Origin: Isoptericola cucumis
GTDB lineage: Bacteria > Actinomycetota > Actinomycetes > Actinomycetales > Cellulomonadaceae
NCBI RefSeq assembly: GCF_014635665.1
Contig: NZ_BMDG01000001.1
Location: 62,001-126,000, forward strand
DNA length: 64,000 bases
Direction of reading: 5' to 3'
Part shown: positions 1 to 64,000 of the stretch, in pieces
Numbering within the stretch: the first letter of the stretch is position 1
How the letters are laid out: the number at the start of each line of letters is the position of its first letter
Notes under the pieces: model-generated
Told to the model about the DNA's origin: nothing
Database searches by the model: none
What the model saw: only the letters and a program-made list of their open reading frames with translations
Position numbers and translations under genes: made by a program

Positions 1-420
1 GACGCACGGCAGCCGGTTCTCCAGCGCGATCTCCTGCGCCCGCAGGTGCTTCTTCACGGTGAGCGGGTGGTAGGTGCCGCCCTTGACCGTGGGGTCGTTG
101 CACACGACCATCACCTGCCGGCCGCGCACCACCCCGACGCCGGCGATCACCCCGGCGCCGGGCCACGCCCCGTCGTCCAGCCCGTGCGCCGCCAGCGGCG
201 CGACCTCGAGGAACGGGCTGCCGGCGTCCAGCAGCCGCGCGACGCGGTCGCGGGGCAGCAGCTTGCCGCGCGACGTGTGCTGGTCGCGGGCCCGCTGCGT
301 GCCGCCGGCGGCGGCCGTGGCGGTGCGCTCACGGAGCCGGTCCGCCAGCCCGCGCTGGGCCGCGTCGTTGGCGCGGGCGGCGTCCGCCCGTAGGTCGACG
401 GCGCTGGTCAGGACGCTCAC
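1..420 (-). CDS. Acyl-CoA carboxylase carboxyltransferase subunit, N-terminal 140 residues (window edge)
   Basis: Partial gene that continues beyond base 1. The visible 140 residues belong to the biotin-dependent carboxyltransferase family: the stretch [18 protein letters not shown] followed by [15 protein letters not shown] is typical of the beta subunits of methylcrotonyl-/propionyl-CoA carboxylases, which carboxylate an acyl-CoA using carboxybiotin. The GTG start at 420 overlaps the stop of the upstream E2 gene as GTGA, so the two are translationally coupled. Position at the end of a branched-chain oxoacid dehydrogenase operon favours methylcrotonyl-CoA (leucine breakdown) as substrate; that part is inference from context. 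The family call is firm. Confidence 0.85.
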
Positions 421-1808
421 GCGGCACCCCCTCCGTCGCCGGTCGGGCCGGCCGGGCCCGCGGCCAGCAGCGCGAGGCCCGGGTCGGCGAGCAGCGCACC
501 CAGGTCCGCGAGGAACCGCGCCCCCTGCTCGCCGTCGACCACCCGGTGGTCGAACGTGAGGCTGAGCGTCATGACCTGGCGCAGCGCCACCTGGCCGTCG
601 TGCTCCCACGGCCGCCGCGCCACCTGCCCGACGCCGAGGATCGCCGACTCCCCCGGGTTGAGGATCGGCGTGCCGGCGTCCACGCCGAAGACGCCCACGT
701 TGGTGATCGTCATCGTGCCGCCGGTGAGCCGCTCGGGCGTGGTGCGCCCCGCGCGGGCGGTCTCGGTCAGCTCGGTCAGCGCCCCCGCGAGGTCGACCAG
801 GGAGAGCGTGTCCGCAGCCGGCACGTGCGGCACGACCAGCCCCCGGTCTGTGGCGACGGCGATGCCGAGGTTCACGTGGGCCGGCCGCACGATCTCCGCG
901 CCGCCGTCCGGCAGGGCCACCCACCGGTCGGTGAGCGTCGGGTGCGCGGGCAGCAGCCCGAGCACCGCGCGGGCGACCAGCGCGAGCACCGTGATCCGCG
1001 TCCCGCGGGTGTCCCGGCGGGTGCGCAGCCGGGCGAGCAGCTCCGTGCTCGCCGTGACGTCGACCGTGAGGAAGACCGTGGCCTGCGGGACCGCCACGCT
1101 CGCGACCATCGCCGCCGCCGTGTGCTTGCGCACGCCGCGCACCGGGGTGCGCGTCTCGCCGGCCGGCCGGGCGCGCCCGTTCAGCCCGCCCGTAGTGCCG
1201 TGCCGAGCCTGCTCGACGTCCTCGCGGGTGATGCGCCCGTGCGGCCCGGTGCCGGGGACGGCGGCGAGGTCGAGGCCGTGCTCGCGGGCGAGCGCCCGCA
1301 CGACCGGCGTCGACCGGGGACGGTCGCCCGCCTGCGTCGTCGTCGCGACCCCGACCGCGCCGACCTCCGCGTACCGGCGCGGACGACGACGGGGCCGCCC
1401 GGCCCGCTCCGGCCGCGCGCCGTAGCCCACGAGGTTGGGCTCGGGCGACTCCTGCGAGCTGTCAGAACCAGGTGACGCCATACCCACGTGTGGCTCTGAC
1501 AACTCCGGCGCCGCAGAGTTGTCAGAACCAGGTGCGGCCATACCCTCGTGTGGCTCTGACAACTCGCCGGAGAGGTCGAAGGTAATGAGCGGCTCGCCGA
1601 CCTGCACGACCTCGCCGGGCTCGGCGTGCAGCGACCGCACCACGCCCGCCACGGGAGACGGCAGCTCCACCAGCGCCTTGGCGGTCTCGACCTCGGCGAT
1701 CACCTGGTTGAGCTCGACGGTGTCGCCGACGCCGACGCGCCACTCGACGACCTCGGACTCCGTCAGCCCCTCGCCCAGGTCCGGGAGGCGGAACTCGCGC
1801 GTCGTCAT
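417..1808 (-). CDS. bkdC: Dihydrolipoamide acyltransferase (E2) of a branched-chain 2-oxoacid dehydrogenase complex
   Basis: 463 residues. Residues 1-78 form a lipoyl domain with the lipoylated lysine in ETAKA (K44); a peripheral-subunit-binding domain lies near 165-200 ([15 protein letters not shown], then GRITREDV); the CoA acyltransferase core runs from about 222 to 460 and carries the DHRVVDG active-site motif. It transfers the acyl group from E1 to CoA. The ATG start at 1808 overlaps the E1beta stop as ATGA, and its own stop overlaps the next gene as GTGA. The linker after the lipoyl domain is odd: residues 82-98 and 102-118 are two near-identical 17-residue repeats encoded by 50-bp palindromic DNA units (see the repeat entries). 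No E3 gene is present in the window. Confidence 0.93.
1456..1505. repeat. 50-bp imperfect palindrome inside the E2 linker, copy A
   Basis: Outer arms GAGCTGTCAGAACCA and TGGCTCTGACAACTC are inverted copies of each other with few mismatches, around a centre of about 20 bases. It is read in frame as [17 protein letters not shown] on the minus strand. It starts exactly 60 bases before copy B, so the unit plus spacer keeps the reading frame. Looks like a mobile or amplified palindromic element tolerated in a flexible linker. Confidence 0.85.
1516..1565. repeat. 50-bp imperfect palindrome inside the E2 linker, copy B
   Basis: Same unit as copy A, with arms GAGTTGTCAGAACCA and TGGCTCTGACAACTC and a slightly different centre; read as [17 protein letters not shown]. 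The arms of copy B match each other better than those of copy A, so B is probably the less diverged copy. Confidence 0.85.
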
Positions 1809-2842
1809 GCCCTCACCTCCGTCCGGGCAGCGCCGGCAGGCCCGGCGGCCGCGAGCGGCACCCGCCCCAGCACGCGGTCCACGCCGTCGAGGATCCGGTC
1901 GAGGTCGGGCACCTGGTGCGTCTCCAGCCGTGCCGGCGGGTAGGGCACGTCGTGGCCGGTCACGCGGACGGGCGGGGCCTCGAGGAAGTCGAAGCACCGT
2001 TCGGTGACGGTAGCGGCGATCTCCGCGCCGAGGCCCACGTTCCGCGGGCCCTCGTGCACGACGACGAGCCGCCCGGTGCGCCGCACCGAGGCGGCGACCC
2101 GCTCGTGGTCGATCGGCGACAGCGAGCGCAGGTCGATCACCTCGACCGAGACGCCGTCGTCCGACGCCGCGACGGCCGCGTCGAGCGCCGTGCCCACCAG
2201 CGACCCGAACGTCACGAGCGTGACGTCGTCGCCCGCCGCCACGACGCGCGCCGCGCCCATCGGCTCGGCGTCCGCCAGCGCCAGGTCCGCGTCGACCTCG
2301 CCCTTGAGGTGGTAGCGCCGCTTGGGCTCGAAGAAGACGACCGGGTCGTCGCAGGCGATCGCCTGGCGCAGCACCGTCGCGGCGTCCTGCGGCGTCGCGA
2401 CGCTCACCACCCGCAGCCCGGCCGTGTGGGCGAAGTACGCCTCGGGCGACTCGGAATGGTGCTCGGCCGCGCCGATGCCTCCCGCGACGGGGATGCGGAT
2501 GGTCACGGGTAGCGTCACGGCGCCGTTGGTGCGGCGCCGCATCTTGGCGAGCTGGCTGACGATCTGGTCGAACGCGACGTAGACGAAGCCGTCGAACTGG
2601 ATCTCCACCACCGGCCGGTAGCCCCGGTAGGCGAGCCCGATCGCGGTGCCGAGGATGCCGGACTCCGCCAGCGGGGTGTCGACCACCCGTCGCGTGCCGA
2701 ACTCGTCCTGCAGCCCGTCGGTCACCCGGTAGACGCCGCCGAGGCGGCCGATGTCCTCGCCGAGCACCATCACCGTCGGGTCGTCGGTCATGGCGCGGCG
2801 CAGCCCCGCGTTGAGGGCCTTCGCGAGCGTGAGGGTGGTCAT
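1805..2842 (-). CDS. bkdB: 2-oxoacid dehydrogenase E1 component, beta subunit
   Basis: 345 residues, the normal length for the beta subunit of a heterotetrameric E1. It begins MTTLTLAKALNAGLRRAM and contains MVLGEDIGRLGGVYRVT, the N-terminal pyrimidine-domain signature that includes the glutamate activating thiamine diphosphate, and VVFFEPKRRYHLKGEV further on, typical of branched-chain enzymes. With the alpha subunit it decarboxylates 2-oxoacids and passes the acyl group to the E2 lipoyl arm. Start and stop both sit in ATGA overlaps with the E1alpha and E2 genes, so subunit stoichiometry is probably kept by translational coupling. Confidence 0.93.
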   Translation of the reverse strand: MTTLTLAKALNAGLRRAMTDDPTVMVLGEDIGRLGGVYRVTDGLQDEFGTRRVVDTPLAESGILGTAIGLAYRGYRPVVEIQFDGFVYVAFDQIVSQLAKMRRRTNGAVTLPVTIRIPVAGGIGAAEHHSESPEAYFAHTAGLRVVSVATPQDAATVLRQAIACDDPVVFFEPKRRYHLKGEVDADLALADAEPMGAARVVAAGDDVTLVTFGSLVGTALDAAVAASDDGVSVEVIDLRSLSPIDHERVAASVRRTGRLVVVHEGPRNVGLGAEIAATVTERCFDFLEAPPVRVTGHDVPYPPARLETHQVPDLDRILDGVDRVLGRVPLAAAGPAGAARTEVRA

Positions 2843-4152
2843 CGGGCACCTCTGGTCACGCCGTCGCCGGCGGCGTCCGCGTGCTCGTCCTCGTCCGCGA
2901 ACGAGCCGAGATACTGCGCGTACGCGTCGCGCTGCGCGGCGAGCCCGGCGTGCGGCTCCGCGTAGACCTCGTCGAAGATCGCCAGCGGCGGCGGGTCGAC
3001 GGTCGCGATGCAGCCGGCCCGCAGGGCCGCGGCCGCGTCGTCGGCCGCGGCGCGGGTCCGCTGCTCGGCCTCGTCGGTGAGCGTGCCGCGGGCGCGCAGC
3101 CACGTCGCGAACCGGTCGACCGGGTCGCGGCCCGCCCAGGCGGCGACCTCGTCCGCGTCGCGGTACCGGGTGGGGTCGTCAGCGGTGGTGTGCGGCCCCA
3201 TGCGATAGGTCACGGCCTCGACGAGCGTGGGGCCGCCGCCCGTGCGGGCCCGGTGCAGCGCGGCACGGGTCACCGCCAGGACGGCGAGGACGTCGTTGCC
3301 GTCCACCCGCACGCCCGGCATGCCGAACCCGGTGGCCCGCGCGGCGAGCGGCACCGGCGACTGGAGCGCCACCGGCTCCGAGATCGCCCACTGGTTGTTC
3401 TGGCAGAAGAACACCACGGGCGTGGCCCACGTCGCGGCGAAGACGAACGCCTCGTTGACGTCGCCCTGGCTGATCGCCCCGTCGCCGAAGTAGGCGACGA
3501 CGGCGGCCGTGCCGTCGCCGGGCGCGCCGGCGGGCTCGCGCTCGGCGTCGCACAGGATGCCGAAGCCGTACCCGACCGCGTGCAGCGTCTGCGCGCCGAT
3601 GATCACCTGCGGCGTCGCCATGCCCACGCTGTACGGGTCCCACCCGGAGGCGGTCACCCCGCGCCACACGGGCGTCAGCTGCTGCGGCGTCACCCCGCGC
3701 ACCAGCGCGACCGCGTGCTCGCGGTAGCTCGAGAACACGAAGTCGTCCTCGCGCATCGCGTGGGCGGAGCCCACCTGGGCGGCCTCCTGCCCCAGCAGCG
3801 GCGGCCACAGCGCGAGCTCGCCCTGGCGCTGCAGGGCCGTCGCCTCCGTGTCGAGACGTCGCGCGGTCACCATGTCGGAGTACAGCCGCAGCAGCGTCGC
3901 GTCCGCCTCGTCGGTGCCGGCGTCCACGTCGGCAAGCCACCGGTCCAGCTCCGGGTCCCGGTGGCGGACGCCGTCGGCGTCCAGGAGACCGACGACCTGC
4001 GCGTCGACCTTCTCGTCCCTGCCGGAGCCGACGGCGCCGTCCGGGCTCGTCGCGCCGCTCGTGTCAGTCGTGTCGGTCGTGTCGTTCCCGGTGCGTGCGC
4101 GTCCCGCTCGTGACAGGTCGCCTCGCGCCGATCGGCCCATGGTGTCGGGCAT
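2839..4152 (-). CDS. bkdA: 2-oxoacid dehydrogenase E1 component, alpha subunit
   Basis: 437 residues, first gene of the operon. The thiamine diphosphate/Mg motif is clear: YFGDGAISQGDVNEAF followed by CQNNQWAIS. MGPHTTADDPTRYRD matches the conserved loop around the phosphorylation site of mitochondrial BCKD E1alpha. The first 70 residues are polar and low in complexity (repeated T/D) and precede the folded part. The ATG at 4152 has a GTGAGG Shine-Dalgarno; a second in-frame Met follows four residues later. Branched-chain rather than pyruvate specificity is inferred from sequence type, the divergent Lrp-family regulator and the carboxylase gene downstream. Confidence 0.92.
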   Translation of the reverse strand: MPDTMGRSARGDLSRAGRARTGNDTTDTTDTSGATSPDGAVGSGRDEKVDAQVVGLLDADGVRHRDPELDRWLADVDAGTDEADATLLRLYSDMVTARRLDTEATALQRQGELALWPPLLGQEAAQVGSAHAMREDDFVFSSYREHAVALVRGVTPQQLTPVWRGVTASGWDPYSVGMATPQVIIGAQTLHAVGYGFGILCDAEREPAGAPGDGTAAVVAYFGDGAISQGDVNEAFVFAATWATPVVFFCQNNQWAISEPVALQSPVPLAARATGFGMPGVRVDGNDVLAVLAVTRAALHRARTGGGPTLVEAVTYRMGPHTTADDPTRYRDADEVAAWAGRDPVDRFATWLRARGTLTDEAEQRTRAAADDAAAALRAGCIATVDPPPLAIFDEVYAEPHAGLAAQRDAYAQYLGSFADEDEHADAAGDGVTRGAR

Positions 4153-4258
4153 CGTCGCCTCACCTCGCTCGTCGCGGGGCTCCTCGGCGAGCCCCGGATA
4201 CCGCGAACGTAACGCCGCTCACAGCCCACGACCAGCACCGTCGTCCCCGTTGGGCAGA

Positions 4259-4269
4259 GTGCTCAGCAC
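4259..4269. promoter_or_regulatory. Short palindrome in the bkd/lrp divergent promoter
   Basis: GTGCTCAGCAC is a perfect 5+1+5 inverted repeat in the 138-base divergent intergenic region, just upstream of the regulator's -10. It could be part of an Lrp-type operator; an 11-bp palindrome can also occur by chance. Confidence 0.3.
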
Positions 4270-4277
4270 CCCCCGGC

Positions 4278-4283
4278 TAGGCT
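4278..4283 (+). promoter_or_regulatory. -10 hexamer for a leaderless lrp-type gene
   Basis: TAGGCT ends seven bases before the GTG start codon of the Lrp-type regulator, and no Shine-Dalgarno is present between them, so transcription probably begins at or next to the start codon. No convincing -35 is visible. Confidence 0.45.
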
Positions 4284-4290
4284 GGTCGAT

Positions 4291-4764
4291 GTGCGCAGCT
4301 ACGACGCCGTGGACCTGAGCCTTCTGGCAGCTCTCGCCGACGATCCCCGGGCCACGATCGCCGCCCTGGCCGAGCGCCTGAAGCTGTCGCGCAACACCGT
4401 GCACGCGCGGCTGGGCCGGCTCGAGGAGTCCGGCGCGTTCCTCAGCTTCGACCGGCGCATCGACCCGCACTTCCTCGGCCACCCGCTGACGGCGTTCCTC
4501 GAGGTCGAGGTGCGGCAGAAGGAGCTCGGTCGCATCGTCGACGCCCTCACCGGCATCCCCGAGGTCGTGCAGGCGTTCGGCCGCAGCGGGACCGCGGACC
4601 TGCGCGTCCAGGTCGTGTGCCGCGACACCGACCACCTCTTCCGCATCGACGCCGCGATCCTCGCCATCGACGGCGTCGAGCGCACCGAGACGTCCCTGTC
4701 CATGGGGGAGCTCATCCCGTACCGCATCCAGCCCCTCATCGACCGGGCGCGCCGGGAGCTGTGA
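4291..4764 (+). CDS. Lrp/AsnC-family transcriptional regulator, probable regulator of the bkd operon
   Basis: 157 residues, the standard length. N-terminal winged helix-turn-helix (residues 5-55, with TIAALAERLKLSRNTVHARL as its core) followed by an AsnC/RAM ligand-binding domain (about 65-150). Members sense amino acids and form octamers that wrap DNA. It is divergent from the branched-chain dehydrogenase operon with 138 bases between, the usual arrangement of BkdR-type activators; control of that operon is inference. The GTG start was chosen because it directly follows a -10 hexamer (leaderless) and gives the family's normal N-terminus. Confidence 0.9.
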   Translation: MRSYDAVDLSLLAALADDPRATIAALAERLKLSRNTVHARLGRLEESGAFLSFDRRIDPHFLGHPLTAFLEVEVRQKELGRIVDALTGIPEVVQAFGRSGTADLRVQVVCRDTDHLFRIDAAILAIDGVERTETSLSMGELIPYRIQPLIDRARREL

Positions 4765-4768
4765 GCCG

Positions 4769-4794
4769 CCGGCGCCGTGGCCGCCGGCGCCCGG
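4769..4794. terminator. Weak hairpin between convergent genes
   Basis: The 33 bases between the convergent regulator and DUF2264 genes contain GGCGCC at 4771-4776 and 4786-4791, able to pair as a 6-bp stem that can extend past a bulge; the same DNA can also be read as a 12-base direct repeat. No T-run. Confidence 0.3.
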
Positions 4795-4797
4795 ACG

Positions 4798-6792
4798 TCA
4801 CGACGACGGCAGCGCGGCGCGCGTCCGCGCGCCGTCGGGCCAGCGGACGGTGACCTCGCCGTCCTGGACCGTGGCGTGCGGCGGTTCCGGCACGTCGTCG
4901 CGCGCACCTTCGTCCTCGACCGCACCCTGCCCGTGCAGCCCGACGACCACGACGCACCAGGCGCCCACCTGCACGGGCGACGTCACGACCGGCGTCGCCG
5001 TGCGAGGCCCGAGCGGGGTGGCGTCGTCGGCCCTCGCGACGTCCGGGACGAGACCCGGCGTCACGGGCACGAGCGTGGACAGCGTGCCGTCCACCCGCAC
5101 CGCGTGCTCCCCCACCGTGCTCACGACCGTGCCGCTGACCGGCCAGCCGCCGACGCGCAGCGACACCGCGCCGGGGGCGGCGTCCTCCACCCGGACGAGC
5201 CGCGCCTCCCATGCTCCGCGCACCACGCTCACCGTGGTGACGGTGCCCGCGACGTGCGCGACGCCCGGCCGACCGGCCCCGTGCTGCGGCGCGGACTCGT
5301 CCGGGTCCAGCCAGTGCGCGCGGGCCCGCGAGGCGAGCACCGCGGCGCGACCGCCGTCGGTCTCGGCCCGGTCGGCGCCCTCGGCCCGGTCGGCCCCGTC
5401 GACGAGGCGCGCCTCGAGCGTGCGGAACCCGCTGCGGTGCGTGGCCCGCCCGGCCGCGTCCAGCAGGACGACGGACTGGTCGAGCGGGTCGGCCCAGCCT
5501 GCCGCGTCGAGCAGCGGCGCCGTCGCGGTGGAGTGACCGAGCCGGGCGTAGAGCGGCGAGTCGCCGGTCTCGTCGCCCTCGGACGCGTGGTCCGTCCCGT
5601 GGTTGTGGACCCGCACGACGCCGTCGGCCCGGGTCGCGGAGACGGCCCAGCCGGGGGCGCGGACCAGCAGCAGCCGGTCGCCGGTCTCGACGGGCAGCGG
5701 CTCCTCGACCGCGGTCCACGCCGGGTGGTCGGCCGGCAGCGCGAGCCCGAGCATCCCCTTGCTCGCCCAGTACGGCGACCCGGGGCCCGAGTAGAACTGC
5801 GCCATCGCGGGCCACTCGTGGTGCCAGCCGAGCGTGAGCAGGCCGCGCTCGTCGGGGACGCCGCGGGCCGTGAAGTGACCGAGGACCCCGGACGCCGCCC
5901 GGCGCAGCAGCCCGGGCGAGGTGCTCGGCACCTCCGCGAGCGCCCCCACCCAGAACGGGGCGGCGGCGGCGAAGCGGTAGACCAGGCTGCGGCCCTGCAC
6001 CAGCGGCGACCCGTCGGCGCCGACGAGGTGCACGGCGTCCTGGAGGAACCGGTCGAGGCGTTCGGCGTACGCGCCCTCGCGCTGGGCCGCGAGGGCGCGG
6101 GCGCCCGTCATCCGCGACCACAGCACCGGGTACAGGTGCATGGCCCACCCGGCGTAGTGGTCGTAGGAGCGCTGCGGTCCGTCGGAGTACCAGCCGTCGG
6201 CGCGCACGAAGTCCTCGTGCCGGGCGAGGTCGCGCTCCATGTCCTCGAGGGACCACGGGCCGCCGACGGACCGCAGGAACTGCTCCACGACGATCCGGAA
6301 CCACACCCAGTTGTTGTCCGCATAGCCGTCGTCCCCGACGACCGTCGCCAGGTAGTCGACCACCTGCTGCCGGACCCGGTCGTCGAGCCGGTCCCACAGC
6401 CACGGCCGCGTCAGGTCGAGGACCAGCGCGATCGACGCCGCCTCGACCTTCGCCTGCCCGTGCTCGTCGGGGCGCAGCCAGCGCTCGGGCGACGCCGGGT
6501 CGGTGCCGGCCGCGAGGCCCTCGGCGTACCAGCCGGCGAGATCGAGCGGGTCGGCGCCGCGCTCGCCGGCCAGCCGGAACCCTGCCAGCAGGAACGTGCG
6601 CGCGAACCCTTCGAGCGCGTCCACGTCCGACCCCAGGCCGCCGGGCCCGCCAGGGAGCACGACCCGCGCGCGGTGCGGCGAGGCGAAGGGGCGCACGGCG
6701 AGCAGCATGCGGTCCGCGAGCGCCGCCCACCGCTCGCGGGTCCACCCGGTGATCGGGGCGAGGTCCGTCCTGCCTGGTGCCGGGTCGGTCAC
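4798..6792 (-). CDS. DUF2264 family protein
   Basis: 664 residues from the GTG at 6792, which has GAGGGGG five bases upstream; an in-frame upstream start would only add 13 arginine-rich residues. The N-terminal two thirds (from GWTRERWAALADRMLLAV through NNWVWFRIVVEQFLRSVGG and WYSDGPQRSYDHYAGWAMHLYPVL) matches the DUF2264 family; the aromatic-rich helical segments resemble carbohydrate-active helical-barrel enzymes, but no reaction is established. No signal peptide, so cytoplasmic. It is divergent from a 2-hydroxyacid dehydrogenase gene with a shared 98-base promoter region, which hints at a joint role in sugar-acid or polysaccharide-fragment metabolism (inference). Confidence 0.8.
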   Translation of the reverse strand: MTDPAPGRTDLAPITGWTRERWAALADRMLLAVRPFASPHRARVVLPGGPGGLGSDVDALEGFARTFLLAGFRLAGERGADPLDLAGWYAEGLAAGTDPASPERWLRPDEHGQAKVEAASIALVLDLTRPWLWDRLDDRVRQQVVDYLATVVGDDGYADNNWVWFRIVVEQFLRSVGGPWSLEDMERDLARHEDFVRADGWYSDGPQRSYDHYAGWAMHLYPVLWSRMTGARALAAQREGAYAERLDRFLQDAVHLVGADGSPLVQGRSLVYRFAAAAPFWVGALAEVPSTSPGLLRRAASGVLGHFTARGVPDERGLLTLGWHHEWPAMAQFYSGPGSPYWASKGMLGLALPADHPAWTAVEEPLPVETGDRLLLVRAPGWAVSATRADGVVRVHNHGTDHASEGDETGDSPLYARLGHSTATAPLLDAAGWADPLDQSVVLLDAAGRATHRSGFRTLEARLVDGADRAEGADRAETDGGRAAVLASRARAHWLDPDESAPQHGAGRPGVAHVAGTVTTVSVVRGAWEARLVRVEDAAPGAVSLRVGGWPVSGTVVSTVGEHAVRVDGTLSTLVPVTPGLVPDVARADDATPLGPRTATPVVTSPVQVGAWCVVVVGLHGQGAVEDEGARDDVPEPPHATVQDGEVTVRWPDGARTRAALPSS

Positions 6793-6876
6793 GGGTCCCC
6801 CTCGTCGTCGCCGTCCGGGACGACGAGTCAACCCGGGACCACGTGCCCGGGCAAGCGGCCGTGCCGCCGGCCTCGT

Positions 6877-6882
6877 TATGCT
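6877..6882 (+). promoter_or_regulatory. -10 hexamer for a leaderless hydroxyacid dehydrogenase gene
   Basis: TATGCT lies eight bases before the ATG at 6891; the intervening pyrimidine-rich bases contain no ribosome binding site. Together these suggest a leaderless transcript. Confidence 0.45.
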
Positions 6883-6890
6883 CCCGCCTC

Positions 6891-7907
6891 ATGGACGAGC
6901 GACGGGGCCCGACGACGGTGGCGTTCGCGATGCAGCCCGGCCTGCGCGAGCGGCTGTTCGCTCCCGAGGACCTGGACCGGCTGCGGGCGGTCGCCCGCGT
7001 CGAGGACGAGGTGCTGCACGACCTGGGCTCGGACGCGTCGCGCACCGTGCTCTCGCGCACCGACGTGCTCCTCACCGGGTGGGGCTGCCCGCCCGTCACC
7101 CGCGAGGTGCTGCAGGGTGCCCCGCGGCTGCGCGCCGTCGTGCACGCGGCGGGGTCGGTGAAGCACCACCTGCCACCGGAGTTCTGGGTCGCCGGCATCC
7201 CGGTCAGCACTGCCGCCGGCGTCAATGCGACCCCGGTCGCCGAGTACACGGTCGCGACGGTCCTGCTCGCGAACAAGCGCGTCTGGCCGGTCGCGGCCCG
7301 CTACCGCGAGCACCGGCGCGCGGAGGATTGGGACGCCCTCGTCGGCGACGCGGGGAACTACCGGCGCACCGTCGGGGTGGTCGGCGCCTCCACGATCGGG
7401 CGGCGCGTGCTCGGGCTGCTCGCCCCCTACGACCTCGACCTGCTGCTCAGCGACCCCTATGTCGACGCCGCGACCGCCGCGGAGCTCGGCGCGCGGCTGG
7501 TCGACCTCGACACGCTGGTCGCGACGAGCGACGTCGTGTCGCTGCACGCGCCCGACCTGCCGGAGACCCGGCACCTGATGGACGCCCGCCGGCTCGGGGC
7601 GATGCGCGACGGCGCCACGCTGGTGAACACCGCCCGCGGCGCCCTGGTCGACACCGACGCGCTCACCGCGGCCGTCGTGGCCGGCCGCCTGCACGCCGTG
7701 CTCGACGTGACGACGCCGGAGGTGCTGCCCGCCGACTCGCCGCTGTACGACCACCCGAACGTGCTGCTCACCCCGCACGTCGCCGGGTCGCTGGGCGGTG
7801 AGCTGCACCGCCTGGGCGCCTTCGCGGTGGACGAGGTCGGCCGGTGGACCCGCGGGGAGCCGTTCGTCGCCCCGGTCGATGCGGGCATGCTGCACCGGAC
7901 GGCCTGA
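6891..7907 (+). CDS. D-isomer-type 2-hydroxyacid dehydrogenase (NAD-dependent)
   Basis: 338 residues. The C-terminal half has the family's Rossmann features: VGVVGASTIGRRVLGLL (dinucleotide fold), VSLHAPDLPETRHLMD, LVNTARGALVDTDAL and the catalytic histidine in LLTPHVAGSLGG. The glycine-rich loop reads GASTIG rather than the usual GxGxIG, so cofactor affinity may differ. It should interconvert a 2-hydroxyacid and a 2-oxoacid; the substrate cannot be read from sequence. The ATG at 6891 was preferred over upstream in-frame codons because a -10 hexamer precedes it directly. It shares its promoter region with the divergent DUF2264 gene. Confidence 0.88.
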   Translation: MDERRGPTTVAFAMQPGLRERLFAPEDLDRLRAVARVEDEVLHDLGSDASRTVLSRTDVLLTGWGCPPVTREVLQGAPRLRAVVHAAGSVKHHLPPEFWVAGIPVSTAAGVNATPVAEYTVATVLLANKRVWPVAARYREHRRAEDWDALVGDAGNYRRTVGVVGASTIGRRVLGLLAPYDLDLLLSDPYVDAATAAELGARLVDLDTLVATSDVVSLHAPDLPETRHLMDARRLGAMRDGATLVNTARGALVDTDALTAAVVAGRLHAVLDVTTPEVLPADSPLYDHPNVLLTPHVAGSLGGELHRLGAFAVDEVGRWTRGEPFVAPVDAGMLHRTA

Positions 7908-7914
7908 GCCTGCC

Positions 7915-8916
7915 TCACGGCGCCGCGACGGCGGCGCCGTAGAGGGCCCGGGCGTTGCCGTGCAGGACCGCGCGGACGTCCTGTTCCGCGAGGCGCGACG
8001 TGCGGACGTAGTCGAACGCCCGGCGATACTTCGCGCCGCGGAAGTACGGGTGGTCCGACCCGGCCAGGATCCGGCTCGCCCCGAGCGTCTCGACCGCGAG
8101 GGCGAGCGACGGCTCGTGGAAGTTCGCGGCGTCGAACCACATCCGCCGCAGCGCGCCGAGCGGCGAGGAGGGGAACGCGCCCCAGTCCTCGTAGTTGTCC
8201 TCGAGGCGCTGGGCGAGGAACGGCAGGTCGCCGGCGAGGTGTGCCACGTGCAGCCGGACGCGTGGGAACCGGCGCGGTAGGTCGGCCTTGAGCAGCTGGA
8301 GCACCGCGACCGCGTCCTCGACGGGCGCGCCGTTCACCCACACCAGGCCGTGGTCGGTGATCAGGTCGGAGCGGGCGCCGGACCCGGTGGCGTGCAGGTT
8401 GACGACGGCGGAGCGCTCGTCGAGCGCGGACCACACCTCGTCGAGGCGCGGGTCGGCGAGGGTGCGTCCCCCGGGCAGCACCGTCGGCAGCGAGACGCCG
8501 GCGAAGCCCAGCTCGTCGAACAGGCGCGGGATCTCGGCCAGCGCGGCGGCGACATGGGGCAGCGGCAGCGCGCCGTAGGCCGCGAAGCGGTCCGGGTGGG
8601 CCGCGAGAAGCCGCGCGTACTCGTCGTTGACCCATCGGGCTGCGTCGAGCGACGGGCCCGGCTCGACGCCGCCGGGGCTCTGCGGCGTCACCGCGAGCAC
8701 CTGCACCCCGACCCCGGCCCGGTCCATGTCCCGCAGCCGCTCGGAGACGTCCTCGTCGGTGGAGTCGGCCCCGAGCCCCCGCGCGATGGCCGTGGTCGCC
8801 GGGTCGACCCCGATGCGCTCCAGCCGGTCCAGGTAGACGGCGGGGTAGACGTGCGCGTGCGTGTCGACGGCGCCGCCCGCGGGGACGGACGGGGTCGTGG
8901 GTGCCTCGGGTGCCAT
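7915..8916 (-). CDS. Amidohydrolase-2 family metal-dependent hydrolase/decarboxylase
   Basis: 333 residues forming one TIM-barrel amidohydrolase (ACMSD-like) domain. Metal ligands are visible as HAH in VDTHAHVYP near the N-terminus, the histidine in LHVAHLAGDLPFL, and the late aspartate in LAGSDHPYFRG. Family members hydrolyse or decarboxylate aromatic and related acids; the substrate here is unknown. The ATG at 8916 has a strong GGAGGGGG upstream. It follows the MFS gene by 13 bases and is the last gene of the glutaminase-MFS-amidohydrolase group. Confidence 0.85.
   Translation of the reverse strand: MAPEAPTTPSVPAGGAVDTHAHVYPAVYLDRLERIGVDPATTAIARGLGADSTDEDVSERLRDMDRAGVGVQVLAVTPQSPGGVEPGPSLDAARWVNDEYARLLAAHPDRFAAYGALPLPHVAAALAEIPRLFDELGFAGVSLPTVLPGGRTLADPRLDEVWSALDERSAVVNLHATGSGARSDLITDHGLVWVNGAPVEDAVAVLQLLKADLPRRFPRVRLHVAHLAGDLPFLAQRLEDNYEDWGAFPSSPLGALRRMWFDAANFHEPSLALAVETLGASRILAGSDHPYFRGAKYRRAFDYVRTSRLAEQDVRAVLHGNARALYGAAVAAP
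7917..7940. terminator. Hairpin at the junction of two convergent genes
   Basis: ACGGCGCC at 7917-7924 pairs perfectly with GGCGCCGT at 7933-7940 around an 8-base loop. It overlaps the 3' end of the amidohydrolase gene and sits ten bases after the dehydrogenase stop, so it could terminate either transcript. No T-run. Confidence 0.4.
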
Positions 8917-8929
8917 GCGGGGCCCCCTC

Positions 8930-10579
8930 CTATCGCGACGGGTCCGGGCCTGCGGCCGGGCTCGGGTCGGGGATCTCGTCGGGCCGGTACCGGGGCAGCC
9001 GGCTGGCAGGCAGAATGGCGGTCGCGCTGACGCCGCCGAGGATCAGCAGGCCGAGCCGGAGGGTGTCGAGCCGGGCGTCCTCGTTGACCTCCACCGCGGC
9101 GTCGACCTGCGCCGGGGTCGCGTCCGTGCCGTCGAGCACGGACCGCAGGTCGTCGTTGCTGACGAAGTTGACGTTGTCCAGGTCCACCTGCGCGACGAGC
9201 GACGGCGGCAGCTCCGGGTGCTCGGTCACCGCGCGCCCCACGCCGATGCCGAGGATCGTCACGAGGAGGGCGCCCGCGACCGCGGTGCCGACCGCCGACG
9301 CCAGGTTCTGCGTGGTCCCGCGGATCGAGCCGACGTCGCCCGCGAGCCGCTTCGGCGCGGCGGTGACGAGCACGTTGAACACCAGGGTCACGAGCGCGCC
9401 CTGCCCGACCCCGAAGACGAAGAGGCCGAGGATCGTGGGCAGCGTCTCCCAGTTGTTCGTGACGACGAACGCGAGCCAGACCAGGGCGACGGTGGTGAGG
9501 GTGAAGCCGAACACGCCGATGACGCGCGGCGGGTACCGCTTGTAGAAGCGCACGACGAGGGTGGCCGTGACGAACACCGTGAGGTTGAACGGCATCATCG
9601 CGAGGGACGTGTCGAACGGGGTGCGCCCCTGCACGATCTGGATGTACAGCGGCACGGTGAAGTTCAGCGCGGCCTCGAGGGCCACGACGACGAACATCGC
9701 GTACACGGCGGCGCGTTCGCTCGGGCGCCCGAGCACGCTCAGGTCGACGAGCGGCACCTTGCCGGCGGCCGTCCGGCGCCGGGTCCACCAGAAGAAAGCC
9801 TGGCCGAGCACGACGCCCACCACGACGAGCACCGGGGCCGGCGAGATCCCGACCAGGTCGAACGGCGCGCCCGGCTTCGCGACGAGGAGACCCCACGCGT
9901 TGAGGTTGTTGAAGCCGAGCGTGAGCAGCACGATCGCCGCGCCGATGAGCATCGCGGCGACGAGGTCGATCCGGATGCCGGGGTCGCCCCGGTCCGAACG
10001 CAGCCGGAAGCTGAGCACGAAGACCGCCACCGCGAGCGCCAGCACGATGCCGAAGACCGGGCGCCAGCCGACCAGCGTGCCGAGCGCACCGCCGATGAAG
10101 AAGGCGCTCACGCCCGAGATGGCGCGGGCCGACCCGAGCGAGCCGATCGCCGTCGCCTGCTGGGGACCGTGGTAGTTCTCGGCGATGAGCGCGACCAGGG
10201 CGGGCACGATGATCGCCGCCGACGCACCCGCGACAGCCTGCCCTGCGATCGCCCAGCCGACCGTCGGCGAGAAGATCATCATCAGGGCGGACGCCGCGAA
10301 CGCGACGACGACGACCCGGAACACGACGACCCAGCCGATCCGCTGCCCGAGCTTCGCGCCCGTCATGACGAGCGCGGCGACGACGAGCCCGTAGACCACG
10401 ATCGTCGAGCTCACGACGGTGGGCGGGACGCCGAAGTCGGCGACCATCCCGCCGAGCGACACGGGCAGCGCCGCCACGTTGAACGACATGAGCACCTGCG
10501 CGAGGAACAGGCCCACCATCGGGACCCAGGACCGTCGTTCCGTGGTCGGGACGTCGTGGGTGGTCGTGGCGTCGGTCAT
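8930..10579 (-). CDS. MFS transporter, DHA2-like 14-helix type
   Basis: 549 residues, longer than 12-helix MFS proteins and with many hydrophobic helices starting at VPMVGLFLAQVLMSF. A hydrophilic loop (PELPPSLVAQVDLDNVNF onward) before the last helix is typical of the drug:H+ antiporter-2 branch. It probably exports or exchanges a small molecule across the plasma membrane by proton coupling. The ATG overlaps the glutaminase stop as ATGA, so the two proteins are co-translated; with glutaminase as partner, an amino-acid-related substrate is possible, but sequence alone does not show it. Confidence 0.85.
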   Translation of the reverse strand: MTDATTTHDVPTTERRSWVPMVGLFLAQVLMSFNVAALPVSLGGMVADFGVPPTVVSSTIVVYGLVVAALVMTGAKLGQRIGWVVVFRVVVVAFAASALMMIFSPTVGWAIAGQAVAGASAAIIVPALVALIAENYHGPQQATAIGSLGSARAISGVSAFFIGGALGTLVGWRPVFGIVLALAVAVFVLSFRLRSDRGDPGIRIDLVAAMLIGAAIVLLTLGFNNLNAWGLLVAKPGAPFDLVGISPAPVLVVVGVVLGQAFFWWTRRRTAAGKVPLVDLSVLGRPSERAAVYAMFVVVALEAALNFTVPLYIQIVQGRTPFDTSLAMMPFNLTVFVTATLVVRFYKRYPPRVIGVFGFTLTTVALVWLAFVVTNNWETLPTILGLFVFGVGQGALVTLVFNVLVTAAPKRLAGDVGSIRGTTQNLASAVGTAVAGALLVTILGIGVGRAVTEHPELPPSLVAQVDLDNVNFVSNDDLRSVLDGTDATPAQVDAAVEVNEDARLDTLRLGLLILGGVSATAILPASRLPRYRPDEIPDPSPAAGPDPSR

Positions 10580-11610
10580 GCGGTCCCCTCCTCGTGCTCG
10601 GTCGCGGGCTGCCGCTCGTCGACGTGGACGGACGACGCGAAGACGTTGAGGCCGAGGGTGCGCGAGAGGTAGGCGGTGGCCCGCTGGCCCCGCACGCTGT
10701 TGCCGGCCGGGTCGAGGGGCGGGGAGAACGTGCCGATCGCGCCCTTGCCGGGCGCGACGGCGACGATCCCGCCGGCGACGCCGGACTTGGCCGGCAGCCC
10801 GATCTCGAAGAGCCACTCCCCCGACCGTTCGTACATGCCCGTGGCGGCGAGCACGGCGAGAGTGTCGCGGCACACGTGTGCGCTCACGACGCGCTCGCCC
10901 GTGATCGGGTTGACGCCGCCGTCGGCCAGGGTGGCGCCCATGACGGCGAGGTCGCGGGCCGTGACCCGCAGGGCGCACTGCCGCGTGTACACGTCCACGA
11001 CCTGGAGCGGGTCGGCCTCGATCCGTCCGTAGCTCTGCAGCAGCCGCGCGATCGCCTTGTTGCGCGTGTTCGTCTCGGACTCGGACCGGTACACGACGCC
11101 GTCGAGCTCGAGCTGGCGGCCCGCGAACCGGGACAGGCCCGTGCGCACGTGCTCCCACTGCTCGGCCGGGGTCGCGCCGGGGACCATGGCCGTCGTGGCC
11201 AGCGCGCCCGCGTTGACCATCGGGTTCATCGGGTGGCCCTGGTGGAGCTCGATCGCCATCACCGAGTTGAACGGCAGGCCGGTGCCGTTCACGCCGACCC
11301 GGTCGAGCACGTCCTGGTGCCCGAACGCCTCGCAGACCAGCGCGTACACGAACGCCTTGGAGATCGACTGGACGGAGAACTCGACGTCCTCGTCGCCGGC
11401 CCCGTGCACCTGGCCGCCCGACTCGGCCACGCACAGCCCGAACCATGCGGGGTCGGCCTCCGCGAGCACCGGGATGTAGTCGGCCACCACCCCGTCGTCG
11501 TGCCCGCGGTAGCGCTCGTACGCCTCCCGGACCAGCTGCTCGACCCGGTCCCAGCCGGGCAGCGTGCCCGTCGACACCGCCTGTCCGACCCCGGTCACGT
11601 CGACGTCCAT
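10576..11610 (-). CDS. glsA: Glutaminase (serine-dependent, GlsA family)
   Basis: 344 residues. Hydrolyses L-glutamine to glutamate and ammonia. The beta-lactamase-like fold is recognised by EFSVQSISKAFVYAL, where S82 and K85 form the SxxK catalytic pair, by HPMNPMVNAGALATT, and by the C-terminal GIVAVAPGKGAIGTFSPPLD with NSVRGQ. The protein has about 35 extra residues compared with the usual 305-310, mostly at the C-terminus. The stop overlaps the start of a 14-helix MFS transporter (ATGA), tying transport to the enzyme. Upstream, 93 bases separate it from the PfkB kinase gene, enough for its own promoter. Confidence 0.93.
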   Translation of the reverse strand: MDVDVTGVGQAVSTGTLPGWDRVEQLVREAYERYRGHDDGVVADYIPVLAEADPAWFGLCVAESGGQVHGAGDEDVEFSVQSISKAFVYALVCEAFGHQDVLDRVGVNGTGLPFNSVMAIELHQGHPMNPMVNAGALATTAMVPGATPAEQWEHVRTGLSRFAGRQLELDGVVYRSESETNTRNKAIARLLQSYGRIEADPLQVVDVYTRQCALRVTARDLAVMGATLADGGVNPITGERVVSAHVCRDTLAVLAATGMYERSGEWLFEIGLPAKSGVAGGIVAVAPGKGAIGTFSPPLDPAGNSVRGQRATAYLSRTLGLNVFASSVHVDERQPATEHEEGTA

Positions 11611-11703
11611 ACGAGCCTCGCCCTTCCTCGATCCCCGGCGACGCTGCCACGAGGGGTCCGGAAGTGCATCCGGAGCAGCGGGTTCGTCCCCGGTCGGCGC
11701 GGC

Positions 11704-12573
11704 TCAGCGGGCGAGGGCGGCGAGCCAGGCGCGCGGCCCGACGTGCGCGACGCGGGTGCTGGCGACCCGCGCGGCCGCGGTGCACGCGTCGGGCAGCGCG
11801 GCCCCTTGCGCGAGGGCGGCCGCGAGCGCCCCGTGGAAGGCGTCGCCGGCACCGAGGGTGTCCCGGGCCCGGGCGACCGGCACGTCGACCGTCCCGGAGC
11901 GCCCGTCGCCGTGCCACTCCACGGGCTCCGCGCCGTGCGTGACGACGACCCGGCGGGCGCCGAGCGCCGTCGCCCCGGCCACGGCGTCGTCGTGACCGGG
12001 CACCGTGAAGACGGCGGACAGCGCCGCGACGTCGGCCACCGCCAGCAGCTCGGAGAACACCGGCCGCCACCGGCCGGCGTCCAGCACGACCAGCGGCCGG
12101 GCCCCGGCCGCGGCGAGGAACGCGAGGACGGCACGCGCGAGGGCGGGGTGGTGCCCGTCGAGCAGGACGACGTCCGGCGCGGGCAGCGCCCCCAGCTCCT
12201 CGGGCCCGGGAGCCGGGGCGGAGGCGAGCGCGGCGTCGGCCGACACGACGGACCGCTCCCCCGTCTCCTCGTGCACGAGCACCGCGGACACGGCGAGCGG
12301 GAAGTCCTCCCCCGCGGGCACGACGTCGTGCACCCGCACGCCGTGCGCCTCCAGGTCGGCGCGCGCGGCCGACGCCACGGGGCCGCCGCCGAGCGCGCTC
12401 ACCAGCACGGCCCGCTCGCCGAGCGCCGCGGCGGTCACCGCGGCGTTCGCGGCCGGGCCGCCCGCGGCGACGTCCTGCCGGGAGGCGGTCACCTTCTCGT
12501 CCCGGCCGGGCCGGGCCGCGGCCCGGTGCACGACGTCGAGCGTCGTCAGCCCGACGAACCAGCACACGCCCAT
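11704..12573 (-). CDS. PfkB-family carbohydrate kinase
   Basis: 289 residues. A ribokinase-like ATP-dependent kinase: the N-terminal substrate motif AAGGPAANAAVTAAALG and the C-terminal catalytic and anion-hole motif DTLGAGDAFHGAL are both intact. The substrate (sugar, nucleoside or similar) is not evident. ATG at 12573, where the protein opens MGVCWFVGLTTLDVV. It lies 38 bases downstream of the aldo/keto reductase gene on the same strand, so the two may be co-transcribed. Confidence 0.87.
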   Translation of the reverse strand: MGVCWFVGLTTLDVVHRAAARPGRDEKVTASRQDVAAGGPAANAAVTAAALGERAVLVSALGGGPVASAARADLEAHGVRVHDVVPAGEDFPLAVSAVLVHEETGERSVVSADAALASAPAPGPEELGALPAPDVVLLDGHHPALARAVLAFLAAAGARPLVVLDAGRWRPVFSELLAVADVAALSAVFTVPGHDDAVAGATALGARRVVVTHGAEPVEWHGDGRSGTVDVPVARARDTLGAGDAFHGALAAALAQGAALPDACTAAARVASTRVAHVGPRAWLAALAR

Positions 12574-12611
12574 CGCCCCTCCTGCCCCCGCCGCGCGGCT
12601 GCCCCTCGGGG

Positions 12612-13673
12612 CTAGCGCCCGGTGCCGTCCACGGCGTGCGGCTCGATGGCGGCGACCTCGTCGTCGGTGAGCGGGCCGGCGGCCAGGGCCGCGACGTTGT
12701 CCTCGAGCTGCGCCACGCTCGACGCCCCGATCAGCGCGGACGTGACGCGCGGGTCGCGCAGCACCCAGCTGAGGGCGAGCTGGGCGAGGCTCTGCCCGCG
12801 CCCCTCGGCGATCGCGTTCAGCGCCCGTGCCCGCTCCAGGTAGGTCTCGGTGAGGTTCGACGACGACAGGAACGGCGAGTCGCTGCGCGCCGCCCGCGAG
12901 CCCTCCGGCGCGGCACCGGACAGGTACCGGCCCGTGAGCAGCCCCTGCTGCAGCGGCGAGAAGACGATGGTGCCGACGCCCAGGTCCTCGACGGCGTCGA
13001 GCAGCGACTCGCTCTGGTGCCCGTCGTAGGCGTCGTCCCGGTCGGCGATCTCGACGTTCCGGTTGAACATCGAGTAGCTGGGCTGGTGGATGAGCAGCGG
13101 CACGCCGAGGTCGGCCAGGATCCGGGCCGCGTCGCGCGTGCGCGACGGCGAGTAGTTCGAGACGCCCACGTACAGCGCCTTGCCCTGCTGGACGGCGGAC
13201 GCGAGGGCGCCCATCGTCTCGGTCAGCGGAGTCGAGGGGTCGGGCCGGTGGTGATAGAAGACGTCCACGTGGTCGAGGCCCATGCGGGTCAGCGACTGGT
13301 CGAGGGAGGACAGCAGGTACTTGCGCGAGCCGTGGTCGCCGTACGGGCCGGGCCACATGTCGTAGCCCGCCTTGGTGGAGATGACGAGCTCGTCGCGGTA
13401 CGGGCGGAAGTCCTTCGCCAGGTGGCGCCCGAAGTTCTCCTCCGCCGAGCCGTAGGGCGGGCCGTAGTTGTTGGCCAGGTCGAAGTGCGTGACGCCGAGG
13501 TCGAACGCGCGGCGCAGCACGGCACGCTGGGTGTCGAAGGGGGTCGTGTCGCCGAAGTTGTGCCACAGGCCCAGGGACAGGGCGGGCAGGTCCAGCCCCG
13601 AGCGGCCGGTGCGGCGGTAGGTCATGGTCTCGTAGCGGGCGTCGTCGGCTGCGTACCGGGGGGCGAGAGGCAT
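12612..13673 (-). CDS. Aldo/keto reductase, AKR14A (YghZ/MgrA) type
   Basis: 353 residues. NADPH-dependent (alpha/beta)8 reductase. The catalytic tetrad can be traced: Asp in THFDLANNYG, Tyr in NNYGPPYGSAE, Lys in VISTKAGYD, His in VDVFYHHRPDP; the C-terminal cofactor site is ALIGASSVAQLEDN. The NNYGPPYGSAEENFG stretch is typical of the L-glyceraldehyde 3-phosphate reductase subgroup, which removes toxic aldehydes. The ATG at 13673 gives the family's usual N-terminus (upstream in-frame codons lie in repetitive DNA). Upstream is a three-copy 20-bp tandem repeat. Confidence 0.88.
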   Translation of the reverse strand: MPLAPRYAADDARYETMTYRRTGRSGLDLPALSLGLWHNFGDTTPFDTQRAVLRRAFDLGVTHFDLANNYGPPYGSAEENFGRHLAKDFRPYRDELVISTKAGYDMWPGPYGDHGSRKYLLSSLDQSLTRMGLDHVDVFYHHRPDPSTPLTETMGALASAVQQGKALYVGVSNYSPSRTRDAARILADLGVPLLIHQPSYSMFNRNVEIADRDDAYDGHQSESLLDAVEDLGVGTIVFSPLQQGLLTGRYLSGAAPEGSRAARSDSPFLSSSNLTETYLERARALNAIAEGRGQSLAQLALSWVLRDPRVTSALIGASSVAQLEDNVAALAAGPLTDDEVAAIEPHAVDGTGR

Positions 13674-13703
13674 GCGCCCATCCTTGCAGCCGGCCCCGAC
13701 CGA

Positions 13704-13763
13704 TGAGTGGCACGGCCGGAGCGTGAGTGGCACGGCCGGAGCGTGAGTGGCACGGCCGGAGCG
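13704..13763. repeat. Three perfect tandem copies of a 20-bp unit
   Basis: The unit TGAGTGGCACGGCCGGAGCG occurs at 13704, 13724 and 13744 without change. It lies in the 188-base divergent region between the aldo/keto reductase gene and a small membrane-protein gene. It is not palindromic overall, though CGGCCG inside it is self-complementary. It may be part of a dispersed repeat family of this genome or a variable-number tandem repeat affecting the flanking promoters. Confidence 0.9.
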
Positions 13764-13861
13764 CCGGCGCCGGACGGCGCGTACCGGGCCGCGCGCTCCG
13801 CCGAGGCGGCATCATGGTCCCCGGCGCGGGTGCGGAACCCGCGCGGCGGGGAGGCAGCGTG

Positions 13862-14152
13862 ATGGACGACGACGAGCGGGCACGCCCGGAGGCACCGCGC
13901 TCGGCCGAGTGGGCGGTCGCGCTGGGCGTGGCGGCGCTCGTCTGCGCCGTCCTGCCCGTCGTCGGCGACTGGATCGCCGTCCCGGTCGGGGTGGGTGCGG
14001 TCGCGCTCGGCTCGGTCGGCATCCGCGTCGCCGAGCGTGACGGTCGGCCCGGGATCGCGCGCGGGCTCGTCGGGGCGATGCTCGGCCTGGTCGCGGTCGG
14101 CGCCGCGCTCTTCTCGGTGGCGGCGGGCCTGGGGCACGCCGACGCCGGCTGA
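13862..14152 (+). CDS. Small membrane protein with two to three hydrophobic segments (DUF4190-like)
   Basis: 96 residues from the ATG at 13862 (a GTG sits immediately before it); GGGGAGG lies seven bases upstream. After a charged start (MDDDERARPEAPRS) come hydrophobic segments around residues 17-34, 38-50 and 66-90, separated by a short basic loop with IRVAERDGRPG. This resembles the DUF4190 group of small actinobacterial membrane proteins of unknown role. It ends three bases before the convergent flavoprotein gene. Confidence 0.7.
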   Translation: MDDDERARPEAPRSAEWAVALGVAALVCAVLPVVGDWIAVPVGVGAVALGSVGIRVAERDGRPGIARGLVGAMLGLVAVGAALFSVAAGLGHADAG

Positions 14153-14155
14153 CCG

Positions 14156-16468
14156 TCAGCCCTGCGGGCCCGCCGGCGGCACCGGGAAGTTCGCGCGGAA
14201 GACGTTGTCCGGGTCCCAGTCCCGCTTCACCTCGCGCAGCCGCGCGAGGGTGGGCTCCGGGAAGGCGTCGGTCAGCCGCTCCGGGCGGGTGTCGGTGTCG
14301 AACGACAGGTAGAGCCCGTCGACGTGCGGCTCCATCACGGAGTCCCACGCGGCGTCGAGCCGCTCCTGCGACGACGACATCGCCGACAGCAGGAAGTTCT
14401 GGTGCCGGTGCGCGTACGCCGTCGCGCCCGCCTCGACGTCGTTCCCCGCCCCGCCGGTGGCGCGCACCTGGAGGAAGTACGCCTCCCCCGACAGGGCGAG
14501 CTTGGCGAACGCCTGCGCGGTCGCGGCGTCCAGGTGCTCCACCAGGCCCGACCGCACGGCCGGGTCACCGCCGCCGGCGTGGTGCTTGTCGCCGGCCTGC
14601 ACCACGCCCGAGTACGGCAGCAGGTACGCCTGGTGCCCGAGCAGCGGGCCCGCGGTCGCGAGCCGCTCGAGCTGCTCGACGGCGGCGTCGGTGTCGTCCC
14701 CGGCCCATACCGTCATGAGCTGGGCCACGGGGCCCTGGTCGTCGCTGCCGTCCGCGAGGCGCCCGCGACGCCCGGGGCTGAGGATCAGGAAGCTCGTCAG
14801 CTCGCGCGGCGCGGACTCGACGACGCCGCCCCAGCGCTCCAGCACGCCCGCGACGTCGGTGGCGTCCAGCGTCATCTGCGAGAACACGACGCTGCCCTGC
14901 TCGTTGCCCAGCTCCATCGCCTCGATCTCGACCCACGTGACGACGCCGAGGTTGCCGCCCGCCCCGCGCAGGCCCCAGAACAGGTCGGGGTTCTCGTCGG
15001 CGGCGGCGCGCACCACGCGGCCGTCGGCGGTGACGACCTCGGCGGCGACGACGTGGTCGATCGTCAGCCCGTAGGTGCGGCCGAGGAAGCCGACGCCGCC
15101 CGCGGTGGTGAGGCCGCCGACGCCCACGCCGCCGTAGTCGCCCGAGCTGATGGCCCAGCCCCGGGGGGCGAGGGTCTCCGCGACCCGGCCCCAGGTGGCG
15201 CCGGCGCCGATCCGCACGCGCCGGGCGGCCTCGTCGACGACGTCGATCCCGTCGAGACGACCCAGGTCGACGACGATCCCGCCGTCGTTGGTCGACCGGC
15301 CGCTGATGCCGTGCCCGCCCGAGCGGACCCCGAGCGGGACGTCCTGCGAGCGGGCCCAGGTCACGGCCTCGGCGACCTCGGCGGCGCTGCCCGGCCGCAG
15401 CACCAGCCCGGGCGCGCCCGAGCGCAGGTAGTTGTGGCGCACCGTGTCGTAGGCGCGGTCGCCGGGCTCGACGGCGGTCGTCGCGAGGGCGGCCGGCACC
15501 GCGGCGTAGTCGATGCCGGGCCGGCGCAGCGTGATCGCCCGCTCCCCGCGCCGGGTCGCCGCGGGCGCGGTGCCCGTCGTCGCCCGCTCGCGCGCGACCG
15601 CCTCCCGCACGGCAGGGGCGATCTCCTGGCCGAAGACCTGGACCGTGTCCGGGTCGTCGGTCGCCAGGACGAACGTGCCGATCCCGTCGGCGAGGGCGAG
15701 CGTCGACAGCTCCTCCACCCACTGCTCCACCGGGCCCTGCAGGAAGCCCTGGCGGCTCGGGGCGAGCGCGCCCTGCACGTTCAGCAGCCGGCGCACCTCG
15801 GCCGGGTGCCGGCCGGCGGCGGCCGCCGCCTCGTCGATGATCGCGTGCCCGCGCTGCAGGTCGCCGTCCTTGAGGTAGGCCAGCGACGGCAGCCAGCCGT
15901 CGGCCTTGCGGCCGATGAGGCGCAGCATGCGGGGCTTGAGGGCACCGAGCCAGATCGGGACGTCGTGGGCGGGCGCCGGTCCGCGCTTCGCGCCCTCGAC
16001 GCGGTGGTGCTTCCCGTCCACCCGCAGCCCACGGCGTTCGGACGTGTCCCAGAGGCCGCGGATGACGTCGAGCGCCTCGTCGAGCGCGTCGACGGACTCG
16101 CCGGGGGTCAGCCGGGTGCCGCCCATCCCCACGATCGGGTCCCAGAACCCGCCGGCGCCGAGGCCGAGCGCGGCGCGCCCGCCCGAGAGCAGGTCGAGCG
16201 ACGCGACGGCGCGGGCCAGCACGGACGGGGGCCGCAGCGGCAGGTTCAGCACGTTGCCCGCGACGGTGACCCGCTCGGTCTGCGCCGCCACCCACGACAG
16301 CAGCGTCCACGTGTCGAGGAAGGCGGGCTGGTACGGGTGGTCCTGGAACGTCACGAGGTCCAGGCCGGCGGACTCGGCCAGCCGTGCCAGGCGCACCGGC
16401 GCCTGCGGGTCGCGGTTCGTCGGGGTGTGGAACGTTCCGAAGACCAGGTCGTGGCCGTAGTCCGTCAT
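14156..16468 (-). CDS. Two-domain flavoprotein: LLM-class oxidoreductase fused to an FAD-linked (BBE-type) oxidase
   Basis: 770 residues in one frame. Residues 1 to about 315 are a luciferase-like F420/FMN-dependent oxidoreductase (LVTFQDHPYQPAFLDTWTLLSW; GLGAGGFWDPI; VPIWLGALKPRMLRL). Residues from about 355 to 770 are a PCMH-type FAD-binding oxidase: GVRSGGHGISGRSTNDGG, DYGGVGVGGLTTAGGVGFL, LFWGLRGAGGNLGVVT, and a berberine-bridge C-terminal motif (KRDWDPDNVFRANF). The histidine in RSGGHG is the usual site of covalent FAD attachment. No signal peptide. Start at the ATG 16468. Divergent from a MarR-type gene with a strong palindrome between, which suggests induction by a small aromatic or phenolic compound (inference). 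Substrate unknown. Confidence 0.87.
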   Translation of the reverse strand: MTDYGHDLVFGTFHTPTNRDPQAPVRLARLAESAGLDLVTFQDHPYQPAFLDTWTLLSWVAAQTERVTVAGNVLNLPLRPPSVLARAVASLDLLSGGRAALGLGAGGFWDPIVGMGGTRLTPGESVDALDEALDVIRGLWDTSERRGLRVDGKHHRVEGAKRGPAPAHDVPIWLGALKPRMLRLIGRKADGWLPSLAYLKDGDLQRGHAIIDEAAAAAGRHPAEVRRLLNVQGALAPSRQGFLQGPVEQWVEELSTLALADGIGTFVLATDDPDTVQVFGQEIAPAVREAVARERATTGTAPAATRRGERAITLRRPGIDYAAVPAALATTAVEPGDRAYDTVRHNYLRSGAPGLVLRPGSAAEVAEAVTWARSQDVPLGVRSGGHGISGRSTNDGGIVVDLGRLDGIDVVDEAARRVRIGAGATWGRVAETLAPRGWAISSGDYGGVGVGGLTTAGGVGFLGRTYGLTIDHVVAAEVVTADGRVVRAAADENPDLFWGLRGAGGNLGVVTWVEIEAMELGNEQGSVVFSQMTLDATDVAGVLERWGGVVESAPRELTSFLILSPGRRGRLADGSDDQGPVAQLMTVWAGDDTDAAVEQLERLATAGPLLGHQAYLLPYSGVVQAGDKHHAGGGDPAVRSGLVEHLDAATAQAFAKLALSGEAYFLQVRATGGAGNDVEAGATAYAHRHQNFLLSAMSSSQERLDAAWDSVMEPHVDGLYLSFDTDTRPERLTDAFPEPTLARLREVKRDWDPDNVFRANFPVPPAGPQG

Positions 16469-16508
16469 GCCGTGCCTTTCGCGGGAGGGCGCTCCCGTCC
16501 GGCGGGAG

Positions 16509-16529
16509 ATCGTCTGCTGGACAGACGAT
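16509..16529. promoter_or_regulatory. Perfect 8-5-8 inverted repeat, probable MarR operator
   Basis: ATCGTCTG at 16509-16516 and CAGACGAT at 16522-16529 are exact reverse complements with CTGGA between. It lies in the 110-base divergent region, 40 bases upstream of the flavoprotein start and 49 bases upstream of the MarR start, the expected place for a shared operator. Confidence 0.7.
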
Positions 16530-16566
16530 ATCAGCGGCAACTCTTCTGGCCGACCGCGCATTCCCG

Positions 16567-16572
16567 TAGGAT
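16567..16572 (+). promoter_or_regulatory. -10 hexamer for a leaderless marR gene
   Basis: TAGGAT ends six bases before the ATG at 16579 with no ribosome binding site between, so the regulator's mRNA is probably leaderless. Confidence 0.5.
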
Positions 16573-16578
16573 GACGGG

Positions 16579-17076
16579 ATGACCGCCACGGCCCCCGCGA
16601 CCACCGCGACCGGCGCCGGCCCCTCCCCGCTGGGCTGGTCGCTGGCCGCGCTCCTGCGCGAGTGGAGCGCCGAGGTGACGGCCGCGTGCGTCGACGTGCC
16701 GCACGGCGGCCGCGGCTACGAGGTCCTCTCGGCCGTGACCCGCGAGGCGCCGCCCACCCAGGCCGCGCTCGCCGCCCGCCTCGGCATCGACCGCACCGTG
16801 ATGACCTATCTGCTCGACGAGCTCGTCGGGTGCGACCTCGTCGAACGCCGTCCCGACCCCGCCGACCGGCGCGCGCGCCGCATCGCGGTGACCGACCACG
16901 GCCGGGCCGTCCTCGCCGACCTGGACGCCCGGGTCCGTGCCGCCGAGGACCGGCTGCTCGCCGGGCTGGAGCCCGCCGAGCGCGACGCCCTGCGCCACCT
17001 GCTCGCCCGGGCGGCGACCGGCGCCGCCCCGCACGACGACCGCTGCGCCGTCGTCGCGCGGGTCGTGGAACCCTGA
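16579..17076 (+). CDS. MarR-family transcriptional regulator
   Basis: 165 residues. Winged helix-turn-helix with the recognition region PPTQAALAARLGIDRTVMTYLLDELVGCDLVERR at about residues 56-90, followed by the wing PADRRARRIAVTDHG and a C-terminal dimerisation helix. MarR dimers bind short palindromes and release them on binding phenolic or similar ligands. It is divergent from the LLM/FAD fusion gene and a perfect inverted repeat sits between them, so it very probably controls both genes. Confidence 0.9.
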   Translation: MTATAPATTATGAGPSPLGWSLAALLREWSAEVTAACVDVPHGGRGYEVLSAVTREAPPTQAALAARLGIDRTVMTYLLDELVGCDLVERRPDPADRRARRIAVTDHGRAVLADLDARVRAAEDRLLAGLEPAERDALRHLLARAATGAAPHDDRCAVVARVVEP

Positions 17077-17092
17077 GCCGCCGGCGCGGCTC
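17075..17092 (+). terminator. Hairpin at the end of the marR gene
   Basis: GAGCCGC (17075-17081) pairs with GCGGCTC (17086-17092) across a 4-base loop, overlapping the marR stop codon. The gene downstream is convergent, so termination here makes sense. No T-run. Confidence 0.45.
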
Positions 17093-17128
17093 ACCACCCG
17101 CGGCTCACCAACCCGCGGCTCACCACGG
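17086..17128. repeat. Three imperfect copies of a 14-15 bp unit
   Basis: GCGGCTCACCA starts at 17086, 17100 and 17115, the last copy overlapping the end of the SDR gene. Local slippage duplication at the 3' junction of two convergent genes. Confidence 0.7.
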
Positions 17129-17851
17129 CACCGGCCCCACGGCGTCGACGAACGTCCCGGACGGCGCCGAGCCGGACAGCGTCGCCGCCCGGTGCACCAC
17201 CTCGGCGGCGGCGTCCGCCGTCAGCGGCGCCTGCTCCCGGGCCATGGGCGCGAGATCCGTCTGCACGAACCCCGGGCACACGGACGTGACCTTGATGGGT
17301 GTGTCGGCGAGCGCCTTCGCGAGCGCCACCGTGAGCCCGTTGAGGGCGGCCTTGGACGACTGGTAGGCCGGCACCACCGTCGAGTAGTAGGGGGAGGCCG
17401 GGTCCTGCTGGTCGGCGAGCGACCCCATCCGCGACGAGACGTTGACGATCCGGCCCGCCGGGCTGCGGCGCAGCAGCGGGAGGAACGCCTCCGTCACCAC
17501 GACCGGACCGAGCACGTTCGTGTCGTAGGTGGCCCGGAACAGGCCGGCGTCCACCACCTCCGCCGGCCGGGCCGTGGCCTCCGGCAGCACCCCGGCGTTG
17601 TTCACCAGGACGTCGAGCCGCCCGAGCTGCTGGGCGACGACCGCCGCCGCGGCCCGGGCCTGCTCCGGGTCGGTGACGTCCAGCCGCACGCTGCTGGCCC
17701 GGCCTCCCTCGCTCCGCAGGAGGTCGGCTGCGGCCCGGCCGGCGTCGTCGCTACGGGCGGCGACCACCACGTGGATGCCGTCGCGGGCGAGCCGGCGGGC
17801 CACGGCGAGCCCGATCCCCCGGTTGGCGCCGGTGACGAGTGCGATCTTCAC
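17120..17851 (-). CDS. Short-chain dehydrogenase/reductase
   Basis: 243 residues, classical SDR length. TGANRGIG is the coenzyme-binding motif, VLVNNAG the structural motif; Ser in NVSSRMG and Tyr/Lys in AYQSSKAALNG make the catalytic triad. The carbonyl or alcohol substrate is unknown; sequence resembles the plant-type carbonyl reductase group (PGFVQTDLA). The GTG start at 17851 has GAGAGGA upstream and puts the cofactor motif at residue 8. A hairpin upstream separates it from the ABC operon, so it is probably transcribed on its own. Confidence 0.87.
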   Translation of the reverse strand: MKIALVTGANRGIGLAVARRLARDGIHVVVAARSDDAGRAAADLLRSEGGRASSVRLDVTDPEQARAAAAVVAQQLGRLDVLVNNAGVLPEATARPAEVVDAGLFRATYDTNVLGPVVVTEAFLPLLRRSPAGRIVNVSSRMGSLADQQDPASPYYSTVVPAYQSSKAALNGLTVALAKALADTPIKVTSVCPGFVQTDLAPMAREQAPLTADAAAEVVHRAATLSGSAPSGTFVDAVGPVPW

Positions 17852-17990
17852 TGCGAGTCCTCTCCGTCTGCGGGGTGCTGCGCGGGCCCCTGCGGAGCCG
17901 CCACCCCAGCATGGGCGCCCGGCCACGGTCGGCGCTGGCGGGAATCGGACGGCGCGTGGGCGGGCCGGGAACGCCGGCGCACACGCCGGA

Positions 17991-18019
17991 GGGCCGGAGC
18001 TCCTCTCGAGCTCCGGCCC
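17991..18019 (-). terminator. Terminator of the sugar ABC operon
   Basis: GGGCCGGAGCT (17991-18001) and AGCTCCGGCCC (18009-18019) form a perfect 11-bp stem with a 7-base loop, 30 bases past the stop codon of the solute-binding protein gene. No T-run, as is usual for high-GC actinobacteria. Confidence 0.65.
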
Positions 18020-18049
18020 CCCGGAACGCCTCTCGGCGGGGTGCGGCGG

Positions 18050-19372
18050 TCAGCCGCCGATCGCCGCCCCGACGCCCTTGAGGAAGGCGTCGGCGGCCTC
18101 GTCCGGCGTCAGGTTGCCGAAGAGCACCTCGGTGTTGATGCGGATCATGATGTCCTGCATCTCGCTCGAGCCCTGCGGCGGGACGGGCGGGTTGTCGACG
18201 ACGTCGGACTCGAGGCCCTCCATGAACTCGGCGACCTTCTGGTCGGCGGCCGTGAGCTCGGGCAGGATCGACTCGCGCACGGTCGTGTTGGAGGGCAGGC
18301 CACGGTCGGTGAGCTGCAGCGCCGCCACCTCGGGGTCGTTGAGCAGGAAGTCGACGAACTTGGCCGACTCCTCCGGGTGCTCCGTCGTCGCCGAGATCGA
18401 GTAGTACATCGCGGGCTTGAAGTACATGCCCGTCCGCTCGAACTGGGACTCGCCCGGCAGCCGCAGCAGCTCGAGCTCGCGGCCGGAGGCGTCGGACAGG
18501 GCGCCGAGCTGGTTCGACCACCACACGCCCATGGCGCCGGCGTTCGTCCCGAGCAGCGAGCCCTCGGGCCCGGCGTTCTGGTACTCGACCGACCGGGAGG
18601 CGTCGGGCTGCCCCTCGTTCGCCATCAGGTCGAGCGAGACCTGGAAGAACTCCGCGACGGTCTCCTTCGACAGGCCGAGCTCACCGTCCGGGGTGTAGAG
18701 CGTCTCGCCCTTCTGCCGGGCGAGGACGGCGAGGCCGGCCTCGTTGAAGCCGTAGTCCTGCGTGCCCCACACGCCGTCGCCGGCGCCCTTCGAGAGCTTG
18801 CCGGCAACGTCGACGTAGTCCTCCCACGTCCAGGTGGTGTCGTCCGGCATCTCGACGCCCGCGTCGGCGAAGATCTGCGGGTCGGCCACCATCGCGTACG
18901 CGTTGACGCCGGTGGCGACGCCGTAGAGCGTGTCGTCGATGGTGCCGGTGGCGAGGGTCTCGGCCGGGATCTCGGACGTGTCGACGCCGAGCTCGCCCAG
19001 GTCGGCGACGATGTCCTGGCTGGCGTACTCCGACAGGTACCGCTCCTCCTGGGTGATCACGTCCGGCGTGTCCCCGGCGGCCGTGGCGGTCGCGAGCTTG
19101 TCCCAGTACCCGTCCCAGTCGGTGAAGTCCGGGGTGACCGTGATGCCGGGGTTCTTCTCCTCGAACAGGTCGATGATCTCCTGCGTGGTCTGGTGGCGGT
19201 CGTCCGACCCCCACCAGGCGTAGCGGATCTCGACGTCGCCGTCGCCCCCGCCGTCGTCGTTCGGCATCGCCCCCGAATCGCCGGAGCAGGCCGAGAGGGC
19301 GAGCGCGCCGCTCGCCATGAGCGCGACCAGCGCGACGCCGCGTCGCGTGCGCCGGTGGATGGTGACTCGCAT
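18050..19372 (-). CDS. Sugar ABC transporter, solute-binding lipoprotein
   Basis: 440 residues. Signal peptide with basic start and lipobox LSAC (C29), so a membrane-anchored lipoprotein facing outward. The mature part is a family-1 solute-binding protein (IRYAWWGSDDRHQTTQEIIDLFEEKNPGI; tryptophan-rich TDWDGYWDKLATATAAGDTPDV; GNLTPDEAADAFLKG near the end), the type that binds mono- or oligosaccharides. Third gene of the operon after two permeases, 27 bases after the second. The substrate is not evident; the nearby Gfo/Idh dehydrogenases and DUF6807 fusion suggest a sugar processed by oxidation (inference). Confidence 0.9.
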   Translation of the reverse strand: MRVTIHRRTRRGVALVALMASGALALSACSGDSGAMPNDDGGGDGDVEIRYAWWGSDDRHQTTQEIIDLFEEKNPGITVTPDFTDWDGYWDKLATATAAGDTPDVITQEERYLSEYASQDIVADLGELGVDTSEIPAETLATGTIDDTLYGVATGVNAYAMVADPQIFADAGVEMPDDTTWTWEDYVDVAGKLSKGAGDGVWGTQDYGFNEAGLAVLARQKGETLYTPDGELGLSKETVAEFFQVSLDLMANEGQPDASRSVEYQNAGPEGSLLGTNAGAMGVWWSNQLGALSDASGRELELLRLPGESQFERTGMYFKPAMYYSISATTEHPEESAKFVDFLLNDPEVAALQLTDRGLPSNTTVRESILPELTAADQKVAEFMEGLESDVVDNPPVPPQGSSEMQDIMIRINTEVLFGNLTPDEAADAFLKGVGAAIGG

Positions 19373-19399
19373 GAGGTTCTCCTTCGAACTCGTTGAGCG

Positions 19400-20368
19400 C
19401 TACTTGATGCCGGTGGTGGCGATGCCCTTGACCAGGTACTTCTGGCCGAACAGGAAGACGAGGAACACCGGGATGAGGGAGACGATCGACATCGCGAACA
19501 GCGGGCCCCACGAGCTGTTGCTCGTGGCGTCCACGAAGGTGCGCAGCGCGATCGGCACGGTGTACATGTCGGGCTTGGTGAGGAAGATCAGCTGGCTGAA
19601 GAAGTCGTTCCAGGTCCAGATGAAGGTGAAGATCGCCGTCGTCGCGAGAGCCGGCAGCGACAGCGGCAGCATGATCCGCAGGAAGATGCGCCCGTGCCCG
19701 CAGCCGTCGAGCCGGGCGGCCTCGTCGAGCTCCTTCGGGATGCCGCGGAAGAACTGCACCATGAGGAAGATGAAGAACGCGTCGGTGGCCAGCAGCTTCG
19801 GCACGATGAGCGGCAGGAACGTGTTGATCCACGACAGCGACGAGAACAGGATGTACTGCGGCACGATGATCACGTGGATCGGCAGCATGATCGACATCAG
19901 CATCACCGCGAACCACAGGTTCCGGCCGCGGAACTTCAGGCGGGCGAACGCGTAGGCCGCCATCGAGCACGACACGAGGTTGCCGAGCACCGAGCCGAGC
20001 ACCACGATCGCCGAGTTGAGCAGGTAGTGGCCGAACGGGTCCAGCAGCGCGTTCCAGCCCTCGGTGTAGTTGCTGAAGTCCCACTCGGTGGGGATGAGGC
20101 CGGGCTCGCGGAAGATCAGCGCCGTCGGCTTGAACGAGCTCGCCAGCATCCACAGCAGCGGATACAGCATGACGAAGCCGAACACCACGAGAGCGACGTG
20201 CTTGCCGAGGCGCCGCAGGCGCGGGCCTGCCGGCCGACGGCGTGCCGGGGGGTCGGGGTAGGCGGCCGCGACCTCGGAGAGGCTCGGGGTGCCGCGGCCG
20301 GCGGCCCCGCTGGACGGGGCGGCAGGGGAGTCGGAGGGCGCCGCACGGCGCACGGGAGCGTCAGTCAT
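19400..20368 (-). CDS. Sugar ABC transporter permease, MalG type
   Basis: 322 residues. A 65-residue polar N-terminal extension rich in A, P and S precedes six predicted membrane helices beginning VALVVFGFVMLYPLLWMLASS. The EAA loop that docks the ATPase reads PKELDEAARLDGCGHGRIF. Start and upstream stop share an 8-base overlap (ATGACTGA), so translation is coupled to the first permease. The ATPase subunit is not encoded here and is presumably a shared MsiK-like protein. Confidence 0.9.
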   Translation of the reverse strand: MTDAPVRRAAPSDSPAAPSSGAAGRGTPSLSEVAAAYPDPPARRRPAGPRLRRLGKHVALVVFGFVMLYPLLWMLASSFKPTALIFREPGLIPTEWDFSNYTEGWNALLDPFGHYLLNSAIVVLGSVLGNLVSCSMAAYAFARLKFRGRNLWFAVMLMSIMLPIHVIIVPQYILFSSLSWINTFLPLIVPKLLATDAFFIFLMVQFFRGIPKELDEAARLDGCGHGRIFLRIMLPLSLPALATTAIFTFIWTWNDFFSQLIFLTKPDMYTVPIALRTFVDATSNSSWGPLFAMSIVSLIPVFLVFLFGQKYLVKGIATTGIK

Positions 20369-21284
20369 CGTAGAAGACCCAGTACTTGGAGGCGACGAAG
20401 TTCACCGCGGTCATGCCCGCGATGATGAGGAGCAGGAACCAGGCCATCGCCGACGCGTAGCCCATCTCGAAGGAGCCGAAGCCCTTCTCGTAGAGGTAGA
20501 GCGTGTAGAAGAGCGTCGAGTCGACGGGCCCGCCCGTGCCGCCCGAGACGATGTACGCCTGCGTGAACGTCTGGAAGGCTCCGATGAGCTGGAGCACGAG
20601 GTTGAAGAAGATGATCGGCGTGAGCAGCGGCACCGTGATGTTGCGGAACTGGCGCAGCCTGCCCGCGCCGTCGATCGCGGCCGCCTCGTAGTACATCGTC
20701 GGGACCTGGCGCAGACCCGCCAGGAAGATGACCATCGGGGCGCCGAACGTCCACACGTTGAGGACGATGAGCGTGCCGAGCGCGTAGTCCGGGTGCGAGA
20801 CCCAGCCCTGCCCCTCGATGCCGAAGAACGCGAGCACCTGGTTGATCAGGCCGTCGGCCCCGAACACCTGGCGCCAGAGGATGGCGATCGCGACGCTCGC
20901 GCCCAGCAGCGACGGCAGGTAGTAGATCGAGCGGTAGAACGCCAGGCCCTTGAGACCCTTGTCGAGGACCAGCGCCAGCCCCAGCGCCGCCACGAGCTGC
21001 AGCGGGACGGACACGATCACGTAGGTGAAGGTGACCTTGAGCGCCTGGAAGAAGCGCGGGTCGGAGAACATCGCCGTGTAGTTCTCGATGCCCACCCAGC
21101 CCGGTGCGCGCAGCAGGCTGTAGTCGGTGAACGACAGGTACAGCGACGCCAGCAGCGGGAACGCGGTGATCAGCACCAGCCCCACGAACCACGGCGCGAG
21201 GAACAGCGCCGCGGCCCTGCCGTCTCCCTTGCGGTGTTCGGTGGCGGCACGCCGCGTGCGTGCCACCTCGTGGATCACGGCCAT
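20361..21284 (-). CDS. Sugar ABC transporter permease, MalF type
   Basis: 307 residues with about six membrane helices (AALFLAPWFVGLVLITAFPLL first) and the EAA loop PTMYYEAAAIDGAGRLRQF. First gene of the importer operon. The start is uncertain: the ATG at 21284 is used here, but a consensus AGGAGG (21334-21329) instead serves a 15-codon mini-ORF (21322-21275) whose TGA overlaps an in-frame GTG at 21278, so translation may be coupled to that mini-ORF. A GTG at 21356 is a further option. Expression is likely controlled by paired operators in the shared promoter region. Confidence 0.9.
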   Translation of the reverse strand: MAVIHEVARTRRAATEHRKGDGRAAALFLAPWFVGLVLITAFPLLASLYLSFTDYSLLRAPGWVGIENYTAMFSDPRFFQALKVTFTYVIVSVPLQLVAALGLALVLDKGLKGLAFYRSIYYLPSLLGASVAIAILWRQVFGADGLINQVLAFFGIEGQGWVSHPDYALGTLIVLNVWTFGAPMVIFLAGLRQVPTMYYEAAAIDGAGRLRQFRNITVPLLTPIIFFNLVLQLIGAFQTFTQAYIVSGGTGGPVDSTLFYTLYLYEKGFGSFEMGYASAMAWFLLLIIAGMTAVNFVASKYWVFYDD

Positions 21285-21322
21285 GGGCGCACCCCGCCGT
21301 GCTGTCTCGCGGTAGGCGTCAT
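21275..21322 (-). CDS. Candidate 15-residue leader mini-ORF before the permease gene
   Basis: ATG at 21322 preceded by AGGAGG with a 6-base spacer, the best ribosome binding site in this promoter region. It reads MTPTARQHGGVRPWP and stops in GTGA, overlapping codon 3 (GTG) of the permease in another frame. No runs of a regulatory amino acid are seen, so a role in translational coupling is more likely than attenuation. Could be fortuitous. Confidence 0.35.
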   Translation of the reverse strand: MTPTARQHGGVRPWP

Positions 21323-21376
21323 CGCCTGCCTCCTGGATCGTCGTCGCCGTTGTCACGTCCTGGGCAGCACCGGCGT

Positions 21377-21388
21377 GAAACCGGTTGC
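21377..21388. promoter_or_regulatory. LacI-type operator 1 of the ABC/LacI divergent promoter
   Basis: GAAACCGGTTGC, centred on the perfect palindrome AACCGGTT with the CpG centre typical of LacI-family sites. It is an inverted copy of operator 2, with centres 34 bases apart. A possible minus-strand -10 (TACGGT, bases 21397-21402) lies just beside it. Confidence 0.7.
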
Positions 21389-21410
21389 TCGCTTGGACCG
21401 TACCACAGCA

Positions 21411-21422
21411 GCAACCGGTTTC
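21411..21422. promoter_or_regulatory. LacI-type operator 2 of the ABC/LacI divergent promoter
   Basis: GCAACCGGTTTC, the exact reverse complement of operator 1. A possible plus-strand -10 (TACCGT) follows at about 21430-21435, so a repressor bound here would block the regulator's own promoter as well. Confidence 0.7.
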
Positions 21423-21525
21423 CCATGGTGTACCGTCGCCTTGTGCGCACCGGAGCGCCGACAGCGCACCCGCGCGACGACGGGTCGTCCTGCACGACGG
21501 ACGCCCCCTGACGAAGGAGACCTGG

Positions 21526-23481
21526 ATGGCCGGGGTGAACGTGCGGCGGCCCGCCGCGACCATCGCCGACGTGGCAGCTGCCGCAGGCGTCTCGCGCGCC
21601 ACCGTGTCCCGGGTGATGAACGGGCGCACCACGGTGGACCCGACGATCGCCGCCCGGGTCCAGGAGGTCGCGATCGAGCTGAGCTACCGGCCCAGCAACG
21701 TGGCGCGCAGCCTGTCCATCGGGCGCACCACGACCGTCGCGCTCGTCGTCCCGGACCTGGCCAACCCCGTGTTCCAGGAGATCCTGCGCGGCGTGTCCGC
21801 GGCGGCGGCCGCCGACGGCTATCGCGTGCTGGTCGCCGACACCGCCGAGGACCCGTCGCAGGAGGCCGCCGTCGCGCGCGACGCGCGCCGCCGCTGCGAC
21901 GCCCTCGTCCTGGTCTCCCCCCGGATGCCCGCCGGCGAGCTCGACGCGCTGCTGCCCGACATCGAGCCGTCGGTGGTCATCAACCGCCGCGTGTCCCACC
22001 CGTCGACGCCGAGCCTCGTCGTCGACTACGACGACGCGACGGGCCAGCTCGTCGACCACCTGGTCGCGCTCGGGCACGAGCGGATCGCCTACCTCGCCGG
22101 CCCCCGGCTCGCCGCCACGAACGCGGCACGGCGCCGGGGGCTCGCCGCGGCCCGCGAACGCCACGCGGGGCTCGACGTCGTCGAGCTCGACACCGGCACC
22201 AGCCTCGCCGCCGGGCACGCCGCCGCGGACGCCGTCCTGGCCAGCCGGGTGACCGCCGTGATCGCGTTCAACGACCTCGTCGCGTTCGGCCTGCTCGCCG
22301 CCCTCAACGAGGCCGGCGTCGCGGTGCCGGGCGACATCTCGGTCACGGGGTACGACGACATCGACCTCGCGCGCTACGCGACGCCCGCCCTCACCACCGC
22401 GGCCGTGCCGCAGGACGAGCTCGGCCGGCACGCGTGGCGCGAGCTGCACGCCGTCATGGACGACGACGCCCACGCCGCGACGACCACCCTCTTCGGCGCA
22501 CGGCTGGAGGTGCGTGCCAGCACCGGCCCGGTCCCCCGTCGGATCGCGCGGGCGACGGTGCGCCAGGCACGGCCGGCCACCCAGGACGCGGGCCCCGCGC
22601 CCGAGCAGGGCCCGGCGTGGTCCGCCGAGGGCGGCGCCATGGTGCTGCACCGGTCGCTCGACCACGGCCCCCTGGCCCGCTACGAGGACGGGTCACGGCT
22701 GCCGGCCATCCACTCGCCGCGCCCGTACCTGCACCCCGTGCACTCCCTGGCGGGCGTGCCCCTGACCGACGCCGGGCCCGTCGACCACCGCCACCACTAC
22801 GGCCTGGGGGTCGCGGTGCCGGACGTCAACGGCACCAGCCACTGGGGCGGCCGCACGTTCGTGGCCGACGTCGGCCCCACCCTGCTGCCGAACCACGGGC
22901 GCCAGGTCAGCGCGGGCGCCGCCGTGGACCCGATGGCGCCGCACCTGCTCGTCGACACGATCGAGTGGCGCGACGAGCACGACCAGCCGCAGCTCGACGA
23001 GCGCCGCCGCATCGGCGCGCGCCTCCTCGACGACGGGTGGGTGCTCGAGTGGCGCACCACGCTGCACGCGACCCACGGTCCGCTGGAGATCCGCTCCCCC
23101 GCGACCAACGGGCGCCCCGGCGCCGGGTACGGCGGCGTGTTCTGGCGGCTGCCGAAGGCCCACGAGACGCAGGTCCTGTCCGCGGCCGGCCCGGGCGAGG
23201 ACGCCGCGCAGGGCAGCACCTCCCCGTGGGTCGCGTTCGTGCAGCGCCACCGCGACCGCGACGGCGAGCGCACGACGACCACGCTGCTCACCCAGACCTC
23301 CCCCGTGCGGCACTGGTTCCTGCGGGCGGCGGAGTACCCCGGCGCGTGCCCGGCGCTGGTCTGGGACGCGCCTCTCGTGGTGCCCGCCGGCGGGACCGCC
23401 GAGACGGGGGTCGTCGCCGCGCTGTTCGACCGGGCGCTCGGCCTCGACGAGGCGGCGGCGCTCGCGACGGGCCTGCGCTGA
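21526..23481 (+). CDS. LacI-family regulator fused to a DUF6807 (PmoA-like) domain
   Basis: 651 residues, nearly twice a normal LacI protein, in one uninterrupted frame. Residues 10-60 are the LacI helix-turn-helix (TIADVAAAAGVSRATVSRVM) with hinge; about 65-335 the periplasmic-binding-like sensor (VALVVPDLANPVFQEILRG; SVTGYDDIDLARYATPALTT). After a linker of about 35 residues, residues 372-651 match DUF6807, the family annotated as PmoA: RPYLHPVHSLAGVPL, then VDHRHHYGLGVAVPDVNG and HWGGRTF. The histidine-rich motif suggests a metal or sugar site; no activity is established. AAGGAGA precedes the ATG at 21526. An internal ATG at 22639 with GAGGGCGG upstream could yield a free DUF6807 domain. 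It probably regulates the divergent importer and itself through the two operators. Confidence 0.9.
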   Translation: MAGVNVRRPAATIADVAAAAGVSRATVSRVMNGRTTVDPTIAARVQEVAIELSYRPSNVARSLSIGRTTTVALVVPDLANPVFQEILRGVSAAAAADGYRVLVADTAEDPSQEAAVARDARRRCDALVLVSPRMPAGELDALLPDIEPSVVINRRVSHPSTPSLVVDYDDATGQLVDHLVALGHERIAYLAGPRLAATNAARRRGLAAARERHAGLDVVELDTGTSLAAGHAAADAVLASRVTAVIAFNDLVAFGLLAALNEAGVAVPGDISVTGYDDIDLARYATPALTTAAVPQDELGRHAWRELHAVMDDDAHAATTTLFGARLEVRASTGPVPRRIARATVRQARPATQDAGPAPEQGPAWSAEGGAMVLHRSLDHGPLARYEDGSRLPAIHSPRPYLHPVHSLAGVPLTDAGPVDHRHHYGLGVAVPDVNGTSHWGGRTFVADVGPTLLPNHGRQVSAGAAVDPMAPHLLVDTIEWRDEHDQPQLDERRRIGARLLDDGWVLEWRTTLHATHGPLEIRSPATNGRPGAGYGGVFWRLPKAHETQVLSAAGPGEDAAQGSTSPWVAFVQRHRDRDGERTTTTLLTQTSPVRHWFLRAAEYPGACPALVWDAPLVVPAGGTAETGVVAALFDRALGLDEAAALATGLR

Positions 23482-23510
23482 CGCCCAGGCGCCTCGTACC
23501 TCGCTCCCTC

Positions 23511-23540
23511 GACCCGGCCACGACCGACCCGGCCACGACC
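23511..23540. repeat. Tandem duplication of 15 bp
   Basis: GACCCGGCCACGACC at 23511-23525 is repeated directly at 23526-23540, in the 104-base gap between the LacI fusion gene and the dehydrogenase gene. Probably slippage; no function seen. Confidence 0.75.
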
Positions 23541-23585
23541 CTGCCAGGACCGCACCACGACCGCGCCCTCGACCCAAGGACGACG

Positions 23586-24758
23586 ATGACGACCACCGCC
23601 CCGAGCACCTCCCGCGCGACCCCCGGCCGGCCCCCGCGCATCGCCGTCGTGGGGGTGCACGGCCACGGCGCGTCGCACGTGCGCCGGGTGCTGGAGCTCC
23701 AGCGCGCCGGCGAGGCCGCGCTCGGCGCCGTCGTCGACCCGCGCGAGCCCGGCCCGGGTCACGACGCGCACGACGCCGCGCCCTGGTTCCCCACCCTCGG
23801 GGACCTCCTGTCGACGCCGGGGCACGAGGTCGACGTCGTCGTCCTGAGCACCCCGATCCCCACGCACCTGCCGCTCGCGCGCGCCGCCATGGAGGCGGGC
23901 CTGGACGTGCTGCTGGAGAAGCCGACCACCGCGTCCCTCGCCGAGCACGCCGAGCTGGTCGCCGTCGCCGAGCGCACCGGACGGCGGTGCCAGGTCGGCT
24001 TCCAGACGTTCGGCTCGCAGGCCGTGCCCGCCGCCGCCGCGATGGTGGCCGCCGGGGAGATCGGCGAGGTCGTCGGGCTCGGGGCCGTCGGCACCTGGGT
24101 GCGTGACGCCGCCTACTGGGCGCGCGCGCCCTGGGCCGGGCGCCGCCACCTCGACGGGCGGGACGTCGTCGACGGCGTCGTGACCAACCCGCTCGCCCAC
24201 GCCGTCGCGACGACCCTGCTCCTCGGCGGCGCGACCCGCACCGAGGACGTCGCCTGGGTGGACACCGACCTGTACCGCGCCCACCCCGTCGAGGCGGACG
24301 ACACGTCGTCCGTGCGGGTGGTGGGTGCGGACGGGCGACGGTACGGGTTCGGCCTCACGCTGTGCGCCCCCCGGCGATCGCCCGCCCGCGTGCTGGTGCT
24401 CGGCACGCGCGGCGAGCTCGAGTACTTCTACGAGGACGACCGGCTGCGGCTGCGGTCCGGGCGCGTGACGGTCGAGAAGACGTACGGCCGCACGTCGCTC
24501 CTGGACGACCTGCTCGCCGCTCGCACGGACCCGCGCCGCGAGCTCGCGTGCGACGTGCGCGCCACCGGCGCCTTCATGCGCGTCCTCGAGGCCGTGCGCA
24601 CCGCGCCCGACCCGACCCCCGTCCCCGAGGACCGGTTCGAGTGGCGCGGCGACGGCGACGGGCGGCACGCCGTCGTCCACGACGTCGAGCGGTGGTGCGA
24701 GCAGGCGGCTCGCACGCAGCAGACGTTCGCGGAGCTCGGCGCCCCCTGGACCGCCTGA
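23586..24758 (+). CDS. Gfo/Idh/MocA-family oxidoreductase
   Basis: 390 residues. N-terminal Rossmann domain (RIAVVGVHGHGASHVRR) and the family signature EKPTTASLAEHAELV, whose lysine takes part in catalysis; GfoIdh_C-like domain from about residue 140. NAD(P)-dependent oxidation of a sugar or cyclitol hydroxyl is expected. The nucleotide loop GVHGHG differs from the usual GxGxxG in its first turn. ATG at 23586 with AAGGA upstream; 104 bases after the LacI-DUF6807 gene on the same strand, so likely the same operon. DUF6807 proteins and Gfo/Idh enzymes are often neighbours, which supports a joint sugar-oxidation role. Confidence 0.88.
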   Translation: MTTTAPSTSRATPGRPPRIAVVGVHGHGASHVRRVLELQRAGEAALGAVVDPREPGPGHDAHDAAPWFPTLGDLLSTPGHEVDVVVLSTPIPTHLPLARAAMEAGLDVLLEKPTTASLAEHAELVAVAERTGRRCQVGFQTFGSQAVPAAAAMVAAGEIGEVVGLGAVGTWVRDAAYWARAPWAGRRHLDGRDVVDGVVTNPLAHAVATTLLLGGATRTEDVAWVDTDLYRAHPVEADDTSSVRVVGADGRRYGFGLTLCAPRRSPARVLVLGTRGELEYFYEDDRLRLRSGRVTVEKTYGRTSLLDDLLAARTDPRRELACDVRATGAFMRVLEAVRTAPDPTPVPEDRFEWRGDGDGRHAVVHDVERWCEQAARTQQTFAELGAPWTA

Positions 24759-24760
24759 GT

Positions 24761-24799
24761 CCGGCCTCGGCGGGGTCGTGCCGACCCCGCCGAGGTCGG
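24761..24799. terminator. Long bidirectional hairpin between convergent dehydrogenase genes
   Basis: A perfect 14-bp stem (left arm 24765-24778, right arm 24782-24795, loop TGC) that extends to 18 pairs with one G-U pair. It fills the 52-base space between two convergent genes and can act in both directions. Confidence 0.7.
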
Positions 24800-24810
24800 T
24801 CGGACGACGT

Positions 24811-26235
24811 TCAGAGCTCGACGCCCAGCCCGAGGTCGGCGAGGCGGACCGGGTCGCCGGTCTCGAGCGACCGGTTGCCCGCGTAGCCGACGCCGGACGC
24901 GCGCAGCCCGTCGGCGAATCCCGCGGCGCGGCCGAGCGGGTCGGCGTCGGCCCGCCCGCGGAAGACGTCGCGCAGCAGCAGCGCGTCCCCGCCGCCGTGC
25001 CCGCCGGGCCCGACCGCCGTGATCGGCCGCTCCTCGGCCCGCTCCCAGTGCTTCTGCACGACGAGCCGGTCGCCCTTGGGCCGCACGGTGTCCTCGCCGA
25101 GCGCGTCGGTGACGCTCGGGTCGAGCACGGCCGTGCCCCCGCCGAAGACGACGGACCCGCGCTCGACGACCTCCAGCTCCGCGCGCCCGCGCGAGCCGTT
25201 CACCACGACGCGGTAGCCCTCCCAGGGCGCGCTCGCGGTGAGCGAGTACGTGAGCACCGGGCCGCCGCGGTACTCGACGACCAGCCCGAGCGTGTCCTCG
25301 GTGGTGATGCCCGCGTCGAAGACGCTGCGGTCGCGCACGTAGCCGTCGTAGGCCTGGGCCCGGGGACCGTAGAGCCCGGCCAGGTACGGGTCGGCGTCGA
25401 CGTCGAGCCGCCACGGGTCCACGCCCTGCTCGCGGAGGGCCCGCTCGCCCGCGGTGGGCTCGTAGCCCCGCGCGTGCGCGGCGTCGTCGCCGTAGAAGCG
25501 GCGGCCGCCGCTGGCGAAGACGCGCTCGGGGACGTCGTCGACCCACCAGTTGACGAGGTCGAAGTGGTGGCTCGACTTGTGCACCAGCAGGCCGCCGTTG
25601 TTGGCCTTCTCGCGGTGCCAGCGGCGGAAGTAGTCGGCGCCGTGCACGGTGTCGAGGGCCCAGTCGAAGTGCACGGACAGCACCTGGCCGATCTCGCCGG
25701 AGGCGACGACCTCGCGCAGCGCCGAGTTCCGCGGCGAGTAGCGGTAGTTGAACGTCATCGTGAGGTCGCGGCCGGTCCGGGTGACGGCGTCGGCGATCTG
25801 TCGCGCCTCCGCGGCGGTCGCGGCGATCGGCTTCTCGACGACGACGTCGACGCCGGCGTCGAGGGACCGGGAGACCATCTCGGCGTGCGTGTTGTCGACC
25901 GAGGTGACGACGACGCGGTCGACCTGCTGCTCGTGGAGCGCCTTCTCCAGGTCGTCCGGGTGGTAGAGCGGCCGCTCGCCGCCGACCGCCGCCGCGACCT
26001 TCGCCTCGTGCACCGCGGCGCGCTCCGGGTTGGGCTCGACCCAGCAGACGATCTCGCCGTCGTCCACGTGGTCGCCGACCAGCGCGTCGACGTACATCCC
26101 GGCGCGGTGGCCGGTGCCCACGACGGCGTAGCGGCGGCGGTCGCGGCCGGTCGAGCCGCCGGTCGAGCTGCCGGGCGATCCGCCGGGCGAGCCGCTGGTC
26201 GAGCTACCGGTCGGGGCGGCGGGGGCGGAGGGCAT
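24811..26235 (-). CDS. Gfo/Idh/MocA-family oxidoreductase with low-complexity N-terminus
   Basis: 474 residues. The first 32 residues are a glycine/serine-rich repeat (GSPGGSPGSSTGGSTG) encoded by repeated DNA; the Rossmann domain then starts at RYAVVGTGHRAGMYVDAL. EKPIAATAAEARQIADAV is the signature with the catalytic lysine, and LVHKSSHHFDLVNWWVDD carries the conserved histidines of the C-terminal domain. NAD-dependent sugar oxidoreductase; substrate unknown. The ATG at 26235 is preceded by no strong ribosome site, and a LacI-like operator sits 21 bases upstream. It is convergent with the other dehydrogenase. Confidence 0.85.
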   Translation of the reverse strand: MPSAPAAPTGSSTSGSPGGSPGSSTGGSTGRDRRRYAVVGTGHRAGMYVDALVGDHVDDGEIVCWVEPNPERAAVHEAKVAAAVGGERPLYHPDDLEKALHEQQVDRVVVTSVDNTHAEMVSRSLDAGVDVVVEKPIAATAAEARQIADAVTRTGRDLTMTFNYRYSPRNSALREVVASGEIGQVLSVHFDWALDTVHGADYFRRWHREKANNGGLLVHKSSHHFDLVNWWVDDVPERVFASGGRRFYGDDAAHARGYEPTAGERALREQGVDPWRLDVDADPYLAGLYGPRAQAYDGYVRDRSVFDAGITTEDTLGLVVEYRGGPVLTYSLTASAPWEGYRVVVNGSRGRAELEVVERGSVVFGGGTAVLDPSVTDALGEDTVRPKGDRLVVQKHWERAEERPITAVGPGGHGGGDALLLRDVFRGRADADPLGRAAGFADGLRASGVGYAGNRSLETGDPVRLADLGLGVEL

Positions 26236-26255
26236 CGTCGGTCTCCATCGTCGTC

Positions 26256-26271
26256 GGGGAAGCGGTTTCCC
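26256..26271. promoter_or_regulatory. LacI-type operator before the second Gfo/Idh gene
   Basis: GGGGAAGCGGTTTCCC is a near-palindrome (GGAA/TTTCC arms around a CG-containing centre) of the LacI-family type, 21 bases upstream of the start codon at 26235. It differs from the CCGG-centred sites at 21.4 kb, so a different LacI protein may bind it. Confidence 0.5.
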
Positions 26272-26322
26272 GACGAGCCTACCGGACCCCTTCGCGCCGA
26301 GACAGGCCCCACGGGACGGAGA

Positions 26323-26362
26323 GCCCCCGCCGTCGAGGCGAGGCGCGTTCGACGGCGGGGGC
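26323..26362 (-). terminator. Terminator of the ketoacyl synthase III gene
   Basis: A perfect 14-bp stem (26323-26336 with 26349-26362; arms begin GCCCCCGCC and end GGCGGGGGC) and a 12-base loop, 26 bases past the stop codon. No T-run. Confidence 0.65.
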
Positions 26363-26387
26363 ACGCGCACGCGGCGCCGGGGCCGGG

Positions 26388-27434
26388 CTACCGCTCGGGG
26401 GTCAGGACGACCTGCCCGGCCCAGGCGAAGCCGCCGCCGAACCCGAACAGCAGGGCCGGCGTGCCCGCCGGGATCTTGCCCGCGTGCCACCACTTCGACA
26501 GCCCCATCGGGATCGACGCCGCGGAGGTGTTGCCCGACTCGGTGATGTCCGTGACGACCACCCGGTCCTCGAGGCCGAGGCCCTTGGCCAGCGGCTCGAT
26601 GATGCGCAGGTTGGCCTGGTGCGCCACCAGCACGCCGACGTCGTCGAGCGACAGGCCGGAGGCCTCCACGACGCGGCGGGCCCGGTCGGCCGCGCGCGTG
26701 ATCGCCCACTTGAACACCGCCCGCCCGTCCTGCGCGAACTTGTCCGCCGGCGCCTCGATCAGCACCGCGGGGGTCAGCTCGGGCTCCGAGCCCCACACGA
26801 CCGGCCCCACGGCGGGCGCGTCGGCCGCCTGCAGCACCGCGGCGCCCGCGCCGTCGGCGGTGAGGATGCAGGTGCTGCGGTCGGACCAGTCCGTGACGGC
26901 GGTGAGCTTCTCGGCGCCGATCACCACGGCGGTGCGCGAGGTCCCGGTACGGATGGCCTGGTCGGCCAGGCCGACGGCGTGGGCGAAGCCCGAGCACGCC
27001 ACGTTGACGTCGATGACGGCCGGCCCGACGACGTTGCGCAGGTCGGGCTCGTCCTCGCCCTCGGGCGTGCTCGCCCCGGGCTGGACGCCGGTGCGCAGCG
27101 CGTACGCGACGCGCCCGGCCGTGTTGGGCGACCGGTCGGCCGCCGTCGCCGTCGCGACGATCACCAGGTCGACGTCGAGGGGGTCGACGCCGGCGTCGTC
27201 GAGCGCGTGGCGGGCGGCGGCCGTCGCCATGTCCGCGACCGTGACGTCGTCGGCCGCGACGTGGCGCGTGACGATGCCGGTGCGCGACCGGATCCACTCG
27301 TCGTTCGTCTCGACGAACCTGGCGATGTCGTCGTTGGTCAGCACCTTCTCGGGCTGATGGTGGCCCAGCCCGACGATCCGGGAGCCGGCGGCTCCGGCAG
27401 GCAGCGACAGGGCGGGGACGGTGGGCACGCTCAT
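26388..27434 (-). CDS. 3-oxoacyl-ACP synthase III family protein (FabH-like)
   Basis: 348 residues. Thiolase-fold condensing enzyme with the complete KAS III triad: Cys in VNVACSGFAHAV, His in VAHQANLRIIEP, Asn in ESGNTSAASIPMGL, and the C-terminal LLFGFGGGFAWAGQVVL. It joins an acyl-CoA to malonyl-ACP, or makes a related ketoacyl product. It opens with about 17 unstructured residues before SRIVGLGHHQPEKVLTN. It stands alone with no fab cluster around it, so it may serve a specialised lipid or secondary product rather than the housekeeping starter reaction (inference). Confidence 0.9.
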   Translation of the reverse strand: MSVPTVPALSLPAGAAGSRIVGLGHHQPEKVLTNDDIARFVETNDEWIRSRTGIVTRHVAADDVTVADMATAAARHALDDAGVDPLDVDLVIVATATAADRSPNTAGRVAYALRTGVQPGASTPEGEDEPDLRNVVGPAVIDVNVACSGFAHAVGLADQAIRTGTSRTAVVIGAEKLTAVTDWSDRSTCILTADGAGAAVLQAADAPAVGPVVWGSEPELTPAVLIEAPADKFAQDGRAVFKWAITRAADRARRVVEASGLSLDDVGVLVAHQANLRIIEPLAKGLGLEDRVVVTDITESGNTSAASIPMGLSKWWHAGKIPAGTPALLFGFGGGFAWAGQVVLTPER

Positions 27435-27651
27435 GGGCCGATCATCCCACCCACGAGCCCGGGGGCGAGCCCGTCCCACCACCTGGTCCACAGTGCTGCA
27501 CGACCGGCGCTCGCAGGAGAGCCCCACGTTCGTCCGCGCCGGCGGCGGGTACGCCCGGCCGTGGACGCGGGACGCCGCGGTGAACGCCTGGAGCGCGGCC
27601 GGCCTGCTCTCACCGGCGGTGGCGCGGAAACCGCACGCCCGGCGCCGGCCG

Positions 27652-28368
27652 TCACGGGCTGAGCGAGACCCCCGCGTCGCGGCTGAAGCCCTCGACGTGG
27701 GCGCGCACCGCCCGGGACGCGGCGTCGGCGTCCCCGGCCGCGACGGCGTCGAGCACCTCGCGGTGCTCCGCGCGCAGCCGCGCCGCGGTGCGCGGCCACG
27801 ACGGCAGCCGCTCGACCCCCGCGGTGATGTAGCCGCCGACGGCGCCGCGCAGGCCGGTCATCACGGCCTCGACGAGCACGTTGCCGGCGAGGCGCACGAG
27901 CTCGAGGTGGAAGGCCTGGTCGAGGTCGAGGAAGCGTTCCGGGGAGAGGTCCTCCGCGTCCATCTCGGCCAGCAGGCGACGCGCCTCGCCGACCCGGTCC
28001 GCGGCCCCGGGGGCGTGCGCCGCCACCCGCTCCGCCGCCTGGGCCACGGCCCACGACTCCAGCAGCACGCGGGTGGCGACGACGTCGTGCACCGGCAGCG
28101 TCCCGGTGGCGACGTGCAGCCGGACCGCGGCGCCCAGCCCGGCCGCGGGTCGGTCGATGACGACGGCTCCGGCCCCCGGCCCGGAGCCGACGCCGCGGCG
28201 CACGATGCCCAGGGCCTCGAGGATCTGCATCGCCTCCCGCACGGAGGGTCGCGAGACGCCGAGGTCCTCGGCGAGGGCACGCTCGGGCGGCAGGCGTTGG
28301 CCGAGGCCCCAGCGGCCGGCGGCGATCCCCTCCTCGAGGTGGGCGAGGACGCGTTCGTGGGTGCGCAC
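27652..28368 (-). CDS. GntR-family regulator, FadR subfamily, probable lutABC regulator
   Basis: 238 residues. GntR winged helix (residues 5-70, RLPPERALAEDLGVSRPSVREAMQILEALGIVRR) and a C-terminal FCD ligand domain (about 90-225) with the helical signature DLDQAFHLELVRLAGN. FCD regulators bind carboxylates such as lactate. Divergent from lutABC, with two exact TGGTCCGACCA sites between. The GTG at 28368 follows a TACGCT -10 by six bases, so the mRNA is probably leaderless; upstream in-frame starts would lie inside the operator region. Confidence 0.9.
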   Translation of the reverse strand: MRTHERVLAHLEEGIAAGRWGLGQRLPPERALAEDLGVSRPSVREAMQILEALGIVRRGVGSGPGAGAVVIDRPAAGLGAAVRLHVATGTLPVHDVVATRVLLESWAVAQAAERVAAHAPGAADRVGEARRLLAEMDAEDLSPERFLDLDQAFHLELVRLAGNVLVEAVMTGLRGAVGGYITAGVERLPSWPRTAARLRAEHREVLDAVAAGDADAASRAVRAHVEGFSRDAGVSLSP

Positions 28369-28374
28369 CGACCC

Positions 28375-28380
28375 AGCGTA
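28375..28380 (-). promoter_or_regulatory. -10 hexamer for the leaderless FadR-type gene
   Basis: On the minus strand TACGCT, six bases before the GTG start at 28368; no Shine-Dalgarno between. Confidence 0.45.
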
Positions 28381-28397
28381 GCCGCCGGGCCGCCCTG

Positions 28398-28408
28398 TGG
28401 TCCGACCA
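28398..28408. promoter_or_regulatory. FadR-type operator 1 of the lut promoter
   Basis: TGGTCCGACCA, a perfect 5+1+5 palindrome of the TGGT...ACCA type known for FadR-subfamily GntR regulators. Identical to operator 2, 33 bases away (three helical turns), between the regulator and lutA. Confidence 0.75.
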
Positions 28409-28430
28409 AGGCGTGTAGGGTGACCGACCA

Positions 28431-28441
28431 TGGTCCGACCA
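28431..28441. promoter_or_regulatory. FadR-type operator 2 of the lut promoter
   Basis: Second exact TGGTCCGACCA. A plus-strand -10 candidate, TAGGGT at 28416-28421, lies between the two operators, so binding here would cover the start of the lutABC transcript. Confidence 0.75.
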
Positions 28442-28524
28442 CACCGCGACGGCGCCGGAGCCGTGGCGGCGGAGCGCGGGCCCGGTCATGCTGGTCACAG
28501 CCGTGAGCTGGAGCAAGGAGTCGT

Positions 28525-29340
28525 ATGCGCATCGCCCTCGCCGCCACCTGTCTCGCCGACACCCTGTTCCCGGGCGCCCCGCGTGCCACCGCCCGGCTGC
28601 TCGAGCGCCTCGGCCACGAGGTGGTCTTCCCCGCCGGCCAGGCCTGCTGCGGGCAGATGCACGTCAACACGGGCTACTTCCGCGAGGCCGTGCCCGTGAT
28701 CCGCAACCACGTCGAGACGTTCGCCCCCGTCGCCGACGGCGAGTGGGACGCCGTCGTGCTGCCGTCCGGGTCGTGCACCGGGTCGGTCCGCCACCAGCAG
28801 GCGATGGTGTGCCGGCGCGCCGGGCTCGACGAGCTCGCCGCCACCGCCGAGGCCGTCTCCGACAAGACGTACGAGCTGTCCGAGCTGCTCGTCGACGTGC
28901 TCGGCGTCACCGACGTCGGCGCCTGGTTCGGCCACCGCGTCACCTATCACCCCACCTGCCACTCCCTGCGGATGCTGCACGTCGGCGACAAGCCGCTGCG
29001 CCTGCTCCAGGCGGTCGAGGACATCGACCTCGTGGAGCTGCCCGAGGCCGAGAGCTGCTGCGGGTTCGGCGGCACGTTCGCCCTGAAGAACGCCGACACG
29101 TCCGCGGCGATGCTCGCCGACAAGACCGCGCACGTCCGCGAGACCGGCGCGACCGTGCTCACGGCCGGCGACATGTCGTGCCTCATGCACATCGGCGGCG
29201 GCCTCTCCCGGCAGTCCGCCGGCGTGCGGGCCCTGCACCTCGCGGAGGTCCTGGCCTCGACCCGCGAGGAACCCACCCCGCTGCCCGCGACCACGTTCAC
29301 CCGGCCGGAACGCCACGACCGGACGGAGGCCGCCCGATGA
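28525..29340 (+). CDS. lutA: Lactate oxidation iron-sulfur protein LutA
   Basis: 271 residues. Two CCG domains (ACCGQMHVN near residue 40 and SCCGFGGTFALKNAD near 180) bind an iron-sulfur cluster as in heterodisulfide reductase subunits. Member of the LutABC complex, which oxidises L-lactate to pyruvate in the cytoplasm or at the membrane. AAGGAG sits five bases before the ATG at 28525. First gene of the operon; its stop overlaps lutB as ATGA. Confidence 0.92.
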   Translation: MRIALAATCLADTLFPGAPRATARLLERLGHEVVFPAGQACCGQMHVNTGYFREAVPVIRNHVETFAPVADGEWDAVVLPSGSCTGSVRHQQAMVCRRAGLDELAATAEAVSDKTYELSELLVDVLGVTDVGAWFGHRVTYHPTCHSLRMLHVGDKPLRLLQAVEDIDLVELPEAESCCGFGGTFALKNADTSAAMLADKTAHVRETGATVLTAGDMSCLMHIGGGLSRQSAGVRALHLAEVLASTREEPTPLPATTFTRPERHDRTEAAR

Positions 29341-30959
29341 GCACGTTCCTCGGCCTGCCGGGCCTGCGCCGCAGCACGGGCACGGGCTCCACCGCCACGG
29401 GTGCCGGCGCCGGCACGGGGACCGCCGGGGGCGCCGTCGCCGACGAGCCGTTCGGCCCGGTCCCCCACCCGCAGGAGCCGCTGCGCTGGGGTGACGCGTT
29501 CCCCGCCGCCGCGAAGCAGACGCTCGCGAACGACCAGCTGCGCCGCAACCTGGGCCACGCGACGCAGGTGATCCGCACCAAGCGGGCCGCCGTCGTCGGC
29601 GAGGTGCCCGACTGGGAGGCGCTGCGCGACGCCGGCTCCGGCGTCAAGGAGCAGGTCATGGCGCACCTGCCGGAGCTCCTGGAACAGCTCGAGAGAAACG
29701 TCACCGCGCGCGGCGGCGTCGTGCACTGGGCGCGTGACGCGGCGGAGGCCAACCGCATCGTCGCCGACATCGCGAAGGCCAAGGGGGCCGACGAGGTCGT
29801 CAAGGTGAAGTCGATGGCCACCCAGGAGATCGGGCTCAACGAGGCGCTGGCCGAGGAGGGCATCGCCGCCGTCGAGACCGACCTCGCCGAGCTCATCGTG
29901 CAGCTCGCCGACGACATGCCGTCGCACATCCTCGTGCCCGCCATCCACCGCAACCGCACCGAGATCCGCGACATCTTCCTCGCCCGCATGGGCGACGCGC
30001 CGCCCGACCTGTCGGACGTGCCGCGCGAGCTCGCGATGGCCGCCCGCGCGCACCTGCGCCGCAAGTTCCTGTCCGCGAAGGTCGCCGTCAGCGGCGCCAA
30101 CTTCGCCGTCGCGGACACGGGCACGCTCGCGGTGGTCGAGTCGGAGGGCAACGGCCGCATGTGTCTCACGCTGCCCGAGACGCTCGTGACCGTGATGGGC
30201 ATCGAGAAGCTGGTGCCGACCTTCGACGACCTCGAGGTCTTCCTGCAGCTGCTCCCCCGCTCGTCGACCGGCGAGCGCATGAACCCGTACACGTCGATGT
30301 GGACGGGCGTGACACCGGGCGACGGGCCGGCCGAGTTCCACCTCGTGCTGCTCGACAACGGCCGCACCGACGTCCTCGCCGACGAGGTCGGGCGCAGCGC
30401 GCTGCACTGCATCCGCTGCTCGGCCTGCCTCAACGTCTGCCCCGTCTACGAGCGGGTGGGCGGCCACGCCTACGGGTCCGTGTACCCCGGCCCGATCGGC
30501 GCCATCCTCACGCCCCAGCTCACCGCGTCGTCGGGCGGCGTGTCCGGGCACGGCGACCCGAACGCCTCGCTCCCCTACGCCTCCACACTCTGCGGCGCCT
30601 GCTACGAGGTCTGCCCGGTGAAGATCGACATCCCGTCCATCCTCGTGGACCTGCGGGCCCGCGAGGTCGACGCCGACCGCTCGCGCAGCGGCATCGACCC
30701 GTGGGCCGCCGCGATGAAGGCCGCGTCGTGGGTGATGGCCGACGGCGACCGGTTCGCCCTCGCCGGCCGCGCCGCCACGCTCGGGCGCGGGCTGGGCGGC
30801 CGGGACCACGCGATCTCCGTCGCGCCGCCGCCGGCGTCCGCCTGGACGCGCTCGCGGGACCTGCCCGCCCCGCCCGCCCAGACCTTCCGCCAGTGGTGGC
30901 GGGACGAGCACACCGACCCGGCGGCCGGGCCCGCCGCGACGCCGAAGGAGCAGCGATGA
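29337..30959 (+). CDS. lutB: Lactate oxidation iron-sulfur protein LutB
   Basis: 540 residues. After a G/T/A-rich N-terminal segment of about 35 residues comes the LUD domain (VAVSGANFAVADTGTLAVVESEGNGR) and then two 4Fe-4S motifs, CIRCSACLNVCPVY and CGACYEVCPVKIDIPS, followed by a C-terminal helical tail. Electron-carrying subunit of the LutABC lactate-oxidising complex. Both ends overlap neighbours by ATGA. It is somewhat longer than typical LutB because of its two terminal extensions. Confidence 0.93.
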   Translation: MSTFLGLPGLRRSTGTGSTATGAGAGTGTAGGAVADEPFGPVPHPQEPLRWGDAFPAAAKQTLANDQLRRNLGHATQVIRTKRAAVVGEVPDWEALRDAGSGVKEQVMAHLPELLEQLERNVTARGGVVHWARDAAEANRIVADIAKAKGADEVVKVKSMATQEIGLNEALAEEGIAAVETDLAELIVQLADDMPSHILVPAIHRNRTEIRDIFLARMGDAPPDLSDVPRELAMAARAHLRRKFLSAKVAVSGANFAVADTGTLAVVESEGNGRMCLTLPETLVTVMGIEKLVPTFDDLEVFLQLLPRSSTGERMNPYTSMWTGVTPGDGPAEFHLVLLDNGRTDVLADEVGRSALHCIRCSACLNVCPVYERVGGHAYGSVYPGPIGAILTPQLTASSGGVSGHGDPNASLPYASTLCGACYEVCPVKIDIPSILVDLRAREVDADRSRSGIDPWAAAMKAASWVMADGDRFALAGRAATLGRGLGGRDHAISVAPPPASAWTRSRDLPAPPAQTFRQWWRDEHTDPAAGPAATPKEQR

Positions 30960-31648
30960 GCGCGCGCGACGACGTCCTCAACCGGGTGCGCGCGGCGCTG
31001 GGGCAGCCGGGCGCCGGCACGACCCCGGCCGGCAAGGTGGGCACGGCACCCGCCGCCGTCGAGGTGCCGCGCGCGTACCGGCCGGCCGGCGAGCACGCCC
31101 CCGGGAGCCCGGAGGTGCTGGAGCAGCTCGTCGACCGCCTCGTGGACTACAAGGCGCACGTGCACGAGGTGTCCGCCGACACCCTGCCCGCGACGGTCGC
31201 GGCCCTCCTCGGCGAGCTGACGGACGGGGTGCGGGTCGTCGTGCCGTCCGGGCTGGACGACGCCTGGCTGGCCGCGCTGCCCGCGGGCGCCGAGGTCGTG
31301 CGCGACTCGCGCGAGCAGCCGCAGACGGCGGCGCAGCTCGACGCCGTGGACGCCGTCGTCACGGCGGCCCGGGTCGCGATCTCCGAGACGGGCACGATCG
31401 TGCTCGACGGCGAGCCCGACCAGGGCCGGCGCGCGATCTCCCTGGTCCCGGACGTGCACCTGTGCGTCGTGCGCGCCGACCAGGTGACCCAGACCGTGCC
31501 CGAGGCCGTGCGCCTGCTCGGTGGCCACCCCGAGCGGCCGCTCACCTGGATCTCCGGGCCCAGCGCGACGTCCGACATCGAGCTCGACCGCGTCGAGGGC
31601 GTGCACGGCCCCCGCACCCTGCACGTCCTCCTCCTGGCGTCGGGCTGA
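30956..31648 (+). CDS. lutC: Lactate utilisation protein LutC
   Basis: 230 residues, a single LUD (DUF162) domain with the characteristic VAISETGTIVLDGEPDQGRR and, at the end, ATSDIELDRVEGVHGP. Third subunit of the LutABC system. The ATG overlaps the lutB stop. No lactate permease gene is seen next to it in this window. Confidence 0.92.
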   Translation: MSARDDVLNRVRAALGQPGAGTTPAGKVGTAPAAVEVPRAYRPAGEHAPGSPEVLEQLVDRLVDYKAHVHEVSADTLPATVAALLGELTDGVRVVVPSGLDDAWLAALPAGAEVVRDSREQPQTAAQLDAVDAVVTAARVAISETGTIVLDGEPDQGRRAISLVPDVHLCVVRADQVTQTVPEAVRLLGGHPERPLTWISGPSATSDIELDRVEGVHGPRTLHVLLLASG

Positions 31649-31671
31649 GGACCCGCGGTGGGCGAGAATAG

Positions 31672-32358
31672 GTGCCCGTGACCGACAGCGAGCCCCCGGC
31701 CGACCCTCGCGGGGCCCCCGTGTCCGACGCCCCGGTGTCCGACGCCCTCTTCGACGTCCCCGCCGGCGCCCGCCGCCCGGCCCGACGGGTCGTCCTGCTG
31801 ACCGGCCCGTCGGGGGCGGGCAAGACGGCGCTCACGCGCCGGCTCGGCCTGCCCGTGGTGAACCTCGACGACTTCTACCGGGACGTCGACTTCCCCGGCA
31901 TGCCGATGCGGTACGGCATCGTCGACTGGGACGACCCGGCAAGCTGGGACCACGACGCGGCCCTGGAGGCGCTGCGCACGGTGGTACGCACGGGCCGGGC
32001 CGAGGTGCCCGTGTACGACATCCCCACGTCGCGCCGCACGGGCGGCGCGGTGCTGGAGGCGGGCGACGCGCCCGTCGTCGTCGCCGAGGGGATCTTCGCG
32101 GCCGAGCTGGTCGCCGCGTGCCGCGCCGAGGGCTTCCTCGCCGACGCGATCTGCCTGACCCAGCCCCGGCTGGTGACGTTCTGGTTCCGCCTCCTGCGCG
32201 ACGTCGCCGAGTCCCGCAAGCCCCTGCCCACGCTGCTGCGCCGTGGCTGGGGCCTCCTGCGCGGCGAGCCCGCGCTCGTGCGCCGCTGGGTGGCGCTCGG
32301 CTGCCGCACCGCCTCGCCCGCCCAGGCCGAGCGCGACATCCGCGCGCTCCTGGGGTAA
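31672..32358 (+). CDS. P-loop ATP-binding protein, uridine-kinase-like
   Basis: 228 residues. Walker A is GPSGAGKTALTRRL at about residue 44, followed by VVNLDDFYRDVDFPGMP, the pattern of the uridine kinase/phosphoribulokinase superfamily, and later VVVAEGIFAAELV. It probably phosphorylates a small metabolite; which one is unknown. The first 30 residues are a repetitive A/P/D segment (SDAPVSDA). The start is ambiguous between GTG at 31672 and GTG at 31678. 23 bases after lutC, so perhaps read through from that operon. Confidence 0.75.
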   Translation: MPVTDSEPPADPRGAPVSDAPVSDALFDVPAGARRPARRVVLLTGPSGAGKTALTRRLGLPVVNLDDFYRDVDFPGMPMRYGIVDWDDPASWDHDAALEALRTVVRTGRAEVPVYDIPTSRRTGGAVLEAGDAPVVVAEGIFAAELVAACRAEGFLADAICLTQPRLVTFWFRLLRDVAESRKPLPTLLRRGWGLLRGEPALVRRWVALGCRTASPAQAERDIRALLG

Positions 32359-32457
32359 GGCGCACCCCGCCACCCGAGAACTCGTCATGAGACCGTAACG
32401 ACGCGGTCATGCAGTCCACATCATCTCCCCGGAACCTGGCACGAGGAGGTGATCGAC

Positions 32458-33660
32458 ATGACCGAGAACGACGCGCTGCGAGTGCTGTCCCTGTACGAAG
32501 GGTTCTTCAGCGGCGGCGCCCGGGTGCTGCACTCGTCGGTGGTGGCGGGCCTGCACTCCCTGGGCCGGCAGCGGCACTCCGTGCTGAGCATCCATGACGA
32601 GGTCCGGCGGGAGTCGACCCTGCAGCGGATGACCGACGACCGGCGGTTCCGGGAGCTGCGGGCGGCCGGCGTCCGGATCACCTCGCTCGGCCGCTCGACG
32701 GAGCGCGACGACCCCGAGACGTTCTCGGAGGCCGAGCTGACGGTCGTGGCACGGCAGGTCGCGGGCTCTCAGGTGGTGCTGTCCCTCAAGGAGCAGCCGC
32801 TGCGGCTGCTCGACCAGCCCGGGATCCCCGAGCGCCCGGTCGTGGCGTGCCTGCACCGGTCCGACCCCGGACGTCAGGGCACGGCGCTGTCCCACCTGCT
32901 CACGGCGGCCCACGCGGGCCGCCTGGCGGCCGTGGTCTGCTGCGCGACCTCGACGCGGGACGCCTACCGCGCCGCCGGCGTGCCGGCACACCTGCTGCAC
33001 GTCGTGCCCAACGGGGTGGACCTCACCCGTTTCCGGCCGCTGACCCGCCCTCGTCGTCTCGGCCTGCGTGGCGTGCACCGCCTCCCTGCCGACGGGACCG
33101 TCGTCACCTATGCCGCACGCTACGACCCGATGAAGGCGCCGGAGCTCTTCGTCGCCGCCGCGCGACGCTTCCTGGCTCGCGACCCCCGGGCGCACGTCGT
33201 CATGTGCGGTGCCGGCATGACGTCGGAGAACCCGGGCCTGCGCGCCGACCTCCACCAGGCGTTCGCCGACCGTCCCGACCTCCTCGCCCGGGTCCGCACC
33301 CTGGGCGTGCGGCACGACATGGAGAAGATCCTCGCCGCGTCGGACGTCGTGGCGCTCACGTCGACGTTCGGCGAGGCGGCACCCCTGTGCCTCATCGAGG
33401 GCGCGATGTGCGGTGCCGTCCCCGTCACGACAGCCGTGGGCGACGCCGCGCGGATCGTCGACGGGGTCGGCCTCGTCACGACCTTCGAGCCCGACCAGAT
33501 CGCGGACGCCTGGGTCGAGGCGGCCGCGCGGCGCGACGAGCTCGGGCGTGCGATGGTCTCGGCCCGGCCGCGGTTCAGCCACGTGCGGATGCTGTCCTCG
33601 TACGCGGGCGTCGTCGAGCGCGCCCGGAGGGGCACCGGTCTGACCCTCGCCAGCCCCTGA
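32458..33660 (+). CDS. GT4-type glycosyltransferase
   Basis: 400 residues with the GT-B layout: an N-terminal acceptor domain (LYEGFFSGGARVLHSSVVAGL) and a C-terminal nucleotide-sugar domain with VVPNGVDLTRFRP, VVTYAARYDPMKAPELF and the EX7E-type motif GEAAPLCLIEGAMCGAVPV. Transfers a sugar from an activated donor, acceptor unknown. GAGGAGG lies eight bases before the ATG at 32458, which I preferred to the GTG at 32449 that overlaps that site. It is an isolated gene with no other cell-envelope genes nearby and is convergent with a LacI gene. The body is slightly less codon-biased than its neighbours, but not enough to claim transfer. Confidence 0.85.
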   Translation: MTENDALRVLSLYEGFFSGGARVLHSSVVAGLHSLGRQRHSVLSIHDEVRRESTLQRMTDDRRFRELRAAGVRITSLGRSTERDDPETFSEAELTVVARQVAGSQVVLSLKEQPLRLLDQPGIPERPVVACLHRSDPGRQGTALSHLLTAAHAGRLAAVVCCATSTRDAYRAAGVPAHLLHVVPNGVDLTRFRPLTRPRRLGLRGVHRLPADGTVVTYAARYDPMKAPELFVAAARRFLARDPRAHVVMCGAGMTSENPGLRADLHQAFADRPDLLARVRTLGVRHDMEKILAASDVVALTSTFGEAAPLCLIEGAMCGAVPVTTAVGDAARIVDGVGLVTTFEPDQIADAWVEAAARRDELGRAMVSARPRFSHVRMLSSYAGVVERARRGTGLTLASP

Positions 33661-33704
33661 GCGCGCGACGGGCCTTCCTGCCGAGACAGACCGGCCGACG
33701 ACCG

Positions 33705-34718
33705 TCAGCGCGCGGTGGACCCCCGCAGCACGACGTCGTAGCCCACCTCGACGACGTCCGCCCCGGCGTCGTCCACGGCGGCGGCCACCGCCAGGCGGCC
33801 CATCTCCTCCAGCGGGATGCGGACGGTGGACAGCGCGGGGACGTGGTCGCGCAGGGTGGGGATGTCGTCGAACCCGGCGACGCGCGCGTCGCCCGGCACG
33901 GTGACACCCAGCTCCCGCAGGCGCGCGATGAGCCCGATGGCCATGACGTCGGCGACGGCGAAGACGCACGGCGGCTCCCCGCCGGCACGGTCGCGCGCGA
34001 GGGCGGCGACCTCGTCGCCCGCCGCGTACCCGCCGTCGCGGGAGAACTCGTCGACCCGCACCGACGTCACCTCTCCGCCGCCGGCCCGCACCGCCTGCGC
34101 GAAGGCGTCCGCGCGCTCGCGCCAGGTGACGACGCGCTCCGGGCCGGTGAGCACCACGAAGCGGCGCTGCCCGGCGGCGATCAGAGCCTCGGCGAGGGCC
34201 GCCGCGCCGGGCCCGTTGGGCGGCCGCACGACGCTCCCGCCCCCGACGGGCTGCCCCACGAGCACGGAGCGGCCACCGGCGGAGACGTACGTGTCGAGCG
34301 CGGCGGCGAGCGCCTCGTCGTCCTCGCGCGTCCACCGGGTGCCGGCCACGACGACGGCGTCCACCCTGTGGGCGGCGAACGCGGCCACGGCCTCGCGCTC
34401 GGCGAGGGGGTCGCGGCCGGTCGACGCGAGCAGCACCAGGCGCCCGTGCTCGCGGGCGGCGGCCTGCGCGCCGGCGGCGATCGACGAGAAGTAGGGGTCG
34501 GAGATGTCGTGCACGACCAGGCCGAGCAGGCCGGTGCGCGACCGCGCGAGCGCCTGCGCCTGCGCGTTGACGACGTAGCCGAGGTGGGCGGCCGCCGACC
34601 GCACGCGTTCGACGAGCTCGGCCCCGGGCTGCCGTGCCGAGCCGTTGAGCACCCTGGACGCCGTGGCCAGGGACACGCCGGCGCGGTCGGCGACGTCCTG
34701 CAGTCGCGCTCTGGCCAC
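33705..34718 (-). CDS. LacI-family transcriptional regulator
   Basis: 337 residues. Helix-turn-helix ARLQDVADRAGVSLATASRVLNG at residues 3-26, then the ligand-binding core (LLGLVVHDISDPYFSSIAAG; VAGFDDIPTLRDHVPALSTV). The GTG at 34718 has GGAGGTGAG upstream. No transporter or catabolic gene is directly adjacent on its strand; the nearest pathway genes belong to the erythrulose cluster, which starts 0.9 kb away on the far side of a GntR gene. Its targets cannot be told from position. Confidence 0.9.
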   Translation of the reverse strand: MARARLQDVADRAGVSLATASRVLNGSARQPGAELVERVRSAAAHLGYVVNAQAQALARSRTGLLGLVVHDISDPYFSSIAAGAQAAAREHGRLVLLASTGRDPLAEREAVAAFAAHRVDAVVVAGTRWTREDDEALAAALDTYVSAGGRSVLVGQPVGGGSVVRPPNGPGAAALAEALIAAGQRRFVVLTGPERVVTWRERADAFAQAVRAGGGEVTSVRVDEFSRDGGYAAGDEVAALARDRAGGEPPCVFAVADVMAIGLIARLRELGVTVPGDARVAGFDDIPTLRDHVPALSTVRIPLEEMGRLAVAAAVDDAGADVVEVGYDVVLRGSTAR

Positions 34719-34864
34719 GTCTCACCTCCGGGTCGGGGCGGCGTCGCCGCCCGGTGCGGGCATGCCCGCGCATGCCTGGCCCACACCTTAGCGACGCGCA
34801 GGAAATCGCCTTCCCCGCGGGTCCCCGGCCGGCCACGCCTGCCCGAGGCGCCGGGGCGCGTCGA

Positions 34865-34870
34865 TAGAAT
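34865..34870 (+). promoter_or_regulatory. -10 hexamer for a leaderless gntR gene
   Basis: TAGAAT, close to consensus, ends six bases before the GTG at 34877. No ribosome binding site lies between. Confidence 0.55.
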
Positions 34871-34876
34871 CGCCCC

Positions 34877-35584
34877 GTGCCCAGGACCAGCGCTTCGACC
34901 ACGACGCCCGTGCGGCGGCGGCTGCTCGCCGACCACGTGTTCGACGAGCTGTTGTCGCAGCTCATGGACGGCACGCTGCCGGCAGGCAGCAGCCTCAACA
35001 TCGAGGCGCTGGCCCGCGACCTCGACGTCTCCCCCACCCCCGTGCGCGAGGCCCTCGCCCGGCTCGAGGCGACGGGCATGGTGCGGCGGGTGGCGCTGCG
35101 CGGCTACTCCGTGACGCCCGCGCCGACGGCGAAGGAGCTGACGGACCTCATGGACGCCCGGCTCGCCGTCGAGCCGGTGACCGCGTTCTACGCCTGCGAG
35201 CGCGGCGGCGAGGAGTTCCTGGCCGAGCTGGAGCGGGCGGTCGCCGAGCTCGACGCCTCCCCGAACGGGCCCACCTACCAGGAGTTCCGCGACTACTGGG
35301 AGGCGGACGAGCGGTTCCACGCCCTGGTGGCCCGCGCTGCCGACAACACCTACCTGCAGGCCGCGTTCGCGGCGCTCGGCGGGCTGGTGCAACGCTTCCG
35401 GCAGTTCTCCGGCACGGGGGTGACGGACAAGCAGGTCGCCGTCGCGGAGCACCGCGCCATCCTCGACGCCATGCGCTCCGGCGTGCCGGAGCGGGCGCAG
35501 GAGCTCATGCGCCTCCACATCGAGGGGGTGCGCTCGCGCTCGCTCGCGGAACGCGGCGAGCCGGCACCCCCGCCCGGCGTCTAG
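34877..35584 (+). CDS. GntR-family regulator with FCD domain
   Basis: 235 residues. Winged helix (LPAGSSLNIEALARDLDVSPTPVREALARLEATGMVRR, about 37-72) and an FCD-type C-terminal domain with the metal/carboxylate-binding histidines expected in DERFHALVARAADNTYL and AEHRAILDAM. It sits beside, and convergent with, the sugar-acid/erythrulose operon, so it is the best candidate regulator of that operon; FCD proteins usually sense sugar acids or other carboxylates, which agrees. The start follows a -10 hexamer directly (leaderless). Confidence 0.88.
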   Translation: MPRTSASTTTPVRRRLLADHVFDELLSQLMDGTLPAGSSLNIEALARDLDVSPTPVREALARLEATGMVRRVALRGYSVTPAPTAKELTDLMDARLAVEPVTAFYACERGGEEFLAELERAVAELDASPNGPTYQEFRDYWEADERFHALVARAADNTYLQAAFAALGGLVQRFRQFSGTGVTDKQVAVAEHRAILDAMRSGVPERAQELMRLHIEGVRSRSLAERGEPAPPPGV

Positions 35585-35596
35585 CCCCGGGCGGGG
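35568..35596 (+). terminator. Hairpin overlapping the gntR stop codon
   Basis: CCCCGCCCGG (35568-35577) pairs with CCGGGCGGGG (35587-35596) across a 9-base loop that contains the TAG stop. Lies between convergent genes. No T-run. Confidence 0.5.
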
Positions 35597-35622
35597 ATGC
35601 CGGCTCGTGGCCGGTCGGCAGG

Positions 35623-36960
35623 TCAGACGCGGGCGGCGTCCGCGTCGCCGGTGCCGGACGGCACGCCGGCGGCGTCGTCGGCGCGCTGGATGCGGGCGAC
35701 CACGCGCCGCGCCGCGAACGTGCCGACGGCGCCGAGGAACAGCACCACCATGAGGAAGTACATGCCCGCCTCCGTGGTGCCGGTCGCCTGGGTGAAGATC
35801 CCGACCACGTACGGCCCGATGAACCCGCCGAGGTTCCCGAACGAGTTGATCGCCGCGATCGCGACGGCGGCGGTCGCCCCCGCGAGCACGCCGCTCGGCA
35901 GCGACCAGAACACGCCCGCGATCGAGTAGGCGCAGAACGCGGCCAGCGACAGCGCCGCGAGCTGGAGCGCCGGCGACGAGAACATGGCGCTGGCCCCCAT
36001 GCCGAGGCCCGCCCCGACGAACAGGCACGCGAGCGGCACCCAGTTGTCGGCGAAGTACCGGGCCGCCCACCGCGACGTCACGAGGACGCCGACGAGCGCG
36101 AACAGGTACGGCACGTCGGTGAGCAGGCCGGTCTGGAGCGTCGAGCTCGAGAACCGGTCGACCACCTGCGGCAGCCAGAACGACAGCCCGTACACGCCCA
36201 CCGTCGAGGGGAAGAACAGGAGCGCGAAGACCAGCACCCGCTTGTCGACCAGCGTGCGCAGCGGGTTCTTCCCGTCCTCCTGCTTGCGCTCCGCCTTGTC
36301 CTGGGCGAGCTCGTTCTCGATCCAGTCCGCCTCGTGGGTCGACAGCCACTTCGCGACGCGCGGCGTCTCGGGCAGGAACTTCCAGGTGGGGATCGCCATC
36401 AGCACCGCGGCCAGGCCGACGACGACGAACAGCCACTGCCAGCCGCTCATGCCGAGGCCGGAGACCCCGAGCAGCCAGCCGGCGAGCGGCGACATGATGA
36501 TGAACGCGAGCGGCGCCGAGATGACGAACGTCCCGGTGGCCTTGGTCCGGTGCCGGTGCGGGAACCAGGTGGTGAGGTAGAAGATCACGCCCGGGTAGAA
36601 CCCCGCCTCGGCCACGCCGAGGAGGAAGCGCAGCACGTAGAAGCTGATCGGCCCCTGCGTGAGGGCCATCGCCGCGGTGATGATGCCCCAGGTGACGAGG
36701 ATGCGGACGAACCACATGCGGGGTCCGTACTTCTGCATCAGCACGTTGCTGGGGACCTCGAACAGGAAGTACGCGATGAAGAACAGCCCCGCGCCGAGCC
36801 CGAAGGCCGCGTCGCCGATGCCGACGTCCGCGCCCATGCTCAGCTGGGCGAAGCCGACCGCGGAGCGGTCGATGTACGCGACCGTGTAGAGCGCGACCAG
36901 CAGCGGCAGCAGCCGGAGCGTCACCTTCTTGACGAGGGCGGATTCGTTGACCTGTGTCAC
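35623..36960 (-). CDS. MFS transporter, ACS (anion:cation symporter)-like
   Basis: 445 residues with 12 predicted helices. The N-terminus (RLLPLLVALYTVAYIDRSAVGFAQLSM) and FEVPSNVLMQKYGPRMWFVRI are characteristic of the anion:cation symporter family, which imports organic and sugar acids with protons across the plasma membrane. The GTG at 36960 has AGGAG upstream. It lies 101 bases after the dehydrogenase gene, separated from it by a 13-bp hairpin, and is the last gene of the erythrulose-forming cluster; an acidic substrate fits the enzymes upstream. Confidence 0.88.
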   Translation of the reverse strand: MTQVNESALVKKVTLRLLPLLVALYTVAYIDRSAVGFAQLSMGADVGIGDAAFGLGAGLFFIAYFLFEVPSNVLMQKYGPRMWFVRILVTWGIITAAMALTQGPISFYVLRFLLGVAEAGFYPGVIFYLTTWFPHRHRTKATGTFVISAPLAFIIMSPLAGWLLGVSGLGMSGWQWLFVVVGLAAVLMAIPTWKFLPETPRVAKWLSTHEADWIENELAQDKAERKQEDGKNPLRTLVDKRVLVFALLFFPSTVGVYGLSFWLPQVVDRFSSSTLQTGLLTDVPYLFALVGVLVTSRWAARYFADNWVPLACLFVGAGLGMGASAMFSSPALQLAALSLAAFCAYSIAGVFWSLPSGVLAGATAAVAIAAINSFGNLGGFIGPYVVGIFTQATGTTEAGMYFLMVVLFLGAVGTFAARRVVARIQRADDAAGVPSGTGDADAARV

Positions 36961-37015
36961 GTGAAGACTCCTGTGTCTTGTGCGGGCACGGCTCGGCGAC
37001 GGGCAGTGCGAAGGG

Positions 37016-37048
37016 GCGCGGCGCGACCCGGTCGAGGTCGCGCCGCGC
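37016..37048 (-). terminator. 13-bp hairpin between dehydrogenase and transporter genes
   Basis: GCGCGGCGCGACC (37016-37028) and its exact reverse complement (37036-37048) around a 7-base loop. Being inside an apparent operon, it may partially terminate or stabilise the upstream message and lower transporter expression. Confidence 0.5.
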
Positions 37049-37061
37049 GGTGCGGTGCGGG

Positions 37062-38021
37062 TCAGGCGGGGGACGGACCGAGCGAGCGGACGAGGCGCCC
37101 CATCTCGCTGTACGCCTTGTTGCGGTGCGCGACGAGCGCCTTGACCTGCTCGGGCGTGTAGTCCTTGGTCAGGCCCTTGCCGTTCTTGACGCCGCGCCGG
37201 TCGCCGTCGACGGCCTCCTGGATGAGCGCGGGGGTGCTGAGGCGCTCGCCGAAGGCGTCCTCGAAGGTCCGGAAGCCGCCCGCGTACACGTCCAGGCCGG
37301 CCTGGTCGGCGATGGCGAACGGCCCGAAGAAGCCGAGCCGGAAGCCGAACGTGGTGCGGACGACGGTGTCGATGTCCTCGGGGGACGCGATGCCCTCCTC
37401 GGCGATCGACATCGCCTCCTTGAGGAGCACGTACTGCAGCCGGTTGAGCACGAAGCCCGGCACGTCGGCGACGATCGCGGCCTCCCGGTCGGCCCGGGCG
37501 AGCAGCTCCTTGACCACGGGCACGACCGACTCGTCGGTGCGCTCGCCGAGCACGAGCTCGACGCCCGGGATGAACGGCGCAGGGTTCGAGAAGTGGACGG
37601 TGAGGAACCGCTCGGGGCGCTTCACCGCCGTGGCGAGCACCCGGGCGGGGATGGTCGACGTGTTCGAGCCGATGATCGCGTCCTCGCGCGCCGCGGCCGA
37701 GATGCGGCCGAGCACGTCGTGCTTGACCTCGACGGACTCGAAGACGACCTCCTCGACGAAGTCGACGTCGGCCACGGCGTCCTCGATCGAACCGGCCGTG
37801 CGCAGGTTGGCGCGGATCGTCTCGGTCGCGCCCGCGTCGTACAGGCCGGCGTCCTCGAACTCCTGCGCCTCCGCGAGCAGGCGGGCGTAGGCGGCCTCGG
37901 TCGCCTCGGCGGAGACGTCGGCGATCGTGACGGGCAGGCCCGCGAGCGCGAGCGACTGAGCGATCCCGCCGCCCATGTACCCGGCGCCGATCACGGCGAC
38001 GGTGCTGATGCTGGTGACCAT
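37062..38021 (-). CDS. 3-hydroxyacyl-CoA dehydrogenase-fold NAD-dependent hydroxyacid dehydrogenase
   Basis: 319 residues. N-terminal NAD domain with VAVIGAGYMGGGIAQSLALAG and IIGSNTSTIPARVLA; His in FLTVHFSNPAPFIPGVELV and DVPGFVLNRLQYVLLKEA mark the 3HCDH family, which also includes L-gulonate 3-dehydrogenase and carnitine dehydrogenase. No hydratase or thiolase is nearby; its neighbours are sugar isomerases and a ketose kinase, so oxidation of the 3-hydroxyl of a sugar acid is more likely than fatty-acid oxidation (inference). D-apionate oxidoisomerase-like chemistry is one possibility. GAGAGGAC precedes the ATG at 38021; 35 bases after the isomerase gene. Confidence 0.82.
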   Translation of the reverse strand: MVTSISTVAVIGAGYMGGGIAQSLALAGLPVTIADVSAEATEAAYARLLAEAQEFEDAGLYDAGATETIRANLRTAGSIEDAVADVDFVEEVVFESVEVKHDVLGRISAAAREDAIIGSNTSTIPARVLATAVKRPERFLTVHFSNPAPFIPGVELVLGERTDESVVPVVKELLARADREAAIVADVPGFVLNRLQYVLLKEAMSIAEEGIASPEDIDTVVRTTFGFRLGFFGPFAIADQAGLDVYAGGFRTFEDAFGERLSTPALIQEAVDGDRRGVKNGKGLTKDYTPEQVKALVAHRNKAYSEMGRLVRSLGPSPA

Positions 38022-38056
38022 CGTGGTGTCCTCTCTGGTGGTCCAGTGTGTGGCGG

Positions 38057-38815
38057 TCACGGCCTGGCGGCCGAATCCGCTGGTCGCGCGGCCGCGGCCT
38101 CGTCGAGCACGTCGCGCAGGGCGGCGACGTCGTGGGCGAACCGGCCGAGGAACACGCCGTCGACGGCGCCCGCGAGCGCCGTGAGGGTGCCCGGGCCGGC
38201 GGCGCCGCCGTAGACCACGCGGCCCTCGACGCCGAGCCCGTCCAGCCGGTCGCGCAGCGCGTGCGCCACGGCGACGACGTGCGCGGCCGGCGCGGGCCGG
38301 GGGGCGCCGATCGCCCACACCGGCTCGTAGCCGACGACGACCTGCCGCGGCTCGGCGTCGCGCAGCGCGCTCTCGAGCTGCGCCACCGCGAGGGCGGCGG
38401 CCTCGTCCGGGCCGGCCTGCCGCTCCTCCCCCACGCAGAGCAGCGGCGTGACGCCCGCCTCGGCGAGCCGGGCCACCTTGGCCCGCACGACGTCGTCGTC
38501 CTCGTGGAACGAGGCGCGGCGCTCCGCGTGCCCGACGACAGCCAGCCGGCAGCCGAGCTCGGCGAGCAGGGCCGCGGTGACCTCGCCGGTCTGCGCGCCG
38601 TGCGCGCCGGGCGCCACGTCCTGCGCACCCCACGCCACCGACGTCCCCGCGAGCACACGCGCCGCCGTCGGCAGCAGCGGGAACGTCGGCAGGACGGCGA
38701 GCTCGACGTCGCCCCCGGCCGGGGCGGCGTCGCGGACCTCCGCCAGCCAGCGCTCCGTGTCCGCCGCCCCGAGGTATGCCTTGAGGGAGACGGCGACGAG
38801 GGTGCGGCGCGTCAT
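38057..38815 (-). CDS. Triosephosphate-isomerase-family enzyme, probable L-erythrulose-1-phosphate isomerase
   Basis: 252 residues. TIM fold with the catalytic residues kept: K12 in VSLKAYLG, H96 in [12 protein letters not shown]164 in [11 protein letters not shown]. It differs from glycolytic TIM at conserved places: GNWKMN becomes VSLKAY and GHSERR becomes GHAERR, so the phosphate or substrate pocket is changed. Divergent TIM homologues next to an RpiB-like and a DhaK-like gene are the LerI enzymes of tetritol catabolism, which isomerise L-erythrulose 1-phosphate to D-erythrulose 4-phosphate. ATGA overlap with the RpiB-like gene. Function by homology and context. Confidence 0.82.
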
Positions 38816-39351
38816 CCGCAGGACCCGGCGGGCTCCGTGAGCTCGCCCAGCCCGGCGTCCGCCTCGACCTCGCCGATCGCCGCGACCTTGGGCGCCGACG
38901 ACGACGCGGGGTCGAAGCGGTAGCCGAGCCACTCGCGCAGCAGGCGCCGCGCCAGCTCGATGCCGACCACGCGCTGGCCGAAGCACAGCACCTGGGCGTC
39001 GTTCGACAGCACGGCGCGCTCGACGGAGAACGAGTCGTGGGCGGTGACGGCGCGGACGCCGGGCACCTTGTTGGCCGAGATGGCGACGCCGAGCCCGGTG
39101 CCGCACACGAGCAGCGCGCGGTCGGCCTTCCCCTCGGCGACGAGCCGCGCGGCGGCGGCCCCCACGTACGGGTAGTGCGTGTGCTCGTCGGCGCCCACGC
39201 CGACATCGGTCACCTCCGCGACGCGCGCGTCGGCCTCGAGGTCCGCCTTGAGCAGCTCCTTGTAGTCGAACCCGGCGTCGTCCGAGCCGACGACGACCCG
39301 CAGCGCGGTCGTGGTGGGGGTGGTCCCGTCCTGGTCCTGGGTCGTGGTCAT
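38812..39351 (-). CDS. RpiB/LacAB-family isomerase, probable D-erythrulose-4-phosphate isomerase
   Basis: 179 residues. RpiB fold: [20 protein letters not shown] at the start, His in [17 protein letters not shown], and the catalytic-base motif [22 protein letters not shown]. In erythrulose pathways such enzymes (DerI) convert D-erythrulose 4-phosphate to D-erythrose 4-phosphate, which enters the pentose phosphate pathway. It is about 25 residues longer than housekeeping RpiB because of a T/D-rich start and a C-terminal tail. ATGA overlaps at both ends lock it between the kinase and the TIM-like gene. Confidence 0.83.
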
Positions 39352-41090
39352 CGTGCCGGCACCTCCGCGTCGTGGTTGCTGACGCCGAGCGCGGCACCCA
39401 CCTCGGCGAGGAGGAGCGCGAGCGACGTCGCCCCCGGGTCGGCGACCCCGAGGCTCTTGTCCCCCAGCACGCGCGAGCGACCGCGGCGTGCCGTGATGTC
39501 CTTCGTGGCCTCCGCGCCGTCGCGGGCGGCGCGCACGGCGGCGCGCCAGGCGTCGGCCGCCGCCGCACCGCCCCCGTGCGCCGCGAGCAGCGCCTCCAGG
39601 GCGGGGTCGAGCGCGTCGACGAGCGTCTTGTCCCCGACGCGCGCGCCGCCCACGGCGCAGACCTCGTCGCGCGCGGCGTGCAGGCCCTCGGCGACGTGCG
39701 CGCCGGTCAGCGGCGCGTCCGCGGGCAGGTGGTCGGCCAGCGCGAGCAGGCCGACGCCCCAGAGTGCGCCGGAGGTGCCGCCCGCGCGGTCGGCCCAGCG
39801 GTCCGCGGCGCGGCGCAGCACGGACGGCGCGTCCGCGCCGGCGGCCAGCGCCTCGTCCGCGGCCTCGACGGCGGCGTCGATCCCCCGGCACATACCGCGG
39901 CCGTGGTCGCCGTCGCCGGCGATCGCGTCGAGGTCGCCCAGCTCGGCCTCCGCACCGTGCAGCACCTGCTGCGCCCGCTGCAGCGCGCCCACGACGACGC
40001 GCGCGGCGTCGGCGCCCTCGTCCGTGGTCGCCAGGACCAGCGGCGGCTCGGGCTCGGTGACGGCGTCCGGCGCGGGCACCGCCGGCGCCGCCCGCCAGCC
40101 GCCGTGGCGGAACGCCGGGGTGGCGGCGGGCGCGAGCCACAGCGGCTCGAGCTCGTCGTCGAGCCACGTCACCGTCAGCGAGAGCCCCGCCATGTCGAGG
40201 CTGGTCACGTACTCGCCGACGAGCGGCGCGACCAGCGTCACGCCCTGCTCGGTCAGCAGGTCGTGCACCCGGTCCCACAGCACGAAGAGCTCCTCGTACT
40301 TCACCGTCCCGAGCCCGTTGAGGACGACGGCCGCGCGGCCGTCGGCGCCGGCGGGCCGGTCGGCGAGCACACGCTCGACGAGCTCGGCGGCGAGGTCCGC
40401 CGCCGGGGGCACCGGCTCCTCGCCGATGCCGGGCTCGCCGTGGATGCCGAGCCCCCAGCCCACCTGGCCCTCGGGCAGGTGGAACAGCGGTGCGTCGGCG
40501 CCGGGCAGCGTGCAGCCGTCGAAGGCGACGCCGAAGGAGCGCGTGCGGTCGTTTGCGAGACCCGCGAGGCGGTCCACCTCGGCCAGGTCGGCGCCCGCCT
40601 CGGCCGCCGCACCCGCGACCTTGAAGACGACGAGGTCGCCCGCGACGCCGCGGCGCTCCGCGGCGCGCTCCGGCGGGGCGGAGGCGACGTCGTCGGTGAC
40701 GAGTCGCACCGCGACGTCGACGCCCTGGGCGCGCAGCCGGCTCGCGGCGGCGCCGAAGTTGAGGACGTCGCCGGCGTAGTTGCCGAAGGAGAGCCAGATG
40801 CCGGCGCCCGCGTCGGCGGCGCGGCACACGTCGAGCACCTGGCGGGTGGACGGGGAGGCGAAGATCTCGCCGCAGACGGCGGCGTCGGCCACGCCATCGC
40901 CGACCAGCCCGGCGAACGCCGGGTAGTGGCCGGAGCCGCCGCCGACGACGACGGCGACCTTGCCGGGCCGGGTGCCCTCGGCGCGGGCCACCCCGCCGGG
41001 CACCCGGCGCAGGGTGCCGGGGTGCGCCTTGACGAGGCCGCTCAGCGCCTCGCGGGCGAAGTCCTCGGGTCGGTTGTGGACGTAGGTCAT
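39348..41090 (-). CDS. DhaK-DhaL fusion kinase, probable L-erythrulose 1-kinase
   Basis: 580 residues. An N-terminal DhaK domain (1 to about 340) with [19 protein letters not shown] and the histidine that forms a hemiaminal with the ketone in GLGIHGEPG (H217); a C-terminal DhaL ATP-binding domain (about 370-570) with the Mg-binding [10 protein letters not shown] and [18 protein letters not shown]-dependent ketose kinases of this type phosphorylate dihydroxyacetone or, when clustered with LerI/DerI-like isomerases, erythrulose. GHYP in place of GHEP agrees with a non-dihydroxyacetone substrate. ATG at 41090; ATGA overlap with the RpiB-like gene downstream. Confidence 0.85.
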
Positions 41091-41122
41091 GGGACCGGCA
41101 CCTTTGCTCGTGCGGTTCGGGA

Positions 41123-41139
41123 GCGCGCCGCGGGCGCGC
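41123..41139 (-). other. GC-rich hairpin between the TIM-barrel and kinase genes
   Basis: GCGCGCC (41123-41129) pairs with GGCGCGC (41133-41139) around a 3-base loop, in the 101-base gap inside the operon. Possible processing or attenuation element. Confidence 0.35.
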
Positions 41140-41150
41140 CGGGCGGTCGT

Positions 41151-41177
41151 GGTCGGGGTGGTCGGGGTGGTCGCGGT
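41151..41177. repeat. Three 9-bp tandem units
   Basis: GGTCGGGGT repeated three times (the third copy with one change) in the intergenic space of the erythrulose operon. Simple slippage repeat. Confidence 0.6.
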
Positions 41178-41191
41178 GTGGTGGTCGCGGC

Positions 41192-42121
41192 TCAGCGCCC
41201 GGCGGAGCGCAGCACCCCGCGGATGTAGTCGCGATTGATCGCGGCGACGCCGAGGCTGTCCGACCCGTAGTGCTCGCAGACGAACACGCCGTCGAAGCCC
41301 AGCTCGAGCGCCCGCCGGATCACCGCCCGGTAGTTGACGACCCCCTGCACCAGGGGCATCGGGTGCGTCGAGTAGGCGCCCGTGGCCAGGTCCTCGTCGC
41401 GCGTGTAGTTCTTGATGTGCCAGAAGTTCGTGTAGGGCAGGACCTTCTCGAACATGGTCGGGATGTCCTCGATCGGCCGGTGCAGGCGCACGAGGTTGCC
41501 GAGGTCGGGGTTGAGGCCGACGTTCTCGCGGTCCACGTCCTGCACGAACCGCACCGCCAGGTCCGGCGTCCCGATGTACGTGTCCTCGTACATCTCGAGG
41601 CTGATCTCGACGCCGACCTCGCTCGCGTGGTCGGCGAGCTCGCGGATCCGCCGGATCGCCAGGTCGCGAGTCTGGGTGTCCTCGAGGTCGTCGTGGTGCC
41701 CCTCGGCCAGCCAGAACCACAGCGCGCGCTCCTGGGCGGGCGTGAGCGCCTGCATGAGGCCGAAGTTCACGACCTCGGCGCCGAGTGCGGGCGCTCGGTC
41801 GATGATCGCGTGGCCGAAGCGCAGGTAGTCCTCGCCGCGGTCGGCGTCGACGACGCTGCGTCGCGTGGTCGACACGGACGGCACGCTCAGGCCGACCTCC
41901 TTGAGCACGACCAGCAGCTCCTCGAAGCGCGGGTCGCTCATCTCGCCGATCGACAGCCAGGCGTCGGTGGGGTCGACGTCGGTGAAGCCGAGGTCCGCGA
42001 CCTGCTGGAGCTGGCCCCGCCAGGAGGCGGCGGGGGCGTCCAGGTTGGGGGTGCCGTCGGCGGCCGTCGGGCCGAACGAGAGCATGTTGGCCGCGATCGG
42101 CCAGGTGTCCGCAGTGCGCAA
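41192..42121 (-). CDS. Xylose-isomerase-like TIM-barrel protein (sugar isomerase/epimerase or decarboxylase)
   Basis: 309 residues from a TTG start (GGAG six bases upstream gives support). AP-endonuclease-2 fold with metal-ligand positions in [14 protein letters not shown] (Glu), VGLNPDLGN (Asp/Asn), [12 protein letters not shown] (His) and [10 protein letters not shown] (Glu). Relatives isomerise or epimerise sugars; one branch (OiaC) decarboxylates 3-oxoisoapionate to L-erythrulose. Since the genes downstream would consume L-erythrulose and make a 3-oxo acid, a decarboxylase role is the attractive hypothesis here. First gene of its operon, behind a 22-bp perfect palindrome. Confidence 0.78.
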
Positions 42122-42144
42122 GGAGATCTCCGTCGATCGGCAAT

Positions 42145-42166
42145 CGTGTTTCCTATAGGAAACACG
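42145..42166. promoter_or_regulatory. Perfect 22-bp palindrome, probable operator
   Basis: Arms CGTGTTTCCTA and TAGGAAACACG are exact reverse complements with no spacer. It sits 23 bases upstream of the TTG start of the TIM-barrel gene and about 145 bases upstream of the divergent Gfo/Idh gene. The site is unlike the LacI and FadR sites elsewhere in the window; the GntR/FCD regulator of the cluster is one candidate binder. Confidence 0.75.
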
Positions 42167-42242
42167 GCAGCCTCCGGAGTGTCAACCGGCCTGCCCGGCG
42201 GCCGCCGTGCTTGACGGCGTCGCCGGGGACGCCTACCGTCAA

Positions 42243-42256
42243 GGAAAGCGCATTCC
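42243..42256. promoter_or_regulatory. LacI-type operator candidate before the Gfo/Idh-DUF993 operon
   Basis: GGAAAGCGCATTCC has GGAA/TTCC arms around a GC centre with one mismatch, 53 bases before the start of the Gfo/Idh gene. Moderate similarity to LacI-family sites. Confidence 0.4.
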
Positions 42257-42309
42257 ACCTCCGCGCCCCCGCCGAGCGGACAGGCGCCACGTACGACGAA
42301 GGAGTCCTC

Positions 42310-43482
42310 GTGACCAGCACCACCACGCGCACCCTGCGCATCGCGATGAACGGCGTCACCGGCCGCATGGGATACCGCCAGCACCTCGTGCGCTCGATCC
42401 TGCCGATCCGCGACGCCGGGGGCGTCGAGCTGCCCGACGGCTCGCGCCTGCAGGTCGAGCCCGTGCTGGTCGGCCGCAACGAGGAGAAGCTGCGCGCGCT
42501 GGCCAAGGAGCACGACGTCGCGGAGTACACCACCGACCTGGACGGCATCGTCACCGACCCGGGCACCGACGTCGTGTTCGACGCCGCGATGACCAACCTG
42601 CGCCCCGCGACGCTGAGCAAGGCGATGCGCGCCGGCAAGCACGTCTACACCGAGAAGCCGACGGCGGAGACCCTCGCCGAGGCCGTCGATCTCGCGCGGC
42701 TGCGGGAGGAGACCGGCGTGACCGCCGGCGTCGTGCACGACAAGCTGTACCTGCCGGGCCTGGTCAAGCTGCGGCGCCTGGTGGACGAGGGCTTCTTCGG
42801 CCGCATCCTGTCGCTGCGCGGCGAGTTCGGCTACTGGGTCTTCGAGGGCGAGCACCAGGCCGCCCAGCGCCCGAGCTGGAACTACCGCAGCCAGGACGGC
42901 GGCGGCATGACCACGGACATGTTCTGCCACTGGAACTACGTCCTCGAAGGCATCCTCGGCTCGGTCAGGACCGTGAACGCCCAGACGGTCACCCACATCC
43001 CCACCCGCTGGGACGAGCAGGGCAAGCCCTACGACGCCACCGCCGACGACGCCGCGTACGGCATCTTCGAGGTCGAGACCCCGGGCGGCGACCCGGTCGT
43101 CGCACAGATCAACTCCTCCTGGGCCGTGCGGGTGTACCGCGACGAGCTGGTGGAGTTCCAGGTCGACGGCACGCACGGCTCCGCCGTCGCCGGCCTGCGC
43201 AAGTGCGTCTCGCAGCAGCGCGCCAACACGCCCAAGCCGGTGTGGAACCCGGACCTGCCGGTCACCGAGCCGTTCCGCGACCAGTGGTCCGAGGTCCCGG
43301 CGAACGCCGACCTCGACAACGGCTTCAAGCTGCAGTGGGAGGAGTTTCTGCGCGACGTCGTCGCCGGCCGCCCGCACCGGTACGACCTGCTGTCCGCCGC
43401 CCGCGGCGTCCAGCTCGCCGAGCTGGGCCTGCGCTCGTCCGCCGAGGGCCGCCGCCTCGACGTCCCGGAGATCTCGCTGTGA
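42310..43482 (+). CDS. Gfo/Idh/MocA-family oxidoreductase of the DUF993 operon
   Basis: 390 residues. The N-terminus reads RIAMNGVTGRMGYRQHLVRS, an unusual nucleotide loop resembling dihydrodipicolinate reductase; the EKP signature is TEKPTAETLAEAVDLARL, and the C-terminal domain has SWNYRSQDGGGMTTDMFCHWNY with conserved His. NAD-dependent oxidation or reduction of a sugar derivative is expected. The GTG at 42310 has AAGGAG upstream. Its stop overlaps the next gene as GTGA. First gene of a coupled trio. Confidence 0.88.
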   Translation: MTSTTTRTLRIAMNGVTGRMGYRQHLVRSILPIRDAGGVELPDGSRLQVEPVLVGRNEEKLRALAKEHDVAEYTTDLDGIVTDPGTDVVFDAAMTNLRPATLSKAMRAGKHVYTEKPTAETLAEAVDLARLREETGVTAGVVHDKLYLPGLVKLRRLVDEGFFGRILSLRGEFGYWVFEGEHQAAQRPSWNYRSQDGGGMTTDMFCHWNYVLEGILGSVRTVNAQTVTHIPTRWDEQGKPYDATADDAAYGIFEVETPGGDPVVAQINSSWAVRVYRDELVEFQVDGTHGSAVAGLRKCVSQQRANTPKPVWNPDLPVTEPFRDQWSEVPANADLDNGFKLQWEEFLRDVVAGRPHRYDLLSAARGVQLAELGLRSSAEGRRLDVPEISL

Positions 43483-44741
43483 CCGCCCCGACCGACACCC
43501 GGCTGGCCCCGGACCTGACGCCGAGCGGCGTCACCGTCCGGCTCCCCCGGTTCGACGACGCCGGCCGCGCGACGGGCACCGAGGTGCGCGAGCTCAACGC
43601 GCCGGGCCCGTGGCAGGCGCCGTCGGCACCCCTCACCTCCCGCGTCGCGTTCGCCGCCGCGCACGTCGTGCCGCACGTGGGCGCCGAGAACGTGCCCGGG
43701 GCGCCCGCCCTCGTCGACTGGGACGCCACCCTCGCCTACCGGCACCGCATCTGGTCGCACGGCCTCGGCGTCGCCGACGCCATGGACACCGCCCAGCGCG
43801 GCATGGGCCTGGACTGGGCCGCGACGCAGGAGCTGGTGCGGCGCTCGTCCGCCGAGGCGGCGTCCGTGGGCGCGCGCGTCGCGTGCGGCGCGGGCACCGA
43901 CCAGCTCGACGCGGCCGTCGTCGCCGGGTGGGAGCCGGGCGACCCGGCGGCGCTGGCCGCCGTCGCCGACGCCTACCGCGAGCAGGTGCACGCGGTGCAG
44001 GACGCCGGGGCGCAGGTCATCGTCATGGCCTCGCGCGCCCTGGCGAAGGTCGCGCGCTCGGCGGAGGACTACGCCCGCGTCTACGACGCCGTGCTCGCCG
44101 AGGCGGAGAAGCCCGTCGTCCTGCACTGGCTGGGCACGATGTTCGACCCGGCCCTCGCCGGGTACTGGGGCTCCGACGACGTCACCTCGGCGACGGCGAC
44201 GTTCCTCGACCTCGTCAAGGCCCACCAGGACCGGGTCGACGGCGTCAAGGTCTCGCTGCTCGACGCGCAGCACGAGATCGGCCTGCGCCGGTCGCTCGCG
44301 GCGCTCGACGGCTCGCCGGTCCGCCTCTACACCGGCGACGACTTCAACTACCCCGAGCTGATCGCCGGCGACGACCAGGGGCACTCCGACGCCCTGCTCG
44401 GCATCTTCGCGGCGATCTACCCCGCGGCGTCGACGGCGCTGCAGGCGTTCGACGCCGGGGACGGCGGGCGGGGCCACGCGATCCTCGCCTCGACCGAGCG
44501 GCTGGGGCGCCACATCTTCGCCGCGCCCACGTACTACTACAAGACCGGCGTGGCGTTCCTGTCGTGGCTGAACGGCTTCCAGCCCGGGTTCCAGCTCGTG
44601 GGCGGGCTGCACTCCGGCCGCTCGCTGGCGCACCTGGTCGAGCTGGCCCGGCTCGCCGACGGCTGCGGCATGCTGCTCGACCCGGCGCTGGCGGCCCAGC
44701 GCCTGGACGCCCTCCTCACGACGAACGGGGTCGCCCGATGA
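43479..44741 (+). CDS. DUF993 family protein (dihydrodipicolinate-synthase-like)
   Basis: 420 residues. Matches DUF993, annotated as a distant dihydrodipicolinate synthase/aldolase-like TIM barrel: VDWDATLAYRHRIWSHGLGVADAMDTAQRG early, VIVMASRALAKVARSAEDY and PVVLHWLGTMFDPALAGYWG, and a lysine in VDGVKVSLLDAQHE at the place where class I aldolases carry the Schiff-base residue. If active it would cleave or condense a keto acid; no experimental role is known to me. GTGA and ATGA overlaps bind it to the dehydrogenase and the isomerase. Confidence 0.85.
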   Translation: MTAPTDTRLAPDLTPSGVTVRLPRFDDAGRATGTEVRELNAPGPWQAPSAPLTSRVAFAAAHVVPHVGAENVPGAPALVDWDATLAYRHRIWSHGLGVADAMDTAQRGMGLDWAATQELVRRSSAEAASVGARVACGAGTDQLDAAVVAGWEPGDPAALAAVADAYREQVHAVQDAGAQVIVMASRALAKVARSAEDYARVYDAVLAEAEKPVVLHWLGTMFDPALAGYWGSDDVTSATATFLDLVKAHQDRVDGVKVSLLDAQHEIGLRRSLAALDGSPVRLYTGDDFNYPELIAGDDQGHSDALLGIFAAIYPAASTALQAFDAGDGGRGHAILASTERLGRHIFAAPTYYYKTGVAFLSWLNGFQPGFQLVGGLHSGRSLAHLVELARLADGCGMLLDPALAAQRLDALLTTNGVAR

Positions 44742-45625
44742 GCGGCGCGGACCTGAGCCGGTGCTCCCTCAACACCGCGACCGTCAAGCGGGCGAGCCTC
44801 GCCGAGGCGGTGGACGCCGCGGCGTCGGCGGGGCTGGGCGCGGTCGGGCTGTGGCGCCACCAGGTGCAGGAGCACGGCGCCGAGAAGGCGGCGCGCATCG
44901 TGTCCGACGCCGGGCTGCGGGTCTCGTCGCTGTGCCGCGGCGGGTTCCTCACGGCGGCGGACGACGTGGGCATCGCCGCCGCGCTCGACGACAACAAGCG
45001 CGCCATCTCAGAGACGGCGGGCGTCGGCACCCGCGAGCTGGTCTTCGTCGTCGGCGGCCTGCCCGCCCTCAGCGAGCCCGGCCAGGGTCCGCGCGCCGAC
45101 GCCGGCCCGGGCGACCGCGACCTCGTCGCCGCCCGCGCCCGCGTGGCCGACCGGATCGCCGAGCTCGCGCCGTTCGCCGCCGCGCACGACGTGCGGATCG
45201 TGCTCGAGGCGCTGCACCCGATGTTCGCCGCCGACCGTGCGGTGATCTCGACGCTCGGGCAGGCGCTCGACCTCGCGGCGCCGTTCGACGCCGCGACCGT
45301 CGGCGTCGTCGTGGACACGTACCACGTGTGGTGGGACCCGGACCTGCGCGCCTCGATCGCCCGGGCGGGCGCCGAGGGCCGGATCGCGAGCTACCAGGTG
45401 TGCGACTGGAGCCTGCCGCTGGCCGCCGACCCGCTCAACTCGCGCGGGCACGTGGGCGACGGCTACATCGACTTCCCGACCGTCTCCCGCTGGGTGGCCG
45501 AGACCGGCTACGCCGGCGACGTCGAGACGGAGATCTTCAACGAGGACGTGTGGGCCGCCGACCCCCGCGTCACCGCCCGCACCGTGGGCGAGCGGTACGC
45601 GCGGCACGTGCTCCCGCACCTGTGA
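44738..45625 (+). CDS. Sugar phosphate isomerase/epimerase family protein
   Basis: 295 residues. Xylose-isomerase-like TIM barrel: LSRCSLNTATVKRASLAEAVDAA at the start, metal-site residues in RIVLEALHPMF (Glu), VVVDTYHVWWDPDL (Asp, His), YQVCDWSLPL and DVETEIFNEDVW (Glu). Probably isomerises, epimerises or dehydrates a sugar intermediate produced by the two preceding enzymes. ATGA overlap with DUF993. Confidence 0.85.
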   Translation: MSGADLSRCSLNTATVKRASLAEAVDAAASAGLGAVGLWRHQVQEHGAEKAARIVSDAGLRVSSLCRGGFLTAADDVGIAAALDDNKRAISETAGVGTRELVFVVGGLPALSEPGQGPRADAGPGDRDLVAARARVADRIAELAPFAAAHDVRIVLEALHPMFAADRAVISTLGQALDLAAPFDAATVGVVVDTYHVWWDPDLRASIARAGAEGRIASYQVCDWSLPLAADPLNSRGHVGDGYIDFPTVSRWVAETGYAGDVETEIFNEDVWAADPRVTARTVGERYARHVLPHL

Positions 45626-45683
45626 CGCCGCGGCGCGGCTGATCAGGATCGAAGAAGCACTGCCGCGGGGCGGTCCCTAGCGT

Positions 45684-45716
45684 GGGTGGTACGGCGCCGC
45701 CGGCGCCGCACCACCC
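45684..45716. other. Strong inverted repeat upstream of the DUF1801 gene
   Basis: GGGTGGT and ACCACCC flank two copies of CGGCGCCG, giving a 15-bp stem with one mismatch. TAGCGT just before it (45678-45683) looks like a -10, so the hairpin would form at the very 5' end of the downstream mRNA; it could also terminate the DUF993 operon. Confidence 0.5.
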
Positions 45717-45729
45717 GAGAGGAACCGCC

Positions 45730-46161
45730 ATGACCACGTCCCAGGGGCTGAGCGCCGACGAGCGCGCCGCCGTCAAGCAGCGTGCCAAGGAGCTGCGCGA
45801 GCAGGAGAAGGCCGGCAAGAACCGCGCCGCCGGCGAGAAGGCCGTGCGCGAGGCGATCGAGCCGCTGGAGGGGGCCGACCGCGACATCGCCGAGGGCATG
45901 TGGCGCGTCGTGGCCGACGTCGCCCCCGGCCTCGTGCCGAAGACCTACTACGGCATGCCGGGCTTCGCGAACGACGCCGGCAAGATCGTGCTGTTCATGC
46001 AGCCGGCGGCGAAGTTCGGCACCCGCTACGCCACGATCGGGTTCGAGGGCACGGCCCACCTCGACGACGGCGACTTCTGGCCCACCGCCTTCGCCGTGCT
46101 CGCGTGGACCCCCGACTTCGAGGAGCGGTTCGCCGCGCTCGTGCGCGCCGCGGCGGGCTGA
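45730..46161 (+). CDS. DUF1801 (YdhG-like) protein
   Basis: 143 residues. A charged, lysine/glutamate-rich helical N-terminus (about 1-55) followed by the DUF1801 core: KTYYGMPGFANDAGKIVLFMQP, then FGTRYATIGFEGTAHLDDGDFWP. Family members include the putative iron chaperones YdhG/Fra-like; the true function is open. GAGAGGA precedes the ATG. It ends seven bases before the convergent GH5 gene. Confidence 0.8.
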   Translation: MTTSQGLSADERAAVKQRAKELREQEKAGKNRAAGEKAVREAIEPLEGADRDIAEGMWRVVADVAPGLVPKTYYGMPGFANDAGKIVLFMQPAAKFGTRYATIGFEGTAHLDDGDFWPTAFAVLAWTPDFEERFAALVRAAAG

Positions 46162-46167
46162 CGCGCG

Positions 46168-47418
46168 TCAGCGCACCTCGGCGCGCGCGAGCTCCGTGAC
46201 CCCGCGGGCCGCGAGGGCGGCGGGGTCGGCGGCGGTCGCGCTCGTCACGACGGTCACGTCGTCGCCGCGCTCGCGCAGCTCGTGCCACAGCTCGAAGACG
46301 GCGCCGCCCGGGCCCAGCGCGGGACGCGAGAGCGGCAGGTCCGCGTCGTCGACGTCCACGACCACGCCGACGGTGCGCGGCTGCGCGAGCGGCAGGGCGC
46401 CGCGCCGGGCGTCGGCGACGACCTCCGCGAACCGGCGGCCGAGCGGCTTGACTCGGTTGGCGGTGTCGAGGAGCCCGAGCGAGTACTCGAGGTCCTTGTA
46501 GTCGGCGAGGTCGCGCGTGACGTCGTGCGAGCACCACCAGGTGACGGCGAACAGGTCGGTGGTCGTGAGGGCGGCCTCGACGGTCCGGGAGCAGAACTCG
46601 GGCATCTCCGACTCGGCGAGGTTCATCGAGGGCGCGCCGACCTCCTGCAGCCACACCTGCCGGCCCGGGTCGGTCGCGAACGCCTTGGACAGCTCGATCA
46701 TCCACTCCGCGTGCCGCACGGACTGCGGCGACAGCGCGCCGTACCGGGCGGCGGTGCCGTTGAAGATCCAGGAGTGCACGGTCGTCATGTCGCCGAGCCG
46801 GGCGGCGTGCTCGGGCAGGAACGAGTGGTCGTCCCAGTACCAGAGGTGGTCGTTCTCGCTGTGCACGACGACGTGGCGGGGGTCGCGGTCGCGGGGCGCG
46901 TCGAGCAGCGAGCGCATCCAGTGGGTCACCTGGTCGGCCGTGGCCGGCATCGCGGCGGGGTTCGGCTCCAGGAACTGGTTCAGCTCGTTGCCGAGGGTGA
47001 GGCCCATGAAGTTGGGGCGGTCGCGCACGGCGTCGTAGACGGCGGCCACGAGCGCGGCCTGCGCGTCGACCGCCCCCTGGTCGGTGAACATGTTGCCGTC
47101 GTGCCAGTTGACGAGCCAGGCCGGGACGAAGTCGAAGCCCGACATGTGCCCCTGGATCACGTCGACCGCGACGTCGAGCCCGAACTCCGCGGCGACGTCG
47201 GTCACGAGCGCGACGTCGTCGAGCGCGCGGCGGCGCACCAGCGTGCGGTTCGGCTGCAGCACCGGCCACAGCGGGAAGACCCGGACGTGGTCCACGCCGA
47301 GCGCGGCGATCGCCTCGAAGTCCACCCGGACGACGTCGGGGTCGACGGCCATCCACTGGAACATCCAGTCGCGGGACGGGGTGTAGTTGACGCCGAAGCG
47401 CGGCACGGTCGAAGTCAC
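46168..47418 (-). CDS. Glycoside hydrolase family 5-like enzyme, probable beta-mannosidase
   Basis: 416 residues, no signal peptide, so cytoplasmic. (beta/alpha)8 GH-A enzyme: FGVNYTPSRDWMFQWM opens the barrel; acid/base Glu in MGLTLGNELNQF; nucleophile Glu in VWLQEVGAPSMN; ITWWCSHD-like segment FAVTWWCSHDVTRDL follows. Length and cytoplasmic location resemble the actinobacterial GH5_18 beta-mannosidases that act on the N-glycan core, an assignment to be tested. The GTG at 47418 overlaps the LacI stop as GTGA, with GAGGAAG upstream. Confidence 0.83.
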   Translation of the reverse strand: MTSTVPRFGVNYTPSRDWMFQWMAVDPDVVRVDFEAIAALGVDHVRVFPLWPVLQPNRTLVRRRALDDVALVTDVAAEFGLDVAVDVIQGHMSGFDFVPAWLVNWHDGNMFTDQGAVDAQAALVAAVYDAVRDRPNFMGLTLGNELNQFLEPNPAAMPATADQVTHWMRSLLDAPRDRDPRHVVVHSENDHLWYWDDHSFLPEHAARLGDMTTVHSWIFNGTAARYGALSPQSVRHAEWMIELSKAFATDPGRQVWLQEVGAPSMNLAESEMPEFCSRTVEAALTTTDLFAVTWWCSHDVTRDLADYKDLEYSLGLLDTANRVKPLGRRFAEVVADARRGALPLAQPRTVGVVVDVDDADLPLSRPALGPGGAVFELWHELRERGDDVTVVTSATAADPAALAARGVTELARAEVR

Positions 47419-48479
47419 GGGGCTTCCTCGCTGTCTCGGTCTGGGTCTCGGTGGTGCTGGGATGGTGACCGGGGAGCCGGCGCCGTCGAGTCGCGGACGA
47501 CCAGACGACGACCGCTGACGGTCTGGGACTCGGCGGCCTCGCCGCGGACGAGCCGCTCGAGCAGCGCCACCGCCGTGCGCGCGCTCTCCTCGACGGGCGC
47601 GTCGAGGGCGGTGAGCCGCGGCCGCACCAGCGACGAGACCCAGGAGTCCTCCCACGCGACCACGGAGAGCTGCGCGGGGACCTGGACGCCGACCTCGGGC
47701 GCGTGCGCCACGATCTGCGCGGCGATGGACTCGCTGTCGACGACGATCGCCGTGACGCCGCCCAGCCGGGCGAGGAGCTCGGCGACCGGGTCGTCCGCGG
47801 TCGGGTCCCAGGCGGCGAACGACGTGGCGATGCCCTGCTGGGCGCCGGCGTGCGAGAAGCGCTGGTCGCGTGCGCGGGTGTGGGCGAGGCCGGGCGCGTC
47901 GGTGACGCGCGCGACGCGGCGGTGCCCGAGCCCCCCGAGGTGCTCGAGCACGGTGGCGAAGGCCGACTCGTCGGCCACGGTGACGGCGGGCACGGCGTCG
48001 TCCACGGGCGCGCCGAGCAGGACCGCCGGGGCGCCCAGCTGCTCGACGAGCGGCAGCCGCGGGTCGTCGTGGCGGACGTCGACGAGCAGGAACGCGTCGA
48101 CGCGCTGCTCGCCCCACCACTGCCGGTAGACCTGCTCCTCCTCGTCGGCCTGCACGAGGGTCAGCGAGAGGGACCACCCGAGGTCCGCGAGCGGCTCGGT
48201 GAGGCCGGCGAGCAGCCGCATGAAGAACGGGTCGCGGCCGAACGTGTCGCGGGAGCGCGCGATGACGAGGCCGAGGCTGCGCCCACCCTGCCCGGAGACC
48301 TTGCGGCTCGCGTAGTTCGGCCGCCAGTTGAGCTCGTCGGCGGCGGCGCGGATCCGGGCGGCCGTCGTCTCGGACACGTTGGGGCGCCCGTTGAAGGCGT
48401 GGGACACCGCGGAGGGCGAGACGCCGGCACGGCGGGCGACGTCCGAGATCGTCACGCGTTTCGGGCTGGTGGCAGTCAT
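47415..48479 (-). CDS. LacI-family regulator of the mannoside locus
   Basis: 354 residues. HTH at 9-30 (TISDVARRAGVSPSAVSHAFNG), then the effector domain (SLGLVIARSRDTFGRDPFFMRLLAG; LSVVAWEDSWVSSLVRPRLTAL) and a C-terminal polar tail. It is divergent from the ABC importer and glycosidase genes; two near-identical operators lie between. It is co-translated with the GH5 enzyme. Probably a repressor released by a manno-oligosaccharide or breakdown product. Confidence 0.92.
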   Translation of the reverse strand: MTATSPKRVTISDVARRAGVSPSAVSHAFNGRPNVSETTAARIRAAADELNWRPNYASRKVSGQGGRSLGLVIARSRDTFGRDPFFMRLLAGLTEPLADLGWSLSLTLVQADEEEQVYRQWWGEQRVDAFLLVDVRHDDPRLPLVEQLGAPAVLLGAPVDDAVPAVTVADESAFATVLEHLGGLGHRRVARVTDAPGLAHTRARDQRFSHAGAQQGIATSFAAWDPTADDPVAELLARLGGVTAIVVDSESIAAQIVAHAPEVGVQVPAQLSVVAWEDSWVSSLVRPRLTALDAPVEESARTAVALLERLVRGEAAESQTVSGRRLVVRDSTAPAPRSPSQHHRDPDRDSEEAP

Positions 48480-48513
48480 GGTGCGTCCGAGAGTAGGAGG
48501 TTGACCCCCGGAA

Positions 48514-48527
48514 GTAAAGCGGTATAC
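48514..48527. promoter_or_regulatory. LacI operator 1 of the mannoside locus
   Basis: GTAAAGCGGTATAC, identical in 13 of 14 positions to the reverse complement of operator 2; AAGCGGTA has the CG centre usual for LacI-family sites. 35 bases upstream of the LacI start. Confidence 0.75.
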
Positions 48528-48544
48528 GTTGCACGTCGCTTGAT

Positions 48545-48558
48545 GTGTACCGCTTTAC
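48545..48558. promoter_or_regulatory. LacI operator 2 of the mannoside locus
   Basis: GTGTACCGCTTTAC, an inverted copy of operator 1, centres 31 bases apart, about 70 bases upstream of the solute-binding protein start. The pair could be bridged by one tetramer or occupied by two dimers on adjacent helical turns. Confidence 0.75.
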
Positions 48559-48626
48559 AAGAAGCGCTGGCGGAGGCAGTTCTCCGCCCACCCCGAACGA
48601 CGCACCGTAGCTCTCAGGGAGGCTCA

Positions 48627-49913
48627 GTGACCCACGACGTCAGCAGGCGTGCCGTGCTGAAGGCCGCGATCGGCGGCGGCATCGTCACCCCGCTCCTCGC
48701 GAGCTGCGGCGCCCTGGTCCCGGCCTCGGACGGACCGGGCTCGATCTCCGTGCACACCCAGCTCAGCGGCGCCGTCGCCGGCGCACAGGTGTTCGCGGAC
48801 GTCGTCGCCGCCTACCAGCGCCGCACCGGGCGCACCGTGGCGCAGCTCAAGAACGGCTCCGACCTCCCCATCGTCTTCGAGACGAGCACGCTGGCCGGCA
48901 AGGAGGCCGACGTCGCGATCGTCAACATGATGGGCCGCACCCTGGGATGGACCGGCGCCGGCGCGACGATCCCCGTGACCGGCCTGCTCGACGACTGGGG
49001 GCTGCGCGACAAGATCGTCCCCGAGGCGCTCGAGGAGTGGACCGACGGCGAGGGCCGCCTCCGGGCGTTCCCGTTCACCCGCACCAACTGGCCGGTCTCG
49101 TTCAACACGGGCCTGCTCGAGGAGGCCGGCGTCGAGATCCCCACGACGTCGGACGAGCTGATCGCCGTCGCCGACGCCCTCCGGTCCCGGGGCATCGGAC
49201 CCGTCACGGTCGGCGGCTCCGACTGGAGCGGCCAGAAGCTGTTCCTGCAGATCCTGCAGGGCTTCGTCTCGCAGGAGGAGGCGCGCCGGGTGTTCTCGAC
49301 CGGCAGGCTCTCCGAGAGCGCGGGCGCCGTCGCCGGGGTCGAGCACTTCGTCGAGCTGCGGGACGCGGGCGTCTTCGTCGACGACGTGCAGGGCTACACC
49401 TCGGACTCCGAGCTCACCCAGTTCAACACCCGCAAGGCCGCCATCGTCCCCGCGATGTCCTCCGCGCTGGCGCTCGTGCCCGCGGAGCGGGCCAAGGAGG
49501 TCGCCGTCGGCGGCTGGCCCGTCCCGTCCAGCGGCGGCGTGCTGGACCGGCCCAGCGTCATCAAGAGCTACAACGGTCACGGCATCTGGATCAGCGAGAA
49601 CGGCGCCGAGAAGCTCGACCTCATCAAGCCGTTCGTCCAGGACCTGTTCTCCGACGCCGTCACCGACGCGTTCATCCTCGGCTCCGGCCGCGACATGAAC
49701 CGCGTCACCGACACGGTGAGCACCGACTTCCCGCTGGTCGCACAGGCCTCCCGCCTCACCGACGACGACGTCACGCCCGTCATGCTCCCCGACCTGCTCA
49801 TCCCCGACTCCGTCTTCGAACCGATGATCAAGGTGACCGCCATGGCCTACGGGTCGTCCGCGTCCGCCGAGCGGATCGTCGACGCGTTCGAGAAGTCCTA
49901 CGACGCGGCCTGA
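48627..49913 (+). CDS. Sugar ABC transporter solute-binding lipoprotein (Tat-type signal)
   Basis: 428 residues from the GTG at 48627 (AGGGAGG upstream). The signal sequence SRRAVLKAAIGGG has twin arginines in a Tat-like context and ends in a lipobox LLASC (C27), so export is probably by Tat followed by lipidation. Mature domain is a family-1 binding protein (FTRTNWPVSFNTGLLEEAG; KAAIVPAMSSALALVPAERA). First gene of the plus-strand mannoside operon. It likely binds a manno-oligosaccharide or N-glycan fragment, judged from the glycosidases downstream. Confidence 0.9.
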   Translation: MTHDVSRRAVLKAAIGGGIVTPLLASCGALVPASDGPGSISVHTQLSGAVAGAQVFADVVAAYQRRTGRTVAQLKNGSDLPIVFETSTLAGKEADVAIVNMMGRTLGWTGAGATIPVTGLLDDWGLRDKIVPEALEEWTDGEGRLRAFPFTRTNWPVSFNTGLLEEAGVEIPTTSDELIAVADALRSRGIGPVTVGGSDWSGQKLFLQILQGFVSQEEARRVFSTGRLSESAGAVAGVEHFVELRDAGVFVDDVQGYTSDSELTQFNTRKAAIVPAMSSALALVPAERAKEVAVGGWPVPSSGGVLDRPSVIKSYNGHGIWISENGAEKLDLIKPFVQDLFSDAVTDAFILGSGRDMNRVTDTVSTDFPLVAQASRLTDDDVTPVMLPDLLIPDSVFEPMIKVTAMAYGSSASAERIVDAFEKSYDAA

Positions 49914-49938
49914 CCGCCGGCGACACGAAAGGCTCCCC

Positions 49939-50877
49939 ATGACCACGCTCGTCGACGCCGCCACGGACACCGCGGCGGGCACCTCGCCGCCCGGCGCCCC
50001 CGCCGGGGCACGCCGCCGCGGCACGCTGCGCGAACGCTTCCCCGGCCTCGCCCTGCCCGCCCTCGTCTGGTACGCGGTCTTCATGATCGGCCCGGTGGTG
50101 GCGATGTTCGTCATCGCCTTCCTCTCGTGGCCGGGCATGCTCGTCACGCCGACGTTCGCCGGCCTGGACAACTTCGCCACCGTCTTCGCCGACGAGACCT
50201 TCTGGGCCGCGACGCGCAACTCGGCCGTGCAGATCGTCGTCGGCCTGCCGGTGATGATCGTGCTCGCGTTCCTGCTCGCGTTCTACGTGGTGCAGAAGCC
50301 GCGCGGCCACCGCGTGCTGCGCTACCTGCTCTTCATCCCCGCGCTGATCTCCGCGCCCGCCACGGCGATGGTGTTCTACGCGATGCTCAACCCGGACGGG
50401 CTGGTCAACGGCATCCTCGCCCCGCTCGGGTTCGGCGGGACCGCCTGGCTCGCCGACCCGAGCACCGCCCTCGGCGCCATCATCGCCGTCGAGCTGTGGA
50501 GCGGCATCGGCTACTCGGCCGTGCTCGTCGCGTCGCGCCTCGACGGCGTCGACACCGAGATCGTGCAGGCCGCCCGCATCGACGGCGCCGGCGACTGGCG
50601 GATCGCGTGGCGGATGTACTGGCCGATCGCGCGCGACTTCATCGGCGTCGTCACGATGCTGCAGTTCCTGTCGATGCTGTTCAACTCCGCCCAGAACGTG
50701 CTCCTGCTGACCCAGGGCGGGCCGGGCACCTCGACGACGACGCTCGCGTACCTCATCTACCAGAAGGCGTTCGTCGAGGCCGACCTGGGCTACAGCCAGG
50801 CCGTCGGCGTCGTCCTCTTCGTGATCGGCCTGCTGGGCATGGGCGCCATCCGCCGCGTGCTGCGCGCCACCCACTGA
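49939..50877 (+). CDS. Sugar ABC transporter permease, MalF type
   Basis: 312 residues. A 35-residue A/T/P-rich start precedes six helices from LVWYAVFMIGPVVAMFVIAF; the EAA loop is DTEIVQAARIDGAGDWRIAWRM (consensus EAAxxDGA region). Inner-membrane channel half of the importer. 25 bases after the binding-protein gene, with GAAAGG upstream. Confidence 0.9.
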   Translation: MTTLVDAATDTAAGTSPPGAPAGARRRGTLRERFPGLALPALVWYAVFMIGPVVAMFVIAFLSWPGMLVTPTFAGLDNFATVFADETFWAATRNSAVQIVVGLPVMIVLAFLLAFYVVQKPRGHRVLRYLLFIPALISAPATAMVFYAMLNPDGLVNGILAPLGFGGTAWLADPSTALGAIIAVELWSGIGYSAVLVASRLDGVDTEIVQAARIDGAGDWRIAWRMYWPIARDFIGVVTMLQFLSMLFNSAQNVLLLTQGGPGTSTTTLAYLIYQKAFVEADLGYSQAVGVVLFVIGLLGMGAIRRVLRATH

Positions 50878-50906
50878 TCCCCGACCAAGAGCCCGAGGAG
50901 ACCGAC

Positions 50907-51761
50907 ATGGCCCGGCGCACCGCAGCCCTCCCCCTGCGCGACCGCATCGGCTCGATCACGAGCGGCACGCTCGCGTGGATCTACGCCGCCCTGCTGATCG
51001 TGCCCTTCTACTACTTCATCGTCTCGTCGTTCAAGGACAACGAGCAGATCTTCGAGTCGCCGCTGGCGCTGCCGACCACGTGGGACCTGTCGAACTTCAC
51101 GACGGCGATCGACCAGGCCGACCTGTGGCTCGCCGTCGCGAACTCGGTGCTGACGACCCTCTTCGCGCTGCTGCTCACGCTCGTGCTGGCGCTGCCCGCG
51201 TCGTTCGCGCTGGCCCGTGCCAGGGGCCGCGCCGGCAAGGTCGTGGAGGGCGTCTTCGCGCTCGGGTTCCTCATCCCGTCGTTCGCCGCCCTGTTCCCGA
51301 CGTTCCTGCTGGCCGCCGCCCTCGGCCTCTTCCACACCCGCACGTTCGTGGTCTTCCTGCTGCCGGCGACGGCGCTGCCGCTGTCGGTCGTCATCCTCAC
51401 GTCGTTCATGCGGACGATCCCGCGCGAGCTGGAGGAGGCCGCGTCGATGGACGGCGCCACCTCCCTGCAGGTGCTGCGCCAGGTCTACCTACCGATCTGC
51501 ATCCCCGGCATCGCGACGGTGCTGCTGCTGAACTTCCTGTCGTTCTGGAACGCCTACCTGTACCCGCTGATCCTCATCGGGCCGGACACGGCGCAGCGCA
51601 CCATCCAGGTCGCCCTGCCCACCCTCAAGGTCGACGCGGGCACCGACTACGGCGTGCTCATGGCCGGCACGCTGTTCACCCTGCTGCCCGTGTACCTCGT
51701 GTACACGCTGCTGCAGCGCCAGATGCAGCGCGCGCTGCTCTCGGGGGCGGTGAAGGGATGA
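50907..51761 (+). CDS. Sugar ABC transporter permease, MalG type
   Basis: 284 residues, six helices from LAWIYAALLIVPFYYFIVSS, EAA loop PRELEEAASMDGATSLQVL. Second channel subunit. CGAGGAG precedes the ATG at 50907. ATGA overlap with the GH3 gene, which couples import to hydrolysis. No ATPase gene follows. Confidence 0.91.
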   Translation: MARRTAALPLRDRIGSITSGTLAWIYAALLIVPFYYFIVSSFKDNEQIFESPLALPTTWDLSNFTTAIDQADLWLAVANSVLTTLFALLLTLVLALPASFALARARGRAGKVVEGVFALGFLIPSFAALFPTFLLAAALGLFHTRTFVVFLLPATALPLSVVILTSFMRTIPRELEEAASMDGATSLQVLRQVYLPICIPGIATVLLLNFLSFWNAYLYPLILIGPDTAQRTIQVALPTLKVDAGTDYGVLMAGTLFTLLPVYLVYTLLQRQMQRALLSGAVKG

Positions 51762-54076
51762 CGACCCCCGCACCCGTCACGGCGGCCGGGCTGCCGCTGG
51801 CGACCCGCATCGGCCAGGTCAACCAGCGCCTCAAGGGCTGGGAGGCCGTGCGCTGGGTCGACGGACGCCCGCGCGTGACCGACGTCCTGCGCGCGGAGGT
51901 GGACCGGTGGGGCGGGCTCGGCGCGCTCTACGGCGTCCTGCGCGCGGACCCCTGGTCGGCCGTCCGGTGGGAGGACGGCATCCCACCCGAGCGCAGCGCC
52001 GAGGCGTACGCCGCCGTGCAGGAGCACGTGCGGCGGTACGGCGACGGGCTGCCCGTGCTGTTCGTCGAGGAGGCGCCGCACGGCCTGATGGCGCTGGGCG
52101 GCACGACGCTGCCCGTCAACCTCGCCCTCGGCGCGGGGATGGACGCCGGGCTCACCGAGGAGCTCGGCGCCCTCGTGGCGGCCGAGGCCCGCGCCCGCGG
52201 CACGCACGTCGCGCTCGTGTCGGGTCTCGACGTGCTGCGCGACCCTCGCTGGGGGCGCGCGGAGGAGTGCTTCTCCGAGGACCCGGCGCTCGCGGCGACG
52301 CTCGTCGAGGCGACGGTCCGCGGCATGCAGGGCACCGCAGGCTGCGACGACCCGATCGACGCCGGGCACGTCGCCGTCGTCGCCAAGCACCTCGCGGGCC
52401 AAGGCGCGGGCATCGGCGGACGCAACGGCTCCGGCGCCCCGATCGGCCGGCGCGAGCTCGGCGAGCTGCACCTGCGCCCGGCCTTCGCCGCGGCCCGCGC
52501 GGGCGTCGCCGGCTACATGGCCGCCTACAACGACGTCGACGGGGTGCCCTGCAGCGCGAACGAGGAGCTGCTGACCGGCACGATCCGCGACCGGTGGGGC
52601 TGGAGCGGCCTCGTCATGGCCGACGGCACGGCCGTCGACCGGCTGCGCGACAGCGCGCCCGACCCGGCGTCCGCCGCGGCGCTCGCCCTGCAGGCCGGCG
52701 TCGACCTGAGCCTCTGGGACGAGGCGTTCACGCACGTCGAGGAGGCCCTCGACCGCGGCCTGGTCGGCGAGGACGTGCTCGACCGCGCCGTCGACCGGGT
52801 GCTCGCGCTCAAGCGTCGCCTCGGGCTGCTCGGAGAGCACGTCCCCGCAACGAGCCCCACGGCGGGCCCCGCCCCGACCGGCGCCGAGCCCGCGCGCGAG
52901 CGGGAGGTCGTCGCGCTCGTCGAGCGCGCGGCCCGGCAGTCGGTGGTCCTGGTGCGCGACGACGGCGTGCTGCCGCTGCACGACGGCGCGACCGTCGCCG
53001 TCGTCGGGCCGAACGCCGACGACCTCGACGCGCAGCTCGGCGACTACACGCCGCCGCGCCCGCCGTCGGACCCCGCGGCGTCCACGGTGCTCTCGGCGCT
53101 GACCGACCGGCTCGGTGCCGGGCGGGTGCGGCACGCCGCCGGCAGCCGGCTGCGCGGGCCGCTCGACGACGGGCCGGAGCCCGGCGCCCTCGCCGCCGTG
53201 CGGGAGGCGTGCGCGGCGGCCGACGTGTCCGTCGTCGTCCTCGGCGGCACCAGCCGGCGCAGCTACGACGACGAGTTCGCCGCCAACGGCGCCGTCGAGG
53301 GCCCCGCCCCGGACACGACGAACGGCGAGGGCGTCGACCTGTCGTCCGTCGCGCTGCCGCAGGCCCAGCTGGACGTCGCGCGCGCCGCGCGGGCGGCGGG
53401 CAGGCCGGTCGTGGGCGTCCTGATCGACGGGCGCCCGCGGGTGCTGACCGAGCTGCTGACGCTCGTCGACGCGCTGCTCGTGGTGCCGTTCCCGGGGCCG
53501 GGCGGCGGCGCCGCGGTCGCGGAGACGCTGCTGACCGGGTCGGCGTCGGGCCGTCTCCCGGCCACGTTCCCCGCGGCGGACGGCGTCCTGCCCGTCGCCC
53601 ACGACGAGCGCCTGGAGACCGCCCGCGCGTACTCCGACAACCCGGTGCTGCGCGGGCTGCCCCTCGGCTCGGCGCACGTGCCCGGGATCTCGGCCGTCCT
53701 GCGCGACGACACGGCCACCGTCCCCGCGTCCGCGCTGGCTGCCGGCGCCGCCGCCGTGCTCACCGTCGACGTCACGAACACCGGCCCCGCCCCCGCGACG
53801 GTGTCCGTGCCGCTGTACGGGCGGCGGCACGAGCGCGGCGTCCGGCCCCGGCGTCGTACGCTCCTGGGCGTGCAGCGCGCCATCGTCGGGGCCGGCACGA
53901 CCACGTCCCTGACGTACCGGCTCGGCCTCGACGCGCTCGGCTCCTGGGCGGGCGGCGAGCCCGTCGCCGTGCCGGTGACCGTCGGCGTGTGGTGCACCCC
54001 CGACACCGACGAGCCCGCCGGCGCCGCCACCGCGCGCGTCACCGACCTGGAGGACACCACCCCGTGGGAACGCTGA
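51758..54076 (+). CDS. Glycoside hydrolase family 3 enzyme
   Basis: 772 residues without signal peptide. GH3 N-terminal barrel with the substrate motifs LFVEEAPHGLMALG, SGLDVLRDPRWGRAEECFSEDP and VVAKHLAGQGAG, nucleophile region GLVMADGTAVDRL (Asp in place of the usual SDW context), then the GH3 C-terminal sandwich (SVVLVRDDGVLPLHDG; VVVLGGTSRRSYDDEFA) and a short Fn3-like tail. The HGLMALGG context where most members read HG...FP, and the missing Ser-Asp-Trp, suggest an unusual specificity. Expected to split a terminal beta-linked sugar from imported oligosaccharides. Confidence 0.87.
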   Translation: MTTPAPVTAAGLPLATRIGQVNQRLKGWEAVRWVDGRPRVTDVLRAEVDRWGGLGALYGVLRADPWSAVRWEDGIPPERSAEAYAAVQEHVRRYGDGLPVLFVEEAPHGLMALGGTTLPVNLALGAGMDAGLTEELGALVAAEARARGTHVALVSGLDVLRDPRWGRAEECFSEDPALAATLVEATVRGMQGTAGCDDPIDAGHVAVVAKHLAGQGAGIGGRNGSGAPIGRRELGELHLRPAFAAARAGVAGYMAAYNDVDGVPCSANEELLTGTIRDRWGWSGLVMADGTAVDRLRDSAPDPASAAALALQAGVDLSLWDEAFTHVEEALDRGLVGEDVLDRAVDRVLALKRRLGLLGEHVPATSPTAGPAPTGAEPAREREVVALVERAARQSVVLVRDDGVLPLHDGATVAVVGPNADDLDAQLGDYTPPRPPSDPAASTVLSALTDRLGAGRVRHAAGSRLRGPLDDGPEPGALAAVREACAAADVSVVVLGGTSRRSYDDEFAANGAVEGPAPDTTNGEGVDLSSVALPQAQLDVARAARAAGRPVVGVLIDGRPRVLTELLTLVDALLVVPFPGPGGGAAVAETLLTGSASGRLPATFPAADGVLPVAHDERLETARAYSDNPVLRGLPLGSAHVPGISAVLRDDTATVPASALAAGAAAVLTVDVTNTGPAPATVSVPLYGRRHERGVRPRRRTLLGVQRAIVGAGTTTSLTYRLGLDALGSWAGGEPVAVPVTVGVWCTPDTDEPAGAATARVTDLEDTTPWER

Positions 54077-55401
54077 CCACGACCGCCCGGCCCGACGCCC
54101 CGCTCGACCCCCCGCTCGATGCCGAGGTCGACGCCACCCTGCGGGCCGCCGCGGACCGCGTGCGCGCCGTGGCGGGCGAGCGCGTCGGCGGCATGGTGGA
54201 GGCGGCGCTGCGGCGCACCCTCACCGACACGGTGACGACCGGCGCCGACGGCAGCGCGTTCGTCATCACCGGGGACATCCCGGCCATGTGGATGCGGGAC
54301 TCGACCACGCAGCTCACGCCCTACCTGCGGTTCCTCGCCGGGTGCGCGCCGCTCGCGGACCTCGTGGCCGGGGTCGTGCGCCGCCAGCTCGCGTGCCTGG
54401 ACCACGACCCGTACGCGAACGCGTTCAACGACGGGCCGACCGGCGCCCACTACGACCCCGACGACGTCTGCGACGACCCCCATGTGTGGGAGCAGAAGTA
54501 CGAGGTCGACAGCCTCGCCTACCCGGTCACGCTGGCGCACCGGCTGTGGCGCGCCACCGGGCGCACGGACGTGCTCGACGAGCGCGCGCACCGGGTGCTG
54601 CGGACGGTCGTCGACCAGCTGCGCCTCGAGCAGCGGCACGACCGGTCGCCGTACCGGTTCTCCCGCGACACGGCGATCCCCACGGAGACGCTCGCGCGCG
54701 ACGGCCGGGGCACGCCCGTCGGGTTCACGGGCATGACGTGGAGCGGCTTCCGCCCGTCCGACGACGCCTGCACCTTCGGCTACAACGTCCCCGCGAACCT
54801 GTTCGCCGCGCAGGCGCTGCTGGCCGTCGCCGAGATCGCCGGGGAGGTCTGGTCCGACACCGCGCTGGCCGACGACGCCCGCGCGCTCTCGGGCGAGCTC
54901 GTCGACGGCGCCGCGGCGCACGGGGTGGTCCCGCACCCCGCGGGCACCCCCGGCGACGGCGCGCGCATCTACGCGTACGAGGTCGACGGCCTCGGGGGCG
55001 TGCTGTGCATGGACGACGCCAACACCCCGTCGCTGCTCTCGCTGCCGCTCGTCGCCCCGGACGTGCTCGACCCCGACGTGTGGCGCGCGACGCGGGACTT
55101 CGTGCTGAGCCCGGCGAACCCGTACTTCTTCACCGGGAGCGTCGCGAGCGGCGTCGGCAGCCCGCACACGATGCCGGGCCGCGTCTGGCCGATCGCGCTG
55201 GCGGTGGAAGGCCTCACCGGCACGCCCGAGGACCGCCGGCGCCTGCTGCAGCTGATCGCCGACGCCGACGGCGGCACCGACCGCGTCCACGAGAGCTTCG
55301 ACCCCTCCGACCCGACGCAGTACTCGCGGCCGTGGTTCTCCTGGGCCGACTCGATGTTCTGCGAGCTCGCGCTGGCGGTGGCGGACGACGCGTCCTCCTG
55401 A
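54064..55401 (+). CDS. Glycoside hydrolase family 125, exo-alpha-1,6-mannosidase-like
   Basis: 445 residues. The (alpha/alpha)6 enzyme family is recognised by FVITGDIPAMWMRDSTTQ (acid region), FNDGPTGAHYDPDDV, WEQKYEVDSLAYP, FGYNVPANLFAAQAL, and CMDDANTPSLLSLPL, where conserved acidic residues sit. GH125 enzymes are metal-independent inverting alpha-1,6-mannosidases acting on N-glycan or mannan side chains. No signal peptide, so it works on imported glycans. The GTG at 54064 overlaps the GH3 end by 13 bases. Last gene of the operon. Confidence 0.9.
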   Translation: MGTLTTTARPDAPLDPPLDAEVDATLRAAADRVRAVAGERVGGMVEAALRRTLTDTVTTGADGSAFVITGDIPAMWMRDSTTQLTPYLRFLAGCAPLADLVAGVVRRQLACLDHDPYANAFNDGPTGAHYDPDDVCDDPHVWEQKYEVDSLAYPVTLAHRLWRATGRTDVLDERAHRVLRTVVDQLRLEQRHDRSPYRFSRDTAIPTETLARDGRGTPVGFTGMTWSGFRPSDDACTFGYNVPANLFAAQALLAVAEIAGEVWSDTALADDARALSGELVDGAAAHGVVPHPAGTPGDGARIYAYEVDGLGGVLCMDDANTPSLLSLPLVAPDVLDPDVWRATRDFVLSPANPYFFTGSVASGVGSPHTMPGRVWPIALAVEGLTGTPEDRRRLLQLIADADGGTDRVHESFDPSDPTQYSRPWFSWADSMFCELALAVADDASS

Positions 55402-55593
55402 CCCCGCCGGCCGTGCTCCGGCACGCGGATCCGTCCCCGTCGGCGCGTCGCGCGACGACTCTCCGGCAGCCCGCGCGGCACGGCGTCAGCCGTCGTATGG
55501 TCGACGGCGGACCGGACGGCCACAGTCGGTACCGGGGGGCAGCTGGCGCGGGCGGAGCAGCACGCGCGGGGAGGCGGAGATGGGTCGGACGGG

Positions 55594-56121
55594 ATGCCGG
55601 TGAACCCGGGCGAGGCGACATCGTCGCCCAGGTTCGACGTCGTCGGGTCGTGGACGGTGACCTCGGTCGCCGGGCTCGCGGACGTGCGTGCCGACCTGGA
55701 GTCGCGGCTGCCGTGCGACTGCCCTGCGGCCCGCGTGCCGCGCCGCTCGGGCGACGGTCTGCCCGGCTCGTTGTCCGGGGTGCAGCGCATGGTGCTCGTC
55801 GCGAGCGAGCTCGTCGCGAACGGCCTGGAGCACGCCACGCCGCCGGTCTCGGTGCGGCTGCTGTGCGACGGCGAGGTCGCGGTGCTGGACGTCGTCGACC
55901 ACAGCCCCGACTCCCCGCCGGTGGTCCCGCACGACCGCGAGCCCGGCGAGGGCGGGCACGGCCTGCGGCTCGCCGGCCGGGTCGCCGACCGGGTCGGCTG
56001 GTTCCGCACCCCCGCCGGGGAGAAGCACGTCTGGGCGGAGTTCAACTTCACCGCGGCGACGCCGACCATGGGCGCCCCGTGGCCGGTCAGCCGTGTCGGG
56101 GCTCGTACCGCACGGGGGTGA
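55594..56121 (+). CDS. RsbW-like ATP-binding protein (HATPase, anti-sigma type)
   Basis: 175 residues. GHKL ATPase with N-box ELVANGLEHA, G1 box DVVDHSPDSPP and G2 box GGHGLRLAGRVADRVGW, the layout of the single-domain serine kinase/anti-sigma proteins common in actinobacteria. It may phosphorylate an anti-sigma antagonist or bind a stress sigma factor; no partner gene is adjacent. Start at ATG 55594, preceded by GTCGGAC only; a GAGGCGGAG block lies slightly farther upstream. Its 3' end overlaps the convergent rhamnulokinase gene by 35 bases. Confidence 0.83.
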   Translation: MPVNPGEATSSPRFDVVGSWTVTSVAGLADVRADLESRLPCDCPAARVPRRSGDGLPGSLSGVQRMVLVASELVANGLEHATPPVSVRLLCDGEVAVLDVVDHSPDSPPVVPHDREPGEGGHGLRLAGRVADRVGWFRTPAGEKHVWAEFNFTAATPTMGAPWPVSRVGARTARG

Positions 56122-57529
56122 ACGCGGCGGCGACGATCCCCCGCAGGTCCTCCAGGCCGCCGTCGACCAGACCGCGGGCGCGCGCCTGCACCAGCAGGTT
56201 CCCGATGGCCGTCGCCTCGACCGGACCTGCCACGACGGGCAGGCCGGAGCGGTCCGCCGTCGCCTGGCACAGCAGGGTGTTCTGCGCGCCGCCGCCCACC
56301 ACGTGGATGGTCGACACGCGGCGTCCGGCCAGTCCTGCCGCGGTCGCGACCGCGTCGGCGAAGGCCTGCGCGAGGCTCTCGACGATGCTGCGCACGAGCT
56401 CGCCGCGCGTCGCCGGCACGGGCTGGTCGTGCTCGGCGCACCACGCGGCGATGCGCGCGGGCATGTCCCCGGGGGCCAGGAACCGCGGGTCGTCGACGTC
56501 GAAGACGGCGACGGGCGTCGTGACGTGCGCGGCCTCGGCGAGCAGCTGGGCCAGCGTGCTGGAGCGCTGCGCCGCGGTGGCGTCCCGTTCCCAGGTGCGG
56601 ATCGACTCCGACAGCAGCCACAGCCCCATGACGTTGTGCAGGAACCGGGTGCGCCCGTCGACGCCGCCCTCGTTGGTGAAGCCCGCCCGGCGGGCCTCGT
56701 CGGCGAGCACGGGCGCATCCAGCTCGAGGCCCACCAGGCCCCACGTGCCGCACGACACGTAGGCGACGTCGCGGTCCGTGGCGGGCACCGCGACCACGGC
56801 GGACGCCGTGTCGTGCGAGCCGACGGCGCCGACCTCGAGCGGGCGGCCCACGAGCGCGGCGGCGTCTCCCGTGAGCGGGCCGAGCGTCGTCCCGGGGTCG
56901 ACGAGCCCCGGGAGGATGCCGGCCGGCAGGCCGAGCAGGCCGGCGAGCTCGACGTCCCACTCCCCCGTGCGGGCGTCGAGCAGCCCGGTCGTGGAGGCGT
57001 TGGTGCGCTCCGCGACCTCGGCTCCGGTGAGCCAGTGCGCGAGCAGGTCGGGCACCAGCAGCATCCGGTCGGCGAGGCCGAGCAGCGGCCCCTCGGTCGC
57101 GAGCTGGAACAGGGTGTTGAACGGCAGGTGCTGCAGGCCGTTGCGCTGGTACAGCGCGACGGCGTCCACGCGGGCGTGCACGCGCTCCACGCCGGCCGCG
57201 CGGCGCTCGTCCCGGTAGTGGTACGGCACGCCGAGCAGGCGCCCGCCGGCCAGCAGCCCGTAGTCCACCGCCCACGAGTCGATGCCGACGCCCTCGATCT
57301 CCCCGGGTGCGTCCCGCTCGGCCGCGGCGAGCCCCGCGAGCACCTGCCGGTACAGCTCCAGCAGGTTCCAGTGCAGCCCGTCCGGCGTGCGCACCGGGTC
57401 GTTCGGGACCCGCGCGACGTGGTGCAGCCGCAGCCCCTCGCGCCCCCCGAACCGCCCGAGGATGACGCGGCCGCTGGTGGCGCCCAGGTCCACGGCGGCG
57501 AGCGTGCCCGCCCTCGCTGGCACCGGCAT
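56087..57529 (-). CDS. rhaB: Rhamnulokinase
   Basis: 480 residues. FGGY-type sugar kinase: phosphate-1 loop AAVDLGATSGRVILG, substrate region GVGIDSWAVDYGLL, VGSHDTASAVVAVPA, YVSCGTWGLVGLEL and adenosine motif VVGGGAQNTLLC. Phosphorylates L-rhamnulose at C1 using ATP. The TGATG junction with the aldolase gene gives a one-base stop/start overlap (a GTG three bases earlier is an alternative start). Last gene of the rhamnose operon. Confidence 0.93.
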   Translation of the reverse strand: MPVPARAGTLAAVDLGATSGRVILGRFGGREGLRLHHVARVPNDPVRTPDGLHWNLLELYRQVLAGLAAAERDAPGEIEGVGIDSWAVDYGLLAGGRLLGVPYHYRDERRAAGVERVHARVDAVALYQRNGLQHLPFNTLFQLATEGPLLGLADRMLLVPDLLAHWLTGAEVAERTNASTTGLLDARTGEWDVELAGLLGLPAGILPGLVDPGTTLGPLTGDAAALVGRPLEVGAVGSHDTASAVVAVPATDRDVAYVSCGTWGLVGLELDAPVLADEARRAGFTNEGGVDGRTRFLHNVMGLWLLSESIRTWERDATAAQRSSTLAQLLAEAAHVTTPVAVFDVDDPRFLAPGDMPARIAAWCAEHDQPVPATRGELVRSIVESLAQAFADAVATAAGLAGRRVSTIHVVGGGAQNTLLCQATADRSGLPVVAGPVEATAIGNLLVQARARGLVDGGLEDLRGIVAAAFTPVRYEPRHG

Positions 57530-59595
57530 CACCGCAGGAACGCCTGCGCGACGCCCGCGTCGACGGGCACGTGCAGACCGGTGGTGTGCGAGAAGTCCGG
57601 GGTGCACAGCGCGTAGACGGCGTTCGCGACGTGCTCGGGCAGCACCTCCCGCTTGAGCAGGGTGCGCTGGGCGTAGAACTTGCCCAGGTCCTGCTCCTCG
57701 ATGCCGTACGTCTTGGCGCGGTTGGCGCCCCAGCCGGAGGCGAAGATGCCGGACCCGCGCACGACGCCGTCGGGGTTGATGCCGTTGACCTTGATGCCGT
57801 GCTCGCCGAGCTCGGCGGCCAGCAGCCGCACCTGGTGCGCCTGGTCGGCCTTGGTGGCCGAGTACGCGATGTTGTTCGGCCCCGCGAACACGGAGTTCTT
57901 CGACGAGATGTAGACGACGTCGCCGCCGAGCTTCTGGTCCACGAGGATGCGCGCGGCGTTCTTGGCCACCAGGAACGAGCCCTTGGCCATGACGTCGTGC
58001 TGCAGGTCCCAGTCGGCCTCGGTGGTGTCGAACAGCGACTTGCTCAGCGACAGCCCCGCGTTGTTCACCACGATGTCGACGCCGCCGAAGGCGAGGACGG
58101 CGTCGGCGAGCGCCGCCTGCACCGCGGCCTCGTCGGCGACGTTCGCCGCCAGCCCGACCGCGACGTCGGTGCTCCCGATCAACTCGTTGATCTCAGTGGC
58201 CGCGGCCACGGACTTCTCCAGGTCCAGGTCGGCGACGACGACGCACGCGCCCTCGGCGGCGAGGCGCGTCGCGATGGCCTTGCCGATGCCCGACGCCGCG
58301 CCGGTGACGAAGGCGATGCGCGTGGCGAGCGGCTTGGGCTTCGGCTTGCGCTGCAGCTTGGCCTCCTCGAGCGCCCAGTACTCGATGCGGAACTTCTCCG
58401 ACTCGTCGATGGGGGCGTAGGTGGACAGCGCCTCCGCCCCGCGCATGACGTTGACGGCGTTGACGTAGAACTCGCCCGCCACGCGCGCGGTCTGCTTGTC
58501 CGCGCCGTAGGAGAACATGCCGACGCCCGGCACCAGGACGATCGCGGGGTCGGCGCCGCGCATGGCGGGCGGCTCCTCGCCGCGGGCGCGCGCCTCGGCG
58601 GCGCCGCGCTCGTAGTAGGCCGTGTAGTCGGCCCGGTACGCCTCGTGCAGCTCCGGCAGCCGCTCGACGATCTCCTCCACCGTGGCGGTGGCCGGCAGGT
58701 CCACGACCAGCGGCTTCACCTTGGTGCGCAGGAAGTGGTCGGGGCAGCTCGTGCCCAGTGCGGCCAGGCGCGGGTGCTCGGCGCTCGCGAGGAAGTCGAG
58801 CACGACGTCGGAGTCGGTGAAGTGCCCGACCTGCGGCCTGTCGTGGGACGCGACGGCGCGCAGGTGCGGCGCGAGGGCCGCCGCCTTGGCACGCCGCTCG
58901 TCCTCGGGCAGGGCGCCGTAACCCTCGAGCGCGGGGCCGAAGGGCTCGGGCCGCCCGTGCTGCTCGATGTACGCGGCGGCCGTGGCGATGATCCACAGCG
59001 AGTTCGCCTCGGCCTCCTGGGACGTGTCGCCCCAGGCGGTGATGCCGTGCCCGCCGAGCACGGTGCCGATCGCCTCGGGGTGGGCGGCCTTGATCTCCGC
59101 GATGTCGAGGCCGAGCTGGAAGCCGGGTCGGCGCCACGGCACCCACACGACCTTGCCGCCGAAGACGGTGTCGGTGAGCGCCGGCCCGTCGGCCGCGGTC
59201 GCGATCGCGATGCCCGCGTCGGGGTGCAGGTGGTCGACGTGCGCGGCGTCGACCAGGCCGTGCATGGCCGTGTCGATGCTGGGGGCCGCGCCGCCCTTGC
59301 CGTGCAGGCAGTAGTCGAACGCGGCGACCATCTCGTCCTCGCGCTCCAGGCCCGGGTAGACGTCCGCGAGGGCGCGCAGCCGGTCCAGGCGCAGGACGGC
59401 GAGCCCGGACTCCGTGAGGGTGCCGAGGTCGCCGCCGGAGCCCTTGACCCACAGCAGCTCGACGTCCCGCCCCGTGACGGGGTCCTTCTCGATCCCCTTG
59501 GCGGACGTGTTGCCGCCGGCGTAGTTGGTGTTGCGCGGGTCGGCCCCGAGGCGGTTCGAGCGCTCGACGAGGGAAGCGACGGTCGGGTTCGTCAT
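57529..59595 (-). CDS. Bifunctional rhamnulose-1-phosphate aldolase/lactaldehyde dehydrogenase (RhaEW)
   Basis: 688 residues. The N-terminal class II aldolase domain (about 1-400) has NYAGGNTSAKG and the zinc-histidine motif DAAHVDHLHPDAG plus GGHGITAWGD; the C-terminal SDR domain (about 430-688) has FVTGAASGIG, VNNAGLSLSKS, and Tyr/Lys in NIAYSATKADQAH. It splits rhamnulose 1-phosphate to dihydroxyacetone phosphate and L-lactaldehyde and oxidises the aldehyde to lactate, which the lutABC system 26 kb away could use. ATG at 59595. Confidence 0.93.
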   Translation of the reverse strand: MTNPTVASLVERSNRLGADPRNTNYAGGNTSAKGIEKDPVTGRDVELLWVKGSGGDLGTLTESGLAVLRLDRLRALADVYPGLEREDEMVAAFDYCLHGKGGAAPSIDTAMHGLVDAAHVDHLHPDAGIAIATAADGPALTDTVFGGKVVWVPWRRPGFQLGLDIAEIKAAHPEAIGTVLGGHGITAWGDTSQEAEANSLWIIATAAAYIEQHGRPEPFGPALEGYGALPEDERRAKAAALAPHLRAVASHDRPQVGHFTDSDVVLDFLASAEHPRLAALGTSCPDHFLRTKVKPLVVDLPATATVEEIVERLPELHEAYRADYTAYYERGAAEARARGEEPPAMRGADPAIVLVPGVGMFSYGADKQTARVAGEFYVNAVNVMRGAEALSTYAPIDESEKFRIEYWALEEAKLQRKPKPKPLATRIAFVTGAASGIGKAIATRLAAEGACVVVADLDLEKSVAAATEINELIGSTDVAVGLAANVADEAAVQAALADAVLAFGGVDIVVNNAGLSLSKSLFDTTEADWDLQHDVMAKGSFLVAKNAARILVDQKLGGDVVYISSKNSVFAGPNNIAYSATKADQAHQVRLLAAELGEHGIKVNGINPDGVVRGSGIFASGWGANRAKTYGIEEQDLGKFYAQRTLLKREVLPEHVANAVYALCTPDFSHTTGLHVPVDAGVAQAFLR

Positions 59596-59653
59596 CGTGC
59601 TGCTCCGGTGTGGTCGATGGAGGGGAGAGGGCGCCGGGCTCGGGCGAGCGTGG

Positions 59654-60820
59654 TCACGCGCCCCACCCTGCCTGCTGGCCGCCGACGCGCTCGGCGGCGA
59701 TCTGCGCCTGGTAGCCGGACCGCGCGTAGGCGGCCATCGGGTCGGCGGGCAGGCCCCGCGACTCCCGGTAGCCGGCGAGGGCGGGCCGCACGTCCGTGTA
59801 GAACGCGTCCATGAAGATCTCGTTCGCGGCGAGGACGTCGCCGGAGTCCTGCGCCTTGCCCAGCGCGTCCCGGTCGAGCAGCAGCGCGCGGGCGGTCATC
59901 TCCTGGACGTTCAGCACCGAGCGGACCTGCCCGGGCACCTTGTCCTCGATGTTGTGGCACTGGTCCAGCATCAGCGCCACCGGCGAGCCCTCGTCGAGCC
60001 CGCCGCCGCGGATCACCTCGACCATGATGCGGAAGAGCTGGAACGGGTCGGCCGCGCCCACGATGAGGTCGTCGTCGGCGTAGAACCGGGAGTTGAAGTC
60101 GAACGAGCCGAGCTTCCCGAGCCGCAGGAGCTGCGCCACGATGAACTCGATGTTGGTGCCCGGGGCGTGGTGGCCGGTGTCCAGGCACACGAACGCCTTG
60201 TCGCCGAGGGCGCTCACCTGCGCGTACGACGTGCCCCAGTCGGGCACGTCGGTGTGGTAGAACGCCGGCTCGAAGAACTTGTACTCCAGCACCATGCGCT
60301 GCGCGTCGCCCAGGTGGGCGTAGATCTCGGCCAGCGACTCGTGCAGCCGGTCCTGGCGGGCGCGCATGTCGCCCTGGCCCGGGTAGTTGGTGCCGTCCGC
60401 CAGCCAGATCTTCAGGTCGCGCGACCCGGTCGCGTCCATGACCTCGATGCAGCGCAGGTGGTGGTCGATCGCCTGGCGCCGCACGGCGGCGTCGGTGTGG
60501 GTCAGGGAGCCGAGCTTGTACGCGTCGTCCTGGAACGTGTTCGAGTTGATGGTGCCGAGGTCGACGCCGTGGTCGTTCGCGAAGCGGCGCAGCTCGGCGT
60601 AGTCGTCCACGGTGTCCCACGGGATGTGCAGGGCGACGACGGGCGCCAGGCCCGTCAGCTCGTGCACCTTCGCGGCGTCGGCGATCTTCTCCTGCGGGGT
60701 GCGCGGCGTGCCGGGCGTGCTGAAGACGCGGAAGCGGGTGCCGGAGTTGCCGTACGCCCACGACGGCACCTCGATGGCGAGGCGGTCCAGGGTGGGGACG
60801 ATGTCGTCGAAGGTGGTCAT
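59654..60820 (-). CDS. rhaI: L-rhamnose isomerase (RhaI type)
   Basis: 388 residues. Metal-dependent TIM-barrel isomerase of the non-enteric RhaI family, with segments LKIWLADGTNYPGQGDMRARQDRL, LEYKFFEPAFYHTDVPDWGTS, VCLDTGHHAPGTNIEFIV and SFDFNSRFYADDDLIVG, which hold the Glu/Asp/His metal ligands. Interconverts L-rhamnose and L-rhamnulose. ATGA overlap with the mutarotase gene; 58 bases before the aldolase gene. Confidence 0.93.
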   Translation of the reverse strand: MTTFDDIVPTLDRLAIEVPSWAYGNSGTRFRVFSTPGTPRTPQEKIADAAKVHELTGLAPVVALHIPWDTVDDYAELRRFANDHGVDLGTINSNTFQDDAYKLGSLTHTDAAVRRQAIDHHLRCIEVMDATGSRDLKIWLADGTNYPGQGDMRARQDRLHESLAEIYAHLGDAQRMVLEYKFFEPAFYHTDVPDWGTSYAQVSALGDKAFVCLDTGHHAPGTNIEFIVAQLLRLGKLGSFDFNSRFYADDDLIVGAADPFQLFRIMVEVIRGGGLDEGSPVALMLDQCHNIEDKVPGQVRSVLNVQEMTARALLLDRDALGKAQDSGDVLAANEIFMDAFYTDVRPALAGYRESRGLPADPMAAYARSGYQAQIAAERVGGQQAGWGA

Positions 60821-61251
60821 CGCTGTTCCTCTCGGGTGCTGCGTGCCGCGGCGTCCGCCGGGTCGTTCGGGTGGGTCGGGTGGGTCGCGCCGGCGGGGTC
60901 GAGGGCCGCGAGCTGCGTCTCCAGGTGGAAGATCTCGGTGAGCTCCGCCATCTGCTCGTCGGGCCCGGCGCCCGCGAAGAACCGCGCCATCGCGGCCTGC
61001 CAGCGCGCGTTCACCTCGCGGAGCCCCATGCCGGCGCGGGCGCCGTCCGGGTCCGTGGACTCGAAGTAGCCCACGACGAGCCCGTCGGGGGCGGTGAAGA
61101 TCGAGTAGTTCTCCCAGCCGGTGCCCTGCAGCGCGCGGAGCATCTCGGGCCAGACGGCGGCGTGCTCGCGCGCGTACTCGTCCAGCAGCTCGGGCCGGAC
61201 CCGGAACTGGAACATGACGCGGCGCCGGTCGCCCGGCCGGGGGCCGGTCAT
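60817..61251 (-). CDS. rhaM: L-rhamnose mutarotase
   Basis: 144 residues. DUF718-type ferredoxin-like fold: MFQFRVRPELLDEYAREHAAVWPEMLRAL with the catalytic histidine in EHAAVWPE, then YSIFTAPDGLVVGYFES and ARWQAAMARFF. Speeds alpha/beta interconversion of L-rhamnose for the isomerase. A 35-residue polar C-terminal tail is longer than usual. ATGA overlaps at both ends. Confidence 0.9.
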   Translation of the reverse strand: MTGPRPGDRRRVMFQFRVRPELLDEYAREHAAVWPEMLRALQGTGWENYSIFTAPDGLVVGYFESTDPDGARAGMGLREVNARWQAAMARFFAGAGPDEQMAELTEIFHLETQLAALDPAGATHPTHPNDPADAAARSTREEQR

Positions 61252-62555
61252 CGCTGCGCCCCCGAGACCGTGGCCGGGGTGCCGTACCGCTCGGCCTCGA
61301 TGTCCTCGAGCGACCGGCCCCGCGTGTTCGGCGCCCAGATCGTGCCGATGAGCAGCGCGGCGCCGAGCAGGCCGAGGATGAGGTAGCCGAGCGAGTGCAG
61401 GCCGATCGTGGTCAGCAGCACCGGGAACACGCTGGAGAGCAGCCCCACCATGACGCGGGCGAGCATGAACAGCACGCCCTGGGCGCTGGCCCGGTAGCGA
61501 GTGGCGAACAGCTCCGCCGTCCACAGCCCGTAGAACGCCTGGGCGCCGAGGCCGGCCGAGACGCCCCAGCCGATGGCGAAGAAGAACAGCGAGAACGTCC
61601 CGGGCGGGGCATAGATCAGCACGGCCCAGGCCACGACCCCCAGCGCGGCGCCGCCGCAGTAGAGCCACCGGCGGCTGACGCGGTCGGCGTACCGCATGAA
61701 CCCGAACCAGGTCCCGGCGACGGTGCAGCCCCAGACCAGCACCTGCAGCAGGTTCTGCTCGGTGACGTCGGTGAGCCCGGCCGCGTCGTACACCCGCGGC
61801 TGGAAGATGCCGGCCTGGCCGGCCACGGTGTTCCACAGCGCGTAGACGCCGAAGAGGAAGGCGAGCGGCACCAGGTTGCGCCGGTCGCGCAGCAGCGCGA
61901 CCACGCCGGAGAAGAAGCTGCGCCGCTCCCCCGCGGCCTGTGCCGCGTCCTTGCCGTCCTTCCACAGCCGCGACTCGGCCAGGCCGCGGCGCACCCACCA
62001 GGTGACCGCCGCGACGACGCCGAGGTGCAGGAAGATCAGGCGGTTGCCGAGCAGCCCCAGCGGCTCGACCAGGACGGCGAGCGCGAAGCCGATCATCGGG
62101 CCGACCGACCAGGCGAGCTGGGCGGTGCCGACGTGCTTGGCGCGCTCGTGCGCGGGGGCCTCCTCCGCGATGTAGGTCCAGGAGGCCGGCACGCCCGCCC
62201 CGACCGCGATCCCCATGAGCACCACGCCCACCAGGAGCATCGGGAAGCTGCCCGCGAACGTCACGACCACCGCGCCCAGGAGGAAGAGCAGCAGGTCGTA
62301 GGTGTAGATGAACTTGCGCCCGTAGTGGTCGCAGAGCGGCCCGCCGATCGCGGCGCCGACGGCGGCTCCGAAGGCGTTGGCGCTCAGCGCGGCGAGCAGG
62401 CCGGCGAGCGCGTCGTCGAACCCGAAGTGCGTCTGCCAGGCGGTGAGGCTGGTGGCGATCGCGATGATCGCGCCGGCCTCGATGTAGTTGGACATGGCGA
62501 CCGCGATGGTCGCCTTCCAGCCCGTGGTGCGCCCGGCTGCGGTGGGGACCGGCAT
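61248..62555 (-). CDS. MFS transporter of the rhamnose operon
   Basis: 435 residues with 12 helices. Sugar-porter-like pattern: GGPLCDHYGRKFIYTYDLL after helix 2, SWTYIAEEAPAHERAKHVG after helix 4, and ATRYRASAQGVLFMLARVM in the second half. Position as first gene of the rhamnose operon makes L-rhamnose (or a rhamnoside) uptake by proton symport the likely role. GGAGGAGAG precedes the ATG at 62555. A LacI operator lies upstream. Confidence 0.88.
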   Translation of the reverse strand: MPVPTAAGRTTGWKATIAVAMSNYIEAGAIIAIATSLTAWQTHFGFDDALAGLLAALSANAFGAAVGAAIGGPLCDHYGRKFIYTYDLLLFLLGAVVVTFAGSFPMLLVGVVLMGIAVGAGVPASWTYIAEEAPAHERAKHVGTAQLAWSVGPMIGFALAVLVEPLGLLGNRLIFLHLGVVAAVTWWVRRGLAESRLWKDGKDAAQAAGERRSFFSGVVALLRDRRNLVPLAFLFGVYALWNTVAGQAGIFQPRVYDAAGLTDVTEQNLLQVLVWGCTVAGTWFGFMRYADRVSRRWLYCGGAALGVVAWAVLIYAPPGTFSLFFFAIGWGVSAGLGAQAFYGLWTAELFATRYRASAQGVLFMLARVMVGLLSSVFPVLLTTIGLHSLGYLILGLLGAALLIGTIWAPNTRGRSLEDIEAERYGTPATVSGAQR

Positions 62556-62608
62556 CGGGTCTCTCCTCCCCGTCGTCGTCGACGTGTGCACTGCCCTCAT
62601 CGGCAGGG

Positions 62609-62620
62609 TGAATCGTTTCA
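62609..62620. promoter_or_regulatory. LacI-type operator of the rhamnose locus
   Basis: TGAATCGTTTCA differs by one base from the classic LacI-family palindrome TGAAACGTTTCA. It lies 54 bases upstream of the transporter start, in the 264-base divergent region shared with the lacI gene. Confidence 0.65.
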
Positions 62621-62819
62621 AGCACGATAGCCGGAGGCCGCCCGCCCGTGCAAGCCCGCGCCCCTCCCCGGACCGGGCGAAACCGGTCTCCTCGAGGCGT
62701 GCGAACCGTCGCGGTGGAGTACGTTGAGGGCGCCGGGCGCCGGCGCCCACGGGTCGGCCGACGTGCCGCCCCCAGGTGCCGAGCGGCCCGCCGAGCACCT
62801 GCCGACGACCGAGGGGACC

Positions 62820-63836
62820 ATGGCCACCACCACCCGACGCCGCGCGTCGATCAGCGACGTCGCCCGCCTGGCCCAGGTGTCGGTCGGCACGGTCTCCAAC
62901 GTCCTCAACCGGCCCGACCGCGTCGCGCCCGCCACCCGTGACCGCGTCCTCACCGCGATCACGGAGCTCGACTTCGTGCCCAACGGCTCGGCCCGCCAGC
63001 TGCGCGCCGGCACGATCACCACCGCCGGCGCCATCGTCCTTGACGTCGCCAACCCGTTCTTCACCGACGTCGCCCGCGGCATCGAGGACCGGCTCGACGA
63101 GGCCGGCTACACGCTCATGCTCGCGAGCTCCGACGAGGACCCCGAGCGCGAGGCCCGCTACCTGCGCCTCTTCGAGGAGCACGGCGTGCAGGGCGTCATG
63201 GTCGTGCCCGCCACCCCCGACCTCGCGCACCTCGAGGCCGCGCGCGCCCGCGGCCTGCGGGTCGTGCTCCTCGACCGGCCGTCGCCGTCCGACACGCTCT
63301 CCTCCGTCGCCGTCGACGACCGGGCCGGCGCCGCCGCCGCCACGCGCCACCTGCTCGGGCTGGGCCACGAGCGGCTCGCGTTCGTCAACGGGTCCCACTC
63401 GATCCGCCAGTGCGCCGACCGCGCCGCCGGCGTCCGCGCCGCCCTGGCCGAAGGCGGGCTCGACCCGCAGACCGCGCTCGTCGAGATCACCATCCCGAGC
63501 CTCAACGCGGACGGAGGGCAGACCGGCACCCAGCAGGTGCTCGCCCTGAACGAGCGGCCCACCGCGATGCTCTGCGTCAACGACCTCACCGCCCTCGGGG
63601 CGCTGCGGGCGCTCCGGGCCGCCGACGTGCCCGTGCCGTCCGGCATGGCGGTCGTCGGGTACGACGACGTCGCCTTCGCCGGCGAGCTCGCGACCCCGCT
63701 GACCTCGGTGCGCCAGCCCACCCACCAGCTCGGCCACCACGCGGCCGACCTGCTCCTGCGCCCGGACGACGCCGTCGAGCACGTGACGTTCCAGCCCGAG
63801 CTCGTGATCCGCGAGTCCACGACCGGCACCGGCTGA
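62820..63836 (+). CDS. LacI-family regulator of the rhamnose operon
   Basis: 338 residues. HTH ASISDVARLAQVSVGTVSNVLN at 9-30, then the sensor domain (GAIVLDVANPFFTDVARGIED; VVGYDDVAFAGELATPLTSV). The ATG at 62820 has GAGGGGAC upstream, so unlike other regulators here it is not leaderless. Divergent from the rhamnose genes with a near-consensus LacI operator between them, so it is very probably their repressor. Confidence 0.92.
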   Translation: MATTTRRRASISDVARLAQVSVGTVSNVLNRPDRVAPATRDRVLTAITELDFVPNGSARQLRAGTITTAGAIVLDVANPFFTDVARGIEDRLDEAGYTLMLASSDEDPEREARYLRLFEEHGVQGVMVVPATPDLAHLEAARARGLRVVLLDRPSPSDTLSSVAVDDRAGAAAATRHLLGLGHERLAFVNGSHSIRQCADRAAGVRAALAEGGLDPQTALVEITIPSLNADGGQTGTQQVLALNERPTAMLCVNDLTALGALRALRAADVPVPSGMAVVGYDDVAFAGELATPLTSVRQPTHQLGHHAADLLLRPDDAVEHVTFQPELVIRESTTGTG

Positions 63837-63855
63837 CGGCGGGGGGCGCCCTCGC

Positions 63856-64000
63856 CTACCGCTCGGCGCGCGACCGCGCGGCGACGAGCGGGAGGAAGAT
63901 GTCGTCGACGATCTCCTCCAGCACGCTGCGGGGCACCGGCCGAAGGGTCATGAGCAGCTCGTGCCGCAGCAGGTCGAACGGCAGCGCGACGACCCGGGGG
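63856..64000 (-). CDS. C-terminal end of a probable TetR/AcrR-family regulator (window edge)
   Basis: The last 48 codons of a minus-strand gene that begins beyond the window. The visible part, with RVVALPFDLLRHELLMTLRP and VLEEIVDDIFLPLVAARSR, resembles the C-terminal helices of TetR/AcrR-family proteins. It ends at TAG 63856, 19 bases past the convergent lacI gene. The DNA-binding half is not visible, so the call is tentative. Confidence 0.55.
   Translation of the reverse strand, partial: PRVVALPFDLLRHELLMTLRPVPRSVLEEIVDDIFLPLVAARSRAER

Follow-up and report, generated by a model that had tools for sequence, protein, structure and literature searches.

Overall, our analysis of a 64,000-nucleotide stretch of the Isoptericola cucumis genome (GCF_014635665.1, contig NZ_BMDG01000001.1, forward-strand positions 62,001 to 126,000; hereafter the window) points to an operon that probably encodes a catabolic route for a C5 sugar acid via erythrulose, with a linear pentonate as the likeliest substrate. 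In the putative mechanism, an MFS carrier would import the acid and a 3HCDH-type enzyme would oxidise its C3 hydroxyl with NAD, yielding a 3-oxo acid. A TIM barrel would then take CO2 off this beta-keto acid to give erythrulose, which a DhaK-DhaL kinase would phosphorylate and two isomerases (TPI-like and RpiB) would convert to erythrose 4-phosphate, with a GntR/FCD regulator and a palindrome switching the operon. Sequence comparison established the gene content, the paralogy, the absence of a CoA signature, the sharing of the module and the exchange of dehydrogenases; from these we infer what each enzyme catalyses, and this applies most of all to the decarboxylation and to which acid is used. 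The oxidising enzyme and the barrel differ from those of the known apionate route, so that the operon seems to feed a known pathway from a new starting point. The literature on apionate, erythrulose, pentonates and 3HCDH held no description of the pathway among the matches listed; subscription papers lay mostly outside its scope, so prior publication is possible.

ORF calls and Pfam placed six genes in one operon on the minus strand, from 42121 to 35623. The first encodes an AP_endonuc_2 (xylose-isomerase-like) TIM barrel of the 5TNV family (309 aa, 41192..42121), the proposed 3-oxo-acid decarboxylase, whose TTG start codon is kept in the four aligned relatives. It is followed by a DhaK-DhaL fusion kinase (580 aa, 39348..41090; Dak1 and Dak2), a proposed LerK/DerK-like erythrulose kinase, an RpiB-family isomerase (179 aa, 38812..39351; LacAB_rpiB) and a divergent TPI-family isomerase (252 aa, 38057..38815; TIM), and these three genes are linked by ATGA overlaps at 39351/39348 (kinase-RpiB) and 38815/38812 (RpiB-TPI). 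The last two genes encode an NAD dehydrogenase of the 3HCDH family that shows no CoA-site signatures (319 aa, 37062..38021; 3HCDH_N and 3HCDH), the putative sugar-acid 3-dehydrogenase, and an MFS carrier (445 aa, 35623..36960; MFS_1), the candidate sugar-acid importer. The nearest NCBIfam model to the carrier was the D-galactonate transporter (2A0114, ACS), at 280.8 bits, although this is under the cut-off of 395. The original prediction had described a single minus-strand cluster of these six enzyme and carrier types, three of its genes locked by ATGA overlaps, with an acid carrier of the ACS type and neither a tetritol dehydrogenase nor an apionolactonase. Pfam agreed for all six types, both overlaps were located, the nearest model supports the carrier assignment, and the Pfam scan of ten genes showed no polyol dehydrogenase and no apionolactonase. 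Within the operon, Pfam and NCBIfam detected no polyol dehydrogenase or polyol carrier, and Pfam detected no sugar-acid dehydratase among its six genes.

The gene for the GntR/FCD regulator (34877..35584, plus strand) is convergent with the operon. At the other end, a perfect 22-bp palindrome, CGTGTTTCCTATAGGAAACACG (42145..42166, no strand assigned), separates the barrel gene from a TTGACA element (42185-42180), and no second site matches its 16-base core with two or fewer mismatches anywhere in the 4.46-Mb genome. We propose that the GntR/FCD protein may act at this palindrome as a regulator-operator pair. The cluster end given in the original prediction, 42166, coincides with the outer edge of the palindrome.

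The lower half of the operon is well supported, by sequence comparison, as an erythrulose to erythrose 4-phosphate module. A housekeeping identity of the cluster RpiB, TPI and kinase was ruled out by searches of the same genome, which carries other TPI and RpiB genes and split DhaK and DhaL genes away from the operon (their housekeeping role was judged by eye from their neighbours). Identity between the RpiB of the operon and that of a polyol-type cluster in this genome is 79%, against 34% with the other RpiB; the operon's TPI shares 48% identity with a TPI from an apionate-type cluster of Pantoea and 38% with the glycolytic TPI of its own genome. In a TPI tree of 86 rows, the window copy groups with apionate-type and tetritol-type copies in a clade of 21 rows (SH-aLRT 99), and 17 housekeeping rows stand apart. 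The kinase carries the motif HYPAF, which apionate-type and tetritol-type clusters also show, where the DhaK encoded elsewhere in the genome has HEPLH; YPAF recurs in 66 of the 76 kinase matches besides the window, and the motif is absent from the aligned part in the other 10. Because of this paralogy, these signatures, the tree and the genes shared with apionate-type and tetritol-type clusters, the predicted LerK/LerI/DerI-like route from the kinase and the two isomerases to erythrose 4-phosphate is upheld. Protein by protein, the likeness extends to the kinase motif and to the LerI-type TPI clade but not to DerI: the cluster RpiB scored 144.9 bits against the NCBIfam DerI model NF051858 (cut-off 240), whose name suggests a rhizobial scope, and the RpiB of the polyol cluster failed it too (151.8 bits). 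The cluster RpiB passes an actinobacterial ribose-5-phosphate isomerase model (193.3 bits over 168.2). The evidence on whether D- or L-erythrulose is the intermediate is mixed.

The dehydrogenase is supported as a predicted non-CoA 3-hydroxyacid dehydrogenase. In the alignment, His143 and Glu155 of the window protein are common to other 3HCDH enzymes; Asn193 was left out of the shared catalytic residues because it is Thr in 15 of 17 comparison rows (L026 stands outside this count). A basic [KR][FL]VxK stretch and an [ML]MxLxE stretch, which we take to be CoA-site elements, both occur in 15 of 18 comparison rows, and either one occurs in none of the 60 cluster-type rows, window included, which led us to reject a beta-oxidation 3-hydroxyacyl-CoA dehydrogenase. 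Moreover, the closest relative with a solved structure carries a name that implies a free-carboxylate substrate. The expected 3-hydroxyacid dehydrogenase of the 3HCDH type is thus borne out by its 3HCDH_N and 3HCDH domains and its missing CoA-site stretches. The suggestion of ApnO as the oxidising enzyme was abandoned, since the window protein has 3HCDH domains and no BLAST match at E 0.01 to three PGDH_C proteins, which their gene context leads us to regard as ApnO; it is not a family-level homologue.

The barrel belongs to the 5TNV family (E 1.8e-122 in a PDB search), and the next matches were xylose-isomerase-like barrels without names and D-psicose 3-epimerases (E about 5e-9). Glu176, Asp206, His235 and Glu283, presumably metal ligands, are invariant across 17 aligned barrels. 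The PDB entry 5TNV is named AP endonuclease, family protein 2. It is very close to the barrel of locus L044 (E 4.3e-200), which groups with mycobacteria and is adjoined by 3HCDH, DhaKL, RpiB and TPI genes. We assume that 5TNV derives from M. smegmatis, and to our knowledge only its structure, and no function, has been published. OiaC, the decarboxylase named in the original prediction, gave no BLAST match to the barrel at E 0.01, and Pfam, NCBIfam and profile comparison likewise speak against this identity. The profile match between the two (about 18% identity) is interleaved with unrelated AP_endonuc_2 proteins and is no nearer than several of them; an initial profile preference for OiaC over two other barrel families was lost once 30 more AP_endonuc_2 loci, four of them barrel orthologues, were added. 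The barrel is therefore not a family-level homologue of OiaC.

The barrel is present in 13 of the 296 genomes of the class, and a 3HCDH relative adjoins it in nine of these 13. We compiled 97 barrel loci, comprising the best 80 of at least 587 confirmed genomic matches, 12 class genomes, four selected plasmid records and, with labels entered by hand, the window; leaving the window aside, 79 of the other 96 loci extend 6.5 kb or more to either side. Within about 10 kb of the barrel, DhaKL was found in 77 of the 97 loci, RpiB in 60, a LerI/EryH-type TPI in 55, and DhaKL together with RpiB in 59. One of 3HCDH, PdxA or IsoDH lay in the same range in 82 loci and none of the three in 15; partial matches stand behind three of the 3HCDH counts (L093, at 36% with no called gene, and L127 and L147, each at a contig end). 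No kinase, RpiB or LerI/EryH-type TPI was nearby in 18 of the 97 loci, seven of them on stretches below 14 kb. The association of the cluster exceeds chance; the Fisher tests on the 97 loci take no account of relatedness. Seven genomes in which a single TPI-family gene was found (L054, L055, L088, L092, L096, L098 and L110) keep DhaKL and RpiB next to the barrel, and genome G059 holds just one RpiB and one TPI. In several close relatives no LerI-type TPI was found genome-wide; these genomes come without completeness values, and an assembly gap could explain the absence.

The dehydrogenase itself is exchanged among these loci. 3HCDH is present in 60 of the 97 and PdxA in 21, and in no case do both lie within about 10 kb of one barrel; a tripartite acid carrier accompanies PdxA in 20 of its 21 loci. 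The tree of barrel loci requires eight changes of the PdxA label, six of them forced by well-supported branches. In Isoptericola sp. 4D.3, where the search for 3HCDH covered the barrel locus, PdxA and a tripartite acid carrier replace 3HCDH and the MFS carrier beside a barrel that is 87% identical, and the GntR-PdxA-carrier cassette is also found without a barrel. On the simplest reading, C3 oxidation of different C5 sugar acids would lead to one and the same 3-oxo acid, and the barrel would then decarboxylate this to erythrulose. We advance a broader proposal with some reserve: interchangeable, unrelated 3-hydroxyacid dehydrogenases (3HCDH, PdxA and perhaps SDR/IsoDH) may converge C3-differing pentonates on a shared 3-oxo-pentonate, and the 5TNV-family barrels may be new beta-keto-acid decarboxylases that feed the LerK/LerI/DerI module via erythrulose in actinobacteria and rhizobia, as a previously undescribed modular entry.

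PdxA and IsoDH relatives themselves decarboxylate, so the barrel could catalyse a different step. The dehydrogenase might yield the decarboxylated product, or CO2 might be lost spontaneously, with the barrel acting as an epimerase or isomerase on erythrulose or the acid. The epimerases among its PDB matches, its four invariant residues with their presumed metal-binding role, and the presence of PdxA in 21 of the 97 loci are consistent with this scheme, which we nevertheless consider unlikely, because we know of no 3HCDH enzyme that decarboxylates. Additionally, no barrel gene accompanies the polyol-type cluster of this genome. Nor would an erythrulose epimerase be needed, given that a single kinase accepts both enantiomers according to PMC10733421.

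A C4 acid would place decarboxylation in the barrel as well: 3HCDH would form 3-oxo-tetronate, the barrel dihydroxyacetone, DhaKL DHAP and TPI glyceraldehyde 3-phosphate. Rhizobial loci in which PdxA, an acid carrier, the barrel and the kinase are present without RpiB or TPI nearby fit such a route, as do tetronate-type genes near some clusters. However, RpiB would be idle, yet it is paired with DhaKL in 59 of the 97 loci, including the seven single-TPI genomes, which makes the C4 route improbable. The kinase and TPI signatures match erythrulose-type clusters, and in the three Brucella-group genomes tested, RpiB and an EryH-type TPI adjoin each other elsewhere in the genome. D-apionate, named as a possible substrate in the original prediction, would call for unrecognised ApnO and OiaC, and we regard it as very improbable, even though the kinase and isomerases match those of the Pantoea and Erwinia clusters in kind. 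Homologues of PGDH_C-type ApnO and OiaC, which belong to families other than those of the window proteins, occur together as a separate pair close to the barrel branch, and additional to it, in nine of the 97 loci (six with kinase or isomerase genes in range). Moreover, C3 of apionate is tertiary, and a 3HCDH enzyme cannot oxidise it directly.

If the linear-pentonate route is correct, it would bypass the Weimberg and Dahms dehydratases and deliver erythrose 4-phosphate, an aromatic precursor. It would also give a function to the structurally solved 5TNV family, with its at least 587 confirmed genomic matches, and would mean that unrelated dehydrogenases substitute for each other before one fixed enzyme. 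Substrates could then be named for many genes that carry general names (3-hydroxyacyl-CoA dehydrogenase family, PdxA, ribose-5-phosphate isomerase and triose-phosphate isomerase).

Among known systems, D-apionate catabolism through OiaC, LerK, LerI and DerI was reportedly described by Carter et al. in 2018, and we located apionate-type clusters in Pantoea and Erwinia. That route shares with the window a carrier, the 3-oxo acid logic, a DhaK-DhaL-family kinase, TPI- and RpiB-family isomerases and the end at erythrose 4-phosphate. In contrast, it uses a PGDH_C-type ApnO where the window has 3HCDH, and OiaC where the window has a barrel of another AP_endonuc_2 family, and the acid of the window is probably unbranched. 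Tetritol pathways, which Huang et al. are said to have studied in 2015, have the kinase and isomerases in common with the window, and the same genome also carries the polyol-type cluster with DhaKL and RpiB. The pathways for threitol and erythritol use LerK, LerI and DerI, according to PMC10733421. They have a polyol dehydrogenase and carrier, whereas the window has an acid carrier, a 3-hydroxyacid dehydrogenase and a TIM barrel. The Weimberg and Dahms pathways, like the proposed route, break down pentonates, but with a sugar-acid dehydratase, which the window operon lacks. The L-gulonate 3-dehydrogenase route, in which a 3HCDH-type enzyme oxidises a sugar acid at C3 and loss of CO2 gives L-xylulose, resembles our proposal in the C3 oxidation and the subsequent decarboxylation to a ketose; it differs in its six-carbon acid, its pentulose product and its unrelated decarboxylase.

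Six consecutive minus-strand genes run from 42121 to 35623, and Pfam assigned them to AP_endonuc_2 (the barrel), Dak1+Dak2, LacAB_rpiB, TIM, 3HCDH_N+3HCDH and MFS_1, with two ATGA overlaps connecting the kinase, RpiB and TPI genes. Gene calls and Pfam thus agree with the gene families and ATGA-locked genes of the original prediction. A GntR/FCD gene (34877-35584, Pfam) is convergent to the operon. Directly upstream of the first operon gene lies a perfect 22-bp palindrome (42145-42166), likely an operator. With up to two mismatches allowed, its 16-base core has no second site in the 4.46-Mb genome, and the core is identical in front of the barrel gene of six relatives (L085-L087, L089-L091). 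A divergent plus-strand operon (42304-45625) encodes Gfo/Idh, DUF993 and a second AP_endonuc_2 barrel (Pfam). Six Promicromonosporaceae loci keep these genes close to the cluster, and they lie near it in Mycobacterium sp. PSTR-4-N (L108) as well; a functional tie is possible. LutB- and LutC-like lactate utilisation genes with LUD domains occupy 29352-31645 (plus strand).

The lower half of the pathway, from erythrulose to erythrose 4-phosphate, is strongly supported. PMC10733421 describes what LerK, LerI and DerI do, and that LerK phosphorylates both enantiomers of erythrulose. A search of the same genome returned three RpiB, two TPI and three Dak1 genes; judging neighbours by eye, the second TPI gene comes after GAPDH- and PGK-like genes, and there is a separate split DhaK/DhaL set. 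Contig C5 (locus L073) carries a second cluster with an RbtT/DalT-type carrier, a zinc dehydrogenase, a DhaK-DhaL fusion and RpiB, which probably serves tetritol or other polyol use; an FGGY kinase and a sugar-binding regulator also belong to it (6161-13581). The window RpiB matches the RpiB of that cluster at 79% identity, against 34% for the third copy. For the window TPI, identity is 48% with its counterpart from a Pantoea cluster and 38% with the glycolytic TPI of its own genome. A tree built from 86 TPI-family proteins placed that of the window in a 21-row clade (SH-aLRT 99) shared with apionate-type and tetritol-type copies; 17 housekeeping rows made up a different clade. Additionally, the window kinase shares a ten-residue motif with apionate-type and tetritol-type kinases, at the position where DhaK of the same genome reads GGGSGHEPLH.

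Which erythrulose is formed bears on the substrate. A LerI-type TPI is encoded in the window but not in the polyol-type cluster elsewhere in this genome, which points to L-erythrulose and hence to an acid that would have the L configuration at C4 (for example, L-arabinonate). However, among 16 genomes searched for TPI, most of them picked for clusters without a TPI gene, nine showed a single housekeeping-like copy (L088, L092 and L096 from Promicromonospora, with barrels 86-87% identical, and L098, L110, L102, G239, G235 and G059); these speak against the L-erythrulose reading and would fit D-erythrulose. The substrate could instead be a four-carbon acid degraded via dihydroxyacetone, but seven of the nine genomes retain DhaKL and RpiB beside the barrel, which argues against it. 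Rhizobial and Brucella-group loci have no RpiB or TPI nearby, and the three Brucella-group genomes tested carry RpiB and an EryH-type TPI side by side at another site. Of four genomes without a kinase module near the barrel, three have a second RpiB (L047, L102, L141), whereas G059 has only one RpiB; G059 fits neither the erythrulose nor the four-carbon-acid reading.

The barrel was present in 13 of 296 class genomes, with a 3HCDH relative adjoining in nine. We compiled 97 loci, comprising the best 80 of at least 587 confirmed matches from a genome-contig scan, in which close relatives are over-represented, 12 class-genome loci, four plasmid loci and the window. Within about 10 kb of the barrel we found DhaKL in 77, RpiB in 60 and TPI in 55 (15 of window type and 40 of EryH type, never both together); 18 loci lacked all three. 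The dehydrogenase within this range was 3HCDH in 60 loci (three partial matches), PdxA in 21 and IsoDH in one, 15 loci had none of these, and 3HCDH and PdxA never co-occurred. Of the 21 PdxA loci, 20 also have a tripartite tricarboxylate carrier, and 39 of the 60 3HCDH loci have an MFS or GntP carrier that shares at least 40% identity with a reference. Mapping the PdxA label onto the barrel tree takes eight changes, of which well-supported branches force at least six. In Isoptericola sp. 4D.3, GntR, PdxA and the tripartite carrier occupy the place of the 3HCDH and MFS genes of the window, and its barrel, kinase, RpiB and TPI share 83-90% identity with reference proteins from the locus set. Because C3 oxidation erases the C3 configuration, such an exchange is expected if distinct acids are all turned into a single 3-oxo acid, on which the barrel acts. 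GntR, a PdxA-type dehydrogenase and a tripartite carrier also occur with a DRL_cat protein, which we take to be DXR-like (L195 8147-14532 and L196 8090-14607, both without the barrel, and L064 14827-20439; Pfam run on L195 and L064 proteins), perhaps as a branched sugar acid route.

The structure nearest to the window 3HCDH is 4om8, a dehydrogenase whose name refers to a free pyridine carboxylate. Our alignment combined 60 cluster-type proteins, drawn from the window and 59 loci (including L056-L058, which have no barrel gene nearby, and excluding the partial matches L093, L127 and L147), with 18 further 3HCDH proteins that the same search had found. All counted rows have His143 and Glu155 in common, whereas Asn193 is invariant in the cluster-type rows and Thr in 15 of 17 comparison rows. 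All 60 cluster-type rows have [IVT]P[GC]VE, in place of which 15 of 18 comparison rows have [ML]MxLxE; those 15 also carry a basic [KR][FL]VxK stretch found in no cluster-type row. Since we take the two missing stretches to be CoA-site features, the substrate of the window enzyme is probably a free hydroxy acid. At L060 (8827-11899), a 3HCDH of this family (53%) adjoins SDR-like and histidinol-dehydrogenase-family genes without a barrel, possibly a different sugar-acid route.

In three loci (L093, L095, L105), GH39, aldo-keto reductase, sugar ABC carrier and SDR genes continue into the barrel operon, with an arabinofuranosidase nearby at L105; this context suggests a plant-glycoside source. 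Lactonase-type SMP-30 genes lie near four clusters (Pfam on one). Near the cluster in Brachybacterium are FMN-dependent and D-isomer-specific 2-hydroxyacid dehydrogenases (L103 15958-17295, L106 14731-15762, L121 18516-20818; Pfam on one protein each from L103 and L106, L121 by likeness), which perhaps invert C2 of the acid.

The known D-apionate route offers a close comparison. The Pantoea cluster encodes MFS, DHAK, TPI, a TIM barrel and a PGDH_C oxidoreductase, with RpiB nearby. This PGDH_C protein shares 37% identity with one encoded close to an annotated oiaX gene in Rhizobium, and on this ground we treated the clusters of Pantoea and Erwinia as serving D-apionate; ApnO and OiaC are the enzyme names used in the literature. 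ApnO is not the dehydrogenase of the window cluster, which is a 3HCDH rather than a PGDH_C protein, and comparison with OiaC proteins showed that the window barrel is not OiaC. Nine loci carry OiaC and ApnO homologues alongside the barrel branch, six with kinase or isomerase genes in range (L100, L103, L118, L121, L138, L140) and three without (L123, L130, L139), which argues for one erythrulose module fed by both branches and against apionate as a substrate of the barrel branch. Against a profile of the 97 barrels, OiaC proteins scored no better than several unrelated AP_endonuc_2 proteins; therefore, the decarboxylase assignment is grounded in pathway logic, not homology. We infer a coherent and testable upper half, which would use enzyme families absent from the known erythrulose routes.
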